DNA of 64,000 bases, from the NCBI GenBank assembly GCA_026984045.1, contig JALSSV010000082.1, forward strand, positions 62,001 to 126,000, in the 5' to 3' direction. This DNA is from Chromatiales bacterium (lineage in GTDB: Bacteria; Pseudomonadota; Gammaproteobacteria; UBA6429; Thiohalophilaceae). Below the pieces are notes generated by a model. It saw only the letters and a program-made list of their open reading frames with translations. It did not search any database and was not told the origin of the DNA. Position numbers and translations under genes: made by a program. Positions 1 through 64,000 of the stretch are shown piece by piece (position 1 is the stretch's first letter; each line of letters starts with the position of its first letter).

Positions 1-327
1 ATCGAGCAGGCGCACCATGTCCAGCAGTTCGGCCAGCCCCACCTCGTGCACGCTGCTGCAGGGATGCCTGGCCACGAAGTCGTCCATGGCCTCATCGACG
101 AAGACCCGCACCGTGCCTGCCGGCGCGTCGAAGCGGGCGGCGTCGATCACGATCAGGCGCGCCGCTTCTCCCAGCACCTCGGTGAGCGGAAAGCTGAGGG
201 TACCGCCATCGACGAACCGGCAGTCCTGCCGGGGGGACCGGGTTCGCAGGGCCTCCATCGCCAGCAGGCCGGCGCCGTCATCGCCGCGCAGGGGATTGCC
301 CAGGCCGAGGATCACGGTCGGAGGCAT
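1..327 (-). CDS. [NiFe]-hydrogenase maturation protease (3' end cut by window)
   Basis: This endopeptidase family (HyaD/HupD/HoxM type) clips the C-terminal tail of the hydrogenase large subunit after nickel is inserted. The 109 visible codons begin MPPTVILGLGNPLRGDDG, the family's N-terminal glycine-rich signature. A VIDA motif carries the acidic nickel-sensing residue, and HEVGLAELLDM is the conserved histidine segment. The ATG at 325-327 is the only sensible start. The frame runs open off the left edge. It is transcribed away from hypC, and the structural hydrogenase genes probably lie further left. The HEVGLAELL segment resembles group 3 (HoxW/HyhL-like) proteases, but I cannot assign the subgroup firmly. 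Confidence 0.9.
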   Translation of the reverse strand, partial: MPPTVILGLGNPLRGDDGAGLLAMEALRTRSPRQDCRFVDGGTLSFPLTEVLGEAARLIVIDAARFDAPAGTVRVFVDEAMDDFVARHPCSSVHEVGLAELLDMVRLLD

Positions 328-549
328 GCCACCGCTCCACCACGAAAAAGAATGCAGCCAGACACCATTGCCGTCCCCCTGCCGTCGTCGATTCAGCAAA
401 TGGCCTGTCGGCCGATGTGCCGGGAAAAACGGTCTTTCCTGTTTCTGTCTATCCTTAAAAAGTAAACCACGGCAGCGCAAATGCAAGGTTGACGGAAGGC
501 AGACGCGGGTGTTTACTGACCTGCATCAGTTGCGATTGCGGAGCCGGCC

Positions 550-801
550 ATGTGCCTCGCCATTCCCATGCGCATCGTCGCCATCGACGGTTTCCTGGCC
601 CGTTGCGAGGCCAGGGGGGTGGAACGGGAGGTCAGCCTGTTCCTGATGCAGGAGACGGATCTGGCGCCCGGCGATCACGTGATGGTGCACGTGGGCTACG
701 CCATCCAGAAGATCAGCGAGGCCGACGCGGCGGAAGCCTGGGCGCTGTACGACGAGATGCTCGAAACCCTGGACGGCGAGGCCGGAGCCCCCCGTGCATG
801 A
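550..801 (+). CDS. hypC: Hydrogenase maturation chaperone HypC
   Basis: HypC (83 aa) partners HypD in carrying the Fe(CN)2CO group and delivers it to the hydrogenase large subunit. The protein begins MCLAIPM, with the invariant Cys2 that binds HypD and iron, and has the typical DHVMVHVGYAIQKI core. A GGAG sequence six bases upstream supports the ATG at 550. Its end overlaps the hypA start by eight bases, so translation is probably coupled. It is the first gene of the rightward hyp operon. Confidence 0.97.
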   Translation: MCLAIPMRIVAIDGFLARCEARGVEREVSLFLMQETDLAPGDHVMVHVGYAIQKISEADAAEAWALYDEMLETLDGEAGAPRA

Positions 802-1153
802 ACTGGCGGTATGCCAGGGCCTGCTGCGACAGGTGGGCGCCCTGGCCCGCGAGCACCATGCCGGGCGGGTCACGCGGATCGTCCTGCAGATCGGCCCGCT
901 GTCGGGCGTGGAAGCGGATCTGCTGCGGGAAGCCTTCCCGCTGGCGGCCGCGGACAGCGTGGCGGCCGGGGCGGAACTGATCATCGAGCAGACGAGGGTC
1001 CGGGTGCGCTGCGACACCTGCGGCGCCGAGAGCGACGCGGCGGCCAACCGGCTGCTGTGCGGCGCCTGCGGCGACTGGCACACCCGCCTGGTCGGCGGCG
1101 ACGAGCTGTTGCTGGCCAGCGTGGAACTGGATCGGGAGAGCGAACATGTGTGA
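794..1153 (+). CDS. hypA: Hydrogenase nickel incorporation protein HypA
   Basis: HypA (119 aa) is a nickel metallochaperone acting with HypB. It starts MHELAVCQ; the Met1-His2 amino terminus is the nickel site in the family. A structural zinc site is visible as CDTC and CGAC pairs twelve residues apart. Length matches the usual 113-120 aa. It overlaps hypC upstream and hypB downstream by eight bases each, a tight operon arrangement. Confidence 0.96.
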   Translation: MHELAVCQGLLRQVGALAREHHAGRVTRIVLQIGPLSGVEADLLREAFPLAAADSVAAGAELIIEQTRVRVRCDTCGAESDAAANRLLCGACGDWHTRLVGGDELLLASVELDRESEHV

Positions 1154-1967
1154 CACCTGCGGCTGCAACCTCACCCCCGGCAACCGGCATCTGGTCGAGT
1201 CCGGCGGCCGGCTTTCCCACACCGCCGAAGGCCGGGAGGCGGTCACCGTCCTGCGCAGCCTGCTGTCGGAGAACGATGTCACCGCCCGCCACAACCGCGC
1301 CCACTTCGATCGCCACGGGGTGCTGGCCGTCAACCTCATGTCCTCGCCGGGCGCCGGCAAGACCGCGCTGCTCGAGGCCACCCTCGCGGCCCTCTCGGCG
1401 GATCTGCGCATCGGCGTGATCGAGGGCGATCTGGAAACCGAGAACGATGCCGAGCGGATCCGCGCCCACGGCATCCCCGCCGTGCAGATCACCACCGGCT
1501 CGGCCTGCCATCTGGATGCCCACATGGTGCACGACGCCGTGCATCAACTGCCGCTGGCGGAACTCGATCTGCTGTTCATCGAAAACGTGGGCAACCTGGT
1601 CTGTCCCGCCAGCTTCGATCTGGGCCAGCATCACAACGTCACCCTGCTCTCGGTGACCGAGGGCGACGACAAGCCGGCCAAGTATCCGGTGATGTTCCGC
1701 GCCGCCGACCTCATGCTCCTGACCAAGACCGATCTGCTCGCGGTGCTCGACGACTTCGACCCGCAGGCTGCCGAACGGCACCTGCGCCACCTCGCCTCCG
1801 AGGCCCCCGTCCTGCCGCTGTCCGCCCGCACGGGGCAGGGCCTCGATGCCTGGCTCGCCTGGCTGCAGGCCCGCCTTGCCGAGCAGCGTGCCCGCCGCGC
1901 GGCCGGCGAGAGCCGCCAACCTGCCCTCCCGCCCGACGGCGCCACCCGGCCCGCCCGGGAGGGCTGA
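1146..1967 (+). CDS. hypB: Hydrogenase nickel incorporation GTPase HypB
   Basis: HypB (273 aa) is a GTPase that drives nickel transfer to the hydrogenase large subunit. It opens with the metal-binding MCDTCGC motif. The P-loop SSPGAGKT lies near residues 66-73, followed by the EGDLETENDAERI switch region. The metal-site sequence TGSACHLDAHMV and the guanine-specificity motif LTKTD are present. There is no long His-rich nickel-storage stretch. The stop codon is followed immediately by the hypD ATG. Confidence 0.97.
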   Translation: MCDTCGCNLTPGNRHLVESGGRLSHTAEGREAVTVLRSLLSENDVTARHNRAHFDRHGVLAVNLMSSPGAGKTALLEATLAALSADLRIGVIEGDLETENDAERIRAHGIPAVQITTGSACHLDAHMVHDAVHQLPLAELDLLFIENVGNLVCPASFDLGQHHNVTLLSVTEGDDKPAKYPVMFRAADLMLLTKTDLLAVLDDFDPQAAERHLRHLASEAPVLPLSARTGQGLDAWLAWLQARLAEQRARRAAGESRQPALPPDGATRPAREG

Positions 1968-3098
1968 ATGCCCCGCCGCTCCGCGCAGGCCTGGCTGGAC
2001 GCCCTGCACGCGCTCCCGCCGCCGCCCCGCTTCCGGATCATGAACGTGTGCGGCGGCCACGAGCGCGCCATCAGCCGCGCCGGACTGCGCAGCCTGATGC
2101 CGGCGGGCATCGAACTGATCCCCGGCCCCGGCTGCCCGGTCTGCGTCTGCCCCGAGGAGGACATCCACCAGGCGATCCAGCTCGCCCTGCACGAAGAGGT
2201 GATCCTGGTCGCCTTCGGCGACATGCTGCGGGTCCCGGTCAACGTGCCCCGATCCCGGCCCCGCTCGCTGGAAGCGGCCCGTGCCGCCGGGGCCGACGTG
2301 CGCCCCATCGCCTCGCCCCGCGACGCCCTGCGCATGGCCCGCGCGGAACCGGATCGCGAGGTGGTGTTCTTCGCCGCCGGCTTCGAGACCACCATGGCCC
2401 CGGTAGCCGCCATGGTCCTCGAAGGCCTGCCGAACAATCTCTCGCTCCTGCTCAGCGGCCGGCGCACCTGGCCGGCGGTAGCCATGCTTCTGGAAACCGG
2501 GGAAACCGCCTTCGACGCCCTGGTGGCGCCCGGCCACGTCTCGGCGGTGATGGGTCCGGAGGAGTGGGACTTCGTCGCCACCGACCACGGCCTGCCGGTG
2601 GCGGTGGCCGGCTTCGAGAGCGCCAGCCTGCTGGCCGCGTTCCATGCCGTGCTCCGCCAGCGAAGCGCAGGAGCGGCGCGGCGCGAGAATACCTATCCCG
2701 AAGTGGTCCGGCCCGGCGGCAATCCCGGCGCGCGGCGCTGCCTCGAAACCGCCTTCGAGATCGTCGACGGCAACTGGCGCGGGATCGGCACCATCCCGGA
2801 ATCGGGCTACGCGCTGCGCCCCGCCTTCGCCGCGCACGATGCCCGCCGCCGCTTTCCCGAACACGCCGCGCCGGATCGCCGCCGCGCCGGCGAGATGCCC
2901 GCCGGCTGCGACTGCGCCCGCGTGGTCCTCGGCCGGATCTATCCCGATCAATGCCGCCTCTACGGCCGCGCCTGCCAGCCCCGCCATCCGGTCGGCCCGT
3001 GCATGGTCTCCGACGAAGGCGCCTGCCGGATCTGGTGGAGCAGCGGAGTTCGGCAAACCGAGGTGGCGAATGCCGAAAAAACCCCCTCAACGCTGTAG
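1968..3098 (+). CDS. hypD: Hydrogenase maturation protein HypD
   Basis: HypD (376 aa) is the iron-sulfur scaffold on which the Fe(CN)2CO moiety is built with HypC. Visible motifs are CGGHE at residues 28-32, PGPGCPVCVCP, and the C-terminal cysteine set (GCDCARV, DQCRLYGRAC, GPCMVSDEGAC) expected for the [4Fe-4S] cluster and redox cysteines. It starts directly after hypB. Its stop codon (3096-3098) lies at the edge of a hairpin repeat, and the last roughly 19 residues (SSGVRQTEVANAEK...) look like a non-conserved tail. Confidence 0.96.
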   Translation: MPRRSAQAWLDALHALPPPPRFRIMNVCGGHERAISRAGLRSLMPAGIELIPGPGCPVCVCPEEDIHQAIQLALHEEVILVAFGDMLRVPVNVPRSRPRSLEAARAAGADVRPIASPRDALRMARAEPDREVVFFAAGFETTMAPVAAMVLEGLPNNLSLLLSGRRTWPAVAMLLETGETAFDALVAPGHVSAVMGPEEWDFVATDHGLPVAVAGFESASLLAAFHAVLRQRSAGAARRENTYPEVVRPGGNPGARRCLETAFEIVDGNWRGIGTIPESGYALRPAFAAHDARRRFPEHAAPDRRRAGEMPAGCDCARVVLGRIYPDQCRLYGRACQPRHPVGPCMVSDEGACRIWWSSGVRQTEVANAEKTPSTL

Positions 3099-3124
3099 GC
3101 CGGGTCAAGCGAAGCGGACCCGGC
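3099..3124. repeat. REP-like hairpin after hypD
   Basis: GCCGGGTC (3099-3106) pairs with GACCCGGC (3117-3124) across a ten-base loop. It abuts the hypD stop codon in an otherwise tightly packed operon, so it may attenuate transcription or stabilise the upstream mRNA. Confidence 0.6.
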
Positions 3125-3160
3125 GATGGCAGACATCTTCGCATGACCGCAGTGGAAAGA

Positions 3161-3195
3161 ACGCAGAGAGCGCGGAGACGCAGAGGACGCAGAGG
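3161..3195. repeat. ACGCAGAGG short repeat cluster
   Basis: ACGCAGAG occurs at 3161, and ACGCAGAGG occurs twice in tandem at 3178-3186 and 3187-3195. Purine-rich ACGCAGAG arrays of this look occur between genes in many environmental proteobacteria. The last AGAGG falls four bases before the hypF ATG and may serve as its ribosome binding site. Confidence 0.6.
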
Positions 3196-3199
3196 TTTG

Positions 3200-5479
3200 A
3201 TGGGCTTTCTGTCGCCGAGGCCTGACGACGACAAGCCTCTCGCTCGCCGCCTGCGCCTGACCGGGCGGGTGCAGGGGGTGGGCTTCCGGCCCTTCGTGTA
3301 CCGGCTGGCCAAGGCGCTGGGCGTGCGCGGCTGGGTGCAGAACCGGCTGGGGGAGGTGGTGATCCAGGCGCAGGGCCCGGCGGCGGTTCTCGAGAGCTTC
3401 CAGCGGGATCTGCTGGCCAAGGCCCCGCCGCTGGCGCGACCGGAGCTGGCCCGGGTCGAAGCGGTGGCAGCGGAAGGCGCCAGCGGATTCACGATCCGCG
3501 ACAGCGAGGCCCGGGAGGCGGTGCAGGTTCACGTGCCGCCCGATCTCGACGTCTGCCCCGACTGCCTGCGCGAGCTGCACGATCCGCAAAACCGCCGCCA
3601 TCGCTATCCCTTCATCAACTGCACCCAGTGCGGTCCCCGCTACACTCTCGTCGAACACCTGCCCTGGGATCGGCCCAACACCGCCATGGCCGGCTTCGCC
3701 CTGTGCCCGGCCTGCCGGGCCGAATACACCGATCCCGCCAACCGGCGCTTTCATGCCGAACCCGTCGCCTGTCCCGACTGCGGCCCACGGCTGACGTTCA
3801 CCGACGGGAACACGCATGACAGCGGGGAAGCCGCCCTGCAGGCGGCCGCGGAGCGGATCGCCGCGGGACGGATCGTGGCGGTGAAGGGCATCGGCGGCTA
3901 TCACCTGATCTGCGATGCCACCAGCGAGGCCGCCGTGCGCCGCCTGCGTGCGCGCAAGGCCCGGCCCCACAAGCCGCTGGCCGTGATGTTCCCGCAGCAG
4001 GGTGCGGATGGCCTGGCCGCCATCCGCGCCTGCGCCCGGCTCTCGCCCGTCGAGGCCGAAGCCCTGCGCTCGCCGGCCCGGCCCATCGTCCTCCTGGCGC
4101 GCCGCGCCGGGGCCCCGCTGGCCGCGACGGTGGCGCCGGGCATGGATCGGCTCGGCGCCTTCCTTCCCTACAGCCCGCTGCATCATCTGCTGCTCGCGGC
4201 CCTGGATCGGCCGCTGGTCGCCACCTCCGGCAACATCAGCGGCGAGCCGGTGATCACCGATCCCGAGGAGGCCGAGATCCGGCTCGGCACGGTGGCCGAT
4301 GCCTTCCTGCATCACGACCGGCCGATCCTGCGGCCGGTGGACGACAGCGTGTTGCAGGAAGCCGGGGGCGCAATCCGCCCCCTGCGCATCGGCCGGGGGC
4401 TCGCTCCCCTCGAGCTGTCCCTCCCGGTACCTATCGACCGCCCCACCCTGGCGGTGGGCGGGCACATGAAGAACACCGTGGCCCTGGCCTGGGACGATCG
4501 CCTGGTGATCTCGCCCCACATCGGCGATCTCGATTCGCCCCGCGCGCAATCCGTCTTTGCCCGCACCATCGCCGATCTGCAGTCACTCTACCGGGTGCGG
4601 GCGGAGCAGGTGGTGGCCGATGCCCATCCCGGCTATGCCAGCACCCGCTGGGCGAAGGACTGCGGCCTGCCGCTGCGCACTGTCTTCCACCACCACGCCC
4701 ATGCGGCCCTGCCCGCCCTCGAACGGCCGGAGGTGGCGCGCTGGCTGGTGTTCACCTGGGATGCCGTGGGCCTGGGGGAGGACGGCCGACTGTGGGGCGG
4801 CGAGGCCCTGCTCGGCCGCCCCGGCACCTGGCAACGGGTGGCGAGCTTTCGCCCCCTGCATCCGCCCGGCGGCGATCGTGCCGGCCGCGAACCCTGGCGC
4901 AGCGCCGCCGCCCTGTGCTGGGCCGCCGGTCGCGACTTCACCCCGCCCGTCGATCCCCAACTGGCCCGCGCCGCCTGGGCGCGGCGCCTCAACTGTCCCG
5001 CCACCTCCGCCGCCGGGCGCCTGTTCGATGCCGCTGCCGCCCTGCTGGGGCTGGTGGCAAAGGCGAGCTTCGAGGGCCAGGGCCCCATGTGGCTGGAAGC
5101 GGCCTGCGCCGAGGCCCCGCTGCCGGAAGCGCCCGCCCTGCCGCTGCACGAACACGACGGCCGCCTCGAAGCCGACTGGGAACCGCTGCTGGCCCCCCTC
5201 GGCGATCCGGACCGCAGCCTGGCCGAGCGCGCCGCGCTGTTCCACGCCACCCTGGCCGCCACGCTCCTCGCCCAGGCCAGCACCCTGCGCCGGCGCCACG
5301 GCGAATTCACCGTGGGCCTCGCCGGCGGCGTGTTCCAGAACCGCCGCCTCGCCGAAACCGTGCTCGCGCAGCTTGCGGCCGCCGGCTTCGACGCCCACCT
5401 GCCAGGAACCCTGCCCGTCAACGATGGCGGACTGAGTGCCGGCCAGATCCGGGAATGTCTGCCCGTCCCGCCCGCCTGA
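3200..5479 (+). CDS. hypF: Carbamoyltransferase HypF
   Basis: HypF (759 aa) turns carbamoyl phosphate into the thiocarboxamide on HypE that becomes the cyanide ligands. The acylphosphatase domain (about residues 15-100) carries GRVQGVGFRPF. Two zinc fingers of C-x2-C-x18-C-x2-C pattern sit at C119/C122/C141/C144 and C169/C172/C191/C194. A YrdC-like domain (KGIGGYHLICDA) and a Kae1-like domain (HHHAHAALP, GLAGGVFQNR) follow. The ATG at 3200 was chosen because homology begins shortly after it. An in-frame ATG at 3143 would add 19 Arg-rich residues encoded by the repeat, which is unlikely. Confidence 0.95.
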   Translation: MGFLSPRPDDDKPLARRLRLTGRVQGVGFRPFVYRLAKALGVRGWVQNRLGEVVIQAQGPAAVLESFQRDLLAKAPPLARPELARVEAVAAEGASGFTIRDSEAREAVQVHVPPDLDVCPDCLRELHDPQNRRHRYPFINCTQCGPRYTLVEHLPWDRPNTAMAGFALCPACRAEYTDPANRRFHAEPVACPDCGPRLTFTDGNTHDSGEAALQAAAERIAAGRIVAVKGIGGYHLICDATSEAAVRRLRARKARPHKPLAVMFPQQGADGLAAIRACARLSPVEAEALRSPARPIVLLARRAGAPLAATVAPGMDRLGAFLPYSPLHHLLLAALDRPLVATSGNISGEPVITDPEEAEIRLGTVADAFLHHDRPILRPVDDSVLQEAGGAIRPLRIGRGLAPLELSLPVPIDRPTLAVGGHMKNTVALAWDDRLVISPHIGDLDSPRAQSVFARTIADLQSLYRVRAEQVVADAHPGYASTRWAKDCGLPLRTVFHHHAHAALPALERPEVARWLVFTWDAVGLGEDGRLWGGEALLGRPGTWQRVASFRPLHPPGGDRAGREPWRSAAALCWAAGRDFTPPVDPQLARAAWARRLNCPATSAAGRLFDAAAALLGLVAKASFEGQGPMWLEAACAEAPLPEAPALPLHEHDGRLEADWEPLLAPLGDPDRSLAERAALFHATLAATLLAQASTLRRRHGEFTVGLAGGVFQNRRLAETVLAQLAAAGFDAHLPGTLPVNDGGLSAGQIRECLPVPPA

Positions 5480-5649
5480 TCCTCTGATCGGAAAACCGCT
5501 CGCTTGCCGAATCCGGCATCGAGGCAAGCCCTTGCCTGTCGCTATGACTTGTCGCATAGCGCCAAAGCGCCATTTCCCGGTATCGGGAATGGGTCTATTC
5601 TTTGCGCCAGCCTCATACCTTTTCCTGATCCAAAACAACAACCAGAACC

Positions 5650-7278
5650 ATGAAAACTTCTGCCAGCCCCTTCCTGACGCTGTTCGCTCTTGCCACATCC
5701 CTGCTGCTCACCGGCTGCGGTGGCGGCTCGGGAAATGCCCACACTGGCAGCGTCGCGGCCCTGCAAGTGGTTTCGAGCAACCCCAGCGACGGCCAGACCC
5801 GGGTCGACACCGGCACGGCCATCACGGTCGGCTTCTCCGCCACGCTCGACCCGGCCACGATCAACGTCAGCAGTTTCCGGCTCGATGGCCCCTCCGGCCC
5901 CATCGTCGGCACCGTTTCGTTGGACCCGGCGGGCACCACCGCCACCTTCACTCCGGATAGTGCCCTGCCGAACCAGGGGCACTTCATCGTCACCCTGACC
6001 ACGGCCATCCGGTCGACGACCGGACAGTCCCTGTCCGCCGATCACCTCATCCGCTTCAGCACCGCTCCCTGGACGCGCCAGGAAGGCACGGCGGGTGACG
6101 AGGCCGGCCGCGCCGTGGCCGCCGACGCCCAGGGCAACCTCTACGTGGCCGGTTACACCACGGGCGCCCTGAACGGACAGCGCCAATTTGGTGGCCGGGA
6201 CATGTTCGTCATCAAGCACGACCCGAGCGGTCAGGTGCTGTGGACACGCCAGTTTGGTACCGCTGCCGATGACGAAGCCGCCGCCCTGGCCATCGATGCC
6301 GCCGGAAACCTCATCGTGGCCGGCACCACCGGCGGCACCTTTCCCGGCCAGACCAGCGCTGGCGGGACCGATGGGGTCATCCTCAGGCTCGACGCCGACG
6401 GCGCGCTTCTCGACACCCTCCAGTTCGGCACCGGCGGCGACGACACCGCCGAAGCCCTGGCCATCGCCGGCAACGGAAACCTCATCGTGACCGGCAAGAC
6501 GACCGCTGCCTTCATCGGCAACAACTCGGGCGGCACGGATGCCTACATCCAGGCTTTCGATACCCAGGGCAATGTTCTCTGGACCGATCAACTCGGCTCC
6601 AGCGCACAGGACAGCGGCAATGCCCTGGCCATCGACGGCACCGGCAACGTCTATCTCGCCGGGACCACCGGCGGCAGCCTCGACGGCGATACCATCACGC
6701 TTTCCTTCAACGACATCTTCCTGGCCGCCTACGAACCAAACGGAACGCGGTCCTGGCTGCGACAGTTGCGCACCCTGCCGCCGGACACCACGGCCTCCCT
6801 GAGCAACGAATCGGCCCGCGCCCTGGCCATCGATGGCGGCGGCAATCTCTACATCGCCGGGGATCGGCTTTCATTCTCCGCCACCAGTGGCCTGGACATG
6901 CTGCTGGTCAAGTGCGACTCCCTCGGCAATCCCGTCTGGGCCAAAACCTTCGGCACCGCAGACGACGATCGTCTCAATGGCCTGTTTCTCGACGCTCAGG
7001 GCAACCTGTTTGCGGCCGGACAGAGTGTCGGCGCCTACGCCGGCACCTCCGCCGGGCTCGACGACATCGTGGTCGAGAAACGCAATGCGACCGGCAACCT
7101 CCTGTGGCGTCGGCAGATGGGCAGCCCTGCCGCCGATCTGGCCAATGGGCTGACCCTGACCGCCAATGGCGACCTCGTCGTCACCGGTCTGACCGGCGCC
7201 AGCCTCGACGGCAATCCTGCGCTGGGCGGCGACGATCTGTTTCTGCTTCGCTACGCGCCCGACGGCAGCCTCTATTGA
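5650..7278 (+). CDS. Lipoprotein with Ig-like domain and SBBP beta-propeller repeats
   Basis: The 542-aa product has a lipoprotein signal peptide with lipobox LLTGC (lipidated Cys23) and a Gly-rich linker. An Ig-like segment of the Big_5 type (about 40-135) includes FSATLDPATINVSSF. The rest is about seven degenerate repeats of the form GNLYVAGxTxG...VLWxRQFGTxxDD, typical of SBBP propeller repeats. It is probably anchored in the outer membrane. No enzymatic motif is visible. It splits hypE from the other hyp genes without any evident link to hydrogenase maturation. Function unknown. Confidence 0.85.
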   Translation: MKTSASPFLTLFALATSLLLTGCGGGSGNAHTGSVAALQVVSSNPSDGQTRVDTGTAITVGFSATLDPATINVSSFRLDGPSGPIVGTVSLDPAGTTATFTPDSALPNQGHFIVTLTTAIRSTTGQSLSADHLIRFSTAPWTRQEGTAGDEAGRAVAADAQGNLYVAGYTTGALNGQRQFGGRDMFVIKHDPSGQVLWTRQFGTAADDEAAALAIDAAGNLIVAGTTGGTFPGQTSAGGTDGVILRLDADGALLDTLQFGTGGDDTAEALAIAGNGNLIVTGKTTAAFIGNNSGGTDAYIQAFDTQGNVLWTDQLGSSAQDSGNALAIDGTGNVYLAGTTGGSLDGDTITLSFNDIFLAAYEPNGTRSWLRQLRTLPPDTTASLSNESARALAIDGGGNLYIAGDRLSFSATSGLDMLLVKCDSLGNPVWAKTFGTADDDRLNGLFLDAQGNLFAAGQSVGAYAGTSAGLDDIVVEKRNATGNLLWRRQMGSPAADLANGLTLTANGDLVVTGLTGASLDGNPALGGDDLFLLRYAPDGSLY

Positions 7279-7465
7279 CGACCGGTGTGCGAGGCTTTGG
7301 AGGTATCGCCAGTTTCGCTGACGCCAGGACATCGACACTGCCGGCAACGGGAAACCGCGTTTTTCCATTCCGGGGTCTAAAGGCTCGGGCCCGGCTTTTT
7401 CAACGGTCGGCCCGGCGACAACGCGCCGTTTGCGTTCCCACCGGCCTGCCGCCTACCATGGCCGC

Positions 7466-8467
7466 ATGGAACACGACCACATCACCCTCGCCCACGGCAA
7501 CGGCGGGCGTTTCATGCGCGAGCTGATCGACGGGCTGTTCGTCCGCCATCTGGGCAACCCCTGCCTCGACACCGACCGCGATGCCGCGCTGCTGCCGCCG
7601 CTGGAGGGGCCGCCGGTGATGACCACCGACGGTTTCACCGTCCACCCCCTGGAGTTTCCCGGGGGCGACATCGGTTCGCTGGCGGTGCACGGCACCCTCA
7701 ACGATCTGGCGGTGGCCGGAGCCGAACCGCGCTGGCTGAGCCTCAACGCCTTCATCGAGGAGGGCCTGGAAATCGCCCTGCTCGACCGGCTCGTCGCCAG
7801 CCTGGCGAAGGCCGCGCGCGAGGCCGGCGTGGCGGTGGTCACCGGCGACACCAAGGTGGTGCCCCGCGGCCAGGGGGCCGGGCTCTATCTGGCCACCACC
7901 GGCATCGGGGTGAAGGATCCGCAGCTCGATCCGGGCATGGGGCGCATCCGTGCCGGGGACCGGATCCTGGTGAGCGGCCCGGTGGGCGATCACGGCACTG
8001 CCGTGATGCTGGCCCGCGAGGACTTCGGCCTGCGCGGCGATCTGCGCTCGGATGCCGCCTGCGTGCTGCCCCTGACCCGGGCCCTGCGCGGCCTGCCGGG
8101 CGTGCGTTTCCTGCGCGACCCCACCCGTGGCGGGCTGGCCGCAGTGCTGCACGAGGTGGCCCGGGCCACCGGGCTGGGCGTTGCCATCCAACAGGCCGCC
8201 GTGCCGGTGCGCGAGTCGGTCGAGGCCGTGTGCGAGATTCTCGGTTACGATCCCTGGCACCTCGCCTGCGAGGGCCGGGTGGTGGCGGTGGTGGCGCCGG
8301 CCGAGGCCGAGATGGCCCTGGCGGCCTGGCAGGCCCTGCCCCAGGGGCGTGAAGCCGCGCTGATCGGCGAACTGCGCGACGGCGGCGGCGTCGTATTGCA
8401 CACCCCCCTGGGCGGGCAGCGGATCCTCGAGGAACTGGAGGACGATCCCCTGCCGCGGATTTGTTGA
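7466..8467 (+). CDS. hypE: Hydrogenase maturation protein HypE
   Basis: HypE (333 aa) is an AIR-synthase-fold ATPase that dehydrates the carbamoyl group received from HypF to a C-terminal thiocyanate. It begins MEHDHITLAHGNGG, and has ATP-binding motifs such as TTDGFTV and GDTKVVPRG. It ends PRIC, the acceptor cysteine. The ATG at 7466 is preferred over an in-frame upstream start at 7430 because conserved sequence starts there. No clear ribosome binding site is visible. Confidence 0.96.
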   Translation: MEHDHITLAHGNGGRFMRELIDGLFVRHLGNPCLDTDRDAALLPPLEGPPVMTTDGFTVHPLEFPGGDIGSLAVHGTLNDLAVAGAEPRWLSLNAFIEEGLEIALLDRLVASLAKAAREAGVAVVTGDTKVVPRGQGAGLYLATTGIGVKDPQLDPGMGRIRAGDRILVSGPVGDHGTAVMLAREDFGLRGDLRSDAACVLPLTRALRGLPGVRFLRDPTRGGLAAVLHEVARATGLGVAIQQAAVPVRESVEAVCEILGYDPWHLACEGRVVAVVAPAEAEMALAAWQALPQGREAALIGELRDGGGVVLHTPLGGQRILEELEDDPLPRIC

Positions 8468-8525
8468 TCCGCCGCGCCTCGTGGTGCTTGTCGTGAGCCA
8501 TCCGCTGGGTCACAATGTCGCCCTC

Positions 8526-8846
8526 ATGCGCAACTTCATCATCCATCTGCTGCTGTTCTTCCTGCTCACCGGCAATTTCGCCTGGGCGATGGACAGCGTC
8601 GTCTCCAGCCTGTCCCCGGCCGACGAGCCGACCCTGCAGGCGTTCGACGAAGATGGCGGACAGGGCAACGGCCATGCCGGTACCCCCTGCAACCACTGGT
8701 GCCATGGCGGCGGTGCGCACCTGACCGCCCTGGCCACCCCGGCCGCCGCCGGCCTGCCACGTGCCGGCCAGACCCTGCACAGTGAAGCACGGCGGCCGGT
8801 ACTGCAGAACAAGGCCACCCCGCCCAACCCCCCTCCCATTTCCTGA
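8526..8846 (+). CDS. Small exported Cys/His-containing protein at head of czc operon
   Basis: The 106-aa product starts with a signal peptide (MRNFIIHLLLFFLLTGNFAWA) and carries a CNHWCHGGGAH cluster that could bind a metal. Similar short periplasmic proteins, for example CzcI, precede CzcCBA operons in other proteobacteria. That resemblance is positional and compositional and is not a firm family assignment. An in-frame GTG at 8481 exists, but the signal peptide favours 8526. The outer-membrane component gene starts 160 bases downstream. Confidence 0.65.
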   Translation: MRNFIIHLLLFFLLTGNFAWAMDSVVSSLSPADEPTLQAFDEDGGQGNGHAGTPCNHWCHGGGAHLTALATPAAAGLPRAGQTLHSEARRPVLQNKATPPNPPPIS

Positions 8847-9005
8847 CCGCCGGATCCGCGGATATTCCCCGTTCCCGTGGACGGGGCGGCGTGCCCGCGA
8901 GCGTCTGCGCTCGGGTTCGCGCCGATTCGCCCAACGTGATTGCGCTGTGGCACGGCACGCCGCCTGCCCGCGCGCCCAACTCCGCTGTCGAGGAAATCCC
9001 AAGCC

Positions 9006-10259
9006 ATGTTTCGTCCATTTCAAACCCTGATTCGTCTGTCGCTGGCGGGCGCCCTGCTGTGGCCATTGCAGGTCACCGCCGGCCCCCTCGCCATCACCCC
9101 GACCGCGCCGCCCGAACTGCGCCAGCGCATCCTTGCCATCATTGCCGAACATCCACGGCTGCGTGCGGCCCGGGCCGAGCTGGAACAGGCCCGCGCCAAG
9201 CTGCGCGGCGCCGGCCAGGCCGTCTACAACCCCGAACTGGCGCTGGACGCCGAACGGGCCGGGGCCGACACCCGCACCCTACAGCTGAGCCAGACCCTGG
9301 ATCTGGGCGATCAGCGCGGGGCCCGCACGGCGGTGGCCAGGGCCGAACTGCGCCGCGCCACGGCCCGCCACACAAGGCAATGGTTGCGCCTCGCCCGGGA
9401 CCTGCTCGAGACCCTGGCCGAGGACACCACCCGCCAGGCCCTGGCCCGGCTGGCCGATCAGCGCCTGAAACTCATGCAGGACTTCACCGACATCGCCGAA
9501 CGCCGCTACCGGGCGGGTGATCTCGGTCAGGTGGAACTGGAACTGGCCCGCCTGGCCTACAGCGAGGCGCTGATGACCCAGGCCACGGCCCTGGCGGAGG
9601 CGGCGGCCACGCGGGAACGACTGCGGGCGCTGTTCCTGGGCCGCCTCGATCGCCTGCCGGCCCTGCCCGAATCCCTGCCGACGCCGAGCCTGCCCGAATC
9701 CCTGCCCGACTTCGTGCGCCGCCTGCCGGAGATGGTCGCCATCGAGGCCGAGGTGGCCGCGGCCCGCGAGGCTGTGAACCTGCGCCGCGCCGAACGAAGC
9801 TGGGATCCAACCCTCGCCGTGCGCGGCGGCCGGGAGGATCGGGAAAACCTGATCGGCGCCACTCTCACCCTCCCCCTCAAGGTGCGCAATCCCTTGCGTG
9901 CCGAAGTGGAGGCGGCACACCAGGCGCGGATCGCCGCCGAGCAGCGAGCCCAGCAGGCTTTCCGCGACCTCCAGGCGCGCCTGCGTTCGGTCACCGCCCG
10001 CTACCGCCTGCTGCGCACCGCCTGGTCCGACTGGCAACGGGCGGGCCAGCGCAGCGTCACCCGCCAGCTCCAGCTCATCCGCCGCCTCTGGCAGGCGGGC
10101 GACATGAGCACCGCCGAATACCTGATGCAACTGAAACAGGCCCTGGAAACCCGTGCCGCCGGTCTCGAGCTGCGGGGCCGCCTCTGGCAAAGCGGCTTCG
10201 CCTGGCTCGATGAAACCGCCACCCTCGACGACTGGCTCGACAAAAAGGAATCCGACTGA
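9006..10259 (+). CDS. CzcC-like outer-membrane factor of RND metal efflux
   Basis: The 417-aa protein is a TolC/CzcC-family outer-membrane channel for tripartite cation efflux. It has a signal peptide, then long alpha-helical coiled-coil repeats rich in Ala, Arg and Glu (LRAARAELEQARAKL; AEVEAAHQARIAAEQRAQQ), typical of the OEP duplication. GAGGAAA upstream of the ATG at 9006 is a fair ribosome binding site. One base separates its stop from the next start. Confidence 0.9.
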   Translation: MFRPFQTLIRLSLAGALLWPLQVTAGPLAITPTAPPELRQRILAIIAEHPRLRAARAELEQARAKLRGAGQAVYNPELALDAERAGADTRTLQLSQTLDLGDQRGARTAVARAELRRATARHTRQWLRLARDLLETLAEDTTRQALARLADQRLKLMQDFTDIAERRYRAGDLGQVELELARLAYSEALMTQATALAEAAATRERLRALFLGRLDRLPALPESLPTPSLPESLPDFVRRLPEMVAIEAEVAAAREAVNLRRAERSWDPTLAVRGGREDRENLIGATLTLPLKVRNPLRAEVEAAHQARIAAEQRAQQAFRDLQARLRSVTARYRLLRTAWSDWQRAGQRSVTRQLQLIRRLWQAGDMSTAEYLMQLKQALETRAAGLELRGRLWQSGFAWLDETATLDDWLDKKESD

Positions 10260-10260
10260 C

Positions 10261-11442
10261 ATGAAAAACGCACTACCCCTGATCCTGCTGCTGGCCCTGC
10301 TGGGCGCCGGCTGCAATGCCGCAAACGACGACGACACCGCCCATGCCGATCATGGCGACGAGGCCAGCCATGCCCGCGACGAACACGACCGCCAGGGAGA
10401 GGCGGAAACGGCGCACGCCGAATCCGCCGGCGTGGTGCACCTGTCTCCCGCCCAGATGGCGGCCGCCGGGATCCGTGTCGAGCCCCTGGAACCGCGCCCG
10501 CTGCCGGCCATCATCCACGCCCCGGGCGAGGTGCGGCTCAATGCCTACCGCACCGTCAACATCACGCCGCGCATCGCCGCCCAGGTGGTGGCCCGCCACG
10601 CCCGACTCGGTGACGAAGTGCAAGCCGGTCAGCCGCTGGTGACTCTCTCCAGCGTGGAGATGGCCGAGGCCCAGGGCGCCCTGCTGGTGGCGGCCCGGGA
10701 ATGGCAGCGGGTGAAACAGCTCGGCCGCAAGGTGGTCTCCGCCCGCCGTTATACCCAGGCACGGGTCGATTACGAGCAGGCACTGGCCAGGGTGCGGGCC
10801 TATGGCATGCGCCAGGCCGAGATCGACGCCCTGCTCGCCGGTCGCGGCAACGGGCCCGACGGCACCTTCCGGCTCGTCTCGCCCCAGGCCGGTCGGGTGC
10901 TGCACGACGATTTCATCGTCGGCCAGCGGGTCGAACCGGGTACGGTGCTGATGGTGATCGCCGACGAGTCGGTGATGTGGGTCGAGGCCCGGGTCAAGCC
11001 GGAGGAAGCCGCGCGCATCGCCGTGGGCACGCCGGCGCGGATCCGCGTGGGTGAGCAAAGCCTGCCGGCCCGGGTGATCCAGATCCACCATGCCCTCGAC
11101 GAAACCACGCGCACCCTCGCGGTGCGCCTGGAAGTGGCGAACCGCGAGGATCGCCTGCATCCGGGCCTGTTCGTCAGCGTGGCCATTCCCACCCGGGATC
11201 GCAGGCCGGTCCTGGCCCTGCCCGAGGAGGCCGTACTGCGCAGTCCCGACGGCGACTGGCAGGTGTTCGTGCAACAGGAAGCGCCGGGCGCGTTCCGCGC
11301 CGTGGAAGTGAAACGCCTGCGGGTGAGCGACGGGCTGGCCGTGATCGACGGCCTGGCCCCGGGCACTCCCGTGGTCACCGCCGGCGCCTTCTTCCTCCAG
11401 TCGGAGTTGGCCAAGAGCGGTTTCGAAACCCACAACCACTGA
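10261..11442 (+). CDS. CzcB-like periplasmic adaptor (membrane fusion protein)
   Basis: The 393-aa product is the RND adaptor. A lipobox (LLGAGC) indicates membrane anchoring. A His/Asp-rich stretch (residues 25-55, including HADHGDEASHARDEH) could bind divalent metal in the periplasm. The barrel-sandwich and beta-barrel parts (RIAAQVVARHARLGDEVQAGQPL; VMWVEARVKPEEAARI) are typical. It lies between the outer-membrane factor and the pump gene. Confidence 0.92.
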   Translation: MKNALPLILLLALLGAGCNAANDDDTAHADHGDEASHARDEHDRQGEAETAHAESAGVVHLSPAQMAAAGIRVEPLEPRPLPAIIHAPGEVRLNAYRTVNITPRIAAQVVARHARLGDEVQAGQPLVTLSSVEMAEAQGALLVAAREWQRVKQLGRKVVSARRYTQARVDYEQALARVRAYGMRQAEIDALLAGRGNGPDGTFRLVSPQAGRVLHDDFIVGQRVEPGTVLMVIADESVMWVEARVKPEEAARIAVGTPARIRVGEQSLPARVIQIHHALDETTRTLAVRLEVANREDRLHPGLFVSVAIPTRDRRPVLALPEEAVLRSPDGDWQVFVQQEAPGAFRAVEVKRLRVSDGLAVIDGLAPGTPVVTAGAFFLQSELAKSGFETHNH

Positions 11443-11467
11443 TCCGGCCACCTGCGAGGACGCCACG

Positions 11468-14400
11468 ATGCTCAACAAACTGATCGATGTCGCGGTCGGC
11501 AGCCGGCTGCTGGTGCTGCTGGCCCTGATCGCCATCCTCTTCGGCGCCGGCCTGATCCTGCCGCGCCTGAATCTCGATGCCTTCCCCGACGTGACCAACG
11601 TGCAGGTCACCATCAACACCGAAGCGCCCGGCCTGGCCGCCGAGGAAGTGGAACAGCTCATCACCTTCCCGGTGGAAGCGGTGATGTACGCCCTGCCCGA
11701 CGTGGAAGAGGTGCGTTCCATCTCCAAGACCGGCCTGTCGGTGATCACCGTGGTGTTCAGGGAAGGCACCGATATCTACTTCGCCCGGCAACTGGTCTTC
11801 GAACGGCTGCAGGCCGCCCGGGAACAGATCCCGGAAGGAGTGGGCACGCCGGTCATGGGGCCGAACACCTCCGGCCTCGGCCAGGTGTTCCAGTACATGA
11901 TCCGCGCCACCGAGCCCGGCCGCTACGACGCCATGACCCTGCGCAGTCTCAACGACTGGGTGGTCAAGCTGCTGATCATGCCGGTCGCTGGCGTCACCGA
12001 CGTGCTCTCCTTCGGCGGCGAAGTGCGCCAATACCAGGTCCTGCTGGATCCGCAGCGCCTGCTGGCCTTCGATCTCCGTCCCCGCGACGTGACCGAGGCC
12101 ATCGAGGCCAACAACCGCAACGCCGGCGGCTGGTACATGGATCGCGGCCAGGAACAGCTGGTGATCCGGGGCGTGGGCTGGGTGCGCAGCGGCGAAGACG
12201 GCCTGCGCGACATCGGCAACATCCCCCTCAAGGAGGAAGAGGGCACCGTGGTGCGGGTGCGCGACGTGGCCGAGGTCCGTTTCGGCCCGGAGATCCGCCA
12301 GGGCGCCGTGACCATGACCGTGCGCGACGCCGACGGCCGGCCCCGCCCCCTGGGCGAGGTGGTGATCGGCATCGTGCTCAAGCGCATGGGCGCCAACACC
12401 AAGGCCACCATCGACGGCATCAAGGCACGCCTGCCGGCCATCCAGCAGGCCCTGCCCGAGGGCGTGATCATCGAGCCGTTCTACGATCAGTCGGATCTGG
12501 TCAACAAGGCCGTGACCACCGTCACCAAGGCCCTGCTTGAGGCCTTCGTACTGATCGTGGTGGTGCTGCTGCTGTTCCTGATGAACCTGCGCGCCACCCT
12601 GCTGGTGCTGCTGTCCATCCCGCTGTCGGTGGGCCTGGCGCTGATGGTCATGGCCGAGTGGGGCGTGTCGGCCAACCTCATGTCGCTGGGCGGGCTGGCC
12701 ATCGCCATCGGCATGATGGTGGACGGCTCGGTGGTGATGATGGAGCACATCTTCAGCCATCTGGCCCATCCCGATCGGCAGCATGAAGAACGGGTGCGGA
12801 CCCAACTGGCGCCCGGCGATCCCGATCCCTTCGCGGCCCGGGACGACCGCCACGGCATCCCCCTGCGCATCAAGGAGGCCGCCAGGGAAATGGGGCGGCC
12901 GGTGTTCTTCGCCGTGCTCATCATCACCATCGTCTTCGCGCCCCTGTTCGCCCTGGAAGGGGTGGAGGGCAAACTGTTCCAGCCGATGGCCATCTCCATC
13001 GTGCTGGCCATGCTCGCCTCGCTGCTGGTGGCCCTGATGGTGATTCCGGCGCTGGCCTCCTACCTGTTCCGCCGCGGCGTGCGCGAAAAGCCCAGCCCCC
13101 TGTTGCAGCCCGTCGCCCGCGCCTATCGCCAATGGCTGGGCCAGGCCCTGGAACACCGCCGCACGGTGGTGGCCATCGCCCTGGCCCTGTTCGTCGCCGC
13201 CCTCGCCCTGGTGCCGTTCCTCGGCACCGAGTTCGTGCCGGAACTGGAGGAGGGGACCATCAACGTGCGCGTCACCCTGGCGCCCTCGTCCAGCCTGAAC
13301 ACGGCCCTGGACGTGGCGCAGAAACTGGAGAAGGTGATTCTCACCTTCCCCGAGGTCACCTACGCCTCCAGCCGGGTGGGTCGGGCCGAGGTGGGCGGCG
13401 ATCCGGAGCCGGTGTCCAACGTGGAGATCTTCATCGGTCTCAGGCCGGTCAGCGAATGGACCTCGGCCCACGACCGGCAGACCCTGCAGACCCTTATGGA
13501 GAAGAAGATGGCGGTGATCCCCGGCCTGCTGTTCAACTTCTCCCAGCCCATCGCCACCCGGGTGGACGAGTTGCTCTCGGGCGTGAAGGCGCAACTGGCC
13601 ATCAAGCTGTTCGGGCCCGATCTCGACGTGCTGGCGGCCAAGGGCCGGGAGATCGAGCAACTGGTCAAGTCCATTCCGGGCACCACCGGCGTCGCCCTGG
13701 AACAGATCGAGGGCGAGGCCCAGCTGGTGGTCCGCCCCGATCGGGATCGCCTGGCCCGCTACGGCATCCCGGTGGACACCATCATGAGCCTGGTGGGCGA
13801 CGCCATCGGCGGCCAGGAAGCCGGCCAGGTGATCAAGGGCAACGAGCGCTACGACATCTACGTGCGCCTGGCGCCCCGCTTCCGCAACAGCGTGCAGGCG
13901 ATCCGCAATCTCATCATCAAGGCGCCCTCCGGGGCCTGGGTGCGGCTGGGCGACGTGGCCTCGGTGGCCATCGAATCGGGCCCGCCGCAGATCCGCCGGG
14001 ACGACGTGCAACGGCGCATCGTGATCCAGACCAACGTGGAAGGCCGCGACATGGGCGGCCTGGTGGCCGAAATCGATCGCCGCATCCGCGAGACCATCGA
14101 CCTTCCCCCAGGCTACACGGTGGTCTTCGGCGGCCAGTTCGAGAACCAGCAGCGGGCCCAGCAGCGGCTGATGATCGTGGTCCCCCTGTCGCTGGGCCTG
14201 ATCTTCCTGCTGCTCTACTTCGCCTTCAACTCGGTAGGCCAGGCCCTGCTGATCATGCTCAACGTGCCGCTGGCGCTGATCGGCGGCATCGCCGCCCTGT
14301 TCTTCTCCGGCCAGTACCTCTCGGTGCCGGGCTCCATCGGCTTCATCGCCCTGTTCGGCGTGGCGGTGCTCAACGGGGTGGTGATGGTCAATGCCATCAA

Positions 14401-14671
14401 CCAGCGCATCCTGAGCGGTTGCGGCCTGCGCGAGTCGATCTTCGAAGGGGCCCGGTCACGCCTGCGGCCGGTCCTGATGACCGCCTCCATCGCCGCCCTC
14501 GGCCTCATTCCCATGCTGCTGGCCAGCGGCGTCGGCTCGGAGGTGCAGCGACCCCTGGCCACGGTGGTGGTGGGCGGCCTGTTCTCCTCCACCCTGCTGA
14601 CATTGTTCGTGATTCCGGTACTCTATACCCCCTTCTCCCGTGCAAGACTCCAGGCGGAGGAACACCCATGA
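11468..14671 (+). CDS. Heavy-metal RND efflux pump, CzcA type
   Basis: This inner-membrane proton-driven cation exporter has 1067 aa, the usual size. It has twelve predicted membrane segments in two halves. The TM4 signature reads AIAIGMMVDGSVVMMEH, which carries DG like divalent-cation pumps and lacks the DA form of CusA. The porter-domain methionines of the Cu/Ag pumps are absent (EEGTINVRV where CusA has EGDLLYM). A divalent ion (Zn, Co, Ni or Cd) is therefore the likelier substrate. GAGGA precedes the ATG. Confidence 0.93.
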   Translation: MLNKLIDVAVGSRLLVLLALIAILFGAGLILPRLNLDAFPDVTNVQVTINTEAPGLAAEEVEQLITFPVEAVMYALPDVEEVRSISKTGLSVITVVFREGTDIYFARQLVFERLQAAREQIPEGVGTPVMGPNTSGLGQVFQYMIRATEPGRYDAMTLRSLNDWVVKLLIMPVAGVTDVLSFGGEVRQYQVLLDPQRLLAFDLRPRDVTEAIEANNRNAGGWYMDRGQEQLVIRGVGWVRSGEDGLRDIGNIPLKEEEGTVVRVRDVAEVRFGPEIRQGAVTMTVRDADGRPRPLGEVVIGIVLKRMGANTKATIDGIKARLPAIQQALPEGVIIEPFYDQSDLVNKAVTTVTKALLEAFVLIVVVLLLFLMNLRATLLVLLSIPLSVGLALMVMAEWGVSANLMSLGGLAIAIGMMVDGSVVMMEHIFSHLAHPDRQHEERVRTQLAPGDPDPFAARDDRHGIPLRIKEAAREMGRPVFFAVLIITIVFAPLFALEGVEGKLFQPMAISIVLAMLASLLVALMVIPALASYLFRRGVREKPSPLLQPVARAYRQWLGQALEHRRTVVAIALALFVAALALVPFLGTEFVPELEEGTINVRVTLAPSSSLNTALDVAQKLEKVILTFPEVTYASSRVGRAEVGGDPEPVSNVEIFIGLRPVSEWTSAHDRQTLQTLMEKKMAVIPGLLFNFSQPIATRVDELLSGVKAQLAIKLFGPDLDVLAAKGREIEQLVKSIPGTTGVALEQIEGEAQLVVRPDRDRLARYGIPVDTIMSLVGDAIGGQEAGQVIKGNERYDIYVRLAPRFRNSVQAIRNLIIKAPSGAWVRLGDVASVAIESGPPQIRRDDVQRRIVIQTNVEGRDMGGLVAEIDRRIRETIDLPPGYTVVFGGQFENQQRAQQRLMIVVPLSLGLIFLLLYFAFNSVGQALLIMLNVPLALIGGIAALFFSGQYLSVPGSIGFIALFGVAVLNGVVMVNAINQRILSGCGLRESIFEGARSRLRPVLMTASIAALGLIPMLLASGVGSEVQRPLATVVVGGLFSSTLLTLFVIPVLYTPFSRARLQAEEHP

Positions 14672-14726
14672 TGGCCAATTTTCCCCGTTTACGCCGCCCG
14701 CCCCTCGCCACGGGGAGGCCGAGCCG

Positions 14727-15326
14727 ATGAGCGGCTGCGGCTGTGAAGTCACGATCACCGACCGTGACCAGCAACAGGCCCTGATCCCGCTTCTGGCCAT
14801 CAACGGGATCATGTTCGTGCTCGAAGTGGGCGTGGGCTGGTACGCCCAGTCCACGTCCCTGATCGCCGATGCCATGGACATGCTGGCCGACGCCCTGGTC
14901 TATGGCGTGGCCCTGTACGCCGTCGGGCGGCCGATGATCGTCAAGATCCGGGCCGCGGCCCTCAGCGGCGGCTTGCAGGTGGCGCTGGCCCTGCTGGTGT
15001 TCGCCGACATCCTGCGGCGCTATTTCCTGGGCAGCGAACCCCTGTCGCTCCTGATGATGGGCATGGGGCTGCTGGCGCTGGGGGCCAATGTCGTCTGTCT
15101 GCTGCTCATCGCGCGGCATCGCGAGGGGGAAGTGCACATGCGCGCCAGCTGGATTTTTTCCAGGAACGACGTCATCGCCAATCTGGGCGTCATCCTGGCC
15201 GGCGCGGCGGTGGCCTGGACCGGCTCCCGCCTCCCGGATCTCGTCATCGGCAGCCTGGTCGCCCTGGTGGTGCTGCGGGGCGGCCTGCACATCCTGCGCG
15301 AGGCCCGGGACACGCCGCACCCTTGA
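14727..15326 (+). CDS. CDF-like cation transporter (short form)
   Basis: The 199-aa membrane protein resembles the transmembrane part of cation diffusion facilitators. It has six hydrophobic stretches, the pattern SLIADAMDMLADALVYG with Asp pairs in helix 2, and SRNDVIANLGVI in helix 5. It lacks the cytoplasmic C-terminal domain and begins with a cysteine-containing MSGCGCEVTI tail. GGGGAGG precedes the ATG. Fifty-five bases separate it from the RND pump gene, so it probably belongs to the same metal operon. Confidence 0.85.
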   Translation: MSGCGCEVTITDRDQQQALIPLLAINGIMFVLEVGVGWYAQSTSLIADAMDMLADALVYGVALYAVGRPMIVKIRAAALSGGLQVALALLVFADILRRYFLGSEPLSLLMMGMGLLALGANVVCLLLIARHREGEVHMRASWIFSRNDVIANLGVILAGAAVAWTGSRLPDLVIGSLVALVVLRGGLHILREARDTPHP

Positions 15327-15385
15327 TCTTCACGGCGGCAACCCCATATTTCGTCCCGTCTGTGACAACCGAATTCTCGGTCGCC

Positions 15386-15414
15386 TCGGACATCCAGAAC
15401 AAAATAACTATAAA
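15386..15414 (+). promoter_or_regulatory. Candidate promoter for the DIP operon
   Basis: An AT-rich pocket upstream of the inositol-phosphate synthase holds TATAAA at 15409-15414, with a poor -35 match (TCGGAC, 15386-15391) at 17-base spacing. A small GGGGA/TCCCC hairpin (15454-15466) lies in the predicted leader. The weak -35 suggests an activator or an alternative sigma factor. Confidence 0.35.
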
Positions 15415-15496
15415 TTCAAATACTTGGTCATCCTGACTGTTCGACTTCAATGCGGGGAATGTCCCCCGGCAACTTGAGAGAGGTTTTCGATTGAAG

Positions 15497-16657
15497 ATGA
15501 GCAAGATCAAGACGGCTATCGTAGGCATGGGCAACTGTGCCAGTTCCCTGATTCAAGGCATCCACTACTACCGCGACAAGGATCCTGCCGAGGCGATCGG
15601 CCTCATGCACCCGGTGATCGGCGGCTACGGCCCGGCCGACATCGAGATCGTCGCCGCCTGGGACATCGACCGGCGCAAGGTGGGCAAGGACGTGGGCCGG
15701 GCCATCTTCGAGAAGCCCAACTGCACCACCGTGTTCTGCCCCGACATCCCGGATACCGGCGTGACCGTGCGCATGGGCCGAGTGCTCGACGGCGTCTCCG
15801 AACACATGCGCGACTATCCGGAGGACCGCACCTTCCTGCTCGCCGACGAACCCGAGCCGAGCAAGGAAGACGTCGTCCAGGTTCTGAAGGAAAGTGGTGC
15901 CGAGGTACTGATGAACTACCTGCCCGTGGGCTCCGAGGAGGCCACCCGCTTCTACGCCGAATGCGCCCTGGAAGCCGGCGTGGCCTTCGTCAACAACATC
16001 CCGGTATTCATCGCCTCCGATCCCGAGTGGGCGGCGCGCTTCGAGGCGGCCGGGCTGCCCATCATCGGCGACGACATCAAGGCCCAGCTTGGCGCCACCA
16101 TCACCCATCGCACCCTCACCGATCTGTTCGCCAAGCGCGGGGTTGCGCTTACGCGCACCTACCAGCTCAACACCGGCGGCAACACCGACTTCCTCAACAT
16201 GCTCAACCGGGCCCGCCTGGCCTCGAAGAAGGAATCCAAGACCGAGGCGGTGCAGTCGGTCACGGCGGAACGGCTGGCCGACGAGAACATCCACGTGGGC
16301 CCGAGTGACTACGTGCCCTGGCAGAACGACAACAAGCTCTGCTTCATCCGCATGGAGGGCAAGCTGTTCGGCGACGTGCCCATGAACCTGGAGCTGCGCC
16401 TGTCGGTGGAGGATTCGCCCAACTCGGCGGGCGTGGCCATCGACGCCATCCGCTGCGCCAGGCTGGCCCGGGATCGGGGCGAGGCCGGCGTGATCCACGC
16501 CCCGTCGAGCTACTTCTGCAAGCACCCGCCCCGTCAGATCCCCGACGACGAGGCCTGGCGCCGGATGGAAGCCTTCATTCACGGTTCGGAGACTGCGCTG
16601 CATGAAGTGCCTGATACTGGCCGCGGGGAAAGGCAGCCGGCTACGGCCACGGGCTGA
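15497..16657 (+). CDS. ino1: L-myo-inositol-1-phosphate synthase
   Basis: The enzyme (386 aa) isomerises glucose-6-phosphate to L-myo-inositol-1-phosphate using bound NAD. It matches the short prokaryotic form: the Rossmann start [41 protein letters not shown], and the C-terminal [23 protein letters not shown] split over the core. The ATG at 15497 gives the canonical MSKIK start. A TTG at 15491 has better spacing (7 bases) from GAGAGAGG and could be used instead. Its end overlaps the next gene by 56 bases, implying coupled expression for DIP synthesis. Confidence 0.95.
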
Positions 16658-17915
16658 GAGCAAGCCGCTCCTGCCCCTGCTCGGGATGCCGCTCATCGAG
16701 CGCGTGATCCGCGAAGCCCGGCGCGCCGGCGCCGACGACTTCGTGGTGGTCACCGGCCACGCGGCGGACGCGGTCGAGGCCTTCCTGGCCGATCTGGCCC
16801 GCCGCCTCGACGTGCCCATCGCCACGGTGCGCAACCCCGAGTGGGCGGACACGGAGAACGGCCGCTCTCTTCTCGCCGCGGAAGGGCTCCTTCGGGAGCC
16901 CTTTCTCCTGTTGATGGCCGATCACCTCTTCGAGGCGGATCTGCTGCGCGATCTCCTGCGCGCGCCCCTGCCCCCCGCCGGCCTGCGCCTGGCGGTGGAC
17001 GGCCAGCGGCACAACCCGCTTGTGGATCCGGACGACGTGACCCGGGTGCGGCGCGACGGCGCGCGGATCACCGCCATCGGCAAGGGCCTGGAACCGTTCG
17101 ACGGCTACGACACCGGGATCTTCCACTGCACCCCGGCCCTGTTCGACGCCCTGCGCGAAGCCGCCCGCCACGGCGACACCACGCTCAGCGGGGCGGTGCA
17201 GCGGCTGGCCCGCGACGGCCATGCGCAGGCGGTGGAGGTGAGCGGCCGTTTCTGGTGCGACGTGGACGATCCGGCCGCCCTGGCCCGGGCCGAGAATGCA
17301 CTGCTCCGGCGCCTGCGCGGCAAGACCCGCGACGGGCCGGTGGCGCGCTGGCTCAACCGTCCCTTGTCGATCCGCCTTTCGCGGCGCCTGGTGAACACGA
17401 ACATCACGCCCAACGCCATCTCCCTGGCGTCCTTCGGGCTGTCCCTGCTTGCCACCGGCCTGTTCCTGGTTGGCCATTACGCAGCCCTGGCCGCCGGCGG
17501 CCTGCTGGCCCAGCTCGCTTCGGTGATCGACGGCTGCGACGGCGAAGTGGCGCGCCTGAAATACCTCGGCAGCGACTACGGCGGCTGGCTCGACGCGGTG
17601 CTGGATCGCTACGCCGACGCCTTCCTGCTGGGCGGCCTTGGCGCCTACGCTTGGCAGAACGGCGGCGGCACCCTGGCGCTGGTGCTGGCCTTCCTCGCCA
17701 TCACCGGCTCCTTCCTGGTCAGCTACACCGCCGACAAGTACGACGGCCTGATGCGCGAGCGGGGCGGTGCACGCTTCCGCATCGGCCGCGACGTGCGCGT
17801 GTTCCTGATCTTCCTCGGCGCGCTGCTGAACCAGGCCCTGGCGGTGCTGATCCTGATCGCCGTGCTCATGAACGCCGAAACCCTGCGCCGGCTGTATGTC
17901 TGCCGCGCTGGTTGA
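16602..17915 (+). CDS. Bifunctional inositol-1-phosphate cytidylyltransferase / DIP-phosphate synthase
   Basis: The 437-aa fusion has an N-terminal nucleotidyltransferase with [13 protein letters not shown] (residues 4-16) and a KPLLPL substrate loop. The membrane-embedded C-terminal CDP-alcohol phosphatidyltransferase carries a perfect motif, D313-G-x2-A-R-x8-G-x3-D331-x3-D335. This architecture is that of IPCT/DIPPS: CTP plus inositol-1-phosphate gives CDP-inositol, which condenses with a second inositol-1-phosphate to phosphorylated di-myo-inositol phosphate. The adjacent inositol-phosphate synthase strongly supports that substrate. A generic NTP-transferase/CDP-alcohol fusion for a phosphoinositol lipid is the main alternative. 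Confidence 0.88.
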
Positions 17916-17925
17916 TCACTTCCCT

Positions 17926-18046
17926 GTAGGAGCGGCGCGAGCCGCGATGCGGCGGTAACTGGTCGCTGGGAAAACCAAACGTCTTTACCAGCCACCGGTC
18001 CCCAGCCACCCGCTACCTGTAATCGCGGCGAGGGCGCCGCTCCTAC
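17926..18046. repeat. Inverted pair of REP-like units
   Basis: GTAGGAGCGGCGCGAGCCGC begins at 17926. Its near-identical inverse (ending GGCGCCGCTCCTAC) occupies 18022-18046. They form a BIME-like pair with about 75 bases between. A third copy of the unit lies at 53550-53573. Confidence 0.7.
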
Positions 18047-18071
18047 GGGTTCCACCAATCCCGGACAACCC

Positions 18072-18695
18072 ATGACCGAACACCTCGCAACCCACAACGA
18101 TCCCCTCGCCTGCGCCGAGGCGCGGATCCGCGCCATCATCGCCGGCTCGGCCGTGCCGGAGGATCCACCCCATGCCGAGAACACCCTGCAATGGCTGCTG
18201 CGCCTGGTGCCCGATGCCGATCCGGCCCTGCGGCTCGCGGCCCTCGGCCACGACATCGACCGCGCCGTGCCCGACAAGGTGCGGCGCGAGGACTTCGACG
18301 ACTACGACGCCTTCAAGGCCGCCCACGCCGAACACGGCGCCCGGATCCTCGCCCGGCTGCTGGCCGAATGCGGCGTGCCCGTCCCCCTCATCAAAGACAC
18401 CTGCCGCCTGGTGGAACGCCACGAGATCGGCGGCGATCCCCGTTCGGATCTGCTCAAGGACGCCGACAGCCTCTCCTACTTCGAGGTCAACCTGCCCCTG
18501 TACCTGGCCCGCGAGGGCGAAGCGGAAACCCTGCGCCGCTGCCGCTGGGGCGTGCGGCGCCTGTCGGCCAACGCCCGGCAACGGCTGGCCCGGATGCATT
18601 TTGCCGATCCGCGGCAGGCGGCCATCGTGCGCCAGGCCCTGGAAACCGAACGAGGAGGGGCGGCTAAAGCACCATCTTCGCTGGCCGATAAATAA
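18072..18695 (+). CDS. HD-domain phosphohydrolase, candidate DIP-phosphate phosphatase
   Basis: The 207-aa soluble protein shows the HD-superfamily metal ligands: H34 (HAENTL), H60-D61 (LGHDID), H85/H88, H117 (VERHE) and D130 or D132 (LKDADS). This fold hydrolyses phosphoesters. DIP synthesis needs a final phosphatase, and this gene follows the two preceding pathway genes. That role is inferred from position only. A REP-like pair in the 156-base gap could separate its expression. The ATG at 18072 lacks a strong ribosome binding site. Confidence 0.75.
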   Translation: MTEHLATHNDPLACAEARIRAIIAGSAVPEDPPHAENTLQWLLRLVPDADPALRLAALGHDIDRAVPDKVRREDFDDYDAFKAAHAEHGARILARLLAECGVPVPLIKDTCRLVERHEIGGDPRSDLLKDADSLSYFEVNLPLYLAREGEAETLRRCRWGVRRLSANARQRLARMHFADPRQAAIVRQALETERGGAAKAPSSLADK

Positions 18696-18835
18696 CAATG
18701 GTATGAGCGTGCCGCCGGCATACGGAAATCCCGCGTTCGGCACGGGTGTTTTCAACCCCAGATGACACGAGGTTTCTGCCTGCGCCGGGCGCCCAGGCGG
18801 CTCCGGCCCGTCAGGCGCGTCACCCTTCCGCACCG

Positions 18836-21800
18836 ATGCCGATCCCCTCGCAGACATTCCGGCGGCGCCTGCTGTCGCTCATCGCCCTGAGCTGGTCGCT
18901 GCCGCCGGTCGTGGGCTTTGCCTTTCTGGGATACCTGGAACTGTTCACGCCCGAACAGATCCTGGCCATCCTCGCCTCGCCCCTGAACCTGCTGTTCGTG
19001 CTCGGCGCCATCCCGCTGTGTCTTTGGCACTTCGCGCGCCTCGCCCGGCCCATCGGCCTCTGCCTGGATCAGCCGGCGGCCTGCGACAGCATGCGCCTGG
19101 CGCGCTGGATGCAACGCTTCACGCGCCATTTCTGGGCCCTGTTCCTCGGCTACCTGCTGCTGGCCCCGGCCGTCACCATTCTCAGTGCCGAGTGGCATAC
19201 CGATTTCGTGGCCCGTCCCGTGGACTGGTTCCGCATTCATCTGGTGGCGCTGATCGTCTCGATCCTCGTGGGGCTGCCCATCTTCTTCGCCATCTTCGAT
19301 CTCTTCGGCCGGGCCTTCGGACATATCGATCTGCAACGGCCGGTCCTGTCCCTGCGTACCCGGGTCTTCCTGATAGGGGCCCTCACCCCGCTGCTCATCG
19401 ATACCATGCTGGTGCAGTATTACTGGACCCGCACCGGCTTCTTCAGCCAGGAAACCTTCATCGTCTGGCTGCTGCTGGAAGGCCTCGCCGTGGGCGGCGC
19501 CCTGCTGTTCGTGAACAGCCTCGCCCGCTCCCTCGCGCCCATGCAGGCCCTGATCGCCAATCCGGACGTGCCGCGCCTGCCGGCCTCCACCGAGGAGATC
19601 GGGCTGTTCGTGCGCCGCCTCGACCGGTTGCTGGAGGAACAGGCCCTGCACCGGGAACGGCTGGCTTTCGGCAACCAGCTCCTGCGCGAGTCACGCACCC
19701 TCGAAGGACTGGGTGATCTGCTGCAAACCATCATCGAACGCACCCGCCAGGTGCTCGGCTGCGACATGTGTTTCCTGACCCTGTACGATCCCCACCGGCG
19801 GGAACTGGTCGGCGTCATCCACACCGGCGCCGAATACCGCCCGGAGGGCCACTACCGGATTCCCGTCGACGCCCGCTCCCTGACCGCGCGGATCTTCCGT
19901 ACCGGGCGCCCCTACTGGACGCGGGACGCCCGGACCGATCCCCACGCCAATCCGCAGATGATCGAACGTTACGGCGTTCGGGCCAGCGCCGGCGTCCCCC
20001 TGCTGGTGGGGCAACAGGCGATCGGCGTGCTGCATGCAGTGCACACGCAAGGTCCGCACGACTACAGGGAACGCGAACTGCGGATCCTGGACGCCTTCGC
20101 CCAGGAAGCCGCCCTGGCCCATGCCTTCTTCGAAGACCAGCGCCTGCGCCGCCGGGCCGAAACCGCCATCCGCCAGGTCAACGCGGCCATCGCCAATGCC
20201 ATCGGCAGCGAATTCTTTCCCGCCCTGGCCCGCGCCATCGCCGACATTCTCGACGCCGATGGCGTGGCCATCGCCGAATCGAGCCCGACGGATCCCGAGC
20301 ATCTCGAGACCCTGGCCTTCTGGCTCGACGGCGAATCCCTGCCAAACCAGCACTACGCCTTGGCCGGCACCCCGTGTGCAGAGGTGTTGCGCAGCGGCCA
20401 CCACCGCCAGTTCGAACAGGTACAGCAACGCTTTCCCGCGGCGCGGGAACTGGCCGAGATGGACATCGCCGTCTATCACGGCCTTCCCCTGCTCGGCAAC
20501 GGCGACAAGCAGCTGGGAGTGCTCATGGCCCTGTACCGGAACACCCCAGCCAACCCCGAATTCGCCGCCTCGGTGATGCAACTGTTCGCCGGCCGCGCCG
20601 CGGCCGAGATCGAACGCCTGCGCAACGAGGCGAAGATCCGCCACATGGCCTATTACGACAGCCTCACCGGCCTGCCCAACCGGGAACTGCTCACCGATCG
20701 CCTCGAACAGGCCTTGGCCCATGCCCGACGCGCGGACACGGCCATGGCCGTGATCCTGCTGGATCTGGATCACTTCAAGGACATCAACGACACCCTCGGC
20801 CACCCGGTCGGCGACAGGCTTCTGCAGGAGGTGGCTCAGCGGTTGCAGGCGGCCATCCGCCAGGAAGACACCGTGGCCCGGCTGGGCGGTGACGAGTTCA
20901 TTATCCTGCTCACCGACATCGGTCCGCCGGTGGAGGCCATGCGCAACGCCACCCGGGCGGTGGAGAAAATCCGCCGGTGGCTCGCCCCGGCATATACCCT
21001 GGAAGGCCACAGCCTGATGGTCACCCCCAGCCTCGGGATCGCCATCTACCCGGCCGACGGGACCAATACCGAAGAACTGGTCAAACACGCCGACACGGCC
21101 CTCTACCAGGCCAAGGGCGCCGGGCGCGACGGTTACCGCTTCTTCTCGCCAACCATGAACAGGGCCGCCATGGAACGGCTGCACCTGGAGAGCGAATTGC
21201 GCAAGGCCGTCGAGCAGGCACAATTCGAAGTGCTGCTGCAGCCGAAGATCGCCATCGGCGACAACCGGCTCATCGGCGCCGAGATCCTGCTGCGCTGGCC
21301 CCATCCCGAGCTGGGCACCATTCCCCCGGCTCGTTTCATTCCCCTGGCCGAGGAAACCGGCCTCATCGTTCCCCTGGGCGACTGGGTCGTGGAACAGGCC
21401 TGTGCCCTGACCAGTCAATTGTGGTGCCGGCAGGGCAACTGCCACGATACCGCCGGCCTGTCCGTCAATGTCAGTCCCCGCCAGTTCAGCCAGCCCGACT
21501 TCGTGGAACGCCTGGCCCGCCATCTGGGCCAACATGCAATCCAGGCAGGCTGCCTGGAACTGGAAATCACCGAAAACCTGCTGATCCGCGACATCGGCGA
21601 CATCGAACGCAAGCTCAACGCCCTGCGGGAACTGGGCGTGAGCCTCTCCATCGACGACTTCGGTACCGGTTACTCCTCGCTGCGCTACCTGCAACGCCTG
21701 CCCATCGACACCCTCAAGATCGATCAGGCCTTCGTGCAGCGCATCGCCACCAACCGCAACGACGCCATCATCGTCGAGACCATCATCGCCATGGCCCGTC

Positions 21801-21961
21801 ACCTGGATCTCTACACCATCGCCGAAGGCGTGGAGACGCAGGCCCAACTGGACATCCTCGCCACCCGTGGCTGTGATGCCTACCAGGGCTATCTGTACAG
21901 CCCGCCCGAGACGCCGGACCGCTTCCAGCAACGCCTTGCAGAGCAATCCTCCTGCTCCTGA
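18836..21961 (+). CDS. Membrane GAF-GGDEF-EAL cyclic-di-GMP enzyme
   Basis: The 1041-aa protein has about six N-terminal membrane helices (residues 10-250) and a GAF domain (about 285-440, starting near the ERTRQVLGCDMCFLTLYD segment). A second GAF-like stretch follows, then a diguanylate cyclase domain with intact GGDEF at 684-688 and a phosphodiesterase domain. The EAL motif reads EILLRW (near 816), with DDFGTGYSSL, LKID and EGVET conserved, so both activities are plausible. The ATG at 18836 is chosen over an upstream in-frame GTG (18746). No clear ribosome binding site is seen. Confidence 0.9.
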   Translation: MPIPSQTFRRRLLSLIALSWSLPPVVGFAFLGYLELFTPEQILAILASPLNLLFVLGAIPLCLWHFARLARPIGLCLDQPAACDSMRLARWMQRFTRHFWALFLGYLLLAPAVTILSAEWHTDFVARPVDWFRIHLVALIVSILVGLPIFFAIFDLFGRAFGHIDLQRPVLSLRTRVFLIGALTPLLIDTMLVQYYWTRTGFFSQETFIVWLLLEGLAVGGALLFVNSLARSLAPMQALIANPDVPRLPASTEEIGLFVRRLDRLLEEQALHRERLAFGNQLLRESRTLEGLGDLLQTIIERTRQVLGCDMCFLTLYDPHRRELVGVIHTGAEYRPEGHYRIPVDARSLTARIFRTGRPYWTRDARTDPHANPQMIERYGVRASAGVPLLVGQQAIGVLHAVHTQGPHDYRERELRILDAFAQEAALAHAFFEDQRLRRRAETAIRQVNAAIANAIGSEFFPALARAIADILDADGVAIAESSPTDPEHLETLAFWLDGESLPNQHYALAGTPCAEVLRSGHHRQFEQVQQRFPAARELAEMDIAVYHGLPLLGNGDKQLGVLMALYRNTPANPEFAASVMQLFAGRAAAEIERLRNEAKIRHMAYYDSLTGLPNRELLTDRLEQALAHARRADTAMAVILLDLDHFKDINDTLGHPVGDRLLQEVAQRLQAAIRQEDTVARLGGDEFIILLTDIGPPVEAMRNATRAVEKIRRWLAPAYTLEGHSLMVTPSLGIAIYPADGTNTEELVKHADTALYQAKGAGRDGYRFFSPTMNRAAMERLHLESELRKAVEQAQFEVLLQPKIAIGDNRLIGAEILLRWPHPELGTIPPARFIPLAEETGLIVPLGDWVVEQACALTSQLWCRQGNCHDTAGLSVNVSPRQFSQPDFVERLARHLGQHAIQAGCLELEITENLLIRDIGDIERKLNALRELGVSLSIDDFGTGYSSLRYLQRLPIDTLKIDQAFVQRIATNRNDAIIVETIIAMARHLDLYTIAEGVETQAQLDILATRGCDAYQGYLYSPPETPDRFQQRLAEQSSCS

Positions 21962-22043
21962 ACCAAACCTCCTGAACCATTACGCCGTCATCACGCCGCA
22001 GGCCAACGCAGGCACAGCAGGGCCGAGCCTGTATCGGGCGATG

Positions 22044-22529
22044 TCAGTGATGGTGATCGTGTGCGCCGCCCTCGGCCAGGTTGGCCAGCTCCGTCTCTTC
22101 CAGGTAGTGCACGAAGGCACGGCGCAGACGCTCGCCCAGCCCCCGTTCGAGCGCGTTGCCAATGCCGGCCAGGCGCTGCTCGATCTGGGCGACGGTGGCC
22201 TGCAGCAAATCGTAACGGATGCGCAAGCGGTCCCCTTCCACCTGCACCGCCTCCACCCCCATCATGGCACCCAGCTCCGCCGCCACCCGCTGTGCCTGTA
22301 CCGGGCTCAGCGGTCGGGCCAGGCGCAACACCCGCTCCTTGAGGATGGCCTGGCCCTGCTGCGCCGGGGCCGGATGGCCCGGCCGGCCCACGTAGAGGTG
22401 GGGATTGGTGTCGAAACGCTCCCGGCACTGTTCGGAGCAGAAAGCGAAGTGCATGCCCAGGTATTCCCGGGCAAACTGTTCCGGCGACACGTTCATGTGG
22501 CAGACCGGGCAGGTCATCTCCTGATTCAT
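22044..22529 (-). CDS. YHS-domain protein
   Basis: The 161-aa protein begins with a YHS metal-binding domain (CPVCHMNVS ... HFAFCSEQCRERF, residues 6-45). A second, Cys-free segment (about 70-130, LSPVQAQRVAAELGAMMGVEAVQVEGD split here) has the beta-alpha-beta look of an HMA fold. The tail ends HDHHH. GAGGAG precedes the ATG at 22529. It is the last gene of the copper ATPase operon and probably binds or hands over copper in the cytoplasm. Confidence 0.8.
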   Translation of the reverse strand: MNQEMTCPVCHMNVSPEQFAREYLGMHFAFCSEQCRERFDTNPHLYVGRPGHPAPAQQGQAILKERVLRLARPLSPVQAQRVAAELGAMMGVEAVQVEGDRLRIRYDLLQATVAQIEQRLAGIGNALERGLGERLRRAFVHYLEETELANLAEGGAHDHHH

Positions 22530-22707
22530 GTCCCGTTTCTCCTCGGAGTTGCATGATGACGGGGTACCGAAGCATACCGCCAGGACGAGCCGGCGGTGGG
22601 CACGGCACGCCCCCCCGGCCGGTTTGGGGCCCGCGTGCAAGCAGGGGCCCAGACCGGGGCGGTGGTTGCCATTGCCCGGCCAGTGGATCTGCCGGGCCAG
22701 CCGATGT

Positions 22708-22941
22708 TCAGCGTTCCAGTTCCCGCTTGCGGCGCTCGAACTCTTCCTCGTCGATTTCGCCACGGGCGTAGCGTTTCTTCAGAATCTCCAGCGGCGTCTC
22801 GGTCCGTGGCCGGTTGTCATCGTGGCCGCCGCTGCCGGCGGCGGCCTTGATGATCCAGACCAGCAGGACGATCAGCAATATCCAGAACAGCCACATGATG
22901 CCACCGCCAAACCCCCACCAGCCTTCATGTCCCCCCATCAT
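22708..22941 (-). CDS. Small membrane protein with SHOCT domain
   Basis: The 77-aa protein has one membrane helix (IMWLFWILLIVLLVWII) and a C-terminal SHOCT motif (PLEILKKRYARGEIDEEEFERRK). Such proteins often accompany copper P-type ATPases. Their role is unknown, though SHOCT is thought to mediate oligomerisation or nucleic-acid contact. It starts nine bases after the ATPase stop. Confidence 0.85.
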   Translation of the reverse strand: MMGGHEGWWGFGGGIMWLFWILLIVLLVWIIKAAAGSGGHDDNRPRTETPLEILKKRYARGEIDEEEFERRKRELER

Positions 22942-22950
22942 GGCCTCTCC

Positions 22951-25560
22951 TCACAGGTTTGCCCGACGCAAGCGCAGGGCGTTGGTAATGACCGAGACGG
23001 AGCTGAAACTCATGGCCGCCGCCGCGATGATGGGCGACAGCAGCAGGCCGAAGAAGGGATACAGCACCCCGGCCGCCACGGGCACGCCCAGCGAGTTGTA
23101 GATGAAGGCGAAGAACAGGTTCTGGCGAATGTTGCGCATGGTGGCGCGGCTGAGGCGCACGGCGCGCACGATGCCGCGCAGATCGCCCTTGACCAGGGTC
23201 ACGCCGGCACTTTCCATGGCCACGTCGGTGCCGGTGCCCATGGCGATCCCCACGTGGGCCTGGGCCAGGGCCGGGGCATCGTTGATGCCATCGCCGGCCA
23301 TGGCCACGATGCGGCCCTCGGCCTGCAGGCGCTTGACCACTTCCGCCTTCTGATCCGGCAGCACTTCCGCCTCCACCCGATCGATGCCCAGTTTGCGGGC
23401 CACCGCCTCGGCCGTGATCCGGTTGTCGCCGGTGAGCATCACCACCATGATGCCCTCGGCATGCAGATCGCGAATGGCCTCCGGCGTGGTGGGCTTGATG
23501 GGATCCGCCACGCCAAGGAGGCCGGCCGCCTTGCCGTCGATGGCCACGAACATTACCGTCTGGCCATCGCTGCGCAACGCATCGGCTTTCTCGGGCAGGC
23601 TGCCGACGTCGATCCCCAGGCTTTCCATGAGAAGCTGGGTTCCCAGAACCACGACCTGGCCCTCTACCATGCCGGTGACGCCCTTGCCGGTCTGGGCCTG
23701 GAAGTCGTTCACCTTGGTCGATTCGATGCCCCGTTCCTCGGCGCCCCGCACGATGGCCTCGGCGAGCGGATGTTCACTGACCCGCTCCAGGCTGGCCGCA
23801 CGCTGCAGCAGCGTCTTCTCGTCGAACGGTTCCATGGCTTCGACGGTCACCAGGGTGGGCTTGCCCTCGGTGAGGGTCCCGGTCTTGTCCACCACCAGGG
23901 TGTCGACCTTCTCGAGGATCTCCAGCGCCTCGGCGTTCTTGATCAGCACGCCCAGGGTCGCCCCCTTGCCGGTGCCGACCATGATGGACATGGGCGTGGC
24001 CAGGCCCAGGGCGCAGGGACAGGCAATCATGAGTACCGCCACCGCATTGACCACCGCATGCGCCAGACGCGGTTCCGGCCCCCACAGGCCCCAGACCATG
24101 AACGTGATGACGGCCGCCACCACCACCACCGGCACGAACCAGCCCGATACCTTGTCGGCCAGTTTCTGGATGGGTGCGCGGGAGCGCTGGGCCTCGCTGA
24201 CCATGCGCACGATCTGGGCAAGGAGCGTGTCGGCGCCCACCTTCTCGGCCCGCATCAGCAGGGTGCCGTTGCCGTTGACGGTGGCCCCGATCACCCGGTC
24301 CCCCGGCGTCTTGGTCACCGGGATCGGCTCGCCGGTGATCATGGACTCGTCCACGTTGCTCTCGCCCTCGATCACCGTGCCATCGACCGGAATCTTCTCG
24401 CCGGGTCGTACCCGCAGGATGTCCCCCGGCTTCACTTGTTCCAGGGGAATGTCCTCCTCGCGGCCATCCTCGCGCACGATACGGGCCGTGTTGGGTGCCA
24501 GGCCCAGCAGCGCGCGGATCGCCTGATTGGTGCTGCTGCGGGCCCGCAACTCCAGCACCTGTCCCAGCAGCACCAGCGCGGTGATCACCGCAGCGGCTTC
24601 GAAATACACCGGTACCGTGCCATCCGCATGGCGCATGGTGGGGGGAAAGATCCCGGGAAACAGCAGAGCGACCGTGCTGTAGGCCCAGGTCACCGACACC
24701 CCGAGGCCGATGAGCGTGAACATGTTCGGGTTCCAGGTACGCACCGACTGCCAGAAACGCACGTAGAAGGGCCAGCCGCCCCACAAGACGACCGGCGTGG
24801 CCAGGACGAATTCGATCCACTGGACCGTCTTCATGCCGAGGTCGGCGGGCAGCCACTGGGGCGCCAGATCGGCGATCATGGCCAGCACGAAGAGGGGGGT
24901 GGACAGAATCGCGCTGACCCAGAAGCGCCGGGTCATGTCGATGAGTTCCTCGTTGCGCTCTTCCACGGCCACGGTACGCGGTTCCAGGGCCATGCCACAC
25001 TTGGGGCAGGTGCCGGGATGATCCTGCACGATCTCGGGGTGCATGGGACAGGTGTATTCCACCTTCGCCTGGGCCATGGGTTCGAACAGCGGCTCCAGCG
25101 CCATGCCGCACTTGGGGCAGGTGCCCGGCCCGGCCTGGCGGATTTCCGGATGCATGGGACAGGTGTAGATCATCGCGCCGATGTCGCAGGTGCCGTCCTC
25201 GCAGCTCGGTGCCGACACCGCCTCTTCGACCCGGGTCACGCTGGGTGCGGCATGGGCATGTTCCGCGGGCTTCTGCCCGAGATATTCCTCGGGATCCGCC
25301 TGGAAGCGCTGTTGGCAACTCTCGCTGCAGAAATACCAGGTCTTTCCGGCGTAATCGGCCTGCCAGGGCGAGTCGGGGGTGACGCGCATGCCGCAGACGG
25401 GATCATGCAGTTCCGCCTCGCCCGCATACTGCTCGGGATGGACCACGAACTTGTCGTGACAACTGTCGGAACAGAAATACCAGGTCTGCCCGGCATACTC
25501 GGCCGTGGCGGCGGCCTGGTCCGGCTCAATCTTCATGCCACATACGGGATCGGTGACCAT
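22951..25560 (-). CDS. copA: Copper/silver-translocating P1B-type ATPase with YHS and HMBD N-terminus
   Basis: The 869-aa ATPase exports copper or silver from the cytoplasm. The N-terminus carries two YHS domains (DPVCGMKI... and DPVCGMRV...). Two heavy-metal-binding motifs of the YTCPMHPEI...[12 protein letters not shown] type follow, in place of classical HMA domains. The core has the membrane CPC motif ([12 protein letters not shown]), DKTGT phosphorylation site and SEHPLAEAI. The ATG at 25560 is preferred over 25566 because AGGAG lies seven bases before it. Its partners are the MerR regulator and Met-rich protein genes upstream. Confidence 0.95.
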
Positions 25561-25689
25561 GCGCATTCTCCTTCATCGGATTGGCGTCCGAACCGGACGG
25601 GGCTGTCCACGCAGGCGATGGACAAGCCGATCGGGATCGGAGTGAGGCATTCCCGGCACGACGGATTCCGTCGTGCCGGGTACCGCCGG

Positions 25690-26118
25690 TTACTTGTGCA
25701 TTGACGCCTGTTGCTGTTTCATCATCATCTGCTGCTGGTTGAGCATCTGCTGCATCATGTCCTGCATCATCTGCATGCGCTGCTCCAGCATGGCCTGCCG
25801 CTTCTGCAACTGCTCGGGCGACATTCGGCCCTGCCCGCCATCGGCGCCCATGGGCATGTTCTGCATCTTTTTCATCATTGCCTGCATCTGCTGCATGTGC
25901 TTCTGCATGGCCTGCATGCGCTGCTCCGAATTGCGCGCCTGCATGCCCTGCTGCGACATGCGCTCCATTTCCTGCATCTGCATGCCCATCTGGCGGCTGT
26001 TCATGCCACCGCCACCCTGGCCCATGCCCATCCCGCCGCCCATTCCAGCGGCCTGGGCAACCGTGACAGTGGCAAACAGCGCAGCGGTCATCAGACTGCG
26101 TATCGATTGGTTCTTCAT
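25690..26118 (-). CDS. Exported Met/Gln-rich protein
   Basis: The 142-aa product has a signal peptide (MKNQSIRSLMTAALFATVTVA) followed by Gly/Met-rich sequence. A long helix dominated by Met, Gln and Lys (QRMQAMQKHMQQMQAMMKKM and QMMQDMMQQMLNQQQMMM) comes next. There is no cysteine after export. Dense methionine thioethers suit Cu(I) or Ag(I) binding in the periplasm. GAGGAGA precedes the ATG at 26118. It sits between the thioredoxin-like and ATPase genes. Function is inferred from composition and context. Confidence 0.8.
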   Translation of the reverse strand: MKNQSIRSLMTAALFATVTVAQAAGMGGGMGMGQGGGGMNSRQMGMQMQEMERMSQQGMQARNSEQRMQAMQKHMQQMQAMMKKMQNMPMGADGGQGRMSPEQLQKRQAMLEQRMQMMQDMMQQMLNQQQMMMKQQQASMHK

Positions 26119-26183
26119 GGCGTATCTCCTCTGGTGCGTGTTGTTGATATCCGAGGTCGGGCATGTGCCCGACGGATCCTGCG

Positions 26184-26414
26184 TCAAGCCGGCAACTGCA
26201 GAAGCTGACGCAATTCGTTTTCCGACGGCTGGCCACGGAAGACGACCTGGCCGTCGACGACGAGATTGGGGGAATGCCGAATGGCCAGGGCCTCGGCCAG
26301 CACGGGATCGTCCTCGACGAAGACGATGCGGTGCGGCACGCCGAGGGCATCCAATTCCTTCGACAGGTTCGGACAATGGGAACATTGGCGGGTGGCCACG
26401 ATCATGACATCCAT
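26184..26414 (-). CDS. Small thioredoxin-fold protein (CSHC)
   Basis: The 76-aa protein is a mini-thioredoxin or glutaredoxin-like protein. It has the CSHC redox/metal motif near residue 11, a cis-proline-like SPNLVVDG segment and no signal peptide. GGAGAACC lies directly before the ATG at 26414. It overlaps the merR-family gene by 13 bases, so translation is likely coupled. It may reduce or carry thiophilic metal in the cytosol. Confidence 0.8.
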   Translation of the reverse strand: MDVMIVATRQCSHCPNLSKELDALGVPHRIVFVEDDPVLAEALAIRHSPNLVVDGQVVFRGQPSENELRQLLQLPA

Positions 26415-26872
26415 GAGGTTCTCCTTTCTGTCGGGTGGTTGGGAAGCGTGGATTGATCGTCGTCCTCCGTCTCGAAGGATTCGATGAGATGACAGACCGA
26501 ATGCCCGTCGGGTACCCCATCGGGCAGACCGGCCCAGGTTTCCAGAGCCGCCTCCATGCGTGCCTGCAGGCGCATCAGCGCCGCAATTCGCTGGCGGTTG
26601 GTCTCGATGTGTTCCTGCAGGATCCGCCGCACGCGCGGACAGGGGGAGTCGCCCCGATCGGCATCCTCGAGAATCGCGCGTATCTCCTTGAGGCTGTAGC
26701 CCAGTTCTCGCGCCTGAAGGATAAAACGCAGGCGCGCTTCTTCGGCCTGGTCGAACAGGCGGTATTCGTTGTCGGGATGCCGCCGTTCGCGCAACAGCCC
26801 CAGGCGACTGTAATAACGCACCGTATGCGGCGTGGTGCCACATTCACGTGCCAGAGCGGTGACGGTCAACAT
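26402..26872 (-). CDS. MerR-family metal-responsive regulator of the copA operon
   Basis: The 156-aa regulator has an N-terminal winged helix (TVTALARECGTTPHTVRYYSRLGLL without the first residues), a dimerisation helix, and cysteines at C11, C78 and C127 (the last in a SVCHLIE motif shared by several metal-sensing MerR proteins). The long acidic tail overlaps the next gene. It is the first gene of a leftward operon with the copper ATPase and probably controls its own promoter at 26906-26937. The sensed metal is not certain. Confidence 0.88.
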   Translation of the reverse strand: MLTVTALARECGTTPHTVRYYSRLGLLRERRHPDNEYRLFDQAEEARLRFILQARELGYSLKEIRAILEDADRGDSPCPRVRRILQEHIETNRQRIAALMRLQARMEAALETWAGLPDGVPDGHSVCHLIESFETEDDDQSTLPNHPTERRTSWMS

Positions 26873-26905
26873 GCTGGCACCTCCTTTCCAATGGGTTCAT
26901 ACCGA

Positions 26906-26937
26906 TTGTCGAACATGTACGTGGGACACAGGTCAAG
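26906..26937 (-). promoter_or_regulatory. MerR-type promoter of the copper ATPase operon
   Basis: On the minus strand TTGACC (26932-26937) and GACAAT (26906-26911) are separated by 20 bases, the overlong spacing that MerR-family activators correct. The intervening sequence holds only an imperfect dyad. It lies 34 bases upstream of the regulator's ATG. Confidence 0.6.
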
Positions 26938-27120
26938 GCTTTCCTGCGTATTACTGTCACCGTGCCCGGCACGCGGACATTCCCGGGATTCGGAAACGCG
27001 CGTGGAACCGGTGACCGGAGCAAGCACCAGGACAATCATGTGAAAAGACCTCTGAAACCGGAAAACGATCCATGACCGGGCACGCCAGTGCCGGCCGCGA
27101 GACATCGGAATCAGATCGGT

Positions 27121-27519
27121 TCAGATCCGCAGGCGCAGGGTATGGAGGTAGGCAAGGCGGTGGTTCGGGGGTGGTCCGTGCACGGGTCGTGGCAGGGCCC
27201 GTGGCAGCCGGGGCTGCAGTGCTGGCCAGCCGGCCGGCAAGACGAAAACGGCTGTCTCGTCCGGGAAAGCGGGGGCCTTTGTCGCGGGAAGCAGAGGGAT
27301 CCCCTGTTTCGCCAGCGAGACGGTACAGGGGTGCCCGGCCGGCATCCGGGCATGAGCATGAGCGGCGGCGAGCGCCTGATGTGCATGCGTGTCAGACGGG
27401 CTCGAGCCGGCGGACAGTGCTGTGGTACAGCAGAGATCGAGGAAGTTCAGCGAGGCCACCAGCCACAACAACACCCAGACGGGCGCCGTTCTCGTTGCCA
27501 GTGTTCGGAATCGCCGCAT
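27121..27519 (-). CDS. Small exported hypothetical protein
   Basis: The 132-aa product has a long N-terminal hydrophobic segment (VWVLLWLVASLNFLDLCC) and a His/Ala-rich part (HAHQALAAAHAHARMPAGHPC), then Pro-rich sequence. GGAGGA five bases before the ATG is a strong ribosome binding site. No family is recognised with confidence. Similar small exported His/Cys proteins head several metal operons in this window. Confidence 0.6.
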   Translation of the reverse strand: MRRFRTLATRTAPVWVLLWLVASLNFLDLCCTTALSAGSSPSDTHAHQALAAAHAHARMPAGHPCTVSLAKQGIPLLPATKAPAFPDETAVFVLPAGWPALQPRLPRALPRPVHGPPPNHRLAYLHTLRLRI

Positions 27520-27570
27520 GGTATTCCTCCGGTGGCCCTTATGACCCTGCTGATCCTGCGGAATTCAGCT

Positions 27571-27619
27571 TGTCAGGCGGTTGAAAACCCCTCCCTCGGC
27601 GTTTTTCAACAGCCTGTCA
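27571..27619. terminator. Hairpin repeat, probable terminator
   Basis: TGTCAGGCGGTTGAAAA pairs imperfectly with TTTTTCAACAGCCTGTCA around a short loop. The T-run in the stem and position between two leftward units suit a terminator. It belongs to a family with copies at 59846-59883, 62250-62288 and, degenerate, 59153-59182. Confidence 0.6.
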
Positions 27620-27751
27620 TGTCATGATCTGCTGAAAGCATAGTTCGTCTGTCGCGCCCTGCGCAACCACTTTCGGAAACGGATCGGGCTCGCGCAAGAT
27701 CCTGCCCATGATCGGGAAATGGCCGGGGAATCCTTCCCCGGCCGGTTCGCT

Positions 27752-28039
27752 TCAGTTGCTCTCCTGCATGAACTTGATGATGTCCCGGGTCTGCTGACCG
27801 GTGAGGCCGCCACGCACCCGCATGTGGGTCACGGTGGTCTTCCACTGGTCGTCCCGCAGCTCCTTGGGATCACGCACATTGTGGCAGCGGGTACAGTTTT
27901 CGGCCCAGGCCCGGGCGCCACGCACGAAATCGCCTTCCTTGCTCTTGTCGGACCCGGCAGCCTGGGCGCCGAAGGCAACCCCCAGGGTCAGGGTCATGGC
28001 CAGCAGCAACCGGCCGGTTTTCTCGATGGACTTTTGCAT
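27752..28039 (-). CDS. Small periplasmic cytochrome c
   Basis: The 95-aa protein has a signal peptide (LLLAMTLTLGVAFGAQAA) and one haem motif, CTRCH, in ENCTRCHNVRDPKEL. A methionine in THMRVRGG could be the second axial ligand. It is probably a short electron carrier or diheme-partner subunit. It ends the operon with the porin gene, 13 bases downstream of that gene's stop. Confidence 0.88.
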   Translation of the reverse strand: MQKSIEKTGRLLLAMTLTLGVAFGAQAAGSDKSKEGDFVRGARAWAENCTRCHNVRDPKELRDDQWKTTVTHMRVRGGLTGQQTRDIIKFMQESN

Positions 28040-28052
28040 GTTCGATTCCTCC

Positions 28053-29195
28053 TCAGAAGCCGTAGGCCAGTTGGACCAGGAAACGGTTGTCGGCCTCGTA
28101 GCCGTCATTCGGGTTGTCGTTGCTCTCGTAGTCGAGCTTGCCGATGAAGTTGCTCTCGAACAGGTAGTTCACCCCGCCGGCCAACTGCACCCGGTCATTC
28201 TCTTCTCCGGGGGTGTCGTAGTTGCTGTAGCGGGCCACCGCTTCCCACTTGCTCGGGTAGAAGCGGTAGGCCACCTGACCATACCAGGCAGTCCAGTCGG
28301 CGCTGCCGGGGACGCTGCTGGCCGCCCGGCTGCCGACGCTCTGCCGGATGTATTCGGCGCGCACATCGAAGTTGCCGGGCCGCCAGGTCAGATCCGCTCC
28401 CAGCACCGAATAGTCGCGTTTGAGGCCTTCATAGACCGGACCGCTCGTGCTGGTGCGAATGTCGATGTCGCCGGTCGCGGCCGACAGGCCGAGTTCCAGC
28501 TTCTTGTCCGGGAACAGCATGCCGAAGCGGCCGCCACCGACGAAAGTGCCGTCGCCATTGCCGTTGAGCCCGGGGCTTTCCAGCTTCTCGAACCCACCGA
28601 AACCATTGGCTTCCAGGGTCGGCCCATTGCCCAGGAATACCGCGTAATTGGCGTTCGCCCCGCCCAGGGCGAAACCGCCGCGCACCTGGAGGCCCACGTC
28701 CCCGTTGGGCGCCGCCTGATCATGGCCGAAGCCCACCGGCGCCGAAGCCATCTTGTTGATCCAGGAGGGATGCATGTTCTGCCGGAAATTCCCAAGCGGA
28801 CTCAGGAACCGGCCTGCCACCAGCGCCGCATGGTCGTTCATGAACCAGTCGATGGTGAGGTATTCCAGCGAGACATCGGTGTTTCCCACTTCGTCCACCT
28901 CGAACTCCAGTTCCGATTCGAGCATCACCAGATCGCTGAACTGGTAATGGAAGATGGGCGAGAAATTGCCCATCTTGAAGGTGCCGGGTTCATTCTGGGT
29001 GTCGGTGTATCCCACCGAGGCGTAACCGGCCATGTGCACCAGGGTCCTGGGGGATTTCCACTCGGCGGCGGAGGCCACTTCCTGCTTCAGGGCCTCGACC
29101 TCGGCCTTGAGCTGCTCGAGATCGCTCCGGGCACTGGCCGTCTGGGAAATCGCCAGCCCGACGACGCAGGCCAGCAGTGTCTTTTTGAATCGCAT
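28053..29195 (-). CDS. Outer-membrane porin
   Basis: The 380-aa product has a signal peptide, a short coiled coil (DLEQLKAEVEALKQEV) and then alternating beta strands ending in a C-terminal aromatic (AYGF), as expected of a trimeric barrel porin. It resembles phosphate-selective or OprP-like porins, but the substrate cannot be read from the sequence. AGAGGAA precedes the ATG at 29195. It is flanked by the small Cys-rich protein and the cytochrome c gene. Confidence 0.85.
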   Translation of the reverse strand: MRFKKTLLACVVGLAISQTASARSDLEQLKAEVEALKQEVASAAEWKSPRTLVHMAGYASVGYTDTQNEPGTFKMGNFSPIFHYQFSDLVMLESELEFEVDEVGNTDVSLEYLTIDWFMNDHAALVAGRFLSPLGNFRQNMHPSWINKMASAPVGFGHDQAAPNGDVGLQVRGGFALGGANANYAVFLGNGPTLEANGFGGFEKLESPGLNGNGDGTFVGGGRFGMLFPDKKLELGLSAATGDIDIRTSTSGPVYEGLKRDYSVLGADLTWRPGNFDVRAEYIRQSVGSRAASSVPGSADWTAWYGQVAYRFYPSKWEAVARYSNYDTPGEENDRVQLAGGVNYLFESNFIGKLDYESNDNPNDGYEADNRFLVQLAYGF

Positions 29196-29294
29196 GATGT
29201 ATTCCTCTTCTTGATTCAGGACGCAACGCCACGCCAGCGGGCGTGTGGTTGCAATGATTTTGATATAGTAGGGACGCCCCGTCGGGGGAGCCAA

Positions 29295-29666
29295 TCAAGC
29301 GAGGAGGCGTCGGGGAGGGCGAAACAGGTTGCGAAGCGTGAGGATATCCGGGTGCGCCTCCGGTTCGGCAAAAGCGGCACGGTCCAGCGAGACGCTCAGG
29401 CTGGCCGTGGCCGAAACCAGAAAACCGAAACCGCCAGCGGAACAGTGATACTGGCAATCCAGGCTCATCCGATCGGGACAGCAATGCCTTGTCGAAAGCG
29501 ACGGGGACCCGGTCGGTTCGGTTCCGGTATCGTGCAGGCAGTCGTGCGTCTGCCCGGGCACGTTTGGCAGCGCCAGCACCTCCTGCATGCTCCACTGCAG
29601 CAACGTGAGCTGCAGCACCAGCAGCAGGATGTGCACGAGGATTTTTCCTGTCCCTTTGCGCGGCAT
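29295..29666 (-). CDS. Small exported Cys-rich protein
   Basis: The 123-aa protein has an N-terminal hydrophobic helix (ILVHILLLVLQLTLLQW) and clustered cysteines (HDCLHD, RHCCPDR, LDCQYHC). No catalytic motif is seen. The ATG at 29666 is chosen because an upstream ATG at 29726 overlaps an FNR-type box and would lie upstream of the predicted transcript start. It heads the porin and cytochrome c operon. A thiol or metal-binding role is possible. Confidence 0.6.
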   Translation of the reverse strand: MPRKGTGKILVHILLLVLQLTLLQWSMQEVLALPNVPGQTHDCLHDTGTEPTGSPSLSTRHCCPDRMSLDCQYHCSAGGFGFLVSATASLSVSLDRAAFAEPEAHPDILTLRNLFRPPRRLLA

Positions 29667-29696
29667 GGATCGGATGCCCTTCGTTACGATGTCGCG

Positions 29697-29739
29697 AATG
29701 TACCGGACGTCCGCCGTTCCTGTCATTGATCACGATCAA
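29697..29739 (-). promoter_or_regulatory. FNR/ANR-type promoter
   Basis: TTGAT-CACG-ATCAA (29726-29739) is a perfect FNR-type dyad. On the minus strand TACATT (29697-29702) sits where a -10 should be. The dyad centre then lies about 42 bases upstream of the expected start near 29690, the classical activator position. The first ATG (29666) follows about 25 bases later. Confidence 0.65.
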
Positions 29740-29809
29740 GCACGGCCGGCTGCCACCGGCCTTGTCCCGGCAAGACGTGCGGCTTTGCCCGTCTTTGTCC
29801 GGTGCTCGA

Positions 29810-30136
29810 TCAACAGGGCTTTTCACTGCACTGCTGACGGGTGCGGATGTGATAGAGGTGCCGTACCGGTACCACGGCCACGATGCCGTCACCCTCGATA
29901 CCCGTGTGGGCGGCCTCCATGATGGCTTCGGCCAGTTCCTCCGCCCGCTTCGCTTCGGCGAAGACCTCGAGGCGGATCTGATCCACCAGCCAGTCGTCCT
30001 TGTAGAGATCGGCGTATTCCCCATAACCGCGGATGGGGCTCACGGTCAGACCGGGCGCAGCCACCGCCCGGAGCTTCTTCTCGACCCGTTCCAGCACTTC
30101 GCTGCGGATGATGGCGATGATGTTGACGAATTCCAT
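29810..30136 (-). CDS. PII-like signalling protein linked to Cus efflux
   Basis: The 108-aa protein has the PII fold signature (FVNIIAIIRSEVLERVEKKL, then TVSPIRGYG and DQIRLEVFAEAKRAEEL, and GIEGDGIVAVVPV). The T-loop is short and lacks the uridylylated Tyr of GlnB. A branch of the family, PII-NG, is known from gene clusters with CzcA/CusA pumps, which fits the position just after cusA. AGGAGAA precedes the ATG. It ends RQQCSEKPC, a Cys-bearing tail that might sense metal. Confidence 0.85.
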   Translation of the reverse strand: MEFVNIIAIIRSEVLERVEKKLRAVAAPGLTVSPIRGYGEYADLYKDDWLVDQIRLEVFAEAKRAEELAEAIMEAAHTGIEGDGIVAVVPVRHLYHIRTRQQCSEKPC

Positions 30137-30205
30137 GGCGTTCTCCTTTGAGTGGGTTGCAGGTTGCCGGCGAACCACCACCATTGGGCCGGCAACCTTC
30201 GAGGC

Positions 30206-33200
30206 TCAGGCGGTCTTCGGCAGGCGCCGCTGCTTCCAGATCAGGAACACCGCCGGGATCACCACCAGGGTCAGCAGGGTGGCACTGACCATGCCGCCGA
30301 CCATGGGGGCGGCGATGCGGCGCATCACCTCGGAGCCGGTGCCGCTGCCGAGCATGATGGGCAGCAGGCCGGCGATGATCGCCGCCACGGTCATCATGAT
30401 GGGTCGCACCCGCAGCAGGGCCCCGTTGATCACCGCTTCACGCACGTCCGCCGCGGTGAGCCGACGGCCGGATCGCTCGGCCTCGAACGCCCGCTGCGCC
30501 AGCGCCTGGTTGAGATATACCAGCATCACCACGCCGATTTCCACCGACACCCCGGCCAGGGCGATGAATCCCACGTCCACGGCCACCGAGAGATTGTAGT
30601 CCAGCCAGTAGAGCAGCCAGATCCCCCCGGCCAGGGCCAGCGGCAGGGTGCCCATGATGATCAGGACCTCGCTGAGCCGCCGGAAGTTGAGATACAGCAA
30701 CAGTACGATGATGGCCAGGGTCACCGGCACCACGGTGGTCAGTTTCTCCTTGGCCCGCACCATGTATTCGTACTGGCCGGACCAGGCGATGGAATAGCCG
30801 GGCGGCAGTTTCACGTTCTCCCTGACCGCCTGCTGCGCCCGTTCCACGTAGGAGCCGAGATCGATCCCCGGCTCGATGTCCACGTAGCTCCAGCCATTGA
30901 GGCGGGCATTCTCGGTCTTGATCAGGCCGGGTCCGCTCTCGATGCGGATCGCCGCCACCTCCTCGAGGGGAATGTTCGCCCCCGCGGGAGTCACGATGGG
31001 CAGGCTGCGCAGCTTCGCGACCGAATCGCGCACATCACGGGGATAGCGCACATTGACCGGATACCGCTCCAGCCCCTCGACCGTGGTGGCCACGTTCATG
31101 CCGCCGACCGCCGTGCGCACCACTTCCTGCACATCGGCGATGTTGAGGCCGAAGCGCGCCGCGGCCAGCCGGTCGATGTCCACCACCACGTAGCGACCGC
31201 CGGCCACCCGCTCCGAATAGACCGAGGCCGTACCGGGCACCTCCTTGAGGACCTCCTCGATGCGCTTGCCGATCTTCTGGATCTCGTTGAGATCCGGGCC
31301 CGCGACCTTGACCCCCACGGGGGTCTTGATCCCGGTGGCCAGCATGTCGATGCGGTTCTTGATGGGCATCACCCAGGCGTTGGTCAGGCCCGGAAACTTG
31401 ACCAGGGCATCCAGCTCGCGCTTGAGCTTGTCGATGGTCATGCCCTTGCGCCATTCGCTGCGCGGCTTGAGCTGGATGGTGGTCTCGACCATGGTCAGCG
31501 GCGCCGGATCTGTGGCGCTCTCGGCCCGGCCGATCTTGCCGAACACCCGCTTGACCTCGGGCACCGTGCGGATCAGCCGATCCGTCTGCTGCAGGATCTG
31601 CTGGGCCTTGCCGATGGACACGGCCGGGAAGGCGCTGGGCATGTACAGCAGATCGCCTTCATCGAGATCCGGCATGAACTCGGAGCCGATCTTGTCGAAC
31701 GGCCCGAGGCCGAACAGGGGAAAGGCCATGGACAAGGCGATGAGTCCCGCGGCCACCAGCATGACGAGGGGCTTCCTGAGCACGGCATGGATCAAGGGCC
31801 GGTAACCGGCGATCAGGAGCCGGTTGATGGGGTTCTTGTCCTCGGGAGTGATGTGGCCGCGGATGAAATACCCCATCAGCACCGGCACCAGGGTGATGGA
31901 CAGGCCGGCGGCCGCCGCCATGGCGAAGGTCTTGGTGAAGGCCAGGGGGGCGAACAGCTTGCCCTCCTGGGCTTCGAGGGTGAATACCGGCAGGAAGCTC
32001 AGGGTGATGATCAGCAGCGAGAAGAACAGGGGTGGCCCGACCTCGGTGGCCGCCTCGCGCATCACGGCCCAGCGGTTCTCGTCGGTGATCTCGGTCTTCT
32101 CCATGTGCTTGTGCACGTTTTCGATCATCACGATGGCCGCATCCACCATGGCCCCGATGGCGATGGCGATTCCGCCCAGGGACATGATGTTGGCATTGAT
32201 GCCCATGCGCTCCATGATGATGAAGGCCGCCAGGATCCCCACCGGCAACGAGAAGATGATCACCAGGGCCGAGCGCAGGTGGAAAAGGAACACCGCGCAG
32301 ACCACGATCACCACGATGAATTCCTCGATCAGCTTGCCCTTGAGGGTTTCCACGGCGCGGCCGATGAGGCCGGAACGATCATAGGTCTCGACGATGTCCA
32401 CCCCGTCGGGCAAGCCCTTGCGCAATTCGGCCAGTTTGGCCTTGACGCCCTGGATGGTGGTCATGGCATTTTCGCCGAAGCGCATGACGATGACGCCACC
32501 GACCACTTCGCCTTCGCCATCCAGTTCGGCGATACCGCGGCGCATCTGGGGGCCCAGCCGGATCTGGGCCACGTCGTTCAGCAGAATCGGCACGCCCCGC
32601 TTGTCCACGCCCAGGGGAATGCGGCGCAGGTCGTCCAGCGAATCCACGTAACCGGTGGCGCGCACCATGTATTCGGCCTCGGCCAGCTCCAGCACCGAAC
32701 CGCCAGTCTCCTGGTTGCCCCGCTGGATGGCCTTCTTCACCTGAGCCAGGGTCAGACCATAGGCGCGCAGGCTGTCGGGATCGAGCACCACCTGGTATTG
32801 CTTGACCATGCCGCCGATGGTGGCCACTTCCGATACCCCGGGCACGGTCTGCAGCTCGTATTTGAGGAACCAGTCCTGCAGGGAACGCAACTGGGATAGA
32901 TCGTGCTGTCCGGTGCGATCGACCAATGCGTATTCATACACCCAGCCGACCCCCGTGGCATCCGGTCCCAGTTGTGGCCGGGCATCGGGTGGCAGCTTGC
33001 TGGCCACCTGGCTGAGGTATTCCAGCACCCGCGAGCGGGCCCAGTAGGGATCGGTCCCGTCCTCGAAGATCACGTAGACATAGGAATCGCCGAAGAAGGA
33101 GTACCCGCGCACCGTGGTGGCCTTGGGCACCGAGAGCATGGCGGTGGTCAGGGGATAGGTCACCTGGTCCTCCACTACCTGCGGGGCCTGGCCGGGGAAG

Positions 33201-33355
33201 CTGGTCTTGATGATGACCTGCACGTCGGACAGGTCGGGGATGGCGTCGAGGGGCGTGTGCTTGACCGCATACGCCCCCCAGCCGATGAGGATGACCGTCA
33301 GCAGCAGCACCATGAAGCGGTTGCGGACGGACCAGTCGATGATGCCTGAAATCAT
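30206..33355 (-). CDS. cusA: Copper/silver RND efflux pump CusA
   Basis: The 1049-aa inner-membrane pump expels Cu(I)/Ag(I) from the periplasm and cytoplasm. The TM4 signature [17 protein letters not shown] matches CusA. The three methionines that bind copper in E. coli CusA have counterparts in [17 protein letters not shown] and NRIDMLATG. Twelve membrane helices are apparent. The gene starts 12 bases after cusB ends. Confidence 0.95.
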
Positions 33356-33367
33356 GATGCGTCTCCG

Positions 33368-34999
33368 TCAGGGCTGCTTGTGAATGGCGGTGATCACGTA
33401 CCGCTCACCGTGCTTCTGCAGGGTGAAGCGGATCCGATCGCCGGCGTGCAGATCGGAAAGGTCCACGCCCTTGGCAACGGTGAAATCCATGGTCATGGCG
33501 GGCCAGCCGAGGGCCTCGATGGGAGCGTGCTCCAGGGTAAGCATGCCGTGCTCCGGCATCACGGCCTTGACGGTTCCGTGCCCCTGCACCGGCTGCTGTT
33601 TTTCCATGCGGGTGATCACATAGCCTTCGCCCTGCTTCTCGAGGGTGAAGGTCACCCGGTCACCCGGTTTCAGGGTGGACAGATCCACCCCTTTGGCCGC
33701 GATCAGATCATGGCTCATGGCCGACCAGTTCAGCGCCGGGATCGCCTCGTGCTCAAGCTTGACCATGCGGTGCTCGGGCATCAGCGAGATGAGGCGTCCC
33801 TGCGCCTCGACCGGCTTGTTTTCCATCGGTGTCATGCGCTGTACGGTGGCCTTGAGACTGGCCTCCGAGTCGATCAGGAACTGGCCGGAGGTCACCACCG
33901 TCTCGCCCGGCTTGAGGCCTTCCACGATTTCCACCCAGTCGCCGCTCTCGATGCCGCTACGCACCTTGCGGGCCTCGAAGCGCCCCTCGCCCAGGGCGAC
34001 GATCACCCGCTCTTCCCGCCCGGTGCGGATCAGGGCCTGGAGCGGGATGGCGATCACGTTGTCCTTGGGGCCACCGTAGATCTTCACGTTGGCGTACATG
34101 TTGGGCTTGAGTTTCTCGTCGGGGTTGGCGAAGCGCAGCCGCACCTTGAGGGTACGGGTCTTCGGATCGAGGCTCGGGTAGATGTAGCGCACCTTGCCTT
34201 CCCAGGTCCGCCCCGGCAGGTAGGAAAGACGGATGTCGGCCGGATTGCCCAGCCTCACCCAGTCCACCTGGCGCTCGAAGACTTCCGCCAGCACCCACAC
34301 GGAGGACAGATCGGCCAGGCTCATCACCCGGTTGGCCGGCTTGACATACATGCCTTCACGCACCGGCAACGTGGCCACCATGCCATTCTGGGGCGCATAG
34401 ATGGTGACCGTCTGGCGCACCCTGTGACTGCGCGCCAGTTCGCGGATCTGATCATCGGGAATCCCCAGGGCCTGCAAGCGCTCCCGCGAAGCGCGAATCA
34501 GCGGCTTGCTGCCCGCGCGCAGGGCCTGTACGTATTCTTCCTGGGCGTTGACCAGCTCCGGCGAATAGAGATCGAGCAACCGGTCGCCCTTGCGCACGCG
34601 CTCGCCTTCCGACTTGACATAGAGCTTTTCGATCCAGCCGGTCGCCCGCAGATGGATATGGGCCAGCCGCGATTCGTCGAAATCCACATACCCCACCGTG
34701 TCGATCATCCGCCACAGGCGGGTCCGTTGAGCCTTGGCGGTGCGTACCCCCAGGCTCTGCACGATCTCCGGCTTGATGGTGATTGCGTTGCCGCTGTCCT
34801 GTTCGTCGGCATAGACGGGGATCAGATCCATGCCCATGGGCGACTTGCCGGGCTTGTCGCGCCGGTAGTTGGGATCCATGGGGGCCACCCAGTAGAGAAT
34901 TTCCCGTTCGCCGTCCTCGGCCGCCGGGGCACGGGCTGGCCACAGGCTGGCCGCCAGCCAGCCGGCGCCGATCAGGATCATCAGGTGCTTGCCTTTCAT
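33368..34999 (-). CDS. cusB: CusB adaptor with two C-terminal CusF domains
   Basis: The 543-aa periplasmic adaptor has a signal peptide, an N-terminal heavy-metal-binding segment (YWVAPMDPNY...GKSPMGMDLIPVY, residues 36-63), the adaptor body, then two tandem CusF domains. Domain 1 (about 398-467) has H417, W425, M428 and H430. Domain 2 (about 472-543) has H491, W499, M502 and M504, the exact CusF ligand spacing. So the second domain is canonical and the first has a Met-to-His change. E. coli keeps CusF as a separate protein. Its start overlaps the cusC stop (ATGA). Confidence 0.93.
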   Translation of the reverse strand: MKGKHLMILIGAGWLAASLWPARAPAAEDGEREILYWVAPMDPNYRRDKPGKSPMGMDLIPVYADEQDSGNAITIKPEIVQSLGVRTAKAQRTRLWRMIDTVGYVDFDESRLAHIHLRATGWIEKLYVKSEGERVRKGDRLLDLYSPELVNAQEEYVQALRAGSKPLIRASRERLQALGIPDDQIRELARSHRVRQTVTIYAPQNGMVATLPVREGMYVKPANRVMSLADLSSVWVLAEVFERQVDWVRLGNPADIRLSYLPGRTWEGKVRYIYPSLDPKTRTLKVRLRFANPDEKLKPNMYANVKIYGGPKDNVIAIPLQALIRTGREERVIVALGEGRFEARKVRSGIESGDWVEIVEGLKPGETVVTSGQFLIDSEASLKATVQRMTPMENKPVEAQGRLISLMPEHRMVKLEHEAIPALNWSAMSHDLIAAKGVDLSTLKPGDRVTFTLEKQGEGYVITRMEKQQPVQGHGTVKAVMPEHGMLTLEHAPIEALGWPAMTMDFTVAKGVDLSDLHAGDRIRFTLQKHGERYVITAIHKQP

Positions 35000-36261
35000 T
35001 TTTCGTCCTCCGTATACAGGTACAGCAACCGGGCCTGGGCACGCGCCCGATCGGTCCAGATGCGCAATTCGGCGAGGCGCACGTCCAGTTCGGTGAGACG
35101 GGCGCGCATCAGGGTGGTGAATTCGGTCAGACCGCTCTGGTAGGCCTTGAGCGCGGCCTCGGCGTTGGCCTTCGCCTCTTGCACCAGTTTGCGTTCGTAG
35201 AGGGCCTTGCGCTCACCCAGACGTTTCCAGTTGGCGTATTCACGGGCGAGCATGGCTTCGAGTTTGCGGCGCACGTCGTCCTTGTCGAACTGGGCCGCGG
35301 CGGCCTTGTGCAGGCTGGCGTTCAGGCGCCGATCCTGGCGCTGTCCGGTGAAGAAGGGCAGGTCGAAGGTGACCATGGCCGCCATCATGTCGGTGCGATC
35401 GGTCCCGTTGGGGTTTTCGCCGAAGCGCTTGCGGTACTCGATGCCCAGGTTGAAGCCCGGTTTGTACTGCTCCCGCGCGATCTGCACGCCCTGGCGGTGA
35501 CTCTCCACCTGGGCGGACTTGAAGGCCAGCAGCGGATGCCGTTCGAGGCTGGCGAGGATCGCATCCCGGGATGGCAGGGGCGGCAACGCCGGCCGCTCGC
35601 TGGCCAGTGGCTGCCAGGCGGCATCCCCCACCCAGGTCGCCAGTCCGGCGCGCTGGGCCTCTTCCCGGTTGCGGATCCGCGTTTCCCGGTCGTCCAGCCG
35701 CGACAGTTCGAGCTGGGCCCGCAACACGTCCTGCTGGGTCACGCGGCCGGCGGCGAACTGGTAGCGGGTGACATCCACCAGTTGCTCGAACAGCTTGCGG
35801 CTGGCGCGCACGATCGCCCCGGCCTGTACCTGAAAGTAGACTTCCAGATACTTTTCCCGCACCGACTGCCGCACCTTGCGCCGTTCGGCCCGGGCGCGGG
35901 CGCTCTGGGCATTGGCCAGCCATTCGGTCCGCCGCTGGCGGTAGGCGAGGGTGTCGCCGCGCGGCAGGGCCTGCAGATAGCCGAAACGCAACTGGGTGGT
36001 GGGTTCCTGACTGATGTCGAAGGAATCGAGTGGCAGGTTGTAGAGGCCGATGCGCAGCTTCGGATCGGGCAGTTGGCCATCGGCCACCGCGTCTTCACGC
36101 AGCGATTCGGCCCGCGCCTCGGTGGCCTCGATGACCGGATCGGTCTCGAGAGCCAGGCGTTCGGCCTCGCTCAGATTCAGGGCGGCATGGGCCGCCGTGG
36201 CAAGGTTCCACAGCGTTGCGGCAATCAGCCACCGCAACGACCGGATCGGATTCGGATTCAT
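34996..36261 (-). CDS. cusC: CusC-like outer-membrane factor
   Basis: The 421-aa protein is the TolC-family exit channel of the Cus system. It has a signal peptide (LRWLIAATLWNLATAAHAA) and the long coiled-coil duplication (LNLSEAERLALETDP; DIRLAELRIWTDRARAQ). There is no lipobox cysteine, unlike E. coli CusC. GGAG precedes the ATG at 36261. Translation is coupled to cusB through an ATGA overlap. Confidence 0.9.
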   Translation of the reverse strand: MNPNPIRSLRWLIAATLWNLATAAHAALNLSEAERLALETDPVIEATEARAESLREDAVADGQLPDPKLRIGLYNLPLDSFDISQEPTTQLRFGYLQALPRGDTLAYRQRRTEWLANAQSARARAERRKVRQSVREKYLEVYFQVQAGAIVRASRKLFEQLVDVTRYQFAAGRVTQQDVLRAQLELSRLDDRETRIRNREEAQRAGLATWVGDAAWQPLASERPALPPLPSRDAILASLERHPLLAFKSAQVESHRQGVQIAREQYKPGFNLGIEYRKRFGENPNGTDRTDMMAAMVTFDLPFFTGQRQDRRLNASLHKAAAAQFDKDDVRRKLEAMLAREYANWKRLGERKALYERKLVQEAKANAEAALKAYQSGLTEFTTLMRARLTELDVRLAELRIWTDRARAQARLLYLYTEDEK

Positions 36262-36339
36262 GATGACACTCCATGGCGAAACGAAAGACCTGTGGCGACG
36301 ATACACGCACGGCGGCGCGTCGCAACAGAAACCGGTCAA

Positions 36340-36720
36340 TCAGCCAGGGAATGCGATGGGGGGGCGAATCAGCGGGGGTTCGGTATGATCGGGAAGGCGC
36401 TCGGCCGGCCGGCTCACGGGGGCCGTCTCGACCCGTTGCAGGGGCGAGATGCCGGCAATGACCAGGAAAGAAGCGGGGGTGTGGAAGGCTCCACAAAGGG
36501 CCATGTTGCACTGGACATCGTCACAGGCCGGGGCCTGGCAATGCTCGCACACGGCCTGGGTGGCCTGTCTGTGCGCCTGACGATGGATGCCCACTGCCTG
36601 CCTCTGCGCACACTCGCTCATCGCCGCGCGCATCTGCGGCATGGCGAAGCCCCGCAGTGGCGAGAGGCTCACCAGCAGCAGGAGCAGATAGAGCAGTTTT
36701 CGATCGGCGTGGCGCGACAT
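36340..36720 (-). CDS. Small exported Cys-rich protein at head of cus operon
   Basis: The 126-aa product has a signal peptide (LLYLLLLLVSLSPLRGFA) and a cysteine cluster (CEHCQAPACDDVQCNMALCG) followed by a hydrophobic stretch. The ATG at 36720 gives a clean signal peptide, whereas an in-frame upstream extension encodes implausible sequence. It lies 78 bases before cusC. A periplasmic copper-binding accessory is plausible, but no family is recognised. Confidence 0.65.
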   Translation of the reverse strand: MSRHADRKLLYLLLLLVSLSPLRGFAMPQMRAAMSECAQRQAVGIHRQAHRQATQAVCEHCQAPACDDVQCNMALCGAFHTPASFLVIAGISPLQRVETAPVSRPAERLPDHTEPPLIRPPIAFPG

Positions 36721-36968
36721 GGAATTCGCTTTCTTGTCATGTGTCTGTCGGTTGTGGATGCGCATTGTCGCACAAAGTTCCCTCAACAGGGGATGCAAAT
36801 GCCCCGTCACGGGCTTTTTCAAGCCGGGAACGGAAGTCGCGGTTTGCCGCTCCTTACCGTTTTTCAATGCGTCAGGACGCGGCGTCACTGCATCGCATGC
36901 CACCTCTAAAAGGCAGACGTTTTCCCGCCCCGTTTATTCCCGCACAGGGAAAATTGCAAGCGAAACAG

Positions 36969-37394
36969 TTAGTTATCAGACGCGTCCGCTTCGACCTCGT
37001 CTTCGATGCCTTCGATGATGGGACAGCCTTCGGCGCTGCCCCGGCACAGGTTGAGCAGCAGGGTCAGTTCATTGCGCAGCAGGGTCAGCGCCTCCAGGCG
37101 GTGTTCCACTTCGGCCAGCTTGCGGGCGGTCAGCTCGCGCACCTCGTCCCGGGCATGCCGGGGATCGGCGCGCATCTTCAGCAGCATGCCGATCTCCTCG
37201 AGGCGGAAGTTCATCTTCTGGGCGCGCTGGATGAAACGCAGTCGGGAGAGATCCGCCTCGTCGTAGATCCGCACGCCACCGGCATTGCGGGCCACGGGCG
37301 GCAACAGGCCGATCTTCTCGTAATAGCGCAGGGTATCGGCCGACAGGCCGGTCAGCCGGGTCACCTCGCCGATGCGGTAACGTTTGTCTGCCAT
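36969..37394 (-). CDS. MerR-family regulator, CueR/ZntR-like
   Basis: The 141-aa protein has the MerR winged helix (YRIGEVTRLTGLSADTLRYYE), a dimer helix and a C-terminal metal loop CRGSAEGCPIIE. Two cysteines seven apart resemble the CueR loop. The Ser77/Cys79 position that sorts monovalent from divalent sensors reads Ala here (RHARDEV). It shares one base with the DsrE gene stop (TGATG) and ends the thioredoxin-CcdA-DsrE operon, upstream of and parallel to cus. Confidence 0.9.
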   Translation of the reverse strand: MADKRYRIGEVTRLTGLSADTLRYYEKIGLLPPVARNAGGVRIYDEADLSRLRFIQRAQKMNFRLEEIGMLLKMRADPRHARDEVRELTARKLAEVEHRLEALTLLRNELTLLLNLCRGSAEGCPIIEGIEDEVEADASDN

Positions 37395-37801
37395 CAGGGC
37401 CGCCAGTAGCGATAGCCGGCCAGTTGCAAGCGGATCACTTCGGGGGCGCCGGCAGGCACGAATTCCACTTCGATGGGAAACGCCGATTCATCCAGATTCC
37501 AGCCACGCATGCTGATCCGGCAGGCCCGGAATTCCACTCCGCGGTTGGCCAGCTTGGTCAGCAACTGATTCGTCTGCGGATTGTCGGCCAGCAGGGCATG
37601 GATGCCTTCCTCGTAGGCCACCACCACGAAGTGCACCTTGTCCTCGCCCAGCTCGGTGAGCACCTTGTCGATCTGCAGCATCACGCGGCGATGACCGAAG
37701 TCGTCGGCCGGGCGGGTGAGCTGGACCACGAAGGGCACCGGCTCGGCGAAGGCCGGCGGGATCAGGGGCAGCAGCAACAGCAGCAGGCAGGCGCGTTTCA
37801 T
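37394..37801 (-). CDS. Exported DsrE-family protein
   Basis: The 135-aa product has a signal peptide (MKRACLLLLLLPLIPPAFA) and a DsrE/DsrF-like fold: FGHRRVMLQIDKVL, VHFVVVAYEEGIHALL and a conserved cysteine in EFRACRISMRGWNL. DsrE-like proteins carry sulfur or act in thiol transfer. Export to the periplasm is less usual for characterised members. GAGG precedes the ATG at 37801. It follows the CcdA-like gene by seven bases and overlaps the MerR gene. Confidence 0.8.
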   Translation of the reverse strand: MKRACLLLLLLPLIPPAFAEPVPFVVQLTRPADDFGHRRVMLQIDKVLTELGEDKVHFVVVAYEEGIHALLADNPQTNQLLTKLANRGVEFRACRISMRGWNLDESAFPIEVEFVPAGAPEVIRLQLAGYRYWRP

Positions 37802-37808
37802 GGCCACC

Positions 37809-39113
37809 TCAATATTCGATGACGAAGAAGTATTCGTTGAGCAGATACAACCCGGTGAGGATCAGGGTGATCCCCGCCACCGACTCCAAGGCCTTCTGGT
37901 GCCGCGACAACATGCGCAGGGATTCCAGCCAGCCCATGCTCCAGGCGCCCAGGAGGATGGGAATGCTGCGCCCCAGGGCGAAGGCCAGCAGCAGTCCGGC
38001 GCCGAACCCCACCGAGCCGATGGCCGCGCTGGCGGTCAGGGTCACCAGCAGCGCCGGGGTGCAGAAGGGGCACACGGCCACCGAGAAGGGGATGCCCAGC
38101 AAAAAGGCGCCCCACAGGCCGCTCACCCGGCGTCCGCGCACGCCGAACCAGGGCAGGCGCAGGCGCAGCCAGCCCGGCCAGATCAGGCCCAGCAGGATCA
38201 GCAGCGGGCCGAGCACCAGCCCCCACTGCCGGCCCATCACCGACTGCACCCACTCGCCACCCAGTGCCGCCGCCACGCCCAGGCCGACATGGGTCGCCAG
38301 CATGCCGGCGACGAAGGCGCTGCCCATGGCCAGCGCCCGCTTTTCTTCCCCGGCCTTGGTGACATAGGCCAGCATCACCGGAATCGAGGCGAAGGAGACC
38401 GGATTGAAACTGAACACGAAACCGGCCAGAAAGGCCAGTCCGATGCCGGCCCAGCTCGCCTGCTGCAGGGCCGCCTTGAGGCTGGGGGGATCGATGTCGA
38501 TGGCCGGCACGAGCAGGAAAAGGGCCGTCCCCAGCAGCAGCGCCGCGGTCAGCCATGGGGCGCCGCGCGCCGCCCGGGCCAGCAGTTCCTGGCCATCGGC
38601 ATGAATGCCACGCAAAGCGGCGAACACCATGGGCAGACTGAACAGGGAGGCGAACAGCACCCCGGCCAGGGCCGCGAAGGCCAGCGAATCCACCGTGATG
38701 GCCAGGCCCGTGACCACCACCACCAGCGGCAAGGTGCAGGCCGGCAGGGTCAGCCCCAGACGCACCCCCTCGGGCAGCCGCCCGCCACCGGGGATCAGGC
38801 GATGGAATTCCAGGTGCGGAATGGGCAGATAGACGAAGCGCGAGATCACGTAGATCACGGCCATGGCCGTGAGGATCAGGCTGGGCAGCCAGGGCCCCCA
38901 GGCGGGTGGCGTGGTGAGCGCGGTGATCAGCACCAGCAGGCCCGAAAGCAGCAGACTGCGGATGACCCACACCACCAGCAGGCCCTGGCAGCAGGTTCGG
39001 CGAGCCGCACGATGGGCACGCACCGCATACAGGGTATTGGTGGCGATGGTGCAGGGCTCGAAGAAGGCCAGCAGGCCCAGCAGCACCGCCATCGCCAGCA
39101 GCAGGGGAATCAT
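37809..39113 (-). CDS. Duplicated CcdA/DsbD-like membrane thiol transporter
   Basis: The 434-aa membrane protein consists of two CcdA-like halves. The first half has FFEPC (C21) and LPACTLP. The second has FNPVSFASIPVM, where the first motif has lost its cysteine, and VCPFCTP. CcdA/DsbD proteins move reducing electrons across the inner membrane. An upstream thioredoxin overlaps its start by four bases (ATGA), suggesting the pair feeds electrons outward. An Arg-Cys-Cys in the first loop (RRTCCQG) is an extra thiol site. Confidence 0.85.
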   Translation of the reverse strand: MIPLLLAMAVLLGLLAFFEPCTIATNTLYAVRAHRAARRTCCQGLLVVWVIRSLLLSGLLVLITALTTPPAWGPWLPSLILTAMAVIYVISRFVYLPIPHLEFHRLIPGGGRLPEGVRLGLTLPACTLPLVVVVTGLAITVDSLAFAALAGVLFASLFSLPMVFAALRGIHADGQELLARAARGAPWLTAALLLGTALFLLVPAIDIDPPSLKAALQQASWAGIGLAFLAGFVFSFNPVSFASIPVMLAYVTKAGEEKRALAMGSAFVAGMLATHVGLGVAAALGGEWVQSVMGRQWGLVLGPLLILLGLIWPGWLRLRLPWFGVRGRRVSGLWGAFLLGIPFSVAVCPFCTPALLVTLTASAAIGSVGFGAGLLLAFALGRSIPILLGAWSMGWLESLRMLSRHQKALESVAGITLILTGLYLLNEYFFVIEY

Positions 39114-39379
39114 GCGCCGGCCTCCAGCCGCGCGCGCAGCGCCTGCTCCAGCTTGCGCCGGCTCGGCAGGCCGGTGAAGACCAGTTCGCCGTCGATGGCG
39201 ATGGCCGGGGTGGACATGACCCCCAGGGCCACGGCGTGATCCATTTCGTCGAGGATGTTGACCTCGCGCCACTGCACGCGTTCGCCGCCGAGTTCCTCGG
39301 CCAGGCGGCGCAAGACCGCCTTGGCATGGCCGCACTTGCTGCAGCCGGGAGAGGCGAAAACTTCCACCTGAATGGGCAT
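39110..39379 (-). CDS. Thioredoxin-fold protein (CSKC)
   Basis: The 89-aa protein is a compact cytosolic thioredoxin or glutaredoxin-like protein with FASPGCSKCGH near residue 13 and the cis-Pro motif MSTPAIAIDGELV. There is no signal peptide. It heads an operon with the double CcdA, DsrE and a MerR gene, behind a MerR-type promoter at 39420-39450. It probably supplies electrons to the CcdA protein. Confidence 0.88.
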   Translation of the reverse strand: MPIQVEVFASPGCSKCGHAKAVLRRLAEELGGERVQWREVNILDEMDHAVALGVMSTPAIAIDGELVFTGLPSRRKLEQALRARLEAGA

Positions 39380-39419
39380 GTCGTTCTCCTGTGGGCCTGC
39401 TCGAGAGGCGATCGTTTCC

Positions 39420-39450
39420 AGCTTATCACCTGGAGTTGGCTCCAGGTCAA
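39420..39450 (-). promoter_or_regulatory. MerR-type promoter with perfect dyad
   Basis: On the minus strand TTGACC (39445-39450) and TAAGCT (39420-39425) are 19 bases apart. Between and over them lies ACCTGGAG-TTGG-CTCCAGGT (39428-39447), a perfect eight-base inverted repeat. The spacing and dyad are classic for a MerR-activated promoter. A near-identical site lies at 41122-41152. Confidence 0.85.
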
Positions 39451-39489
39451 GCGTCCGTTGCCGGCCGGGGGGAACCGCTTGGCCCGGAC

Positions 39490-39897
39490 TCAGTGACCAA
39501 GCCACTTCAGCAGCGGCAGGGCCAGATAGGCGGCGAAGAAGCCGACGCTCCAGATCCCGATCGACACCCAGTAGATCCGCCGATTCCAGCGCATGGCCCG
39601 GTCGCAGGCCTGCCCCAGTTCCGCATCGGCGGGACAGGCCCGGCCGGGACGGTAGAGAGCCCAGCCAGCCAGGATCAGCATCAGCGCGGAAAAGACGAAG
39701 ATCCACACCTTGTGCTGACTGAGCGTGATCAGAAAGGGGAAGCTGCTGGTCATCGCGGCCACCGTGGCGCCCAGCCCGAGGGTCACCAGGGTGATGGGCA
39801 GGGCGCAGCACAGCAGCGTGCCGGTGGTGGTGAACAGGGCCAGCCAGGTGAGGCCCTGCTGTCGCCGCGGAGACGGCGGGTTTTCCAGGGTAGTCAT
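39490..39897 (-). CDS. MerT-like membrane transport protein
   Basis: The 135-aa inner-membrane protein has about four hydrophobic segments. A vicinal cysteine pair in the first (GTLLCCALPITLV) and a second pair in the loop (RACPADAELGQAC) match the MerT mercury-uptake pattern. It overlaps the MerP-like gene by four bases (ATGA). It is diverged from the MerT at 45874. The ion may be mercury or another thiophilic metal. Confidence 0.85.
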   Translation of the reverse strand: MTTLENPPSPRRQQGLTWLALFTTTGTLLCCALPITLVTLGLGATVAAMTSSFPFLITLSQHKVWIFVFSALMLILAGWALYRPGRACPADAELGQACDRAMRWNRRIYWVSIGIWSVGFFAAYLALPLLKWLGH

Positions 39898-40190
39898 GGC
39901 TTGGCCTGCTGCGTCATGCTGCGAAAGGTGAAGCCGGCGTCCTTGAACAGCTTCTGCATCTGGGCGTCGGTCAGTTCGGTGCCTTCCTTCACGTCCACCG
40001 TGACCAGCCCCTTGTCCAGATCCACCTTCACCTTCTGCACGCCGTCGATGGCCTTGAGCTTCTTCTCCACGCCATAGGCGCAATAGGGGCAGGCCAGGCC
40101 ATCGACCCGCATGACGTATTCGGTGCCGGCCGCCAGGGCCACCTGGCTGAGCCACAGCAGCAACAGGCCCATTGCGATTCGCTTGTTCAT
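39894..40190 (-). CDS. MerP-like periplasmic metal-binding protein
   Basis: The 98-aa product has a signal peptide (IAMGLLLLWLSQVALAA) and one HMA domain with CPYC in VDGLACPYCAYGVEKKL. MerP hands Hg(II) to MerT. The Tyr between the cysteines differs from typical MerP (CxAC). It lies 25 bases after the outer-membrane protein gene and overlaps the MerT-like gene. Confidence 0.88.
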   Translation of the reverse strand: MNKRIAMGLLLLWLSQVALAAGTEYVMRVDGLACPYCAYGVEKKLKAIDGVQKVKVDLDKGLVTVDVKEGTELTDAQMQKLFKDAGFTFRSMTQQAKP

Positions 40191-40215
40191 GATTCACTCC
40201 TCGTGCCTTGGGGCA

Positions 40216-41040
40216 TCACAGATGCCATTCGAGAATCAGCCGGGCCCGGTAGTCCGCGTCCGGCTGGTTGCCATTGAGATCGGAAAGGACGGGGATCTGC
40301 ACCCCGGCCTTGATGGCGAAATTGCGCAGGGTCCAGAAAATGCCGGGGGAGACGAACCACTGCATGCCGCCGGTATCGGCCAGATCCTGTCCGTTCAGGC
40401 GCGCCTTCTGCTGGATCTCGCCATTGAGTTCCAGCAGCCAGACCGTATCCGGCTCGAGATAGCCCCGCGGCGTGGGTCGGATGCCACCGACCAGATCCAC
40501 ACGCAGCATGTCGCCCCGATCCACGCCGGCCGGATTGGTGCCGTTGTAGCGGTAGCGCACGCTGGCCCAGCGGTACCACTTGCGGGACTCATAGCCCCAG
40601 GTCAGCCCGGCGATGCCATCGGTCACGCCCTTGCCCAGGGGCGGCGTGGTGGTGGAATCGGCGCTCTCGGTGACGACCTTCAGAAGCACCGCGGCCGATT
40701 CCTGGAGACCCAGGGAGTCGCGCCGCCAGAACCGGTACTTGGTGAACAGGGCGACGTCTCCGGCCCCGCTGCTGCGGTTGCCGTCATCCGCCTTGCGCAC
40801 CCAGGGCAGATCCACGCCCACGGCCCAGTCGCCGGTCAGGCCATAGGTCAGTTCCAGGGCCAGTTCCTGCTCCTTCTCGGGGCCGGCCTTCTCGGCCGCG
40901 GACTCGATGGCCACTTCCACACCGCCCTGGTAGAGCACATGGGGCCCGATGCCGAAAACGGGATCGTGGGCCAGGGCCGGCTGGGCCAGGAGGCCGCTCG
41001 CGAGCGCGACGATCCAGCGTAATCTTCGTGAATTGATCAT
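40216..41040 (-). CDS. Outer-membrane beta-barrel protein
   Basis: The 274-aa product has a signal peptide (RWIVALASGLLAQPALA) and alternating amphipathic strands (VEVAIESAAE, LALELTYGLTGDWAVGVDL), with a C-terminal LEWHL. It looks like the transporter or phenol-MetA-like barrel family. It is the first gene of an operon with MerP-like and MerT-like proteins and is driven from the MerR-type promoter at 41122-41152. An outer-membrane protein in a mer-type operon is uncommon. Confidence 0.75.
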   Translation of the reverse strand: MINSRRLRWIVALASGLLAQPALAHDPVFGIGPHVLYQGGVEVAIESAAEKAGPEKEQELALELTYGLTGDWAVGVDLPWVRKADDGNRSSGAGDVALFTKYRFWRRDSLGLQESAAVLLKVVTESADSTTTPPLGKGVTDGIAGLTWGYESRKWYRWASVRYRYNGTNPAGVDRGDMLRVDLVGGIRPTPRGYLEPDTVWLLELNGEIQQKARLNGQDLADTGGMQWFVSPGIFWTLRNFAIKAGVQIPVLSDLNGNQPDADYRARLILEWHL

Positions 41041-41121
41041 GCCTGTCTGCCTCGTCTTGTCTGCGGGGAATGGGATTCGGTCAATTCCGGAGCCCCGGCA
41101 GAAATGACCTGCCATGGAGAC

Positions 41122-41152
41122 AGCCTAAATGCTGGAGTCGACTCCAGGTCAA
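41122..41152 (-). promoter_or_regulatory. MerR-type promoter and operator (divergent region)
   Basis: On the minus strand TTGACC (41147-41152) and TAGGCT (41122-41127) are 19 bases apart, with the dyad CTGGAG-TCGA-CTCCAG (41132-41147) between. It matches the half-sites at 39428-39447. It lies between the outer-membrane protein gene and the divergent MerR gene, which is the likely ligand. Confidence 0.85.
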
Positions 41153-41219
41153 GCCCCGGTTGCCGGTTTTTTTCGATTCTGTCAGCCTGTGGATCGAGGC
41201 AGACCATCCCGGAGGCGTC

Positions 41220-41618
41220 ATGCACGGCAGCCTGACCATCGGGGCCCTGGCCCGGGCCGCGGGCGTGAACGTGGAAACCATCCGTTATTACCAGCGGGTG
41301 GGCCTGATCACGGAACCGCCCCGTCCCGCCACGGGCTACCGCACCTATCCACCCGACACCATCGATCGCATCCGCTTCATCAAGCGGGCCCAGAAACTGG
41401 GCTTCCGCCTGCGGGAAATCCGCGAACTGCTCGAACTGGGGGAAGCCAGTTGCCATGACGTGCAGCAACGGGCACAACAGAAACGGGAACAAATCGATCG
41501 CCAGATTGCCGATCTGCAAGCCTTGCGGGAGACCCTGGACAGGCTTATCCAGACCTGTAACGAACGGGGTGAGTCCCGCTCCTGTCCCATCGTGGAGAGC
41601 TTGCAGCGAAAAGACTGA
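41220..41618 (+). CDS. MerR-family regulator, Hg/Pb type
   Basis: The 132-aa regulator has the MerR helix-turn-helix (LTIGALARAAGVNVETIRYY) and cysteines C78, C113 and C122. Their spacing (35 and 9) equals that of Tn21 MerR C82/C117/C126 and also of PbrR. The ending SCPIVESLQ is typical. It is divergent from the outer-membrane/MerP/MerT operon and faces the CTGGAG dyad. It probably controls that promoter and its twin at 39420. Confidence 0.92.
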   Translation: MHGSLTIGALARAAGVNVETIRYYQRVGLITEPPRPATGYRTYPPDTIDRIRFIKRAQKLGFRLREIRELLELGEASCHDVQQRAQQKREQIDRQIADLQALRETLDRLIQTCNERGESRSCPIVESLQRKD

Positions 41619-41696
41619 TGCCAGCCCTTGAAACCTCGCCTGCCGCCATTACTTCTGAACTACGACCATCTTTCCAACCTGAAGGAGAACAACAAC

Positions 41697-42056
41697 ATGT
41701 CCATCGAAGTCAACGGCAAGGTCATCGAAACCGACGAAGAAGGCTATCTGCTCAATCCCGAGGATTGGGACGAAGACGTCGCCAGGGCCATTGCCGAGAA
41801 GGAAGGCATCGAACTGACCGAAGTCCACTGGGGACTCATCCGTTATTTCCGCGACTATTACGAGGAACACGTGGGCAAACACCCGAGCATGGCGATCCTG
41901 CTGCGCACCCTCGGCAAGGTGCACGGCGACAGCTACGAGGACGAAAAGGCCTACGAGAAATTCCTCTACTCCCTGTTCCCGAAGAACCCGGTTGCCGAGA
42001 TCTGCAAGCTGGCGGGGATTCCGAAGGCAGCCGTGCTGGCCGAAGAAGAAAACTGA
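41697..42056 (+). CDS. DsrC/TusE-family protein lacking the terminal cysteine
   Basis: The 119-aa protein matches DsrC/TusE (GYLLNPEDWDEDVARAIA, HWGLIRYFRDYYEE, MAILLRTLG, LYSLFPKNP). In DsrC two cysteines, CysB and the penultimate CysA, sit eleven residues apart; TusE keeps CysA. Here only the CysB-equivalent C103 is present, position 114 is Leu and the tail ends AEEEN. It cannot work as a standard sulfur carrier through CysA. A regulatory role, as proposed for cysteine-poor relatives, is possible. AAGGAGAA precedes the ATG at 41697. Confidence 0.9.
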   Translation: MSIEVNGKVIETDEEGYLLNPEDWDEDVARAIAEKEGIELTEVHWGLIRYFRDYYEEHVGKHPSMAILLRTLGKVHGDSYEDEKAYEKFLYSLFPKNPVAEICKLAGIPKAAVLAEEEN

Positions 42057-42083
42057 CCCGCCGCAACGCCTTTGCCCTCCACT

Positions 42084-42109
42084 GTAGGCGCGGCTTGCGC
42101 CGCGCCTAC
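42084..42109. terminator. Perfect hairpin between convergent genes
   Basis: GTAGGCGCGGC (42084-42094) and GCCGCGCCTAC (42099-42109) form an 11-bp stem with a four-base TTGC loop. It serves as a bidirectional terminator or REP element. The MtfA stop codon (42106-42108 on the minus strand) lies inside the right arm. Confidence 0.7.
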
Positions 42110-42906
42110 CGGCCGTGCAATTCCGACCGCGCCAGCGGATCCTGGCGGTAATAGCGCCGCAACTGGTCGTACACCTCGGGACAGGCCCGCTTCAGCGCCC
42201 GGGGCGTTTCGAAGAAGGCCTCTGTCGCCACCGCAAAGAACTCTGCCGGATTCTCTGCCGCATAGGGATCGAGCACGGTCTTGTGATGGTGCCGCAGGCG
42301 CGTCTGCAGGCGTTCGAAAGCCGCGCTGAAGGCCGCCGTCCAGGCACGGCGATCCATGCCCGCATGCAGAGGCGGCATGCCGTTGGCCACCCCGTTGTTC
42401 ATGTCCAGCTTGTGGGCGAACTCGTGGAGGATCACGTTGTGGCCGGTGCCGCTGCCCTGGACGTCCGGGCGCGCATCGGCCCAGCCGAGGATCAGCGGCC
42501 CCTCACCCCAGGCCTCGCCAGTCAGCGCCCGGGGTTCCACGTGCACCACGCCGCTCTCGTCCACCACCTCATGGGCCACCATGAAACTGCCGGGATAGAC
42601 GATGATCTCGTGGACACCGTCATAGTCGGAAAGATCCAGGTTCAGAATCAGCAGACAGGCCTGGGCAGCGATCACCCCCCGCATGACCTCATTCACCTGC
42701 AGACCGTCCGCACCCACGATGGTCTTTGTCCGCAGGAACAGGCTGGCCAGTTCGTGCAGGCGCGTCCGCTCCCGCACGTTGAGTCCATAGCGGGTCAGCG
42801 CCTGGCGTTCGACCCGCCTCCACCGGGCCGCGGGGATGCGAAAGCGCCGCAGGCGGCGTGCCCTGCGCCGGCGTTGCCAGCGGTGCCACAGCCCCGGCAT
42901 CGTCAT
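42106..42906 (-). CDS. mtfA: MtfA-type zinc peptidase
   Basis: The 266-aa protein belongs to the M90 peptidase family (Mlc titration factor A). The zinc site HEFAH appears in NVILHEFAHKLDM, with a downstream ENPAEFFAVATEAFF segment providing the third ligand. In E. coli MtfA binds Mlc. The start at 42906 overlaps the CDF stop by four bases (ATGA). The N-terminus is Arg-rich (HRWQRRRRARRLRR). Confidence 0.88.
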   Translation of the reverse strand: MTMPGLWHRWQRRRRARRLRRFRIPAARWRRVERQALTRYGLNVRERTRLHELASLFLRTKTIVGADGLQVNEVMRGVIAAQACLLILNLDLSDYDGVHEIIVYPGSFMVAHEVVDESGVVHVEPRALTGEAWGEGPLILGWADARPDVQGSGTGHNVILHEFAHKLDMNNGVANGMPPLHAGMDRRAWTAAFSAAFERLQTRLRHHHKTVLDPYAAENPAEFFAVATEAFFETPRALKRACPEVYDQLRRYYRQDPLARSELHGR

Positions 42907-43805
42907 ACCGGATCCTGATGAATGATCACCTCGGCCCCTGGCAGCAGTTGGCGGATGGCCGCATCCACCTCGTCGGCGATGGCATGGGCTTCGCGCAGGG
43001 GCAGATCCCCGTCCAGCTCCAGGTGCAACTGCACGAAGGGCACCGGCCCGGCCTGCCGGGTGCGCAGCGCATGCACGCCACGCACCGCGGCAGGCCGGCG
43101 GGCGGCTTCGAGAATGCGCTTCTGCACGGCTTCCGGCAATTCCCGATCCATGAGCTGCTCCAGGGCGGCGCGGGTGATGCGTCCGGCGCTGACGAAGATG
43201 TAGCCGGCCACCAGCAGGGCGAACAGCGGATCGGCGATCTGCACGCCCCGACCGGCGAGCACGAGCGCAGCGATTACGCCCAGGTTGGCCAGCAGATCGC
43301 TGGCATAGTGCAGGGCATCGGCGCGGATGGCGCTGGAGCCGGTAAGCCGGATGACCCGCCGCTGCAGCCACAGCAGGAGCAGCGTGGCGAACATGGCGAA
43401 CAGCATCACGCCGATGCCCACCGCCGTGGCCTCGAGCCTCTGCGGTTGCCGCAGCCGTTCCAGCGCATGCAGCACCAGAAACACCGCCGAGCCGGCGATG
43501 AAGGCGGCCTGCGCCAGGCCCGCCAGCGGCTCGGCCTTGCCGTGGCCGAAACGGTGCTCGGCATCGGCCGGCTGCAAGGACCAGCGCACCGCCAGCAGGT
43601 TCACCAGCGAGGCCAGTGCATCCATCAGGGAATCGATCAGCGAGGCGAGAATGCTCAGGGCGCCGGTCAGCAGCCAGGCGACGAGCTTGACGAGAATCAG
43701 CAGCACGGCGGTGGCCACCGAGGCCCGGGTGGCCCGCTGCAGCCAGCGGGCCCGTTCGGCCGGGGCCAGCGGCGCCGCGTTCGCCGTGACGTGCGAGTGC
43801 TCCAT
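42903..43805 (-). CDS. Cation diffusion facilitator, FieF-like
   Basis: The 300-aa exporter matches the FieF (YiiP) subgroup: DSLMDALAS in helix 2, the RFGHGKAEPLAGLAQ loop, HYASDLLAN in helix 5 and a full C-terminal cytoplasmic domain with His ligands (QLHLELDGDLPLREAHAIAD). Zn(II) or Fe(II) exchange for protons is expected. An in-frame GTG at 43808 is also possible. No strong ribosome binding site is visible. Confidence 0.92.
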   Translation of the reverse strand: MEHSHVTANAAPLAPAERARWLQRATRASVATAVLLILVKLVAWLLTGALSILASLIDSLMDALASLVNLLAVRWSLQPADAEHRFGHGKAEPLAGLAQAAFIAGSAVFLVLHALERLRQPQRLEATAVGIGVMLFAMFATLLLLWLQRRVIRLTGSSAIRADALHYASDLLANLGVIAALVLAGRGVQIADPLFALLVAGYIFVSAGRITRAALEQLMDRELPEAVQKRILEAARRPAAVRGVHALRTRQAGPVPFVQLHLELDGDLPLREAHAIADEVDAAIRQLLPGAEVIIHQDPV

Positions 43806-43817
43806 CACGGCAATGTA

Positions 43818-44930
43818 TCACAGCCCCGGACAGCACTCCGCCTGAGGCGGGATCCCCGGACGGGCCTCGTACCAGCCCCGGGTTCGATTCACCAGGCGCA
43901 CCACCCACAGCATCACCGGCACCTCGATGAGCACGCCCACCACGGTGGCCAGCGCGGCGCCCGATTCGAAACCGTAGAGGGAAATTGCCGTGGCCACCGC
44001 CAGCTCGAAGAAGTTGCTGGCGCCGATGAGCGCCGAAGGGCCGGCCACGCAATGCGGCGATCGCACCCAGCGGTTGAGACCATAGGCCAGGCCCGCATTG
44101 AACAGCACCTGGATCAGGATCGGGATGGCCAGCAGCAGGATCACCAGCGGCTGGCGCAGAATGGCCTGTCCCTGGAAACCGAACAGCAACACCAGGGTCA
44201 TCAGCAGGGCGGCAAGGGAGATCGGATGCAATCTCTTCAGGACCCGGTTCAGGCGGGCGACGCCATGGGTCTGCCGCAGCAGATGGCGCCGGAAGAGCGT
44301 GGCCAGCAGCAACGGCACCACGATGTACAACAGCACCGAAAGCAGCAGCGTGTCCCAAGGCACCGTGATGTCGGACAGGCCCAGCAGCAGGCCCACGATG
44401 GGAGCGAAGGCGAACACCATGATGACATCGTTGAGCGCCACTTGGCTGAGGGTGAAATGGGGCTCGCCGCGAGTCAGATGACTCCAGACGAAGACCATGG
44501 CCGTGCAGGGCGCGGCGGCCAGCAGAATCAGGCCGGCCACGTAGGAATCGATCTGATCCGCCGGCAACCAGGGGCGAAACAGGCCTTCGATGAACAGCCA
44601 GGCGAGCAGGGCCATGGAAAAGGGCTTCACGCCCCAGTTGACGAACAGGGTCACGCCCACCCCGCGCCAGTGCTGGCGCACGCCGCCGAGCGCCCGCATA
44701 TCGATCTTCAGCAGCATGGGGATGATCATCAGCCACACCAGCAACGCCACCGGCAGGTTGATGCGCGCCACCTCGAGGCGGCCCACCGCCTGGAAGAAAC
44801 CGGGAAAGATCCGTCCCAGACCGATGCCCGCCACGATGCACAGGAACACCCACAGGCTCAGCCAGCGCTCGAAGAACCCCATGTCGCCGCCGGCGGCCTT
44901 CCTGGCCGTGGTTTCACATTGCACGCTCAT
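43818..44930 (-). CDS. arsB: Arsenite efflux transporter, ACR3 family
   Basis: The 370-aa permease has about ten membrane helices and the ACR3 signature cysteine in AAAPCTAMVFVW, plus GASNFFELAVATAI with the conserved glutamate. It exports As(III) (and possibly Sb(III)). It ends in CCPGL. It overlaps arsC by four bases. The name Acr3 is more precise than ArsB, which is an unrelated family. Confidence 0.94.
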   Translation of the reverse strand: MSVQCETTARKAAGGDMGFFERWLSLWVFLCIVAGIGLGRIFPGFFQAVGRLEVARINLPVALLVWLMIIPMLLKIDMRALGGVRQHWRGVGVTLFVNWGVKPFSMALLAWLFIEGLFRPWLPADQIDSYVAGLILLAAAPCTAMVFVWSHLTRGEPHFTLSQVALNDVIMVFAFAPIVGLLLGLSDITVPWDTLLLSVLLYIVVPLLLATLFRRHLLRQTHGVARLNRVLKRLHPISLAALLMTLVLLFGFQGQAILRQPLVILLLAIPILIQVLFNAGLAYGLNRWVRSPHCVAGPSALIGASNFFELAVATAISLYGFESGAALATVVGVLIEVPVMLWVVRLVNRTRGWYEARPGIPPQAECCPGL

Positions 44931-45352
44931 CCCTTGTTCTCCGTGTTCTGTGACGACAGCAGTTCCTCCACGCGCTGCCGGATCGCGTCGCGGCTGGCCC
45001 GGAACACCTTCATCACCGCCTCTTCGCTGCCCGTGGCGCGAGCCGGATCCTCCAGCGGCCAGTGTTCCTTGCGGGTGCCCGGCGGCAGGGCCGGACAATG
45101 CTCGTCGGCATGGCCGCAGACCGTCACCACCAGATCGGCCCATTCCAGCATCTCATCGGTCAGCCGGGTCGACGCCTGATCCGAGATGTCCACCCCGGCC
45201 TCGGCCATCACCGCGATGGCCCGGGGATTCTTGCCATGGGCCTCGATCCCGGCCGAGCGGACCTGCAAATCCGCCCCGCCCAGCGTCCGTGCCCAGCCCT
45301 CGGCCATCTGCGAGCGGCAGGAATTGCCGGTGCAAAGAAACAGCAGATTCAT
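44927..45352 (-). CDS. arsC: Arsenate reductase, thioredoxin-coupled
   Basis: The 141-aa enzyme is of the low-molecular-weight phosphatase type. The P-loop reads CTGNSCRS near residues 7-14, and the second and third catalytic cysteines lie in VCGHADEHC. It reduces arsenate to arsenite using thioredoxin. It is translationally coupled to the arsenite exporter downstream and follows arsR by 37 bases. Confidence 0.94.
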   Translation of the reverse strand: MNLLFLCTGNSCRSQMAEGWARTLGGADLQVRSAGIEAHGKNPRAIAVMAEAGVDISDQASTRLTDEMLEWADLVVTVCGHADEHCPALPPGTRKEHWPLEDPARATGSEEAVMKVFRASRDAIRQRVEELLSSQNTENKG

Positions 45353-45389
45353 CGTTTCATCCTCATTGGTTGCTCTGCCTGAATACGCT

Positions 45390-45749
45390 TCACCCACACA
45401 CTTTCCGCTTTTCTCCGGTCACTTTCCTCTGGCCTGCCAGCCGCTGGCGATCCGTCGCATAGGGCTCACAGCCCCGGGCACCTTCGGCGAGGCTGGCGAG
45501 CACGGCCCGCGCCCAGGCTGGCAGATCCTCGTGCAGACGGTAATGGACCCACTGTCCGGCCCGCCGATCCCGAACCAGCCCGGCCTCGCGCAGGGCCGCC
45601 AGATGACGGGATACCTTGGGCTGGCTCTCGTCCAGGGCGTGGGTGAGTTCACAGACGCACAACTCGCCTGCGGCCTGAAGCAGCAGCAGGCAACGCAGGC
45701 GGGTGGGATCGGCCAGCCGTTTCAGCAAGGACACCGGGTCGGAAATCAT
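45390..45749 (-). CDS. arsR: ArsR-family arsenic repressor
   Basis: The 119-aa winged-helix repressor has ADPTRLRCLLLL and the metal loop ELCVCELTHAL, whose Cys-x-Cys binds As(III). The recognition helix is SQPKVSRHLAAL. The tail is longer than in the shortest ArsR proteins and carries extra cysteines (GCEPYA, KVCG). The -10 box is only six bases upstream of the ATG, so the transcript may lack a leader. Confidence 0.94.
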   Translation of the reverse strand: MISDPVSLLKRLADPTRLRCLLLLQAAGELCVCELTHALDESQPKVSRHLAALREAGLVRDRRAGQWVHYRLHEDLPAWARAVLASLAEGARGCEPYATDRQRLAGQRKVTGEKRKVCG

Positions 45750-45755
45750 GGCGCG

Positions 45756-45796
45756 AATATACGCCTGTCCATATATATGGTCAAACATATATTTGA
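45756..45796 (-). promoter_or_regulatory. arsR promoter with operator palindromes
   Basis: On the minus strand TTGACC (45779-45784) and TATATT (45756-45761) are 17 bases apart. CCATATATATGG (45769-45780) is a perfect palindrome within the spacer. TCAAACATATATTTGA (45781-45796) is a second near-palindrome over the -35, a likely ArsR site. Transcription should begin at or next to the ATG. Confidence 0.8.
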
Positions 45797-45810
45797 ACTC
45801 TTTTCGCCGC

Positions 45811-45842
45811 TTGACTCCGTACCGAGGTACGGGGTCCACAAT
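45811..45842 (+). promoter_or_regulatory. Canonical mer promoter/operator
   Basis: TTGACT (45811-45816) and CACAAT (45837-45842) are 20 bases apart. The MerR dyad CCGTAC-CGAG-GTACGG (45818-45833) closely matches the Tn21 merO sequence. The -10 overlaps an ATG at 45841, which rules out that ATG as the merT start. Confidence 0.85.
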
Positions 45843-45873
45843 GGACTCATCGCGCAAAAGAGGAGATCCCGTG

Positions 45874-46227
45874 ATGGCCCTGTTTTCCACTCCCCGCAGT
45901 TCCCTGGTTGGCGGTTTTCTGGCCGCCATCGGCGCCTCGCTGTGCTGTGTCGGCCCCCTGGTACTGGTGAGCCTGGGCATCGGCGGCGCCTGGATCGGCA
46001 CCCTGACCGCGCTGGAGCCATACCGGCCCCTGTTCATCGCCGTCACGCTGCTGTTTTTGTTCCTGGCCTTTCGCAAGCTCTATCTGGTCCCGCGCGTCTG
46101 TGATCCGGATCAGCCCTGCGCCAACCCGGCCACCCTGCGCAACCAGCGGATCCTCTTCTGGGTGGTGAGCGTGGCGCTCATCGCCTTGCTGACGTTTCCG
46201 TATTACGGGGTGTATTTCCTGGAATGA
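45874..46227 (+). CDS. merT: Mercuric transport protein MerT
   Basis: The 117-aa protein (typical MerT length) has three membrane helices, the vicinal cysteines C24-C25 in IGASLCCVGPL and a second pair in RVCDPDQPC. It imports Hg(II) for reduction. AGGAG eight bases upstream supports the ATG at 45874. An in-frame ATG at 45841 lies within the promoter. Confidence 0.94.
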   Translation: MALFSTPRSSLVGGFLAAIGASLCCVGPLVLVSLGIGGAWIGTLTALEPYRPLFIAVTLLFLFLAFRKLYLVPRVCDPDQPCANPATLRNQRILFWVVSVALIALLTFPYYGVYFLE

Positions 46228-46283
46228 AGCCGGGCACGGACACCCACCAATTCCGAATGAATCAATCCCAGGAGGCAATTCAC

Positions 46284-48235
<1,952 letters not shown>

Positions 48236-48321
48236 ACACGCAAGTCACCGTTCCGGGCGTCATTTGCACCCCCCGCGCAGGTGGCGCAAAATCGGCAGGA
48301 CTCCGATATGATGCGACCGCC

Positions 48322-50715
48322 ATGCGCCCTGCCCGTCCCGTTTCCCTCGCGTTCCGCCTGCTGGTCCTGTGGCTGGCCCTGCTCGCCGTCCTGCCGGCGC
48401 AGGCCGAGGATGCCCTCGACACCCGGCAACTGGCCCAGAGCCTGACGCAACACGAGCGGGCGCTGAAGAAACGCCGCCTCGATCTGGACCGGCTCAAGGA
48501 ACTGGCTGGCGAGGTGGCGGCCCTGCGCGGCCAGGCCAAGGCCTGCGTGGATGCGCGCCAGCCGGATGTTGAGAAACTCAAGTCTGACCTGGAAAGCCTG
48601 GGCGAACCCTCGGCCAAGGACTCGCCGGACGTGCGCCGCCAGCGTCTGGACATTCGCCGGCAGCTGGTGGAGGCTGAACGGGAACTGGGCACCTGCAAGG
48701 CCCTGATGCTGCGGGCCGACGATCTGCTCAAGCGCATCAACGAGCGCACCCGTGACGTCCTGGCCCACCAGTTGCTGGCCCGTGGGCCGGACATCGTCAC
48801 CCTGCTCAAGGAAAACTGGAACCAGCCCCCTCAGTGGATCCGCGACACCTTCCACTTCCTGCACAAGTACAGTGGCCTGAATCTTCTCACCCCCCTGCAC
48901 TGGCTGATCCTGATCCTGTCGCTCACTTTCGCCCTGCTCATCGGCTGGCTGATCCGCCGGGCCCTGCTGCACCGGGCCGAGCACAAGGCCTGGCATCACG
49001 AGGAGTTCGCCAGCCGCTTTCTGCATGCCCTGATTGTGACCCTGGCCCATTACACGCCCCATCTGCTCGGCAGTACCGCCGCGGCCATTCTGTTCTACGT
49101 GGTCACCGCGCAGATGCAGCCGATTCCCTTCATCACGGTGATCGCCGTGGGGCTGCCCCCCTTCTTCCTGTTCCTGACCCTGGTGCGCATCGTGCTGGAT
49201 CCCCCGGCCCCCGCCGGCCTGTTCCTCGCCCTGCCCGAAACCCTGGCCCGCCGGCTCGGCCAGCGGCTGAAAATCCTGGCCATCCTCGCCTTCGTCGGCT
49301 ATCTGCTGTTCGCCACCCTGCTGGCCCAGAGCCTGCCGGAACCGGCCATCCTGATCTTCCGCGGGATCTTCGCCGCCATCCTGATCCTGAACCTGATCTG
49401 GGCCATCAGCCTGGTCATGCGTCTGCCCCTGTTCGCCCATCGCCTGTGGCTCAGCGGCCTGGTGCACCTGTCACTGATCGCCGCCCTGATCATCGAATGG
49501 ATGGGCTATCGCAACCTGGCCCTGACCCTGGCCCGCGACGTGATCGGCTCGCTGCTGGCCTTCGGCGTCATCCTGCTGCTGTTGCGCCTGCTGCGCGACT
49601 TCTACGACATCCTCGAATCGGGCACCAGCCCCTGGAGCTACCGCATCCACCGGGTGATGGGCATCAAGGAGACCCGCAAGATCCCGGGGCTCATCTGGCT
49701 GCGTTTCCTCACCGGCCTGGCCATCTGGGCCGGACTGGGCTACGTGCTGCTGCTGGTGTGGGACGTCTCCGACACCATCCTGCTGCAGATCCATACCCTG
49801 CTCACCCAGGGCTTCACCCTGGGCAATCTGACCATCGTGCCGGTAAAACTGGGCGCGGCGCTGCTGACCATCGCCTTGATCATCCTGTTCGGTGGCTGGG
49901 TGCGCAACCGCCTGGAGAACCGCTGGCTGAAGAAGACCGACATGGATCGCGGCGCCCGCGAGGCCCTGGTGACCATCACCGGCTATGTGTTCGTGGCCCT
50001 GGCCTTCTTCATCGGCCTGAGCGTGGCCGGCTTCGAGTTCCAGAACCTGGCGATCATCGCCGGCGCCCTCTCGGTGGGCATCGGTTTCGGCCTGCAGAAC
50101 ATCGTCAACAATTTCATCTCCGGCCTGATTCTGCTCTTCGAGCGGCCCATCAAGACCGGCGACTGGGTGGTGGTGGGCAACACCGAAGGCTACGTGAAGC
50201 GGATCCGGATCCGCTCCACCCGGATCCAGACCTTCGACCGGGCCGACGTGATCGTGCCCAACTCGGAACTCATCTCCAGCCAGGTGACCAACTGGATGTT
50301 GCGTGACGAACGGGGCCGTCTGCGCCTGCCGGTGGGCGTGGCCTACGGCAGCGACACGGCCAGGGTGAAGGAAATCCTCGAGCGGATCGCCAGCGAACAT
50401 CCCCAGGTGGTCAACGACGGCAGCCTGCCGAAACCCTACGTGCTGTTCCGTGGCTTCGGCGACAGTTCACTCGATTTCGAACTGCGCGCCTATATCCGCA
50501 ACGTGGATCATCGCCTGCGGGTCATCAGCGATCTCAACTTCGCCATCGACGCGGCCTTCCGCGAGGCCGGGATCGAAATCCCCTTCCCCCAGCGGGACGT
50601 GCACATCCGGGACATGCCCGGCGCGCCGGCGAAACCGGCGCAGGGGCACGGAACGACGACTGCAGGGATGCCGGAGGTAGAGCGACGCAGGAAGCCGAAG
50701 CCGAGTGACGAGTGA
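48322..50715 (+). CDS. Large MscS-family mechanosensitive channel
   Basis: The 797-aa membrane protein has a signal peptide, a periplasmic coiled-coil part (residues 25-150, ALKKRRLDLDRLKELAG), many membrane helices and a C-terminal MscS core (GALSVGIGFGLQNIVNNFISG; VNFLIERPI-like ILLFERPIKTGDWV; DVIVPNSELIS). This is the MscK/MscM-type architecture, which opens under membrane tension during osmotic downshock. The tail is Lys/Arg-rich. It follows merA by 86 bases and is not obviously metal related. Confidence 0.92.
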   Translation: MRPARPVSLAFRLLVLWLALLAVLPAQAEDALDTRQLAQSLTQHERALKKRRLDLDRLKELAGEVAALRGQAKACVDARQPDVEKLKSDLESLGEPSAKDSPDVRRQRLDIRRQLVEAERELGTCKALMLRADDLLKRINERTRDVLAHQLLARGPDIVTLLKENWNQPPQWIRDTFHFLHKYSGLNLLTPLHWLILILSLTFALLIGWLIRRALLHRAEHKAWHHEEFASRFLHALIVTLAHYTPHLLGSTAAAILFYVVTAQMQPIPFITVIAVGLPPFFLFLTLVRIVLDPPAPAGLFLALPETLARRLGQRLKILAILAFVGYLLFATLLAQSLPEPAILIFRGIFAAILILNLIWAISLVMRLPLFAHRLWLSGLVHLSLIAALIIEWMGYRNLALTLARDVIGSLLAFGVILLLLRLLRDFYDILESGTSPWSYRIHRVMGIKETRKIPGLIWLRFLTGLAIWAGLGYVLLLVWDVSDTILLQIHTLLTQGFTLGNLTIVPVKLGAALLTIALIILFGGWVRNRLENRWLKKTDMDRGAREALVTITGYVFVALAFFIGLSVAGFEFQNLAIIAGALSVGIGFGLQNIVNNFISGLILLFERPIKTGDWVVVGNTEGYVKRIRIRSTRIQTFDRADVIVPNSELISSQVTNWMLRDERGRLRLPVGVAYGSDTARVKEILERIASEHPQVVNDGSLPKPYVLFRGFGDSSLDFELRAYIRNVDHRLRVISDLNFAIDAAFREAGIEIPFPQRDVHIRDMPGAPAKPAQGHGTTTAGMPEVERRRKPKPSDE

Positions 50716-50766
50716 CGAGGTGCCACGGATGGCGAATCCGCAAGCCCGCCTGTTGCGTATATCCAG

Positions 50767-51246
50767 ATGATGAAGAGAATCCTCCTGTTGCTGTGGATCG
50801 TCTTGCCCGTGCAGGCAGCGCCGTTGCCCCCCTGGAGCCTGGGTTACGATCCGGCCCGGGATCCGGCCGCGGACGGGCGCGAGGCGATCGCGCTGGCGAA
50901 GGCCAGCGATCGTTACGTGCTCATCGAGCTGGGCGGGGACTGGTGCGTGTGGTGCCGCAAGCTGGATCGCTTCCTGGAGGCGAACCCGGATCTGCGCGCG
51001 CGGCTGCACCGCCAGTTCGTGCTGCTGAAGGTGAACGTGAGCGAAGAGAACGACAACGCCGACTTTCTCGCCGGCCTGCCCCGCTTCGCCGGCTATCCCC
51101 ATGCCTTCGTGGCCGACGGCGAGGGCCGGATTCGGCAATCGCAGGACCCCAGCGAATGGCTGGAAGATGGCCGCTACTCGCGCACCCGCTTTCGCGCCTT
51201 CCTCGACCGCTGGAGAACCGATGCGCAAACCGCGTCCCGCCCCTGA
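50767..51246 (+). CDS. Exported thioredoxin-like protein (CVWC)
   Basis: The 159-aa product has a signal peptide (ILLLLWIVLPVQA) and a thioredoxin-fold core with GGDWCVWCRKLDRF and VNVSEENDNADFL, and ends with a GYPHAFV cis-Pro segment. It resembles the DUF255/thioredoxin_7 group. It overlaps the next gene by 26 bases and probably serves the oxidoreductase set. Confidence 0.85.
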   Translation: MMKRILLLLWIVLPVQAAPLPPWSLGYDPARDPAADGREAIALAKASDRYVLIELGGDWCVWCRKLDRFLEANPDLRARLHRQFVLLKVNVSEENDNADFLAGLPRFAGYPHAFVADGEGRIRQSQDPSEWLEDGRYSRTRFRAFLDRWRTDAQTASRP

Positions 51247-51844
51247 TCCCCGTCCGCCGGCAGCCTTCCGCGCGGCCCATGCCGCCTGGCAGGCCCAGCC
51301 GGTCTCGCGGCGGCGTTTCCTCAAGGGCACCGGCGCCCTGCTCTCGGGTCTGATGCTGCCCTGGCTGCCGGGGGACCTCGCCGCCGAACCCGGGCGGAAC
51401 GTGCCTGCCGATCCCGTCTGGGCCACCCTCGCCGCGGTTCAGGAACACCTGTTTCCGGACGATGGCCAGGGCCCCGGTGCCCGGCGGATCCGTGCCGCCG
51501 CCTACCTGCACCAGGCCATGGCCCTGCCCCGCTTTCCGCCCGCCGAGCGGGACTTCCTCCTGCAGGGACCCGTCTGGCTCGACGACCTGGCCCGAGAGCG
51601 TCATGGTGTCCCGTTCCCGGTGCTGGATTCCGATCGACGGGAGTCCCTGCTGCGGGACGTGGCCCGCAGCGAGGCCGGCGAGAACTGGCTGTCCCTCGTG
51701 CTGCTGTACCTCTTCGAGGCGCTGCTCACCGCGCCCGTCTATGGCGGCAACCCCGATGGCATTGGCTGGCAGTGGCTGGCGCACAACCCCGGCTTTCCCC
51801 TGCCCACCGCCGCCAATACCTATGACCGGATCCTGAAGAAATGA
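51221..51844 (+). CDS. GluDH-gamma-like (gluconate 2-dehydrogenase subunit 3) protein
   Basis: The 207-aa protein has a twin-arginine signal (SRRRFLKGTGALLSGLML) and matches gluconate 2-dehydrogenase subunit 3 (VQEHLFPDD, LYLFEALLTAPVYGGNPDGIGWQWL). This small subunit usually accompanies a GMC flavoprotein and helps its export. Here the flavoprotein is encoded immediately downstream with an ATGA overlap. The ATG at 51221 lies inside the preceding gene's end. Confidence 0.85.
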   Translation: MRKPRPAPDPRPPAAFRAAHAAWQAQPVSRRRFLKGTGALLSGLMLPWLPGDLAAEPGRNVPADPVWATLAAVQEHLFPDDGQGPGARRIRAAAYLHQAMALPRFPPAERDFLLQGPVWLDDLARERHGVPFPVLDSDRRESLLRDVARSEAGENWLSLVLLYLFEALLTAPVYGGNPDGIGWQWLAHNPGFPLPTAANTYDRILKK

Positions 51845-53514
51845 CCATCGACTTCGACGTGTGCATCGTGGGCAGCGGCGCCGGCGCCGCGCCGGTGGCC
51901 TGGCAACTGGCCCGCGCCGGCCATGAGGTCCTGGTGCTGGAAAAGGGCCCCTGGCTCACCGAGCAGGACTTCTGCAAGGACGAGCTGGCCTGCTGCCGGC
52001 GCAGCGCCTACACCCCGGATCTGGCCGACGAACAGCACGTGATCGAAGAACCGGTCGACGACGGCTGGCAGGCCACGCCCACCCGCGAATCGGGCTGGGA
52101 CTTCTGGAACGGCAACGTGGTGGGGGGATCTTCCAACTTCATGAGCGGCTATTTCTATCGGCTCAAGCCGGTGGACTTCCGCCTGCGCAGCGAATTCGGT
52201 CCCATCGACGGCGCCAACGTCGCCGACTGGCCCATCACCTATGAAGAACTCGAACCCTGGTACACCCTGGTGGAACAGGTGGTGGGGATCTCCGGCCGGG
52301 TGGTGAAGCACCGCTTCCTGGAACCGCGCTCCACACCCGACTTCCGTCATCCGCCGCTGCGAGAGAACGTCATCAGCCAGTGGATCGATGCCGCCTGCGA
52401 ACGTCTCGGCTGGCAGGCCCTGCCCACGCCGCGGGCCATCCTCTCCCGGCCGGCCCATGACCGCAACAGCTGTTCCTATTCGGTCTTCTGCGGCAGCTAC
52501 GGCTGCAGCACCGGCGCCAAGAGTTCGGCCCGCGCGGCCCTGCTGGATCAGGCCGTTGCCACCGGTCGCTGCCACATCCGGCCCCATGCCAAGGTCAACC
52601 GCCTGCTCTCGGACAGCCAGGGCCGGGTGATCGCCGCCGCCTATGCCGACCGCGAGGGCCGGACTCGGCAGGTGCACGCGAAGATCTTCGTGGTCGCCTG
52701 TCAGGCCATCGAAACCGCCCGCCTGCTGCTGGCCTCGCCCGGGCCCCGGCATCCCCGTGGCCTGGGCAACAATCACGGCCAGGTGGGCCGCAACCTGCTG
52801 TTCTCCGCCGGCGGCAGCGGCCAGGGCCACTTCCCCTACGCTGCGCTGGCGCCCGATCAGGCCGCGGCCCTGCGCGAGCGCGGCCCCTTCGTCAATCGCG
52901 GCTTGCAGGAATGGTATGTGATCGACGATCCGCGTCTCGGCCGCCTCAAGGGCGGCACCATCGACTTCCTGTTCCGTCATCCCAACCCCATCCCCCGCGC
53001 CGATCCCCTCAAGTGGGACGATAGCGGACGGCTCGTATGGGGGGCGCCGCTCAAGCAACGCCTGCATCGGGCCTTCACCGCCGGTCGCGATCTGCGCTAC
53101 GAGGTCTTCGTGGACTGGCTACCCACCGACGACTGCTTCGTGCAACTCGACAACACGGTGAAGGACAAGTGGGGCATGCCGGTGGCACGGGTGCGTGTGG
53201 GCTTCCACCCGCACGATCTGCGCGTGGGCGAGCATCTCTCGGAACGGGCCAAGACGGTCCTGCGCGAGATGGGCGCACGGGACGTGCACGGCGGCGTCAG
53301 CGGTGATCCGCCCACCAACCTGGTGGCCGGCGGTTGCCGCTTCGGCACCGACCCCGCGCACTCGGTGCTCGATCCCGATTGCCGCGTGCACGACGCGCCC
53401 AATCTCTACGTGAGCGACGGCAGCTTCATGCCCACCGGCGGCAGCGTCCCCTACACCTGGACCATCTACGCCAACGCCTTCCGGGTGGGGCAGAAGATTG
53501 TGGATGAATTGTGA
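51841..53514 (+). CDS. GMC-family flavoprotein oxidoreductase
   Basis: The 557-aa FAD enzyme has a Rossmann start (DFDVCIVGSGAGAAPVAWQL), NGNVVGGSSNFMSGYFYR, and a C-terminal YTWTIYANAFRVG. It resembles the flavin subunit of gluconate-type sugar or alcohol dehydrogenases. The usual HxMGTCRMG motif reads VAGGCRFGTDP, so one conserved His is absent. Substrate unknown. There is no signal peptide, so export would be with the subunit-3 partner through Tat. Confidence 0.85.
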   Translation: MTIDFDVCIVGSGAGAAPVAWQLARAGHEVLVLEKGPWLTEQDFCKDELACCRRSAYTPDLADEQHVIEEPVDDGWQATPTRESGWDFWNGNVVGGSSNFMSGYFYRLKPVDFRLRSEFGPIDGANVADWPITYEELEPWYTLVEQVVGISGRVVKHRFLEPRSTPDFRHPPLRENVISQWIDAACERLGWQALPTPRAILSRPAHDRNSCSYSVFCGSYGCSTGAKSSARAALLDQAVATGRCHIRPHAKVNRLLSDSQGRVIAAAYADREGRTRQVHAKIFVVACQAIETARLLLASPGPRHPRGLGNNHGQVGRNLLFSAGGSGQGHFPYAALAPDQAAALRERGPFVNRGLQEWYVIDDPRLGRLKGGTIDFLFRHPNPIPRADPLKWDDSGRLVWGAPLKQRLHRAFTAGRDLRYEVFVDWLPTDDCFVQLDNTVKDKWGMPVARVRVGFHPHDLRVGEHLSERAKTVLREMGARDVHGGVSGDPPTNLVAGGCRFGTDPAHSVLDPDCRVHDAPNLYVSDGSFMPTGGSVPYTWTIYANAFRVGQKIVDEL

Positions 53515-53549
53515 TCGCGGATGATCGATTGGAACCCAGGGCGGTATCT

Positions 53550-53573
53550 GCAGGAGCGGCGCCCTCGCCGCGA
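53550..53573. repeat. REP-like unit, third copy
   Basis: GCAGGAGCGGCGCCCTCGCC at the start of this interval matches the inverted pair near 17926-18046. It lies between convergent genes. Confidence 0.65.
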
Positions 53574-53586
53574 CCGCCCCCGAACC

Positions 53587-54027
53587 TCACACCACTCGCA
53601 CCGCAAGCACGTCGCAACCCGCGGTCTGGATCACCCCGCAGACGGTGGTGCCCAGCACGCCCACAATCCCGTGGGCGCCGGTGGCGCCGAGCAGGATGAG
53701 ATCGACCTGCTGCGCCTCGGCATAGTTGACGATCTCCTGGCGCGGGCCGCGATCGCTGAACACCACGTCCCATTTCACGTCGGTGATGCCTACCCGTTCG
53801 GCAAAGGCCTGCAGGGAGTGCATCGCCCGCTCGGTGATGTAGGTCTTGGGATCCACGTCTTCCGGGCCCACCCATTCCACCGGCAGATCTTCCGGAAAGC
53901 CTTCCACCACGTGCAGCAGGATCAGTTCGGCCTGGTTCTGTTCGGCCAGCAACTGGCCACGCCGGGCCGCGTGCTCACTGCCCGGCGAGAAATCGGTGGC
54001 GACGAGGATCTTGTGATAGGCTTGCAT
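53587..54027 (-). CDS. Universal stress protein UspA family (1)
   Basis: The 146-aa protein starts HKILVATDFSPGSEHAARRG and has a near-consensus ATP loop (GATGAHGIVGVLGTTV) with one fewer residue than G-x2-G-x9-G. It therefore probably binds ATP. AAGGAG precedes the ATG at 54027. It is divergent from the nuclease gene. Confidence 0.92.
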   Translation of the reverse strand: MQAYHKILVATDFSPGSEHAARRGQLLAEQNQAELILLHVVEGFPEDLPVEWVGPEDVDPKTYITERAMHSLQAFAERVGITDVKWDVVFSDRGPRQEIVNYAEAQQVDLILLGATGAHGIVGVLGTTVCGVIQTAGCDVLAVRVV

Positions 54028-54109
54028 GAGGCGACTCCTTCGTGCGGTGACCGCCAACAAGGATAACGCCCCGCGAAGAAAAACCCCAGCGTGGAACCCG
54101 AAGCGCGGC

Positions 54110-55528
54110 ATGAAACTCTCCCATCACGGCGCCTGCGGTGAAGTCACCGGTTCCTGCCATCTGCTCGAGGTGGGCGGGCGCCGGGTGCTGATCGACTGCG
54201 GCCTGTTCCAGGGCACCCCGGCCGACGAGGAACGCAATCGCGATCCCTTCCCCTTCGATCCGAAAGGCATCGATGCGGTGGTACTCAGCCACGCCCACAT
54301 CGATCACAGCGGCCGCCTGCCCCTGCTGGTGCGGCGCGGCTTCCGCGGCACCATCCACACCCAGCAGGCCAGCATCGATCTGTGCGAGATCATGCTCAAG
54401 GATGCGGCCTACCTCCACGAGAAGGACGCCGAGTGGGCCAACCGCAAGCGGGAACGCCGCGGCCAGCCAGCCGTGGAACCGCTGTATACCCGACAGGATG
54501 CCGAGGCCACGCTGGGCCTGTTCGTCGGCCACCGCTACGGCAAGTTCTTCGACGTGGTGCCCGGCGTGCGGGTGCGCCTGCACGAGGCCGGACACATTCT
54601 CGGCTCGGCCATCGTGGAACTCCGGCTCAGGGAAGGCGAACTGCAGCGCACCCTGGTCTTCACCGGGGATCTGGGCCATGCCGGCACGCCGCTGCTGCGC
54701 TTTCCGGCCCGCCTGCACGAAGCCGATCTGGTGATCATGGAAAGCACCTATGGCGATCGCTGCCATCGCGACTGGGCCGCCACCTGGGCCGAGTTCGGCG
54801 AGGTGCTCCACGAGGCCCGCCGCTCCCGGGGCAACATCCTGATGCCGGCCTTCGCCGTGGATCGCACCCAGGAACTGCTGTTCGCCATGTCGCGCCACGT
54901 GGACGACTGGAATCTCGACCACTGGCACATCTTCGTCGACAGCCCGATGGCCATCCGGGTCACCAGCGTGTATCTGAAATACCTGGATCTGCTCTACGAA
55001 AAGGCCGCCCGGGAACTGGTGGACGCGGCCACCGGCCCCCTCCTGCCCCACATCCGCTTCACCATGACCTCGGAAGAGTCCATGGCCATCAACCGGATCC
55101 GCAGCGGGGCCTTGATCATCGCCGGCAGCGGCATGTGCACCGGCGGGCGCATCCTGCATCACCTCAAGCACAATGTCTGGCGGCCCGAGACCCACGTGAT
55201 CATCGTCGGCTTCCAGGCCGAAGGCACCCTCGGCCGGGCGCTGGTGGACGGCGCCGATCACATTCGCCTGTGGGGGGAGAAGGTGGTGGTGAAGGCGAAG
55301 ATCCATACCATCGGCGGCCTCTCATCCCACGCGGATCAGGCCGGGCTGCGCAACTGGTATCGGGAATTCCGTTCGCGTCCGCCGGTGGTGCTGGTGCACG
55401 GGGAGCCACCGGCCCTGCTGGCGCTGGCCAACGTACTGCGCAAGGAGAACGCCACCCACGTGTGGATGGCCCGGCCCGGCATGCGATTCGACCTTGGGGA
55501 TCTTCCTGTCCCGTCCGGTACGCGATAG
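54110..55528 (+). CDS. MBL-fold beta-CASP RNA-processing nuclease
   Basis: The 472-aa metalloprotein has the metallo-beta-lactamase motifs VLSHAHIDHSGRL, EAGHILGSA and TGDL, then a beta-CASP segment and a C-terminal RMMBL motif (GGLSSHADQAGLRNW). This is the architecture of CPSF73/RNase-J-like RNA nucleases and their bacterial relatives. Two zinc ions are expected. No strong ribosome binding site precedes 54110. Confidence 0.9.
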   Translation: MKLSHHGACGEVTGSCHLLEVGGRRVLIDCGLFQGTPADEERNRDPFPFDPKGIDAVVLSHAHIDHSGRLPLLVRRGFRGTIHTQQASIDLCEIMLKDAAYLHEKDAEWANRKRERRGQPAVEPLYTRQDAEATLGLFVGHRYGKFFDVVPGVRVRLHEAGHILGSAIVELRLREGELQRTLVFTGDLGHAGTPLLRFPARLHEADLVIMESTYGDRCHRDWAATWAEFGEVLHEARRSRGNILMPAFAVDRTQELLFAMSRHVDDWNLDHWHIFVDSPMAIRVTSVYLKYLDLLYEKAARELVDAATGPLLPHIRFTMTSEESMAINRIRSGALIIAGSGMCTGGRILHHLKHNVWRPETHVIIVGFQAEGTLGRALVDGADHIRLWGEKVVVKAKIHTIGGLSSHADQAGLRNWYREFRSRPPVVLVHGEPPALLALANVLRKENATHVWMARPGMRFDLGDLPVPSGTR

Positions 55529-55624
55529 CGGTTTCGAATTCCCGAACATTTCGGCCGTTGGTCCAGCATCAGCGACGCGCTTGAGCCGGCCTGCCTCTGC
55601 GCCATCCCTGCTCCGGGATTTGAC

Positions 55625-55936
55625 CTACACGCTTTCGGCCTTGCCCACCTGACGGTTGTCCAGTTCGGCGGCCGGCTCCAGCAGCCACAGACCGAGACGG
55701 TCCCGATCCACATAGACCACGTAACCTTTCAGATGGCGTTTGTTCCAGAGCCCTTCCTTGCTCTCGGGCAGGACCACGTCCACCAGCGCCCCCTGGGGAA
55801 AGGGCGAGCCGTTCAGGCGCAGGGCCATGCCTTCGCGGCTGATGTCGTGCACCTGGGCATCGGCGGTACCGTAGCGGGGATTGCTGAGGATGACGTCGAA
55901 GTGATCGTTGCGCCGGGGGAAATAACGATGCTCCAT
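55625..55936 (-). CDS. PilZ-domain protein
   Basis: The 103-aa cytosolic protein begins MEHRYFPRR, and has the PilZ signature RR-x-FDVILSNPRYGTADAQVHDISREGMAL (c-di-GMP binding RxxxR and D/NxSxxG). It probably reads cyclic-di-GMP. It starts one base after the DUF2934 gene stop and is likely cotranscribed with it. Confidence 0.88.
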   Translation of the reverse strand: MEHRYFPRRNDHFDVILSNPRYGTADAQVHDISREGMALRLNGSPFPQGALVDVVLPESKEGLWNKRHLKGYVVYVDRDRLGLWLLEPAAELDNRQVGKAESV

Positions 55937-55937
55937 G

Positions 55938-56249
55938 TCATGATTCCTCCTGCTCGAGCAGACGATCCACCAGCACTTCTGCCTGCAGCCAGTCGTCCAG
56001 CGGCGAGCCCCCGACGAAACCCCGCTGTTCGGCGATGAAATAGGCGGTTTCGGCGATCATGCGCCGCCGGTGTTCCGGATCGATCTTCTGCAGGGAGGGA
56101 TTGGAGGTGGCGGCTTCGACGCTTCGGGCAGACGTCTTCTTTCTGGCCGTTTTCTTGCTGGCGGATTTCTTGCGGCGGGACTTCTTCTTGCTGGCAGACT
56201 TCTTCGCGGGGGACTTCTTGGCCGCAGCGGCCAGAGGGGGCTTGCTCAT
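55938..56249 (-). CDS. DUF2934 protein with Lys/Ala-rich histone-like tail
   Basis: The 103-aa product has an N-terminal half with repeated Lys, Ala and Ser (AAKKSPAKKSASKKKSRRKK) like histone H1 or AlgP tails, and a C-terminal DUF2934 segment (PEHRRRMIAETAYFIAEQRG ending in DWLQAEVLVD). The basic tail should bind DNA or polyphosphate. The function of DUF2934 is unknown. Confidence 0.85.
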   Translation of the reverse strand: MSKPPLAAAAKKSPAKKSASKKKSRRKKSASKKTARKKTSARSVEAATSNPSLQKIDPEHRRRMIAETAYFIAEQRGFVGGSPLDDWLQAEVLVDRLLEQEES

Positions 56250-56573
56250 GTCCTTGCTCCTGCGTTGCACCTCGAGGAAGAGATGATGCGGCGGGAAGCG
56301 ATCGGTTGTCTGCTACTCAGGTTACAGCCGAGGAAACGCCGGCATCGGTTCATTTATAGCAGATACCGACATAAGGTAAAGCGCAGGGGCTTTCAAGGGA
56401 GATTCCCGCCGTTTGCGGCAGAAATGGCGGGATGGAATTGCCATATCGAGTTCGGGGACACCGGCCCCATCCGCCGGCTGACGAAGACCAGCGTTTTTCG
56501 GCGGCCACTCGAGCGACGTTCGATAAAACCCGGGAAGGGACTCTTTCAGCCGCCGGCCAGGCGTGTTCTGGAC
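56250..56573. other. Intergenic region between DUF2934 and Crp/Fnr genes
   Basis: No gene is recognised in this stretch. It holds a candidate leftward promoter at 56353-56380 and, near 56490-56555, GCGTTTTTCGGCGGCC with AACCCGGGAAGGGACTCTTT, which looks like a decayed copy of the GGCGGTTGAAAA hairpin family. Nothing suggests an RNA gene. Confidence 0.5.
56353..56380 (-). promoter_or_regulatory. Candidate promoter for DUF2934-PilZ operon
   Basis: On the minus strand TTTACC (56375-56380) and TATAAA (56353-56358) are 16 bases apart. The inferred leader is about 100 bases before the ATG at 56249. Confidence 0.45.
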
Positions 56574-57308
56574 CTATTCCAGATGCTTCGCCGCCCCGGT
56601 TTTCCGCAAGTGTCCTTCGGCGATTTCCAGCAATTTTTTCAGATTGCGCACCCGCAGTTCACCGCCCTGGCAATCGACCACCCCGTCCTCGCGCAATTCC
56701 CGCAACAGCCGGTTCACCACCACGCGCACGGTGCCAATCAGATGCGCCAGTTCCTCATGCGAGAGCCCACGCAGGAGATCCCGACGCGGATCCTGCTGGC
56801 CATCCTCGAAATTGCGCAGGATGAGGTGGGCGAGCCGGGTCATGGTGTCATGCAGGGCCAGATCGCTGGCCAGCTCCCCGAGCTGGCGCATCTGGCGATC
56901 CACGTAGCGGCGCACGGCCCGCAGGAAGGCCGGATGACGATCCATCCAGGCTTGCCAGAGTTCAACGGGCCCACACAGGGCATGAACCGGATCGAGGGTT
57001 TCGGCCGTCACGTCATGGGGCTGGCCGTCGAGCAGGCTGATGATGTTGAAGCCGTCACCGGGCCCGAGGAGAAAGAGCGTCAGTTCCCGCCCGGTCTGCT
57101 GATTTTGCCGGGTGATCTTGACCCGCCCTTCCAGCAGCACGCAAAAGGTCTCCAGACTCTCCCGGGGGGTCATCACGATTTGCCGCGGCGCCCAGCGTCG
57201 CTCCGCGAGTTCCGCCAGCATTGCCGCGATCTCGGCCTTCGGCACCCCTTCGAGCAAGGGACCTTTCGCCAGTCTGTCGACCCATTCAGGGGAAACGTCA
57301 TGCCGCAT
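56574..57308 (-). CDS. Crp/Fnr-family transcription regulator
   Basis: The 244-aa regulator has an N-terminal cyclic-nucleotide-binding fold (LETFCVLLEGRVKITRQNQQ, LLGPGDGFNIISLLDG) and a C-terminal helix-turn-helix (LSHEELAHLIGTVRVVVNRLL). The N-terminal cysteine set of oxygen-sensing FNR is missing, so it is not an Fe-S FNR. The effector is unknown. The ATG at 57308 is chosen over an upstream GTG. It is divergent from the 107-aa gene. Confidence 0.92.
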   Translation of the reverse strand: MRHDVSPEWVDRLAKGPLLEGVPKAEIAAMLAELAERRWAPRQIVMTPRESLETFCVLLEGRVKITRQNQQTGRELTLFLLGPGDGFNIISLLDGQPHDVTAETLDPVHALCGPVELWQAWMDRHPAFLRAVRRYVDRQMRQLGELASDLALHDTMTRLAHLILRNFEDGQQDPRRDLLRGLSHEELAHLIGTVRVVVNRLLRELREDGVVDCQGGELRVRNLKKLLEIAEGHLRKTGAAKHLE

Positions 57309-57443
57309 GCGCACGTCCGGCCGCTGTCATGTACCCAGTGAAGATAGCATATTGCAGCCATTCACCACGCGGGTTTCTGCATGGCTGTTCTCCTGCGAAG
57401 GTTTTGCTATGCTTCTGGCCTCGCCCGAAGACAGGAGAAAAAC

Positions 57444-57767
57444 ATGCGCGATTACAACAACATGCCGGTTCTGGCGTGGGAAGGCGAAATCAGTGCCAAA
57501 AAGGCCATGGCCCAGGTCCACCATGCCGAACCGGTGATCCTGCAGATGCCGGAAGACTTCGTGATGGGCATCGACGCGGCCGCCTGCGGCTGCAAGGCGG
57601 GCGATTCCCCGGAGCATCACGTGGACTGCCATGCCGAAGACACCCTCAGGTCCCTGGCCGAGGAAAACGACCTGCCGGAACTGGCCCGGCTGGGGGAACT
57701 GGCCCATGAGGCCGCCCAGGTGGTGGACGTGCTCACCGACAGCCGGCGTATCGTGATTCACGACTGA
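57444..57767 (+). CDS. Conserved-looking hypothetical protein, 107 aa
   Basis: The product is soluble and acidic (NNMPVLAWEGEISAKKAM; PEDFVMGIDAAACGCKAG; HHVDCHAEDTL). It has three cysteines (CGC and one C) but no recognised domain. AGGAG precedes the ATG at 57444. It lies between the Crp/Fnr regulator (divergent) and a UspA gene (convergent), so it may be a target of that regulator. Confidence 0.7.
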   Translation: MRDYNNMPVLAWEGEISAKKAMAQVHHAEPVILQMPEDFVMGIDAAACGCKAGDSPEHHVDCHAEDTLRSLAEENDLPELARLGELAHEAAQVVDVLTDSRRIVIHD

Positions 57768-57786
57768 CGGCGTGCGGGTCAGCGCG

Positions 57787-58227
57787 TCATTCGCTGACCC
57801 GCACGATGTACACGTCGCAGGGGGCGCTCTTGACCATCTTGGTGGCCAGCGAACCGAGACGGGCCTTGGGCTGACCGACCACCAGCAGTTCCGCGCCCCG
57901 TTTCGTGATCATCTCTTCCACGGTCCGCGCCGGGCTGCCACCGACGACCTCCAGCACCGAGGGCTTGACGCCAATGGCCTCCAGGCGCGGTTCGAGCCGC
58001 TCGCGGATCTTCACCTCTTCGGCCAGATCCCGTTCCTCGTTGCTGCGCAGGCTGAGATCCCCCATGGAGGCCTCGTTGGCATAGTTGGCGGAGCGGGCCG
58101 GATAGACGTGCAGCACCACCAGCCGCGACTGCATGCACTCGGCCATGTGACTGGCGCGCTGGACGACCGGCTCGAAGAACGGGGACTCGTCCACGGCGGC
58201 GATGATGAGGGGAGTGGTGTCGTTCAT
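57787..58227 (-). CDS. Universal stress protein UspA family (2)
   Basis: The 146-aa protein has the Usp start (PLIIAAVDESPFFEPVVQRA) and end (CDVYIVRVSE). The ATP loop is replaced by VVGQPKARLGSLATKMVKS, which lacks the glycine motif, so it resembles non-ATP-binding UspA. Its ATG at 58227 is preceded by a weak AGGTTG site. Confidence 0.9.
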   Translation of the reverse strand: MNDTTPLIIAAVDESPFFEPVVQRASHMAECMQSRLVVLHVYPARSANYANEASMGDLSLRSNEERDLAEEVKIRERLEPRLEAIGVKPSVLEVVGGSPARTVEEMITKRGAELLVVGQPKARLGSLATKMVKSAPCDVYIVRVSE

Positions 58228-58287
58228 GGGCAACCTCTCGGCATCAACAGGGAAGGCTGCCAAGCATACCCCGTTTGCGTTCGGAAT

Positions 58288-59067
58288 TCAGGTGGCCTTT
58301 TGACCACGCAGATAGCGCAGGCCGATCCCGATCAGGACCAGGGCGAAAAGACTGCGCAGATGCAGCTCGGCCAGCGACAGGGCCAGGCGGCTGCCCAGCC
58401 AGGCGCCAACCAGGCCCCCGACGACCAGCCCCGGCAACAGGCGGAAACGCACATGCCCGCAGCGCAGGTTCTCGAGGCTGCCGGCGATCACGGCCGGCAC
58501 TCGCGAGGCCAGGGAACAGCCCTGGGCCAGTTGCTGGGGCATGCCCAGGCCCATCACCAGCAGCGGGGCCAGCACCGGCCCGCCGCTGATTCCCACGCTG
58601 CCGGCCACCAGCCCTTCCACGATCCCCACCCCGGCCAGATAGAACCAGCGCGCTTCGCCCGTAATAGCCCACGCGCCGAGCAGCTCGTCGCGCAGGATCA
58701 GCATCAGGGCGCCGGTGATGACCACTGCGCCGAAGGCCTGGCGCAGCCGGCCGTCCCGCAGACGCTCGGTCCACAGTCCCACCAGAGGCGTGAGCACGGT
58801 GGCCGGAACGGCGATCACCAGCACCGCCCACCAGTCCACCTGATCGGCCCGGTGATACATCCACGTTCCCATCAGGGCCGGAAACAGGGCCGCGGCCAGG
58901 GCCGTACCCCGGGCCGCGAAGGAATTCAGCCCCAGCCAGGCCATCATCAGGGGAATGGTCAGGGTGCCGCCGCCCAGGCTGAACAGGCCGCCACCGAGTC
59001 CGGCCACCAGGCCGATGAGCAGCGCCCGCAGGCCGGTACCGAACCGCAAAGGGGATCGCCCGTTCAT
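58288..59067 (-). CDS. TSUP (TauE/SafE) family exporter
   Basis: The 259-aa membrane protein has about eight helices and the repeated TSUP motif (GLVAGLGGGLFSLGGGTLTIPL; GLVAGSVGISGGPVLAP). Relatives export sulfite, sulfonates or related anions. In this organism a sulfur-compound role is plausible but not shown by the sequence. It is divergent from the zinc-ribbon gene. Confidence 0.88.
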   Translation of the reverse strand: MNGRSPLRFGTGLRALLIGLVAGLGGGLFSLGGGTLTIPLMMAWLGLNSFAARGTALAAALFPALMGTWMYHRADQVDWWAVLVIAVPATVLTPLVGLWTERLRDGRLRQAFGAVVITGALMLILRDELLGAWAITGEARWFYLAGVGIVEGLVAGSVGISGGPVLAPLLVMGLGMPQQLAQGCSLASRVPAVIAGSLENLRCGHVRFRLLPGLVVGGLVGAWLGSRLALSLAELHLRSLFALVLIGIGLRYLRGQKAT

Positions 59068-59152
59068 GATGGGCCAATCTGCCCCGGTCGGCCAACGGCG
59101 TCAAGCCACGGCATTGAAAACCGCCATCGAGATGGCCATGTCTTGCAAACAA

Positions 59153-59182
59153 GGCTGTTGAAAATGGCGTTGTCCAACAGCC
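59153..59182. terminator. Hairpin repeat, degenerate copy
   Basis: GGCTGTTG pairs with CAACAGCC across a 14-base loop. It resembles the hairpin family at 27571 and 62250. Confidence 0.45.
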
Positions 59183-59217
59183 CGCCAAGACCGAAACGCA
59201 CCACGTAAGGAGTCAAC

Positions 59218-59754
59218 ATGACCCGGATTCCCCCACCTTCCGATCCCGTCGAAGCCCTCGGCGAAGCCTATGAACTGGTTCTGGAACGCCTGCTGGATCG
59301 CTTCCATGTGCGGGATCCCCATCACCGACCGGCGGCGGGTGAAGTCGAGGAATGGCTCGAACAGGCCGCGCACGAGGCGGCTCCCCATCTGGACACCCAT
59401 CAGCGGACACAGGTCAAGACTGCCGTGCAGCGGGATCTCCATTCCCTGGGCCGCTATCGACACCGGGGCGGAACAAGGGCGGAGGGCTGGCTGGGCTTCG
59501 AACGCCAGCGCCTCGAAGGCCGGCTGCTGGAACTGATTCCGAAGATCGCTGATCCGACCATGAGCGAATGGCTGACCTGGCAGGCCGAACGGGAACACCG
59601 GCCCTATCGCAGCGGTGAACTGACCGGCCCGGGCATTCTGATATGCAATCGGTGCGGAGAGCGGCTACACTTCACCCGGGCCGGACAAATTCCTCCCTGC
59701 CCCAAATGCGGGGGAACCGAGTTTCATCGATCCGGCGACGAGGAAGGCGACTGA
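59218..59754 (+). CDS. Zinc-ribbon protein (DUF1451-like)
   Basis: The 178-aa cytosolic protein has an N-terminal helical part (EALGEAYELVLERLLDRF) and a C-terminal zinc ribbon (ICNRCGERLHF ... PPCPKCGGTEFHR). It matches the zinc-ribbon-containing DUF1451 group of unknown function. No partner genes are obvious. Confidence 0.85.
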   Translation: MTRIPPPSDPVEALGEAYELVLERLLDRFHVRDPHHRPAAGEVEEWLEQAAHEAAPHLDTHQRTQVKTAVQRDLHSLGRYRHRGGTRAEGWLGFERQRLEGRLLELIPKIADPTMSEWLTWQAEREHRPYRSGELTGPGILICNRCGERLHFTRAGQIPPCPKCGGTEFHRSGDEEGD

Positions 59755-59845
59755 ATCGCTTCACTCCTTTATTAACCCGTCAGCCGTGTGCCCGCCGCGC
59801 TGGCCGCAGCGTGCCAGACCGGGCACTGAAACCGAAGCCGTCGCC

Positions 59846-59883
59846 TGACAGGCGGTTGAAAACAGGGTTTTCCGCCGCCTGCC
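59846..59883. repeat. GGCGGTTGAAAA hairpin repeat
   Basis: TGACAGGCGGTTGAAAAC (59846-59863) pairs with GTTTTCCGCCGCCTGCC (59867-59883). It lies in the 241-base gap before the pyrophosphatase gene and may terminate transcription from the left. Confidence 0.6.
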
Positions 59884-59995
59884 CACGCCCCGTTTCCGCA
59901 GCGGGGTGAACAGGCTCGTGGCGACAAACCGGCCATTCTTCCGCCGGCATGTGTCATCAACGGACGGACACGCGTCCCGAATCCGGAGCATACCG

Positions 59996-62041
59996 ATGAG
60001 TCCATTGCTGGAACTGGGTCTGTGGAGCGCCCTGGCAGGCATTCTCTATGCCTTCGGGTGCGCCTGGTGGGTGCTGAGGCAACCCGTTGGCGGCGAACGC
60101 CTGCAAGCGCCGCATCAGGCCATCCGGGAAGGCGCCGCGGCCTTCATGCGCACCCAGTACGGCACCATTGCCGCCGTCGGTGGAATCATCTTCCTCGTCT
60201 TGTGGGTGACACCGCATTACGGCTTGCTGACCGCGGCCGGCTTCCTGCTCGGCGGCGTATTCTCGGGCCTGTCGGGGGTGATCGGGATGAGCGTGTCGGT
60301 GCGAGCCAATGTGCGGACCGCGGCCGCGGCCCAGACGGGCCTGCCCGACGCCCTGCATGTCGCCTTTCGCGCCGGCTCGGTGACCGGCTTTCTGGTCGGC
60401 GGCCTGGCGCTCGCCGCCCTGTGCGGTTTCTATCTGTTCCTCGCTGCGCAGGCGCAGGGCGCCAACGTGGATCTGCGGCCCCTGGCCGGGCTCGGCTTCG
60501 GCGCCTCCCTGATCAGCATCTTCGCCCGCCTGGGCGGCGGCATCTTCACCAAGGCCGCCGACGTGGGCGCCGATCTCGCCGGCAAACTGGAACAGGGGAT
60601 CCCCGAAGACGATCCGCGCAATCCTGCCGTCATCGCCGACAACGTGGGCGACAACGTGGGCGACTGTGCCGGCATGGCTGCCGATGTCTTCGAAAGCTAT
60701 GCCGTGACCATGATCGCCGCCATGCTGGTCGCGGCCTGGTCCCATCCCGGGGATCTCTCGGGCCAGCTCTATCCCCTGGCGCTCGGGGGCGTCGCCCTGC
60801 TGGCCGGCCTGGCCGGGACGCAGATCATCCACTGGGGCGGGGCACGGCCCCTGACCGCCCTGAGCATGGCCGTGCTGGTCAGCATCCTGCTGGCAGCCGC
60901 GGGTTTCTACGGCGTGAGCACGCAGATGCTGCCGGTCGATTCGCCTTACGATCCCCTGGCCCTGTTCCAGACCACCCTGGTCGGGCTGGGGGTGGGCATC
61001 GGCATGGTGGCCACCACGGACTACTATACCGGCACGGCGTTCCGCCCGGTGCGGCAGATTGCCGAAGCCGCCCGCTCGGGGCACGCCACCACCATCATCA
61101 CCGGCCTGGCCGTGGGCATGAAATCCACCGTGGTTCCCACGCTGGTCATCGCCGGCGGGATCATCGCCGCCTACCTGCTTGCGGGGGTCTACGGGATCGC
61201 CATCGCCACGGTCGCCCTGCTGGCACTGACCCCGGTGGTCATCTCCATCGACGCCTTCGGGCCCGTGACCGACAATGCCGGCGGCATCGTCGAAATGGCC
61301 GGACTCGAAACCCAGGCCCGGGAGGTGACCGACGCGCACGACGCCGTGGGCAACACCACCAAGGCCCTGACCAAGATCTTCGCCATCGGTTCGGCGGGCC
61401 TGGCCGCGCTCGCGCTGTTCGTGGCCTACAAGCTGGAATTCGGTGCCCGGCTCCAGCAGCTCGATTTCATGCTCGATGACCCTTACGTGCTGTCGGGCCT
61501 GTTCATCGGTTCCCTGTTGCCCTTCGTCTTCAGCGGTTACGCCATGGAAGCCGTGGGCAAGAGTGCCGCGCGCATCGTCGCCGAGGTCCGCCGGCAGTTC
61601 CGGGAACATCCGGAAATCCTCGAAGGCCGCCGCAAACCGGATCATGCCCATGCCGTGAGCATGCTGACCCGGGCTTCCATCCTCGGCATGTTGATCCCCG
61701 GTTCCCTGCCGGTTCTCGTGCCCCTGGCCATCGCCTTTCTCTGGACCCCGCTGGGTCCGCCCGGCAGCGGTGCCCTGATGATGGGCGGCGTGCTGATCGG
61801 CGCCGTGGGTGCCGGCCTCATTCTGGCCCTGTTCCTCAGCACCGGTGGCGCCGCCTGGGACAACGCCAAGAAATACATCGAGTCCGGCCATTTCGGCGGC
61901 AAGGGCTCACCGGCCCACGAGGCCGCGATCACGGGCGACACCGTCGGCGATCCCTGCAAGGACACCGCCGGCCCGGCCATCAATCCCATGCGCAAGGTGC
62001 TCAGCCTGATGGCCTTGCTGCTGGTGCCATTCCTCGTGTAA
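59996..62041 (+). CDS. hppA: Membrane proton-pumping pyrophosphatase, K+-independent
   Basis: The 681-aa pump couples pyrophosphate hydrolysis to H+ translocation across about 16 helices. The catalytic motif DVGADLAGKLE and the DNVGDNVGDCAGMAADVFE region are intact. The GNTTKALTK motif has Lys at the 460-type position and Thr at 463, the K+-independent signature (K+-dependent forms have Ala and Gly). GGAG precedes the ATG at 59996. It may save ATP in energy-limited conditions. Confidence 0.95.
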   Translation: MSPLLELGLWSALAGILYAFGCAWWVLRQPVGGERLQAPHQAIREGAAAFMRTQYGTIAAVGGIIFLVLWVTPHYGLLTAAGFLLGGVFSGLSGVIGMSVSVRANVRTAAAAQTGLPDALHVAFRAGSVTGFLVGGLALAALCGFYLFLAAQAQGANVDLRPLAGLGFGASLISIFARLGGGIFTKAADVGADLAGKLEQGIPEDDPRNPAVIADNVGDNVGDCAGMAADVFESYAVTMIAAMLVAAWSHPGDLSGQLYPLALGGVALLAGLAGTQIIHWGGARPLTALSMAVLVSILLAAAGFYGVSTQMLPVDSPYDPLALFQTTLVGLGVGIGMVATTDYYTGTAFRPVRQIAEAARSGHATTIITGLAVGMKSTVVPTLVIAGGIIAAYLLAGVYGIAIATVALLALTPVVISIDAFGPVTDNAGGIVEMAGLETQAREVTDAHDAVGNTTKALTKIFAIGSAGLAALALFVAYKLEFGARLQQLDFMLDDPYVLSGLFIGSLLPFVFSGYAMEAVGKSAARIVAEVRRQFREHPEILEGRRKPDHAHAVSMLTRASILGMLIPGSLPVLVPLAIAFLWTPLGPPGSGALMMGGVLIGAVGAGLILALFLSTGGAAWDNAKKYIESGHFGGKGSPAHEAAITGDTVGDPCKDTAGPAINPMRKVLSLMALLLVPFLV

Positions 62042-62076
62042 TGCGCCACTGAATCACCAACCCTGGAGGACAAGCC

Positions 62077-62247
62077 ATGAGCACACTCACCCTGACCCCC
62101 GAGCAGGCCACCATCCTGAAAGACAGCCTCGCCAGCTACCTTTCGGATCTGCGCCTGGAAATCGCCGATACGGACAAGCAGGATTTCCGGGAAAACCTCA
62201 AGCACAAGGAAGCCGTGCTCAAGGAAATCCTGTCCATGCTGGAATAG
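62077..62247 (+). CDS. Small soluble protein after hppA, 56 aa
   Basis: The product (MSTLTLTPEQATILKDSLAS start, LKEILSMLE end) is mostly helical and has no signal peptide. TGGAGGA before the ATG at 62077 is a strong ribosome binding site, and the codon use matches its neighbours. It lies 35 bases after the pyrophosphatase stop and is probably cotranscribed. Function unknown. Confidence 0.75.
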   Translation: MSTLTLTPEQATILKDSLASYLSDLRLEIADTDKQDFRENLKHKEAVLKEILSMLE

Positions 62248-62249
62248 CC

Positions 62250-62288
62250 GGCGGTTGAAAAAGCCCGGGGAAGGGCCTTTCAACCGCC
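62250..62288. terminator. Bidirectional hairpin terminator
   Basis: GGCGGTTGAAA (62250-62260) and TTTCAACCGCC (62278-62288) form a perfect stem extended by AAGCCC/GGGCC. The flanking A- and T-runs suit termination in both directions between convergent genes. Confidence 0.75.
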
Positions 62289-62310
62289 TGACGGGTGTCC
62301 GCCGCGCCGC

Positions 62311-63336
62311 TCACGACGGCACTTCGTCCGCACGCCAGTGCGACCACAGGTTCCTGCCCACCAGCACCAGGAAAACCGGCGCGCCGGCAATCAGGTACCA
62401 GTAGAAGGTGACGAATCGCCAGATCAGGATGGCGCCGGCCAGCCGCCCGGGATCCAGCCACGGCAACAGCAGGAGAGTCGCGCTGGCCTCGGCGCCACCA
62501 CTGCCCCCGGGCAACAGAATGGCATGGCCCAGTGACAGGGAGATCATCTGCACGAGAAAGGCGTGCAGCCAGTCGACGCGGCCTCCGACTTCCCGGATCG
62601 CGAAGTAAAGCACGCTGTAGCGCAACAGCCAGTGTCCCGCACACAGCCCGTAGACGGCCATCAGGCGCCAGGGCGAGTAATGGCGGATCCGCAACAGGCC
62701 TTGCCGGTATTCCAAGAGCCGGCGCATGAGTTTGCGGCGTGTCGAGGGGCGAATGCCCAGCCGCCGCAACCCCCGTCCCGCGAACAGCACGAAACGCCGA
62801 TAGCGGCGCACGATGGCCACCACCACGCCGGCACCGCACAGGAGCAGGCCGATGAGCAGCAGGATCTGCCATGCCAGGCGTGCGCCCTCGGGCAGCCAGA
62901 GATCGTAGACGGCGAACGCCAGCAGCGCCATCAGAAAGAACAGCATGTCCAGCAGCTGATCGATGGTGTACAAGGCCAGCCCCTGGGGAACGGGCAAGCC
63001 GTGACGACGCAACAGATAGGCATAGGTGACCGGCCCGCCCGCGCCCCCCGGCGTTGCAGAAATGGCGAACTCGGATGCCATGACCACGCCCAGGGCTTGC
63101 CGCTGCGTGATTCGGCGTCCGTCGATTCCGCCAAGGAGCAGGCGCAGACGGCCGGCATTCAGGTTCCAGGCCAGGACGATGAGCCCCAGCAGGGCGAGCA
63201 GATGCCACAGGCGGATCTGGGCGAGCACCGGGCCCAGCGCCCGCCCGCCGAGCAGAGCGGGGATCGCCAGGCCGAGCGCCAGCCCCAGCAGGGCCAGCAG
63301 CAGATACCGGCCCCTCACTGCCGTGACTCCAGCCAT
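62311..63336 (-). CDS. LPG-synthase-type TM flippase-like protein
   Basis: The 341-aa membrane protein has about eight helices and the LPG_synthase_TM/UPF0104 pattern (FAISATPGGAGGPVTYAYLLRR, LPGGSGGAEASATLL). Relatives are predicted lipid or glycan flippases. The ATG at 63336 overlaps the deacetylase stop by 22 bases, suggesting that both act on the same envelope polymer or lipid. Confidence 0.85.
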   Translation of the reverse strand: MAGVTAVRGRYLLLALLGLALGLAIPALLGGRALGPVLAQIRLWHLLALLGLIVLAWNLNAGRLRLLLGGIDGRRITQRQALGVVMASEFAISATPGGAGGPVTYAYLLRRHGLPVPQGLALYTIDQLLDMLFFLMALLAFAVYDLWLPEGARLAWQILLLIGLLLCGAGVVVAIVRRYRRFVLFAGRGLRRLGIRPSTRRKLMRRLLEYRQGLLRIRHYSPWRLMAVYGLCAGHWLLRYSVLYFAIREVGGRVDWLHAFLVQMISLSLGHAILLPGGSGGAEASATLLLLPWLDPGRLAGAILIWRFVTFYWYLIAGAPVFLVLVGRNLWSHWRADEVPS

Positions 63337-64000
63337 GCCCGTTTGGTCACGGCCCGCCGTTCCGGCAACAGGCTCTCGAGCACGGCCAGCCAGAAGCGGC
63401 GGGAAAAGGCATGTGCCATGTCCACGGGATGGATCCCCAGGCGCAGCAGGGCGGCGTGCCGATACCGGCGCAAGCGCCCGCGGTTCCACAACCAGGAGAC
63501 ACCGCGCCGCCAGCGGCTGCGGGCACTCCAGACGAGCGTCGGGGCAAGGTAGCGCGTGAACTCGGGCAGGCGCCACAACCCGGCGGGATCGCTGGTATAG
63601 GTGAAGGGCAGGCCGGCGAGCGCGTGGCGGGCTCCCGGGCCCAGCATCCAGGCCGGGGCCACGAAGCCGGATACCGGCCAGCCCCGGCGCCGGAACAGGG
63701 CCAGGCCCCGCTCCATTCGCTCCCGTGCCGTGACTGCATCGAGGACCAGGAATTCCCCCTCGTGGGTCAGCACCCGCCGCCGCAACCAAGCCCCGGGCGT
63801 GGGCGGAACGGGGCCGGGATCGTCATGGTAATAGCCGTGCAGCACCAGTTCGTCGCCCCGCGCCAGACGCCGATCCAGAATGGCCACGAAATCGGGAACC
63901 TCGTCCAGACAGCCCTGGCGATGGTAGTCGGGCACCACGAGCAGGGTGAGCGGCACCGCGAAGCGCGCATCCAGCTCGGCGACGAAAGGCGCATACAGGG
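63315..64000 (-). CDS. DUF2334 polysaccharide-deacetylase-like protein (5' end cut by window)
   Basis: The visible 228 codons carry DUF2334/deacetylase features: LLVVPDYH, LVLHGYYHDDPG, VSGFVAPAW and TFTSDP-like TYTSDPAGLWRLP. Its start lies beyond position 64000. It probably hydrolyses an acetyl group on a surface polysaccharide and shares an operon with the flippase-like gene. Confidence 0.82.
   Translation of the reverse strand, partial: LYAPFVAELDARFAVPLTLLVVPDYHRQGCLDEVPDFVAILDRRLARGDELVLHGYYHDDPGPVPPTPGAWLRRRVLTHEGEFLVLDAVTARERMERGLALFRRRGWPVSGFVAPAWMLGPGARHALAGLPFTYTSDPAGLWRLPEFTRYLAPTLVWSARSRWRRGVSWLWNRGRLRRYRHAALLRLGIHPVDMAHAFSRRFWLAVLESLLPERRAVTKRAWLESRQ

Follow-up and report, generated by a model that had tools for sequence, protein, structure and literature searches.

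Two operons sharing a MerR-family operator, and a possible thioredoxin-CcdA relay for MerT/MerP-type metal carriers, in a Chromatiales bacterium

The locus described here lies in a 64,000-nucleotide stretch of a Chromatiales bacterium genome (contig JALSSV010000082.1; the whole analyzed stretch is hereafter the window). It contains two minus-strand operons, each preceded by what we refer to as a Z site, a MerR-family operator/promoter in which a TTGACC-N19 promoter carries a CTGGAG-N4-CTCCAG dyad. The features are as follows.

36969 to 37394, minus strand: MerR2, a CueR-like MerR regulator inside the trx operon
37394 to 37807, minus strand: DsrE-family protein with a signal-like N terminus
37809 to 39113, minus strand: CcdA2, a tandem CcdA/DsbD_TM protein of 434 amino acids
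39110 to 39379, minus strand: Trx, a small thioredoxin-like protein of the MJ0307/MTH895 type, with CSKC
39420 to 39450, minus strand: Z site of the trx operon, TTGACC-TGGAGCCAACTCCAGGTGA-TAAGCT
39490 to 39897, minus strand: MerT-like inner-membrane protein, with C89, C99 and a CC pair in TM helix 1
39894 to 40190, minus strand: MerP-like periplasmic HMA protein, with CPYC, both cysteines invariant
40216 to 41040, minus strand: OMP, a Phenol_MetA_deg-type outer-membrane protein
41122 to 41152, minus strand: Z site of the OMP-MerP-like-MerT-like operon, TTGACC-TGGAGTCGACTCCAGCATT-TAGGCT
41220 to 41618, plus strand: MerR1, an Hg-type MerR divergent from the OMP operon, with C78, C113 and C122
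45811 to 45842, plus strand: canonical mer operator/promoter, TTGACTCCGTACCGAGGTACGGGGTCCACAAT
45874 to 46227, plus strand: merT
46224 to 46583, plus strand: merP, which passes TIGR02052; likely start 46284
46580 to 48235, plus strand: merA, encoding an N-terminal HMA domain (TIGR02053, 568.8 vs 454 bits required)

We confirmed both Z sites on the minus strand, each with the TTGACC box, the 19-base gap between the -35 and -10 elements and the CTGGAG-N4-CTCCAG dyad that an initial annotation had described, and the coordinates agree with the gene orders it had given (thioredoxin-CcdA-DsrE-MerR and outer-membrane protein-MerP-MerT). The perfect arms are longer at the 39420-39450 site, where they read ACCTGGAG-N4-CTCCAGGT. 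A search of the 2.98 Mb host genome with TTGACCTGGAGN4CTCCAG returned two matches, both at the present locus (reversed control: 0). With up to three mismatches allowed, the Z pattern is matched four times in the window, where 0.16 matches would be expected; one of the four arises from the symmetry of a true site and overlaps it. Relatives also have a Z site 5' of the corresponding OMP-operon genes. The proposal that one operator is common to both operons therefore stands, and the pair of sites is unique to this locus within the host genome.

Within the trx operon, Trx lacks a signal peptide, the protein beginning at the fold with its CxxC at residue 13, and its cysteines are invariant. The two halves of CcdA2 align to each other over 195 columns (E=8e-4), which points to a tandem duplication. 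The N-half has the canonical cysteine pair (C21, C126), the C-half has lost the first cysteine of this pair and gained CPFC (C348, C351), and all four of these residues are invariant. The C-half passes the DsbD_TM cut-off (53.3 vs 27.1 bits). CcdA (5vkv) was the sole match to CcdA2 in a PDB profile search and the top match in a fold search, which past CcdA returned only unspecific transporter matches; the AlphaFold model was moderate (pLDDT 78, pTM 0.57). Judged by its domain, predicted fold and canonical membrane cysteine pair, CcdA2 is a member of the CcdA/DsbD_TM family. The DsrE gene was found in a minority of relatives.

A small thioredoxin-like protein beside a CcdA-fold membrane protein is likewise seen in ArsEFG (thioredoxin-like ArsE and ArsF, CcdA-like permease ArsG), of which ArsG is cited as an organic-arsenical efflux transporter (PMC9144182). 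By this analogy, a metal(loid) or organometal bound through thiols would be handed by Trx to CcdA2 acting as an exporting permease, which would account for the module in genomes without MerA; ars genes also lie nearby in the window. However, the matches of the CcdA2 C-half to the ArsG model (62.4 bits) and of Trx to the MTH895/ArsE model (44.1 bits) are far under the curated cut-offs (200 and 62 bits, respectively), and no second, ArsF-like redox protein was found in the trx operon. The module also differs from ArsEFG in its duplicated CcdA, its MerR control and its MerT/MerP partners. As the canonical CcdA pair kept in the N-half and a fixed partnership with MerT/MerC suit electron transfer, we regard ArsEFG-like efflux as unlikely, if conceivable.

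In the second operon, the signal peptide of OMP ends in AxA and is directly followed by an invariant His-Asp-Pro, and residues H25, H34 and H273 are invariant in 18 homologues. All four cysteines of the MerT-like protein are invariant among 32 homologues; this protein misses the Pfam MerT cut-off (20.6 vs 32.9 bits) with no match in NCBIfam, and the MerP-like protein misses that of TIGR02052 (36.4 vs 92.55 bits). About 5 kb from the Z operons, merT-merP-merA (45874-48235) lie behind their own canonical operator, the merT product being full-length yet just under the cut-off of NF010314 (128.4 vs 150 bits). By operator, MerT, MerP and MerA, 45811-48235 is an ordinary mercury-reductase (mer) operon. 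The initial annotation had placed the system in a setting without MerA, which these genes contradict, and on finding them we rejected the idea of a mer design that is non-standard for want of MerA. The module can be called MerA-independent only insofar as this gene is missing from about half of its host genomes (10 of the 21 genomes with trx and CcdA2).

The Z operons resemble the mer operon in their MerR-family control, their promoter with a 19-base spacer and the cysteine-paired MerT-like and MerP-like carriers. As far as sequence criteria go, they would nevertheless not be classed as a mer operon: they have another half-site (CTGGAG-N4-CTCCAG) and a two-cysteine MerR, their carriers score below the MerT and MerP cut-offs, they add OMP, thioredoxin and a tandem CcdA, and MerA is outside both transcription units. 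The mer genes tabulated in PMC3466566 include neither trx nor ccdA.

The MerR at 41220 (MerR1) does have the reported cysteine triad, as C78/C113/C122 align to MerR C82/C117/C126 and the protein scores above the cut-off of the NCBIfam MerR equivalog (155.2 vs 150.85 bits). It had been proposed that this protein binds both CTGGAG sites and governs both operons, as a mercury response. Its start is 68 bases from the 41132-41152 site in the divergent, classical mer layout, this adjacency is repeated in relatives L033, L040, L045 and G005, and the window has no mer-type site 5' of MerR1. However, across 40 related genomes the Z site co-occurred with MerR2 (p=0.0028) and not with MerR1 (p=0.33), whereas the mer-type site co-occurred with MerR1 (17/17 genomes, p=6.7e-6) and not with MerR2 (p=0.54; Fisher tests, counting related genomes as independent). 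Four genomes (G016, G019, G025 and G026) have a Z site and MerR2 without MerR1, and in several relatives the two operators are neighbors, with merR1 next to the mer-type one and trx or OMP in front of the Z-type one. In addition, the DNA-reading helix of MerR1 matches that of Tn501-type MerR, whose published site is the mer operator consensus TCCGTAC-N4-GTACGGA (PMC1526738). MerR2 is present in 23 of the 25 Z-site-bearing class genomes, and trx and MerR2 occur together in 20/21 (p=4.6e-9, Fisher, with kin again counted as independent). One genome, G005, is a potential counter-example, with a Z site and MerR1 and without MerR2, but its contig ends just beyond the operator in apparent repeat sequence.

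Because of this co-occurrence and site pairing, we favor MerR2 (36969-37394), which most likely regulates both Z sites. MerR1 most likely regulates the mer operator at 45811 and is probably not the regulator of the two Z sites, and a MerR1-governed mercury response of both operons is improbable. With the two types of site assigned to different MerRs, it does not follow from the triad at 41220 that Hg or Pb induces both operons. The initial annotation had passed over MerR2 as a candidate regulator, as well as the tandem duplication of CcdA and the merTPA genes 5 kb away.

MerR2 contains two invariant cysteines, C117-X6-C124, and an arginine at the position of CueR Ser77. Its closest solved relative is CueR, with which it aligns over its full length and shares the two-cysteine arrangement, a third cysteine being absent. 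It fails the CueR equivalog cut-off (110.5 vs 147.4 bits) and both ZntR model cut-offs (113.9 vs 143 and 99 vs 168 bits). The position of the third ligand is a cysteine in 8 of 76 loci; mer genes flank none of these few cases. Relative to CueR and ZntR, the Z spacer is 19 rather than 20 bases, and MerR2 has C-X6-C with Arg/Lys at the Ser77 position. The consensus half-site of ZntR is CTGGAG, as in the Z site (PMC1526738), and there is thus a tension between a site that resembles that of ZntR and a regulator whose sequence is nearer CueR.

The likeness of MerR2 to CueR would fit a copper/silver stress module, in which MerR2 senses a monovalent metal, Trx-CcdA mends periplasmic thiols as in Scs (suppressor of copper sensitivity) and a Cus efflux operon lies downstream. 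Indeed, downstream of the trx operon the window has cusBA genes, RND genes are near 12 of 80 named loci, and OMP has an invariant predicted N-terminal histidine. On the other hand, the carrier genes are of the Hg type, canonical mer genes are found at most 7 kb away in 19 of the 80 loci, the operon appears to encode no periplasmic ScsC/ScsD thioredoxin partner, and the CTGGAG half-site differs from the published CueR site, ACCTTCCC-N5-TGGAAGGT (PMC1526738). We therefore consider this reading rather unlikely.

The gene set recurs in many sulfur-oxidising bacteria. A scan of the family identified 16 Z sites in 14 of 40 genomes, and an operator-only scan of 369 genomes of the class identified 27 further sites in 25 genomes, 25 of them directly 5' of a module gene; control matches were 0 in both scans. 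Of the 80 named loci, 75 show trx, and 60 of these have a Z site 5' of it; MerP/MerT-like genes are within the same flank in 36 of the 80. All 21 Trx-CcdA2 genomes contain a carrier, with MerT-like or MerT found in 20 of these genomes compared to 5 of the 19 without trx (p=7.5e-6, Fisher, kin counted as independent); in the single exception the carrier is MerC, with MerC-MerA divergent from trx. Metal islands mix genes freely and many of the module parts belong to common families, so ordinary metal genes could stand side by side by chance without forming a functional unit. The same operator, gene order and co-occurrence are nevertheless seen across dozens of species. We therefore regard a chance assembly as extremely improbable, and the conservation of gene set and operator expected from the initial annotation is upheld.

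Several known systems share parts of this arrangement. CcdA/DsbD and TlpA-ScoI have in common with the module the CcdA fold, a canonical cysteine pair in the N-half and a thioredoxin donor, and differ from it in that the module CcdA is a tandem with a divergent C-half under metal-stress control. TlpA acts as the reductant of COX II and of the copper chaperone ScoI (PMC6696091), and such a cysteine-pair metal chaperone is a plausible acceptor for the module too. Plasmid clusters of Nitrobacter (NC_007960), Paraburkholderia (NZ_CP099644), Cupriavidus (NZ_CP026545) and Variovorax (NZ_LR594664), known from record annotation, likewise combine MerR, thioredoxin and CcdA, with HMA, MerT, P-type ATPase or mer genes adjoining. 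Unlike in the module, their CcdA is single and corresponds by homology to just the C-half, their MerR is of the three-cysteine type, and we found no Z operator in them. The set had been suggested to be undescribed; consistent with this, we found no description of it, or of any Trx-CcdA-MerR metal module, in the open-access literature searched, and it is not mentioned in the passages searched of Boyd and Barkay 2012 (PMC3466566) and Christakis et al. 2021.

From the computed operator, gene set, co-occurrence, invariant cysteines, CcdA fold and regulator association, we propose that the thioredoxin and the tandem CcdA of the Z operons make up a dithiol relay across the membrane, induced by metal and serving thiol metal carriers of the MerT/MerP type, a proposal whose chances we judge to be even. 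Both operons would form one regulon under MerR2, a two-cysteine metal sensor that would occupy the promoters at 39420-39450 and 41122-41152 and activate them when a thiophilic metal, possibly Hg(II), Cu(I), Ag(I) or similar, binds its cysteine pair. OMP and the periplasmic HMA protein would gather metal, which the MerT-like protein would pass onward via its cysteine pairs. Reducing power in dithiol form would pass from the cytosolic thioredoxin to CcdA2, the tandem CcdA, which would convey it across the inner membrane. In this way, the relay would hold the cysteine pairs (CxxC and CC) of the carriers, its presumed acceptors, in the reduced state, so that they could bind metal and release it again even though the periplasm is oxidising. 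The carrier served could be the module's own MerT/MerP-like proteins or MerT, MerP or MerC of a neighboring mer operon, and the acceptor would not always be adjacent, since MerP/MerT-like genes share the flank in under half of the named loci. Import alone would be hard to rationalize where MerA is missing, so metal may instead move outward along this path.

Taken as a whole, the locus may represent a metal-stress regulon that is widely conserved but so far undescribed, combining a Trx and tandem CcdA dithiol relay for MerT/MerP/MerC-type carriers with a new MerR subclass (C-X6-C, Arg/Lys for the third ligand) and its own operator, although we put this forward tentatively and with more doubt than confidence. 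MerP and MerT carry metal on cysteine pairs, and to our knowledge the upkeep of these pairs in reduced form in the periplasm is rarely addressed. If the proposal is true, a conserved thioredoxin-CcdA relay would be the answer to carrier-cysteine reduction in one large bacterial group. Because half of the module genomes are without MerA, MerT-type transport would be separable from mercury reduction, and the locus would yield a specific regulator-operator pair together with a new subclass of MerR sensors.

Two operons sharing one MerR-type operator had been proposed in the initial annotation, and the two sites below bear this out. Both of these Z sites (a CTGGAG-N4-CTCCAG operator with TTGACC) are read on the minus strand and show the 19-base spacing usual for MerR-family promoters, and the exact pattern occurs twice in the 2.98 Mb host genome, at these two operons only. 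With up to three mismatches allowed, the window contains four matches against 0.16 expected, one being a symmetric overlap with a true site.

39450-39420, minus strand: left Z site, TTGACC-TGGAGCCAACTCCAGGTGA-TAAGCT
41152-41122, minus strand: right Z site, TTGACC-TGGAGTCGACTCCAGCATT-TAGGCT

Downstream of the left site are genes for a thioredoxin (Trx; 89 aa, CSKC), a 434-aa CcdA-like protein (CcdA2), a DsrE protein and a MerR-family regulator (MerR2); downstream of the right site are genes for an outer-membrane protein (OMP), a MerP-like HMA protein and a MerT-like protein. The last scores 20.6 against Pfam MerT, below the cut-off of 32.9, and has a CC in its first helix and a C..C pair further along, both invariant. 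At the predicted mature N terminus of the OMP is a His-Asp-Pro, invariant in 18 homologues, that may bind metal.

Twenty other family genomes encode thioredoxin homologues (58-86% identity), with the surrounding genes shared and, in most cases, the operator as well. A CcdA2 profile scan of ~85,000 species yielded 129 relatives, from which 80 loci were retained, mostly in Gammaproteobacteria (Thiogranum, Thiohalobacter, Sedimenticola, Chromatiales, Acidiferrobacterales), with a minority in Thiobacillus, other Hydrogenophilales and Burkholderiales. Of the 75 loci showing trx, 60 have the Z operator 5' of it; MerR2 follows CcdA2 in 57/80 (many contigs end early), and one locus (L150) has the two-operon layout of the window. 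Scanning 369 genomes of the class for the operator, without a gene query, added 27 sites, spread over 25 other genomes (reversed pattern: 0 matches), and the immediately downstream genes were OMP, MerP-like, MerT-like, trx or MerR2 at 25 of the 27. By these searches, gene set and operator are conserved in other genomes. In L047 (~6740-6900) and L036 (~12900-13100), the OMP operon leader carries, ~60 bases 3' of the main site, a second CTGGAG dyad that is imperfect.

The locus had also been described as lacking MerA; this did not hold, as a complete mer operon lies nearby.

45811-45842: mer operator, TTGACTCCGTACCGAGGTACGGGGTCCACAAT, preceding merT-merP-merA
45874-48235, rightward: merT-merP-merA operon

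Its MerA scores 568.8 bits (cut-off 454), and its operator is, by its sequence, a textbook proteobacterial mer operator (consensus TCCGTAC-N4-GTACGGA; PMC1526738). The locus therefore contains MerA and two different operator types. Divergent from merTPA (42903-45749, minus strand) are genes for a FieF-like cation efflux protein, a thioredoxin-type ArsC, ArsR and, called from its sequence, a putative Acr3-like arsenite transporter; together with merTPA they make a combined arsenic and mercury island. Other minus-strand genes in the window encode CusA, CusB and TolC downstream of MerR2 (30206-36339), with two C-terminal CusF-like stretches making CusB an adaptor-chaperone fusion; a third MerR-family regulator (26402-26872) followed by a small CSHC thioredoxin-like protein (pair at 26184-26872, ~12 kb from the Z sites); and a small protein whose N-terminal tail is histone-H1-like and rich in Lys, Ala and Ser (55938-56270).

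The MerR encoded at 41220 (MerR1), divergent from the right Z site, had been proposed to drive both sites, which the genome comparison does not support. Among 40 family genomes, and with p values that ignore relatedness, presence of the Z site correlates with MerR2 (12/14 with the site, 9/26 without; p=0.0028) and not with MerR1 (p=0.33), and presence of the mer-type site correlates with MerR1 (17/17 with, 7/23 without; p=6.7e-6) and not with MerR2 (p=0.54). Four genomes (G016, G019, G025, G026) have a Z site and MerR2 without MerR1, and MerR2 occurs in 23 of the 25 class genomes carrying a Z site. Where one intergenic region holds both sites, as in several relatives, the mer-type site adjoins merR1 and the Z-type site faces trx or OMP. 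Because of this co-occurrence and site pairing, MerR2 is more likely than MerR1 to regulate both operons, on the basis of association rather than binding. In L036, L038, L040 and L043, two different MerR-family operators lie back to back between merR1 and trx/OMP, an arrangement that reads as a compact two-sensor switch.

MerR1 exceeds the NCBIfam MerR equivalog cut-off, and its three cysteines align with those of solved MerR. The closest solved structure to MerR2 is CueR; the two cysteines of MerR2 are invariant across 76 loci, and the CueR Ser77 position is Arg or Lys in 68 and Cys in 8. Cys at this third-ligand position is confined to L039, L046, L048, L049 and duplicate records, and no mer genes were seen flanking those scored. 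Right after MerR1 (41697-42056, plus strand) is a DsrC-like protein that lacks the C-terminal cysteine motif. Its identity to the counterpart in the same-genus genome is 95%, compared with only 73% for MerR1.

Fifteen of the 21 family genomes with trx encode the MerT-like protein; among the remaining six, canonical MerT is present in five, and in the last MerC-MerA lies divergent from trx. MerT-like or MerT proteins thus occur in 20/21 genomes with trx versus 5/19 without (p=7.5e-6, again ignoring relatedness). Ten of the 21 lack MerA, two of these being 97-98% complete by estimate. What the module accompanies is therefore carriers of the MerT/MerC type, not mercury reduction as such.

CcdA2 is a tandem repeat whose halves align across 195 columns (E=8e-4). 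In the N-half the canonical CcdA cysteine pair (C21, C126) is retained; in the C-half the first cysteine is gone and a CPFC (C348, C351) is present. Each of the four is invariant in 38 sequences. CcdA was the only match in a PDB profile search and also ranked first in a fold search with an AlphaFold model of moderate quality (pLDDT 78, pTM 0.57). A simpler MerR-Trx-CcdA set, in which the single CcdA is equivalent to the C-half, occurs on plasmids of Nitrobacter, Paraburkholderia, Cupriavidus and Variovorax, where HMA, MerT, P-type ATPase or mer genes adjoin it. The main rival reading, an ArsEFG-like efflux pair, draws on matches of the ArsG and ArsE models to Trx-CcdA2, but these fall far short of the model cut-offs.

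Both operons are built from members of known families under a known principle of control; in the open-access papers searched we found no description of this gene combination with the Z operator and MerR2. A reductive relay serving a MerP/MerT-type carrier is the best reading, in which we infer what the acceptor is, which metal is handled and which way it moves. Reduction of a metal chaperone ahead of metallation has precedent in TlpA acting on ScoI and COX II (PMC6696091). Cytosolic thioredoxin would pass electrons through CcdA2 to the periplasm, the relay would hold carrier cysteine pairs reduced, ready to bind and pass on thiophilic metal, and metal-bound MerR2 would induce the whole system.
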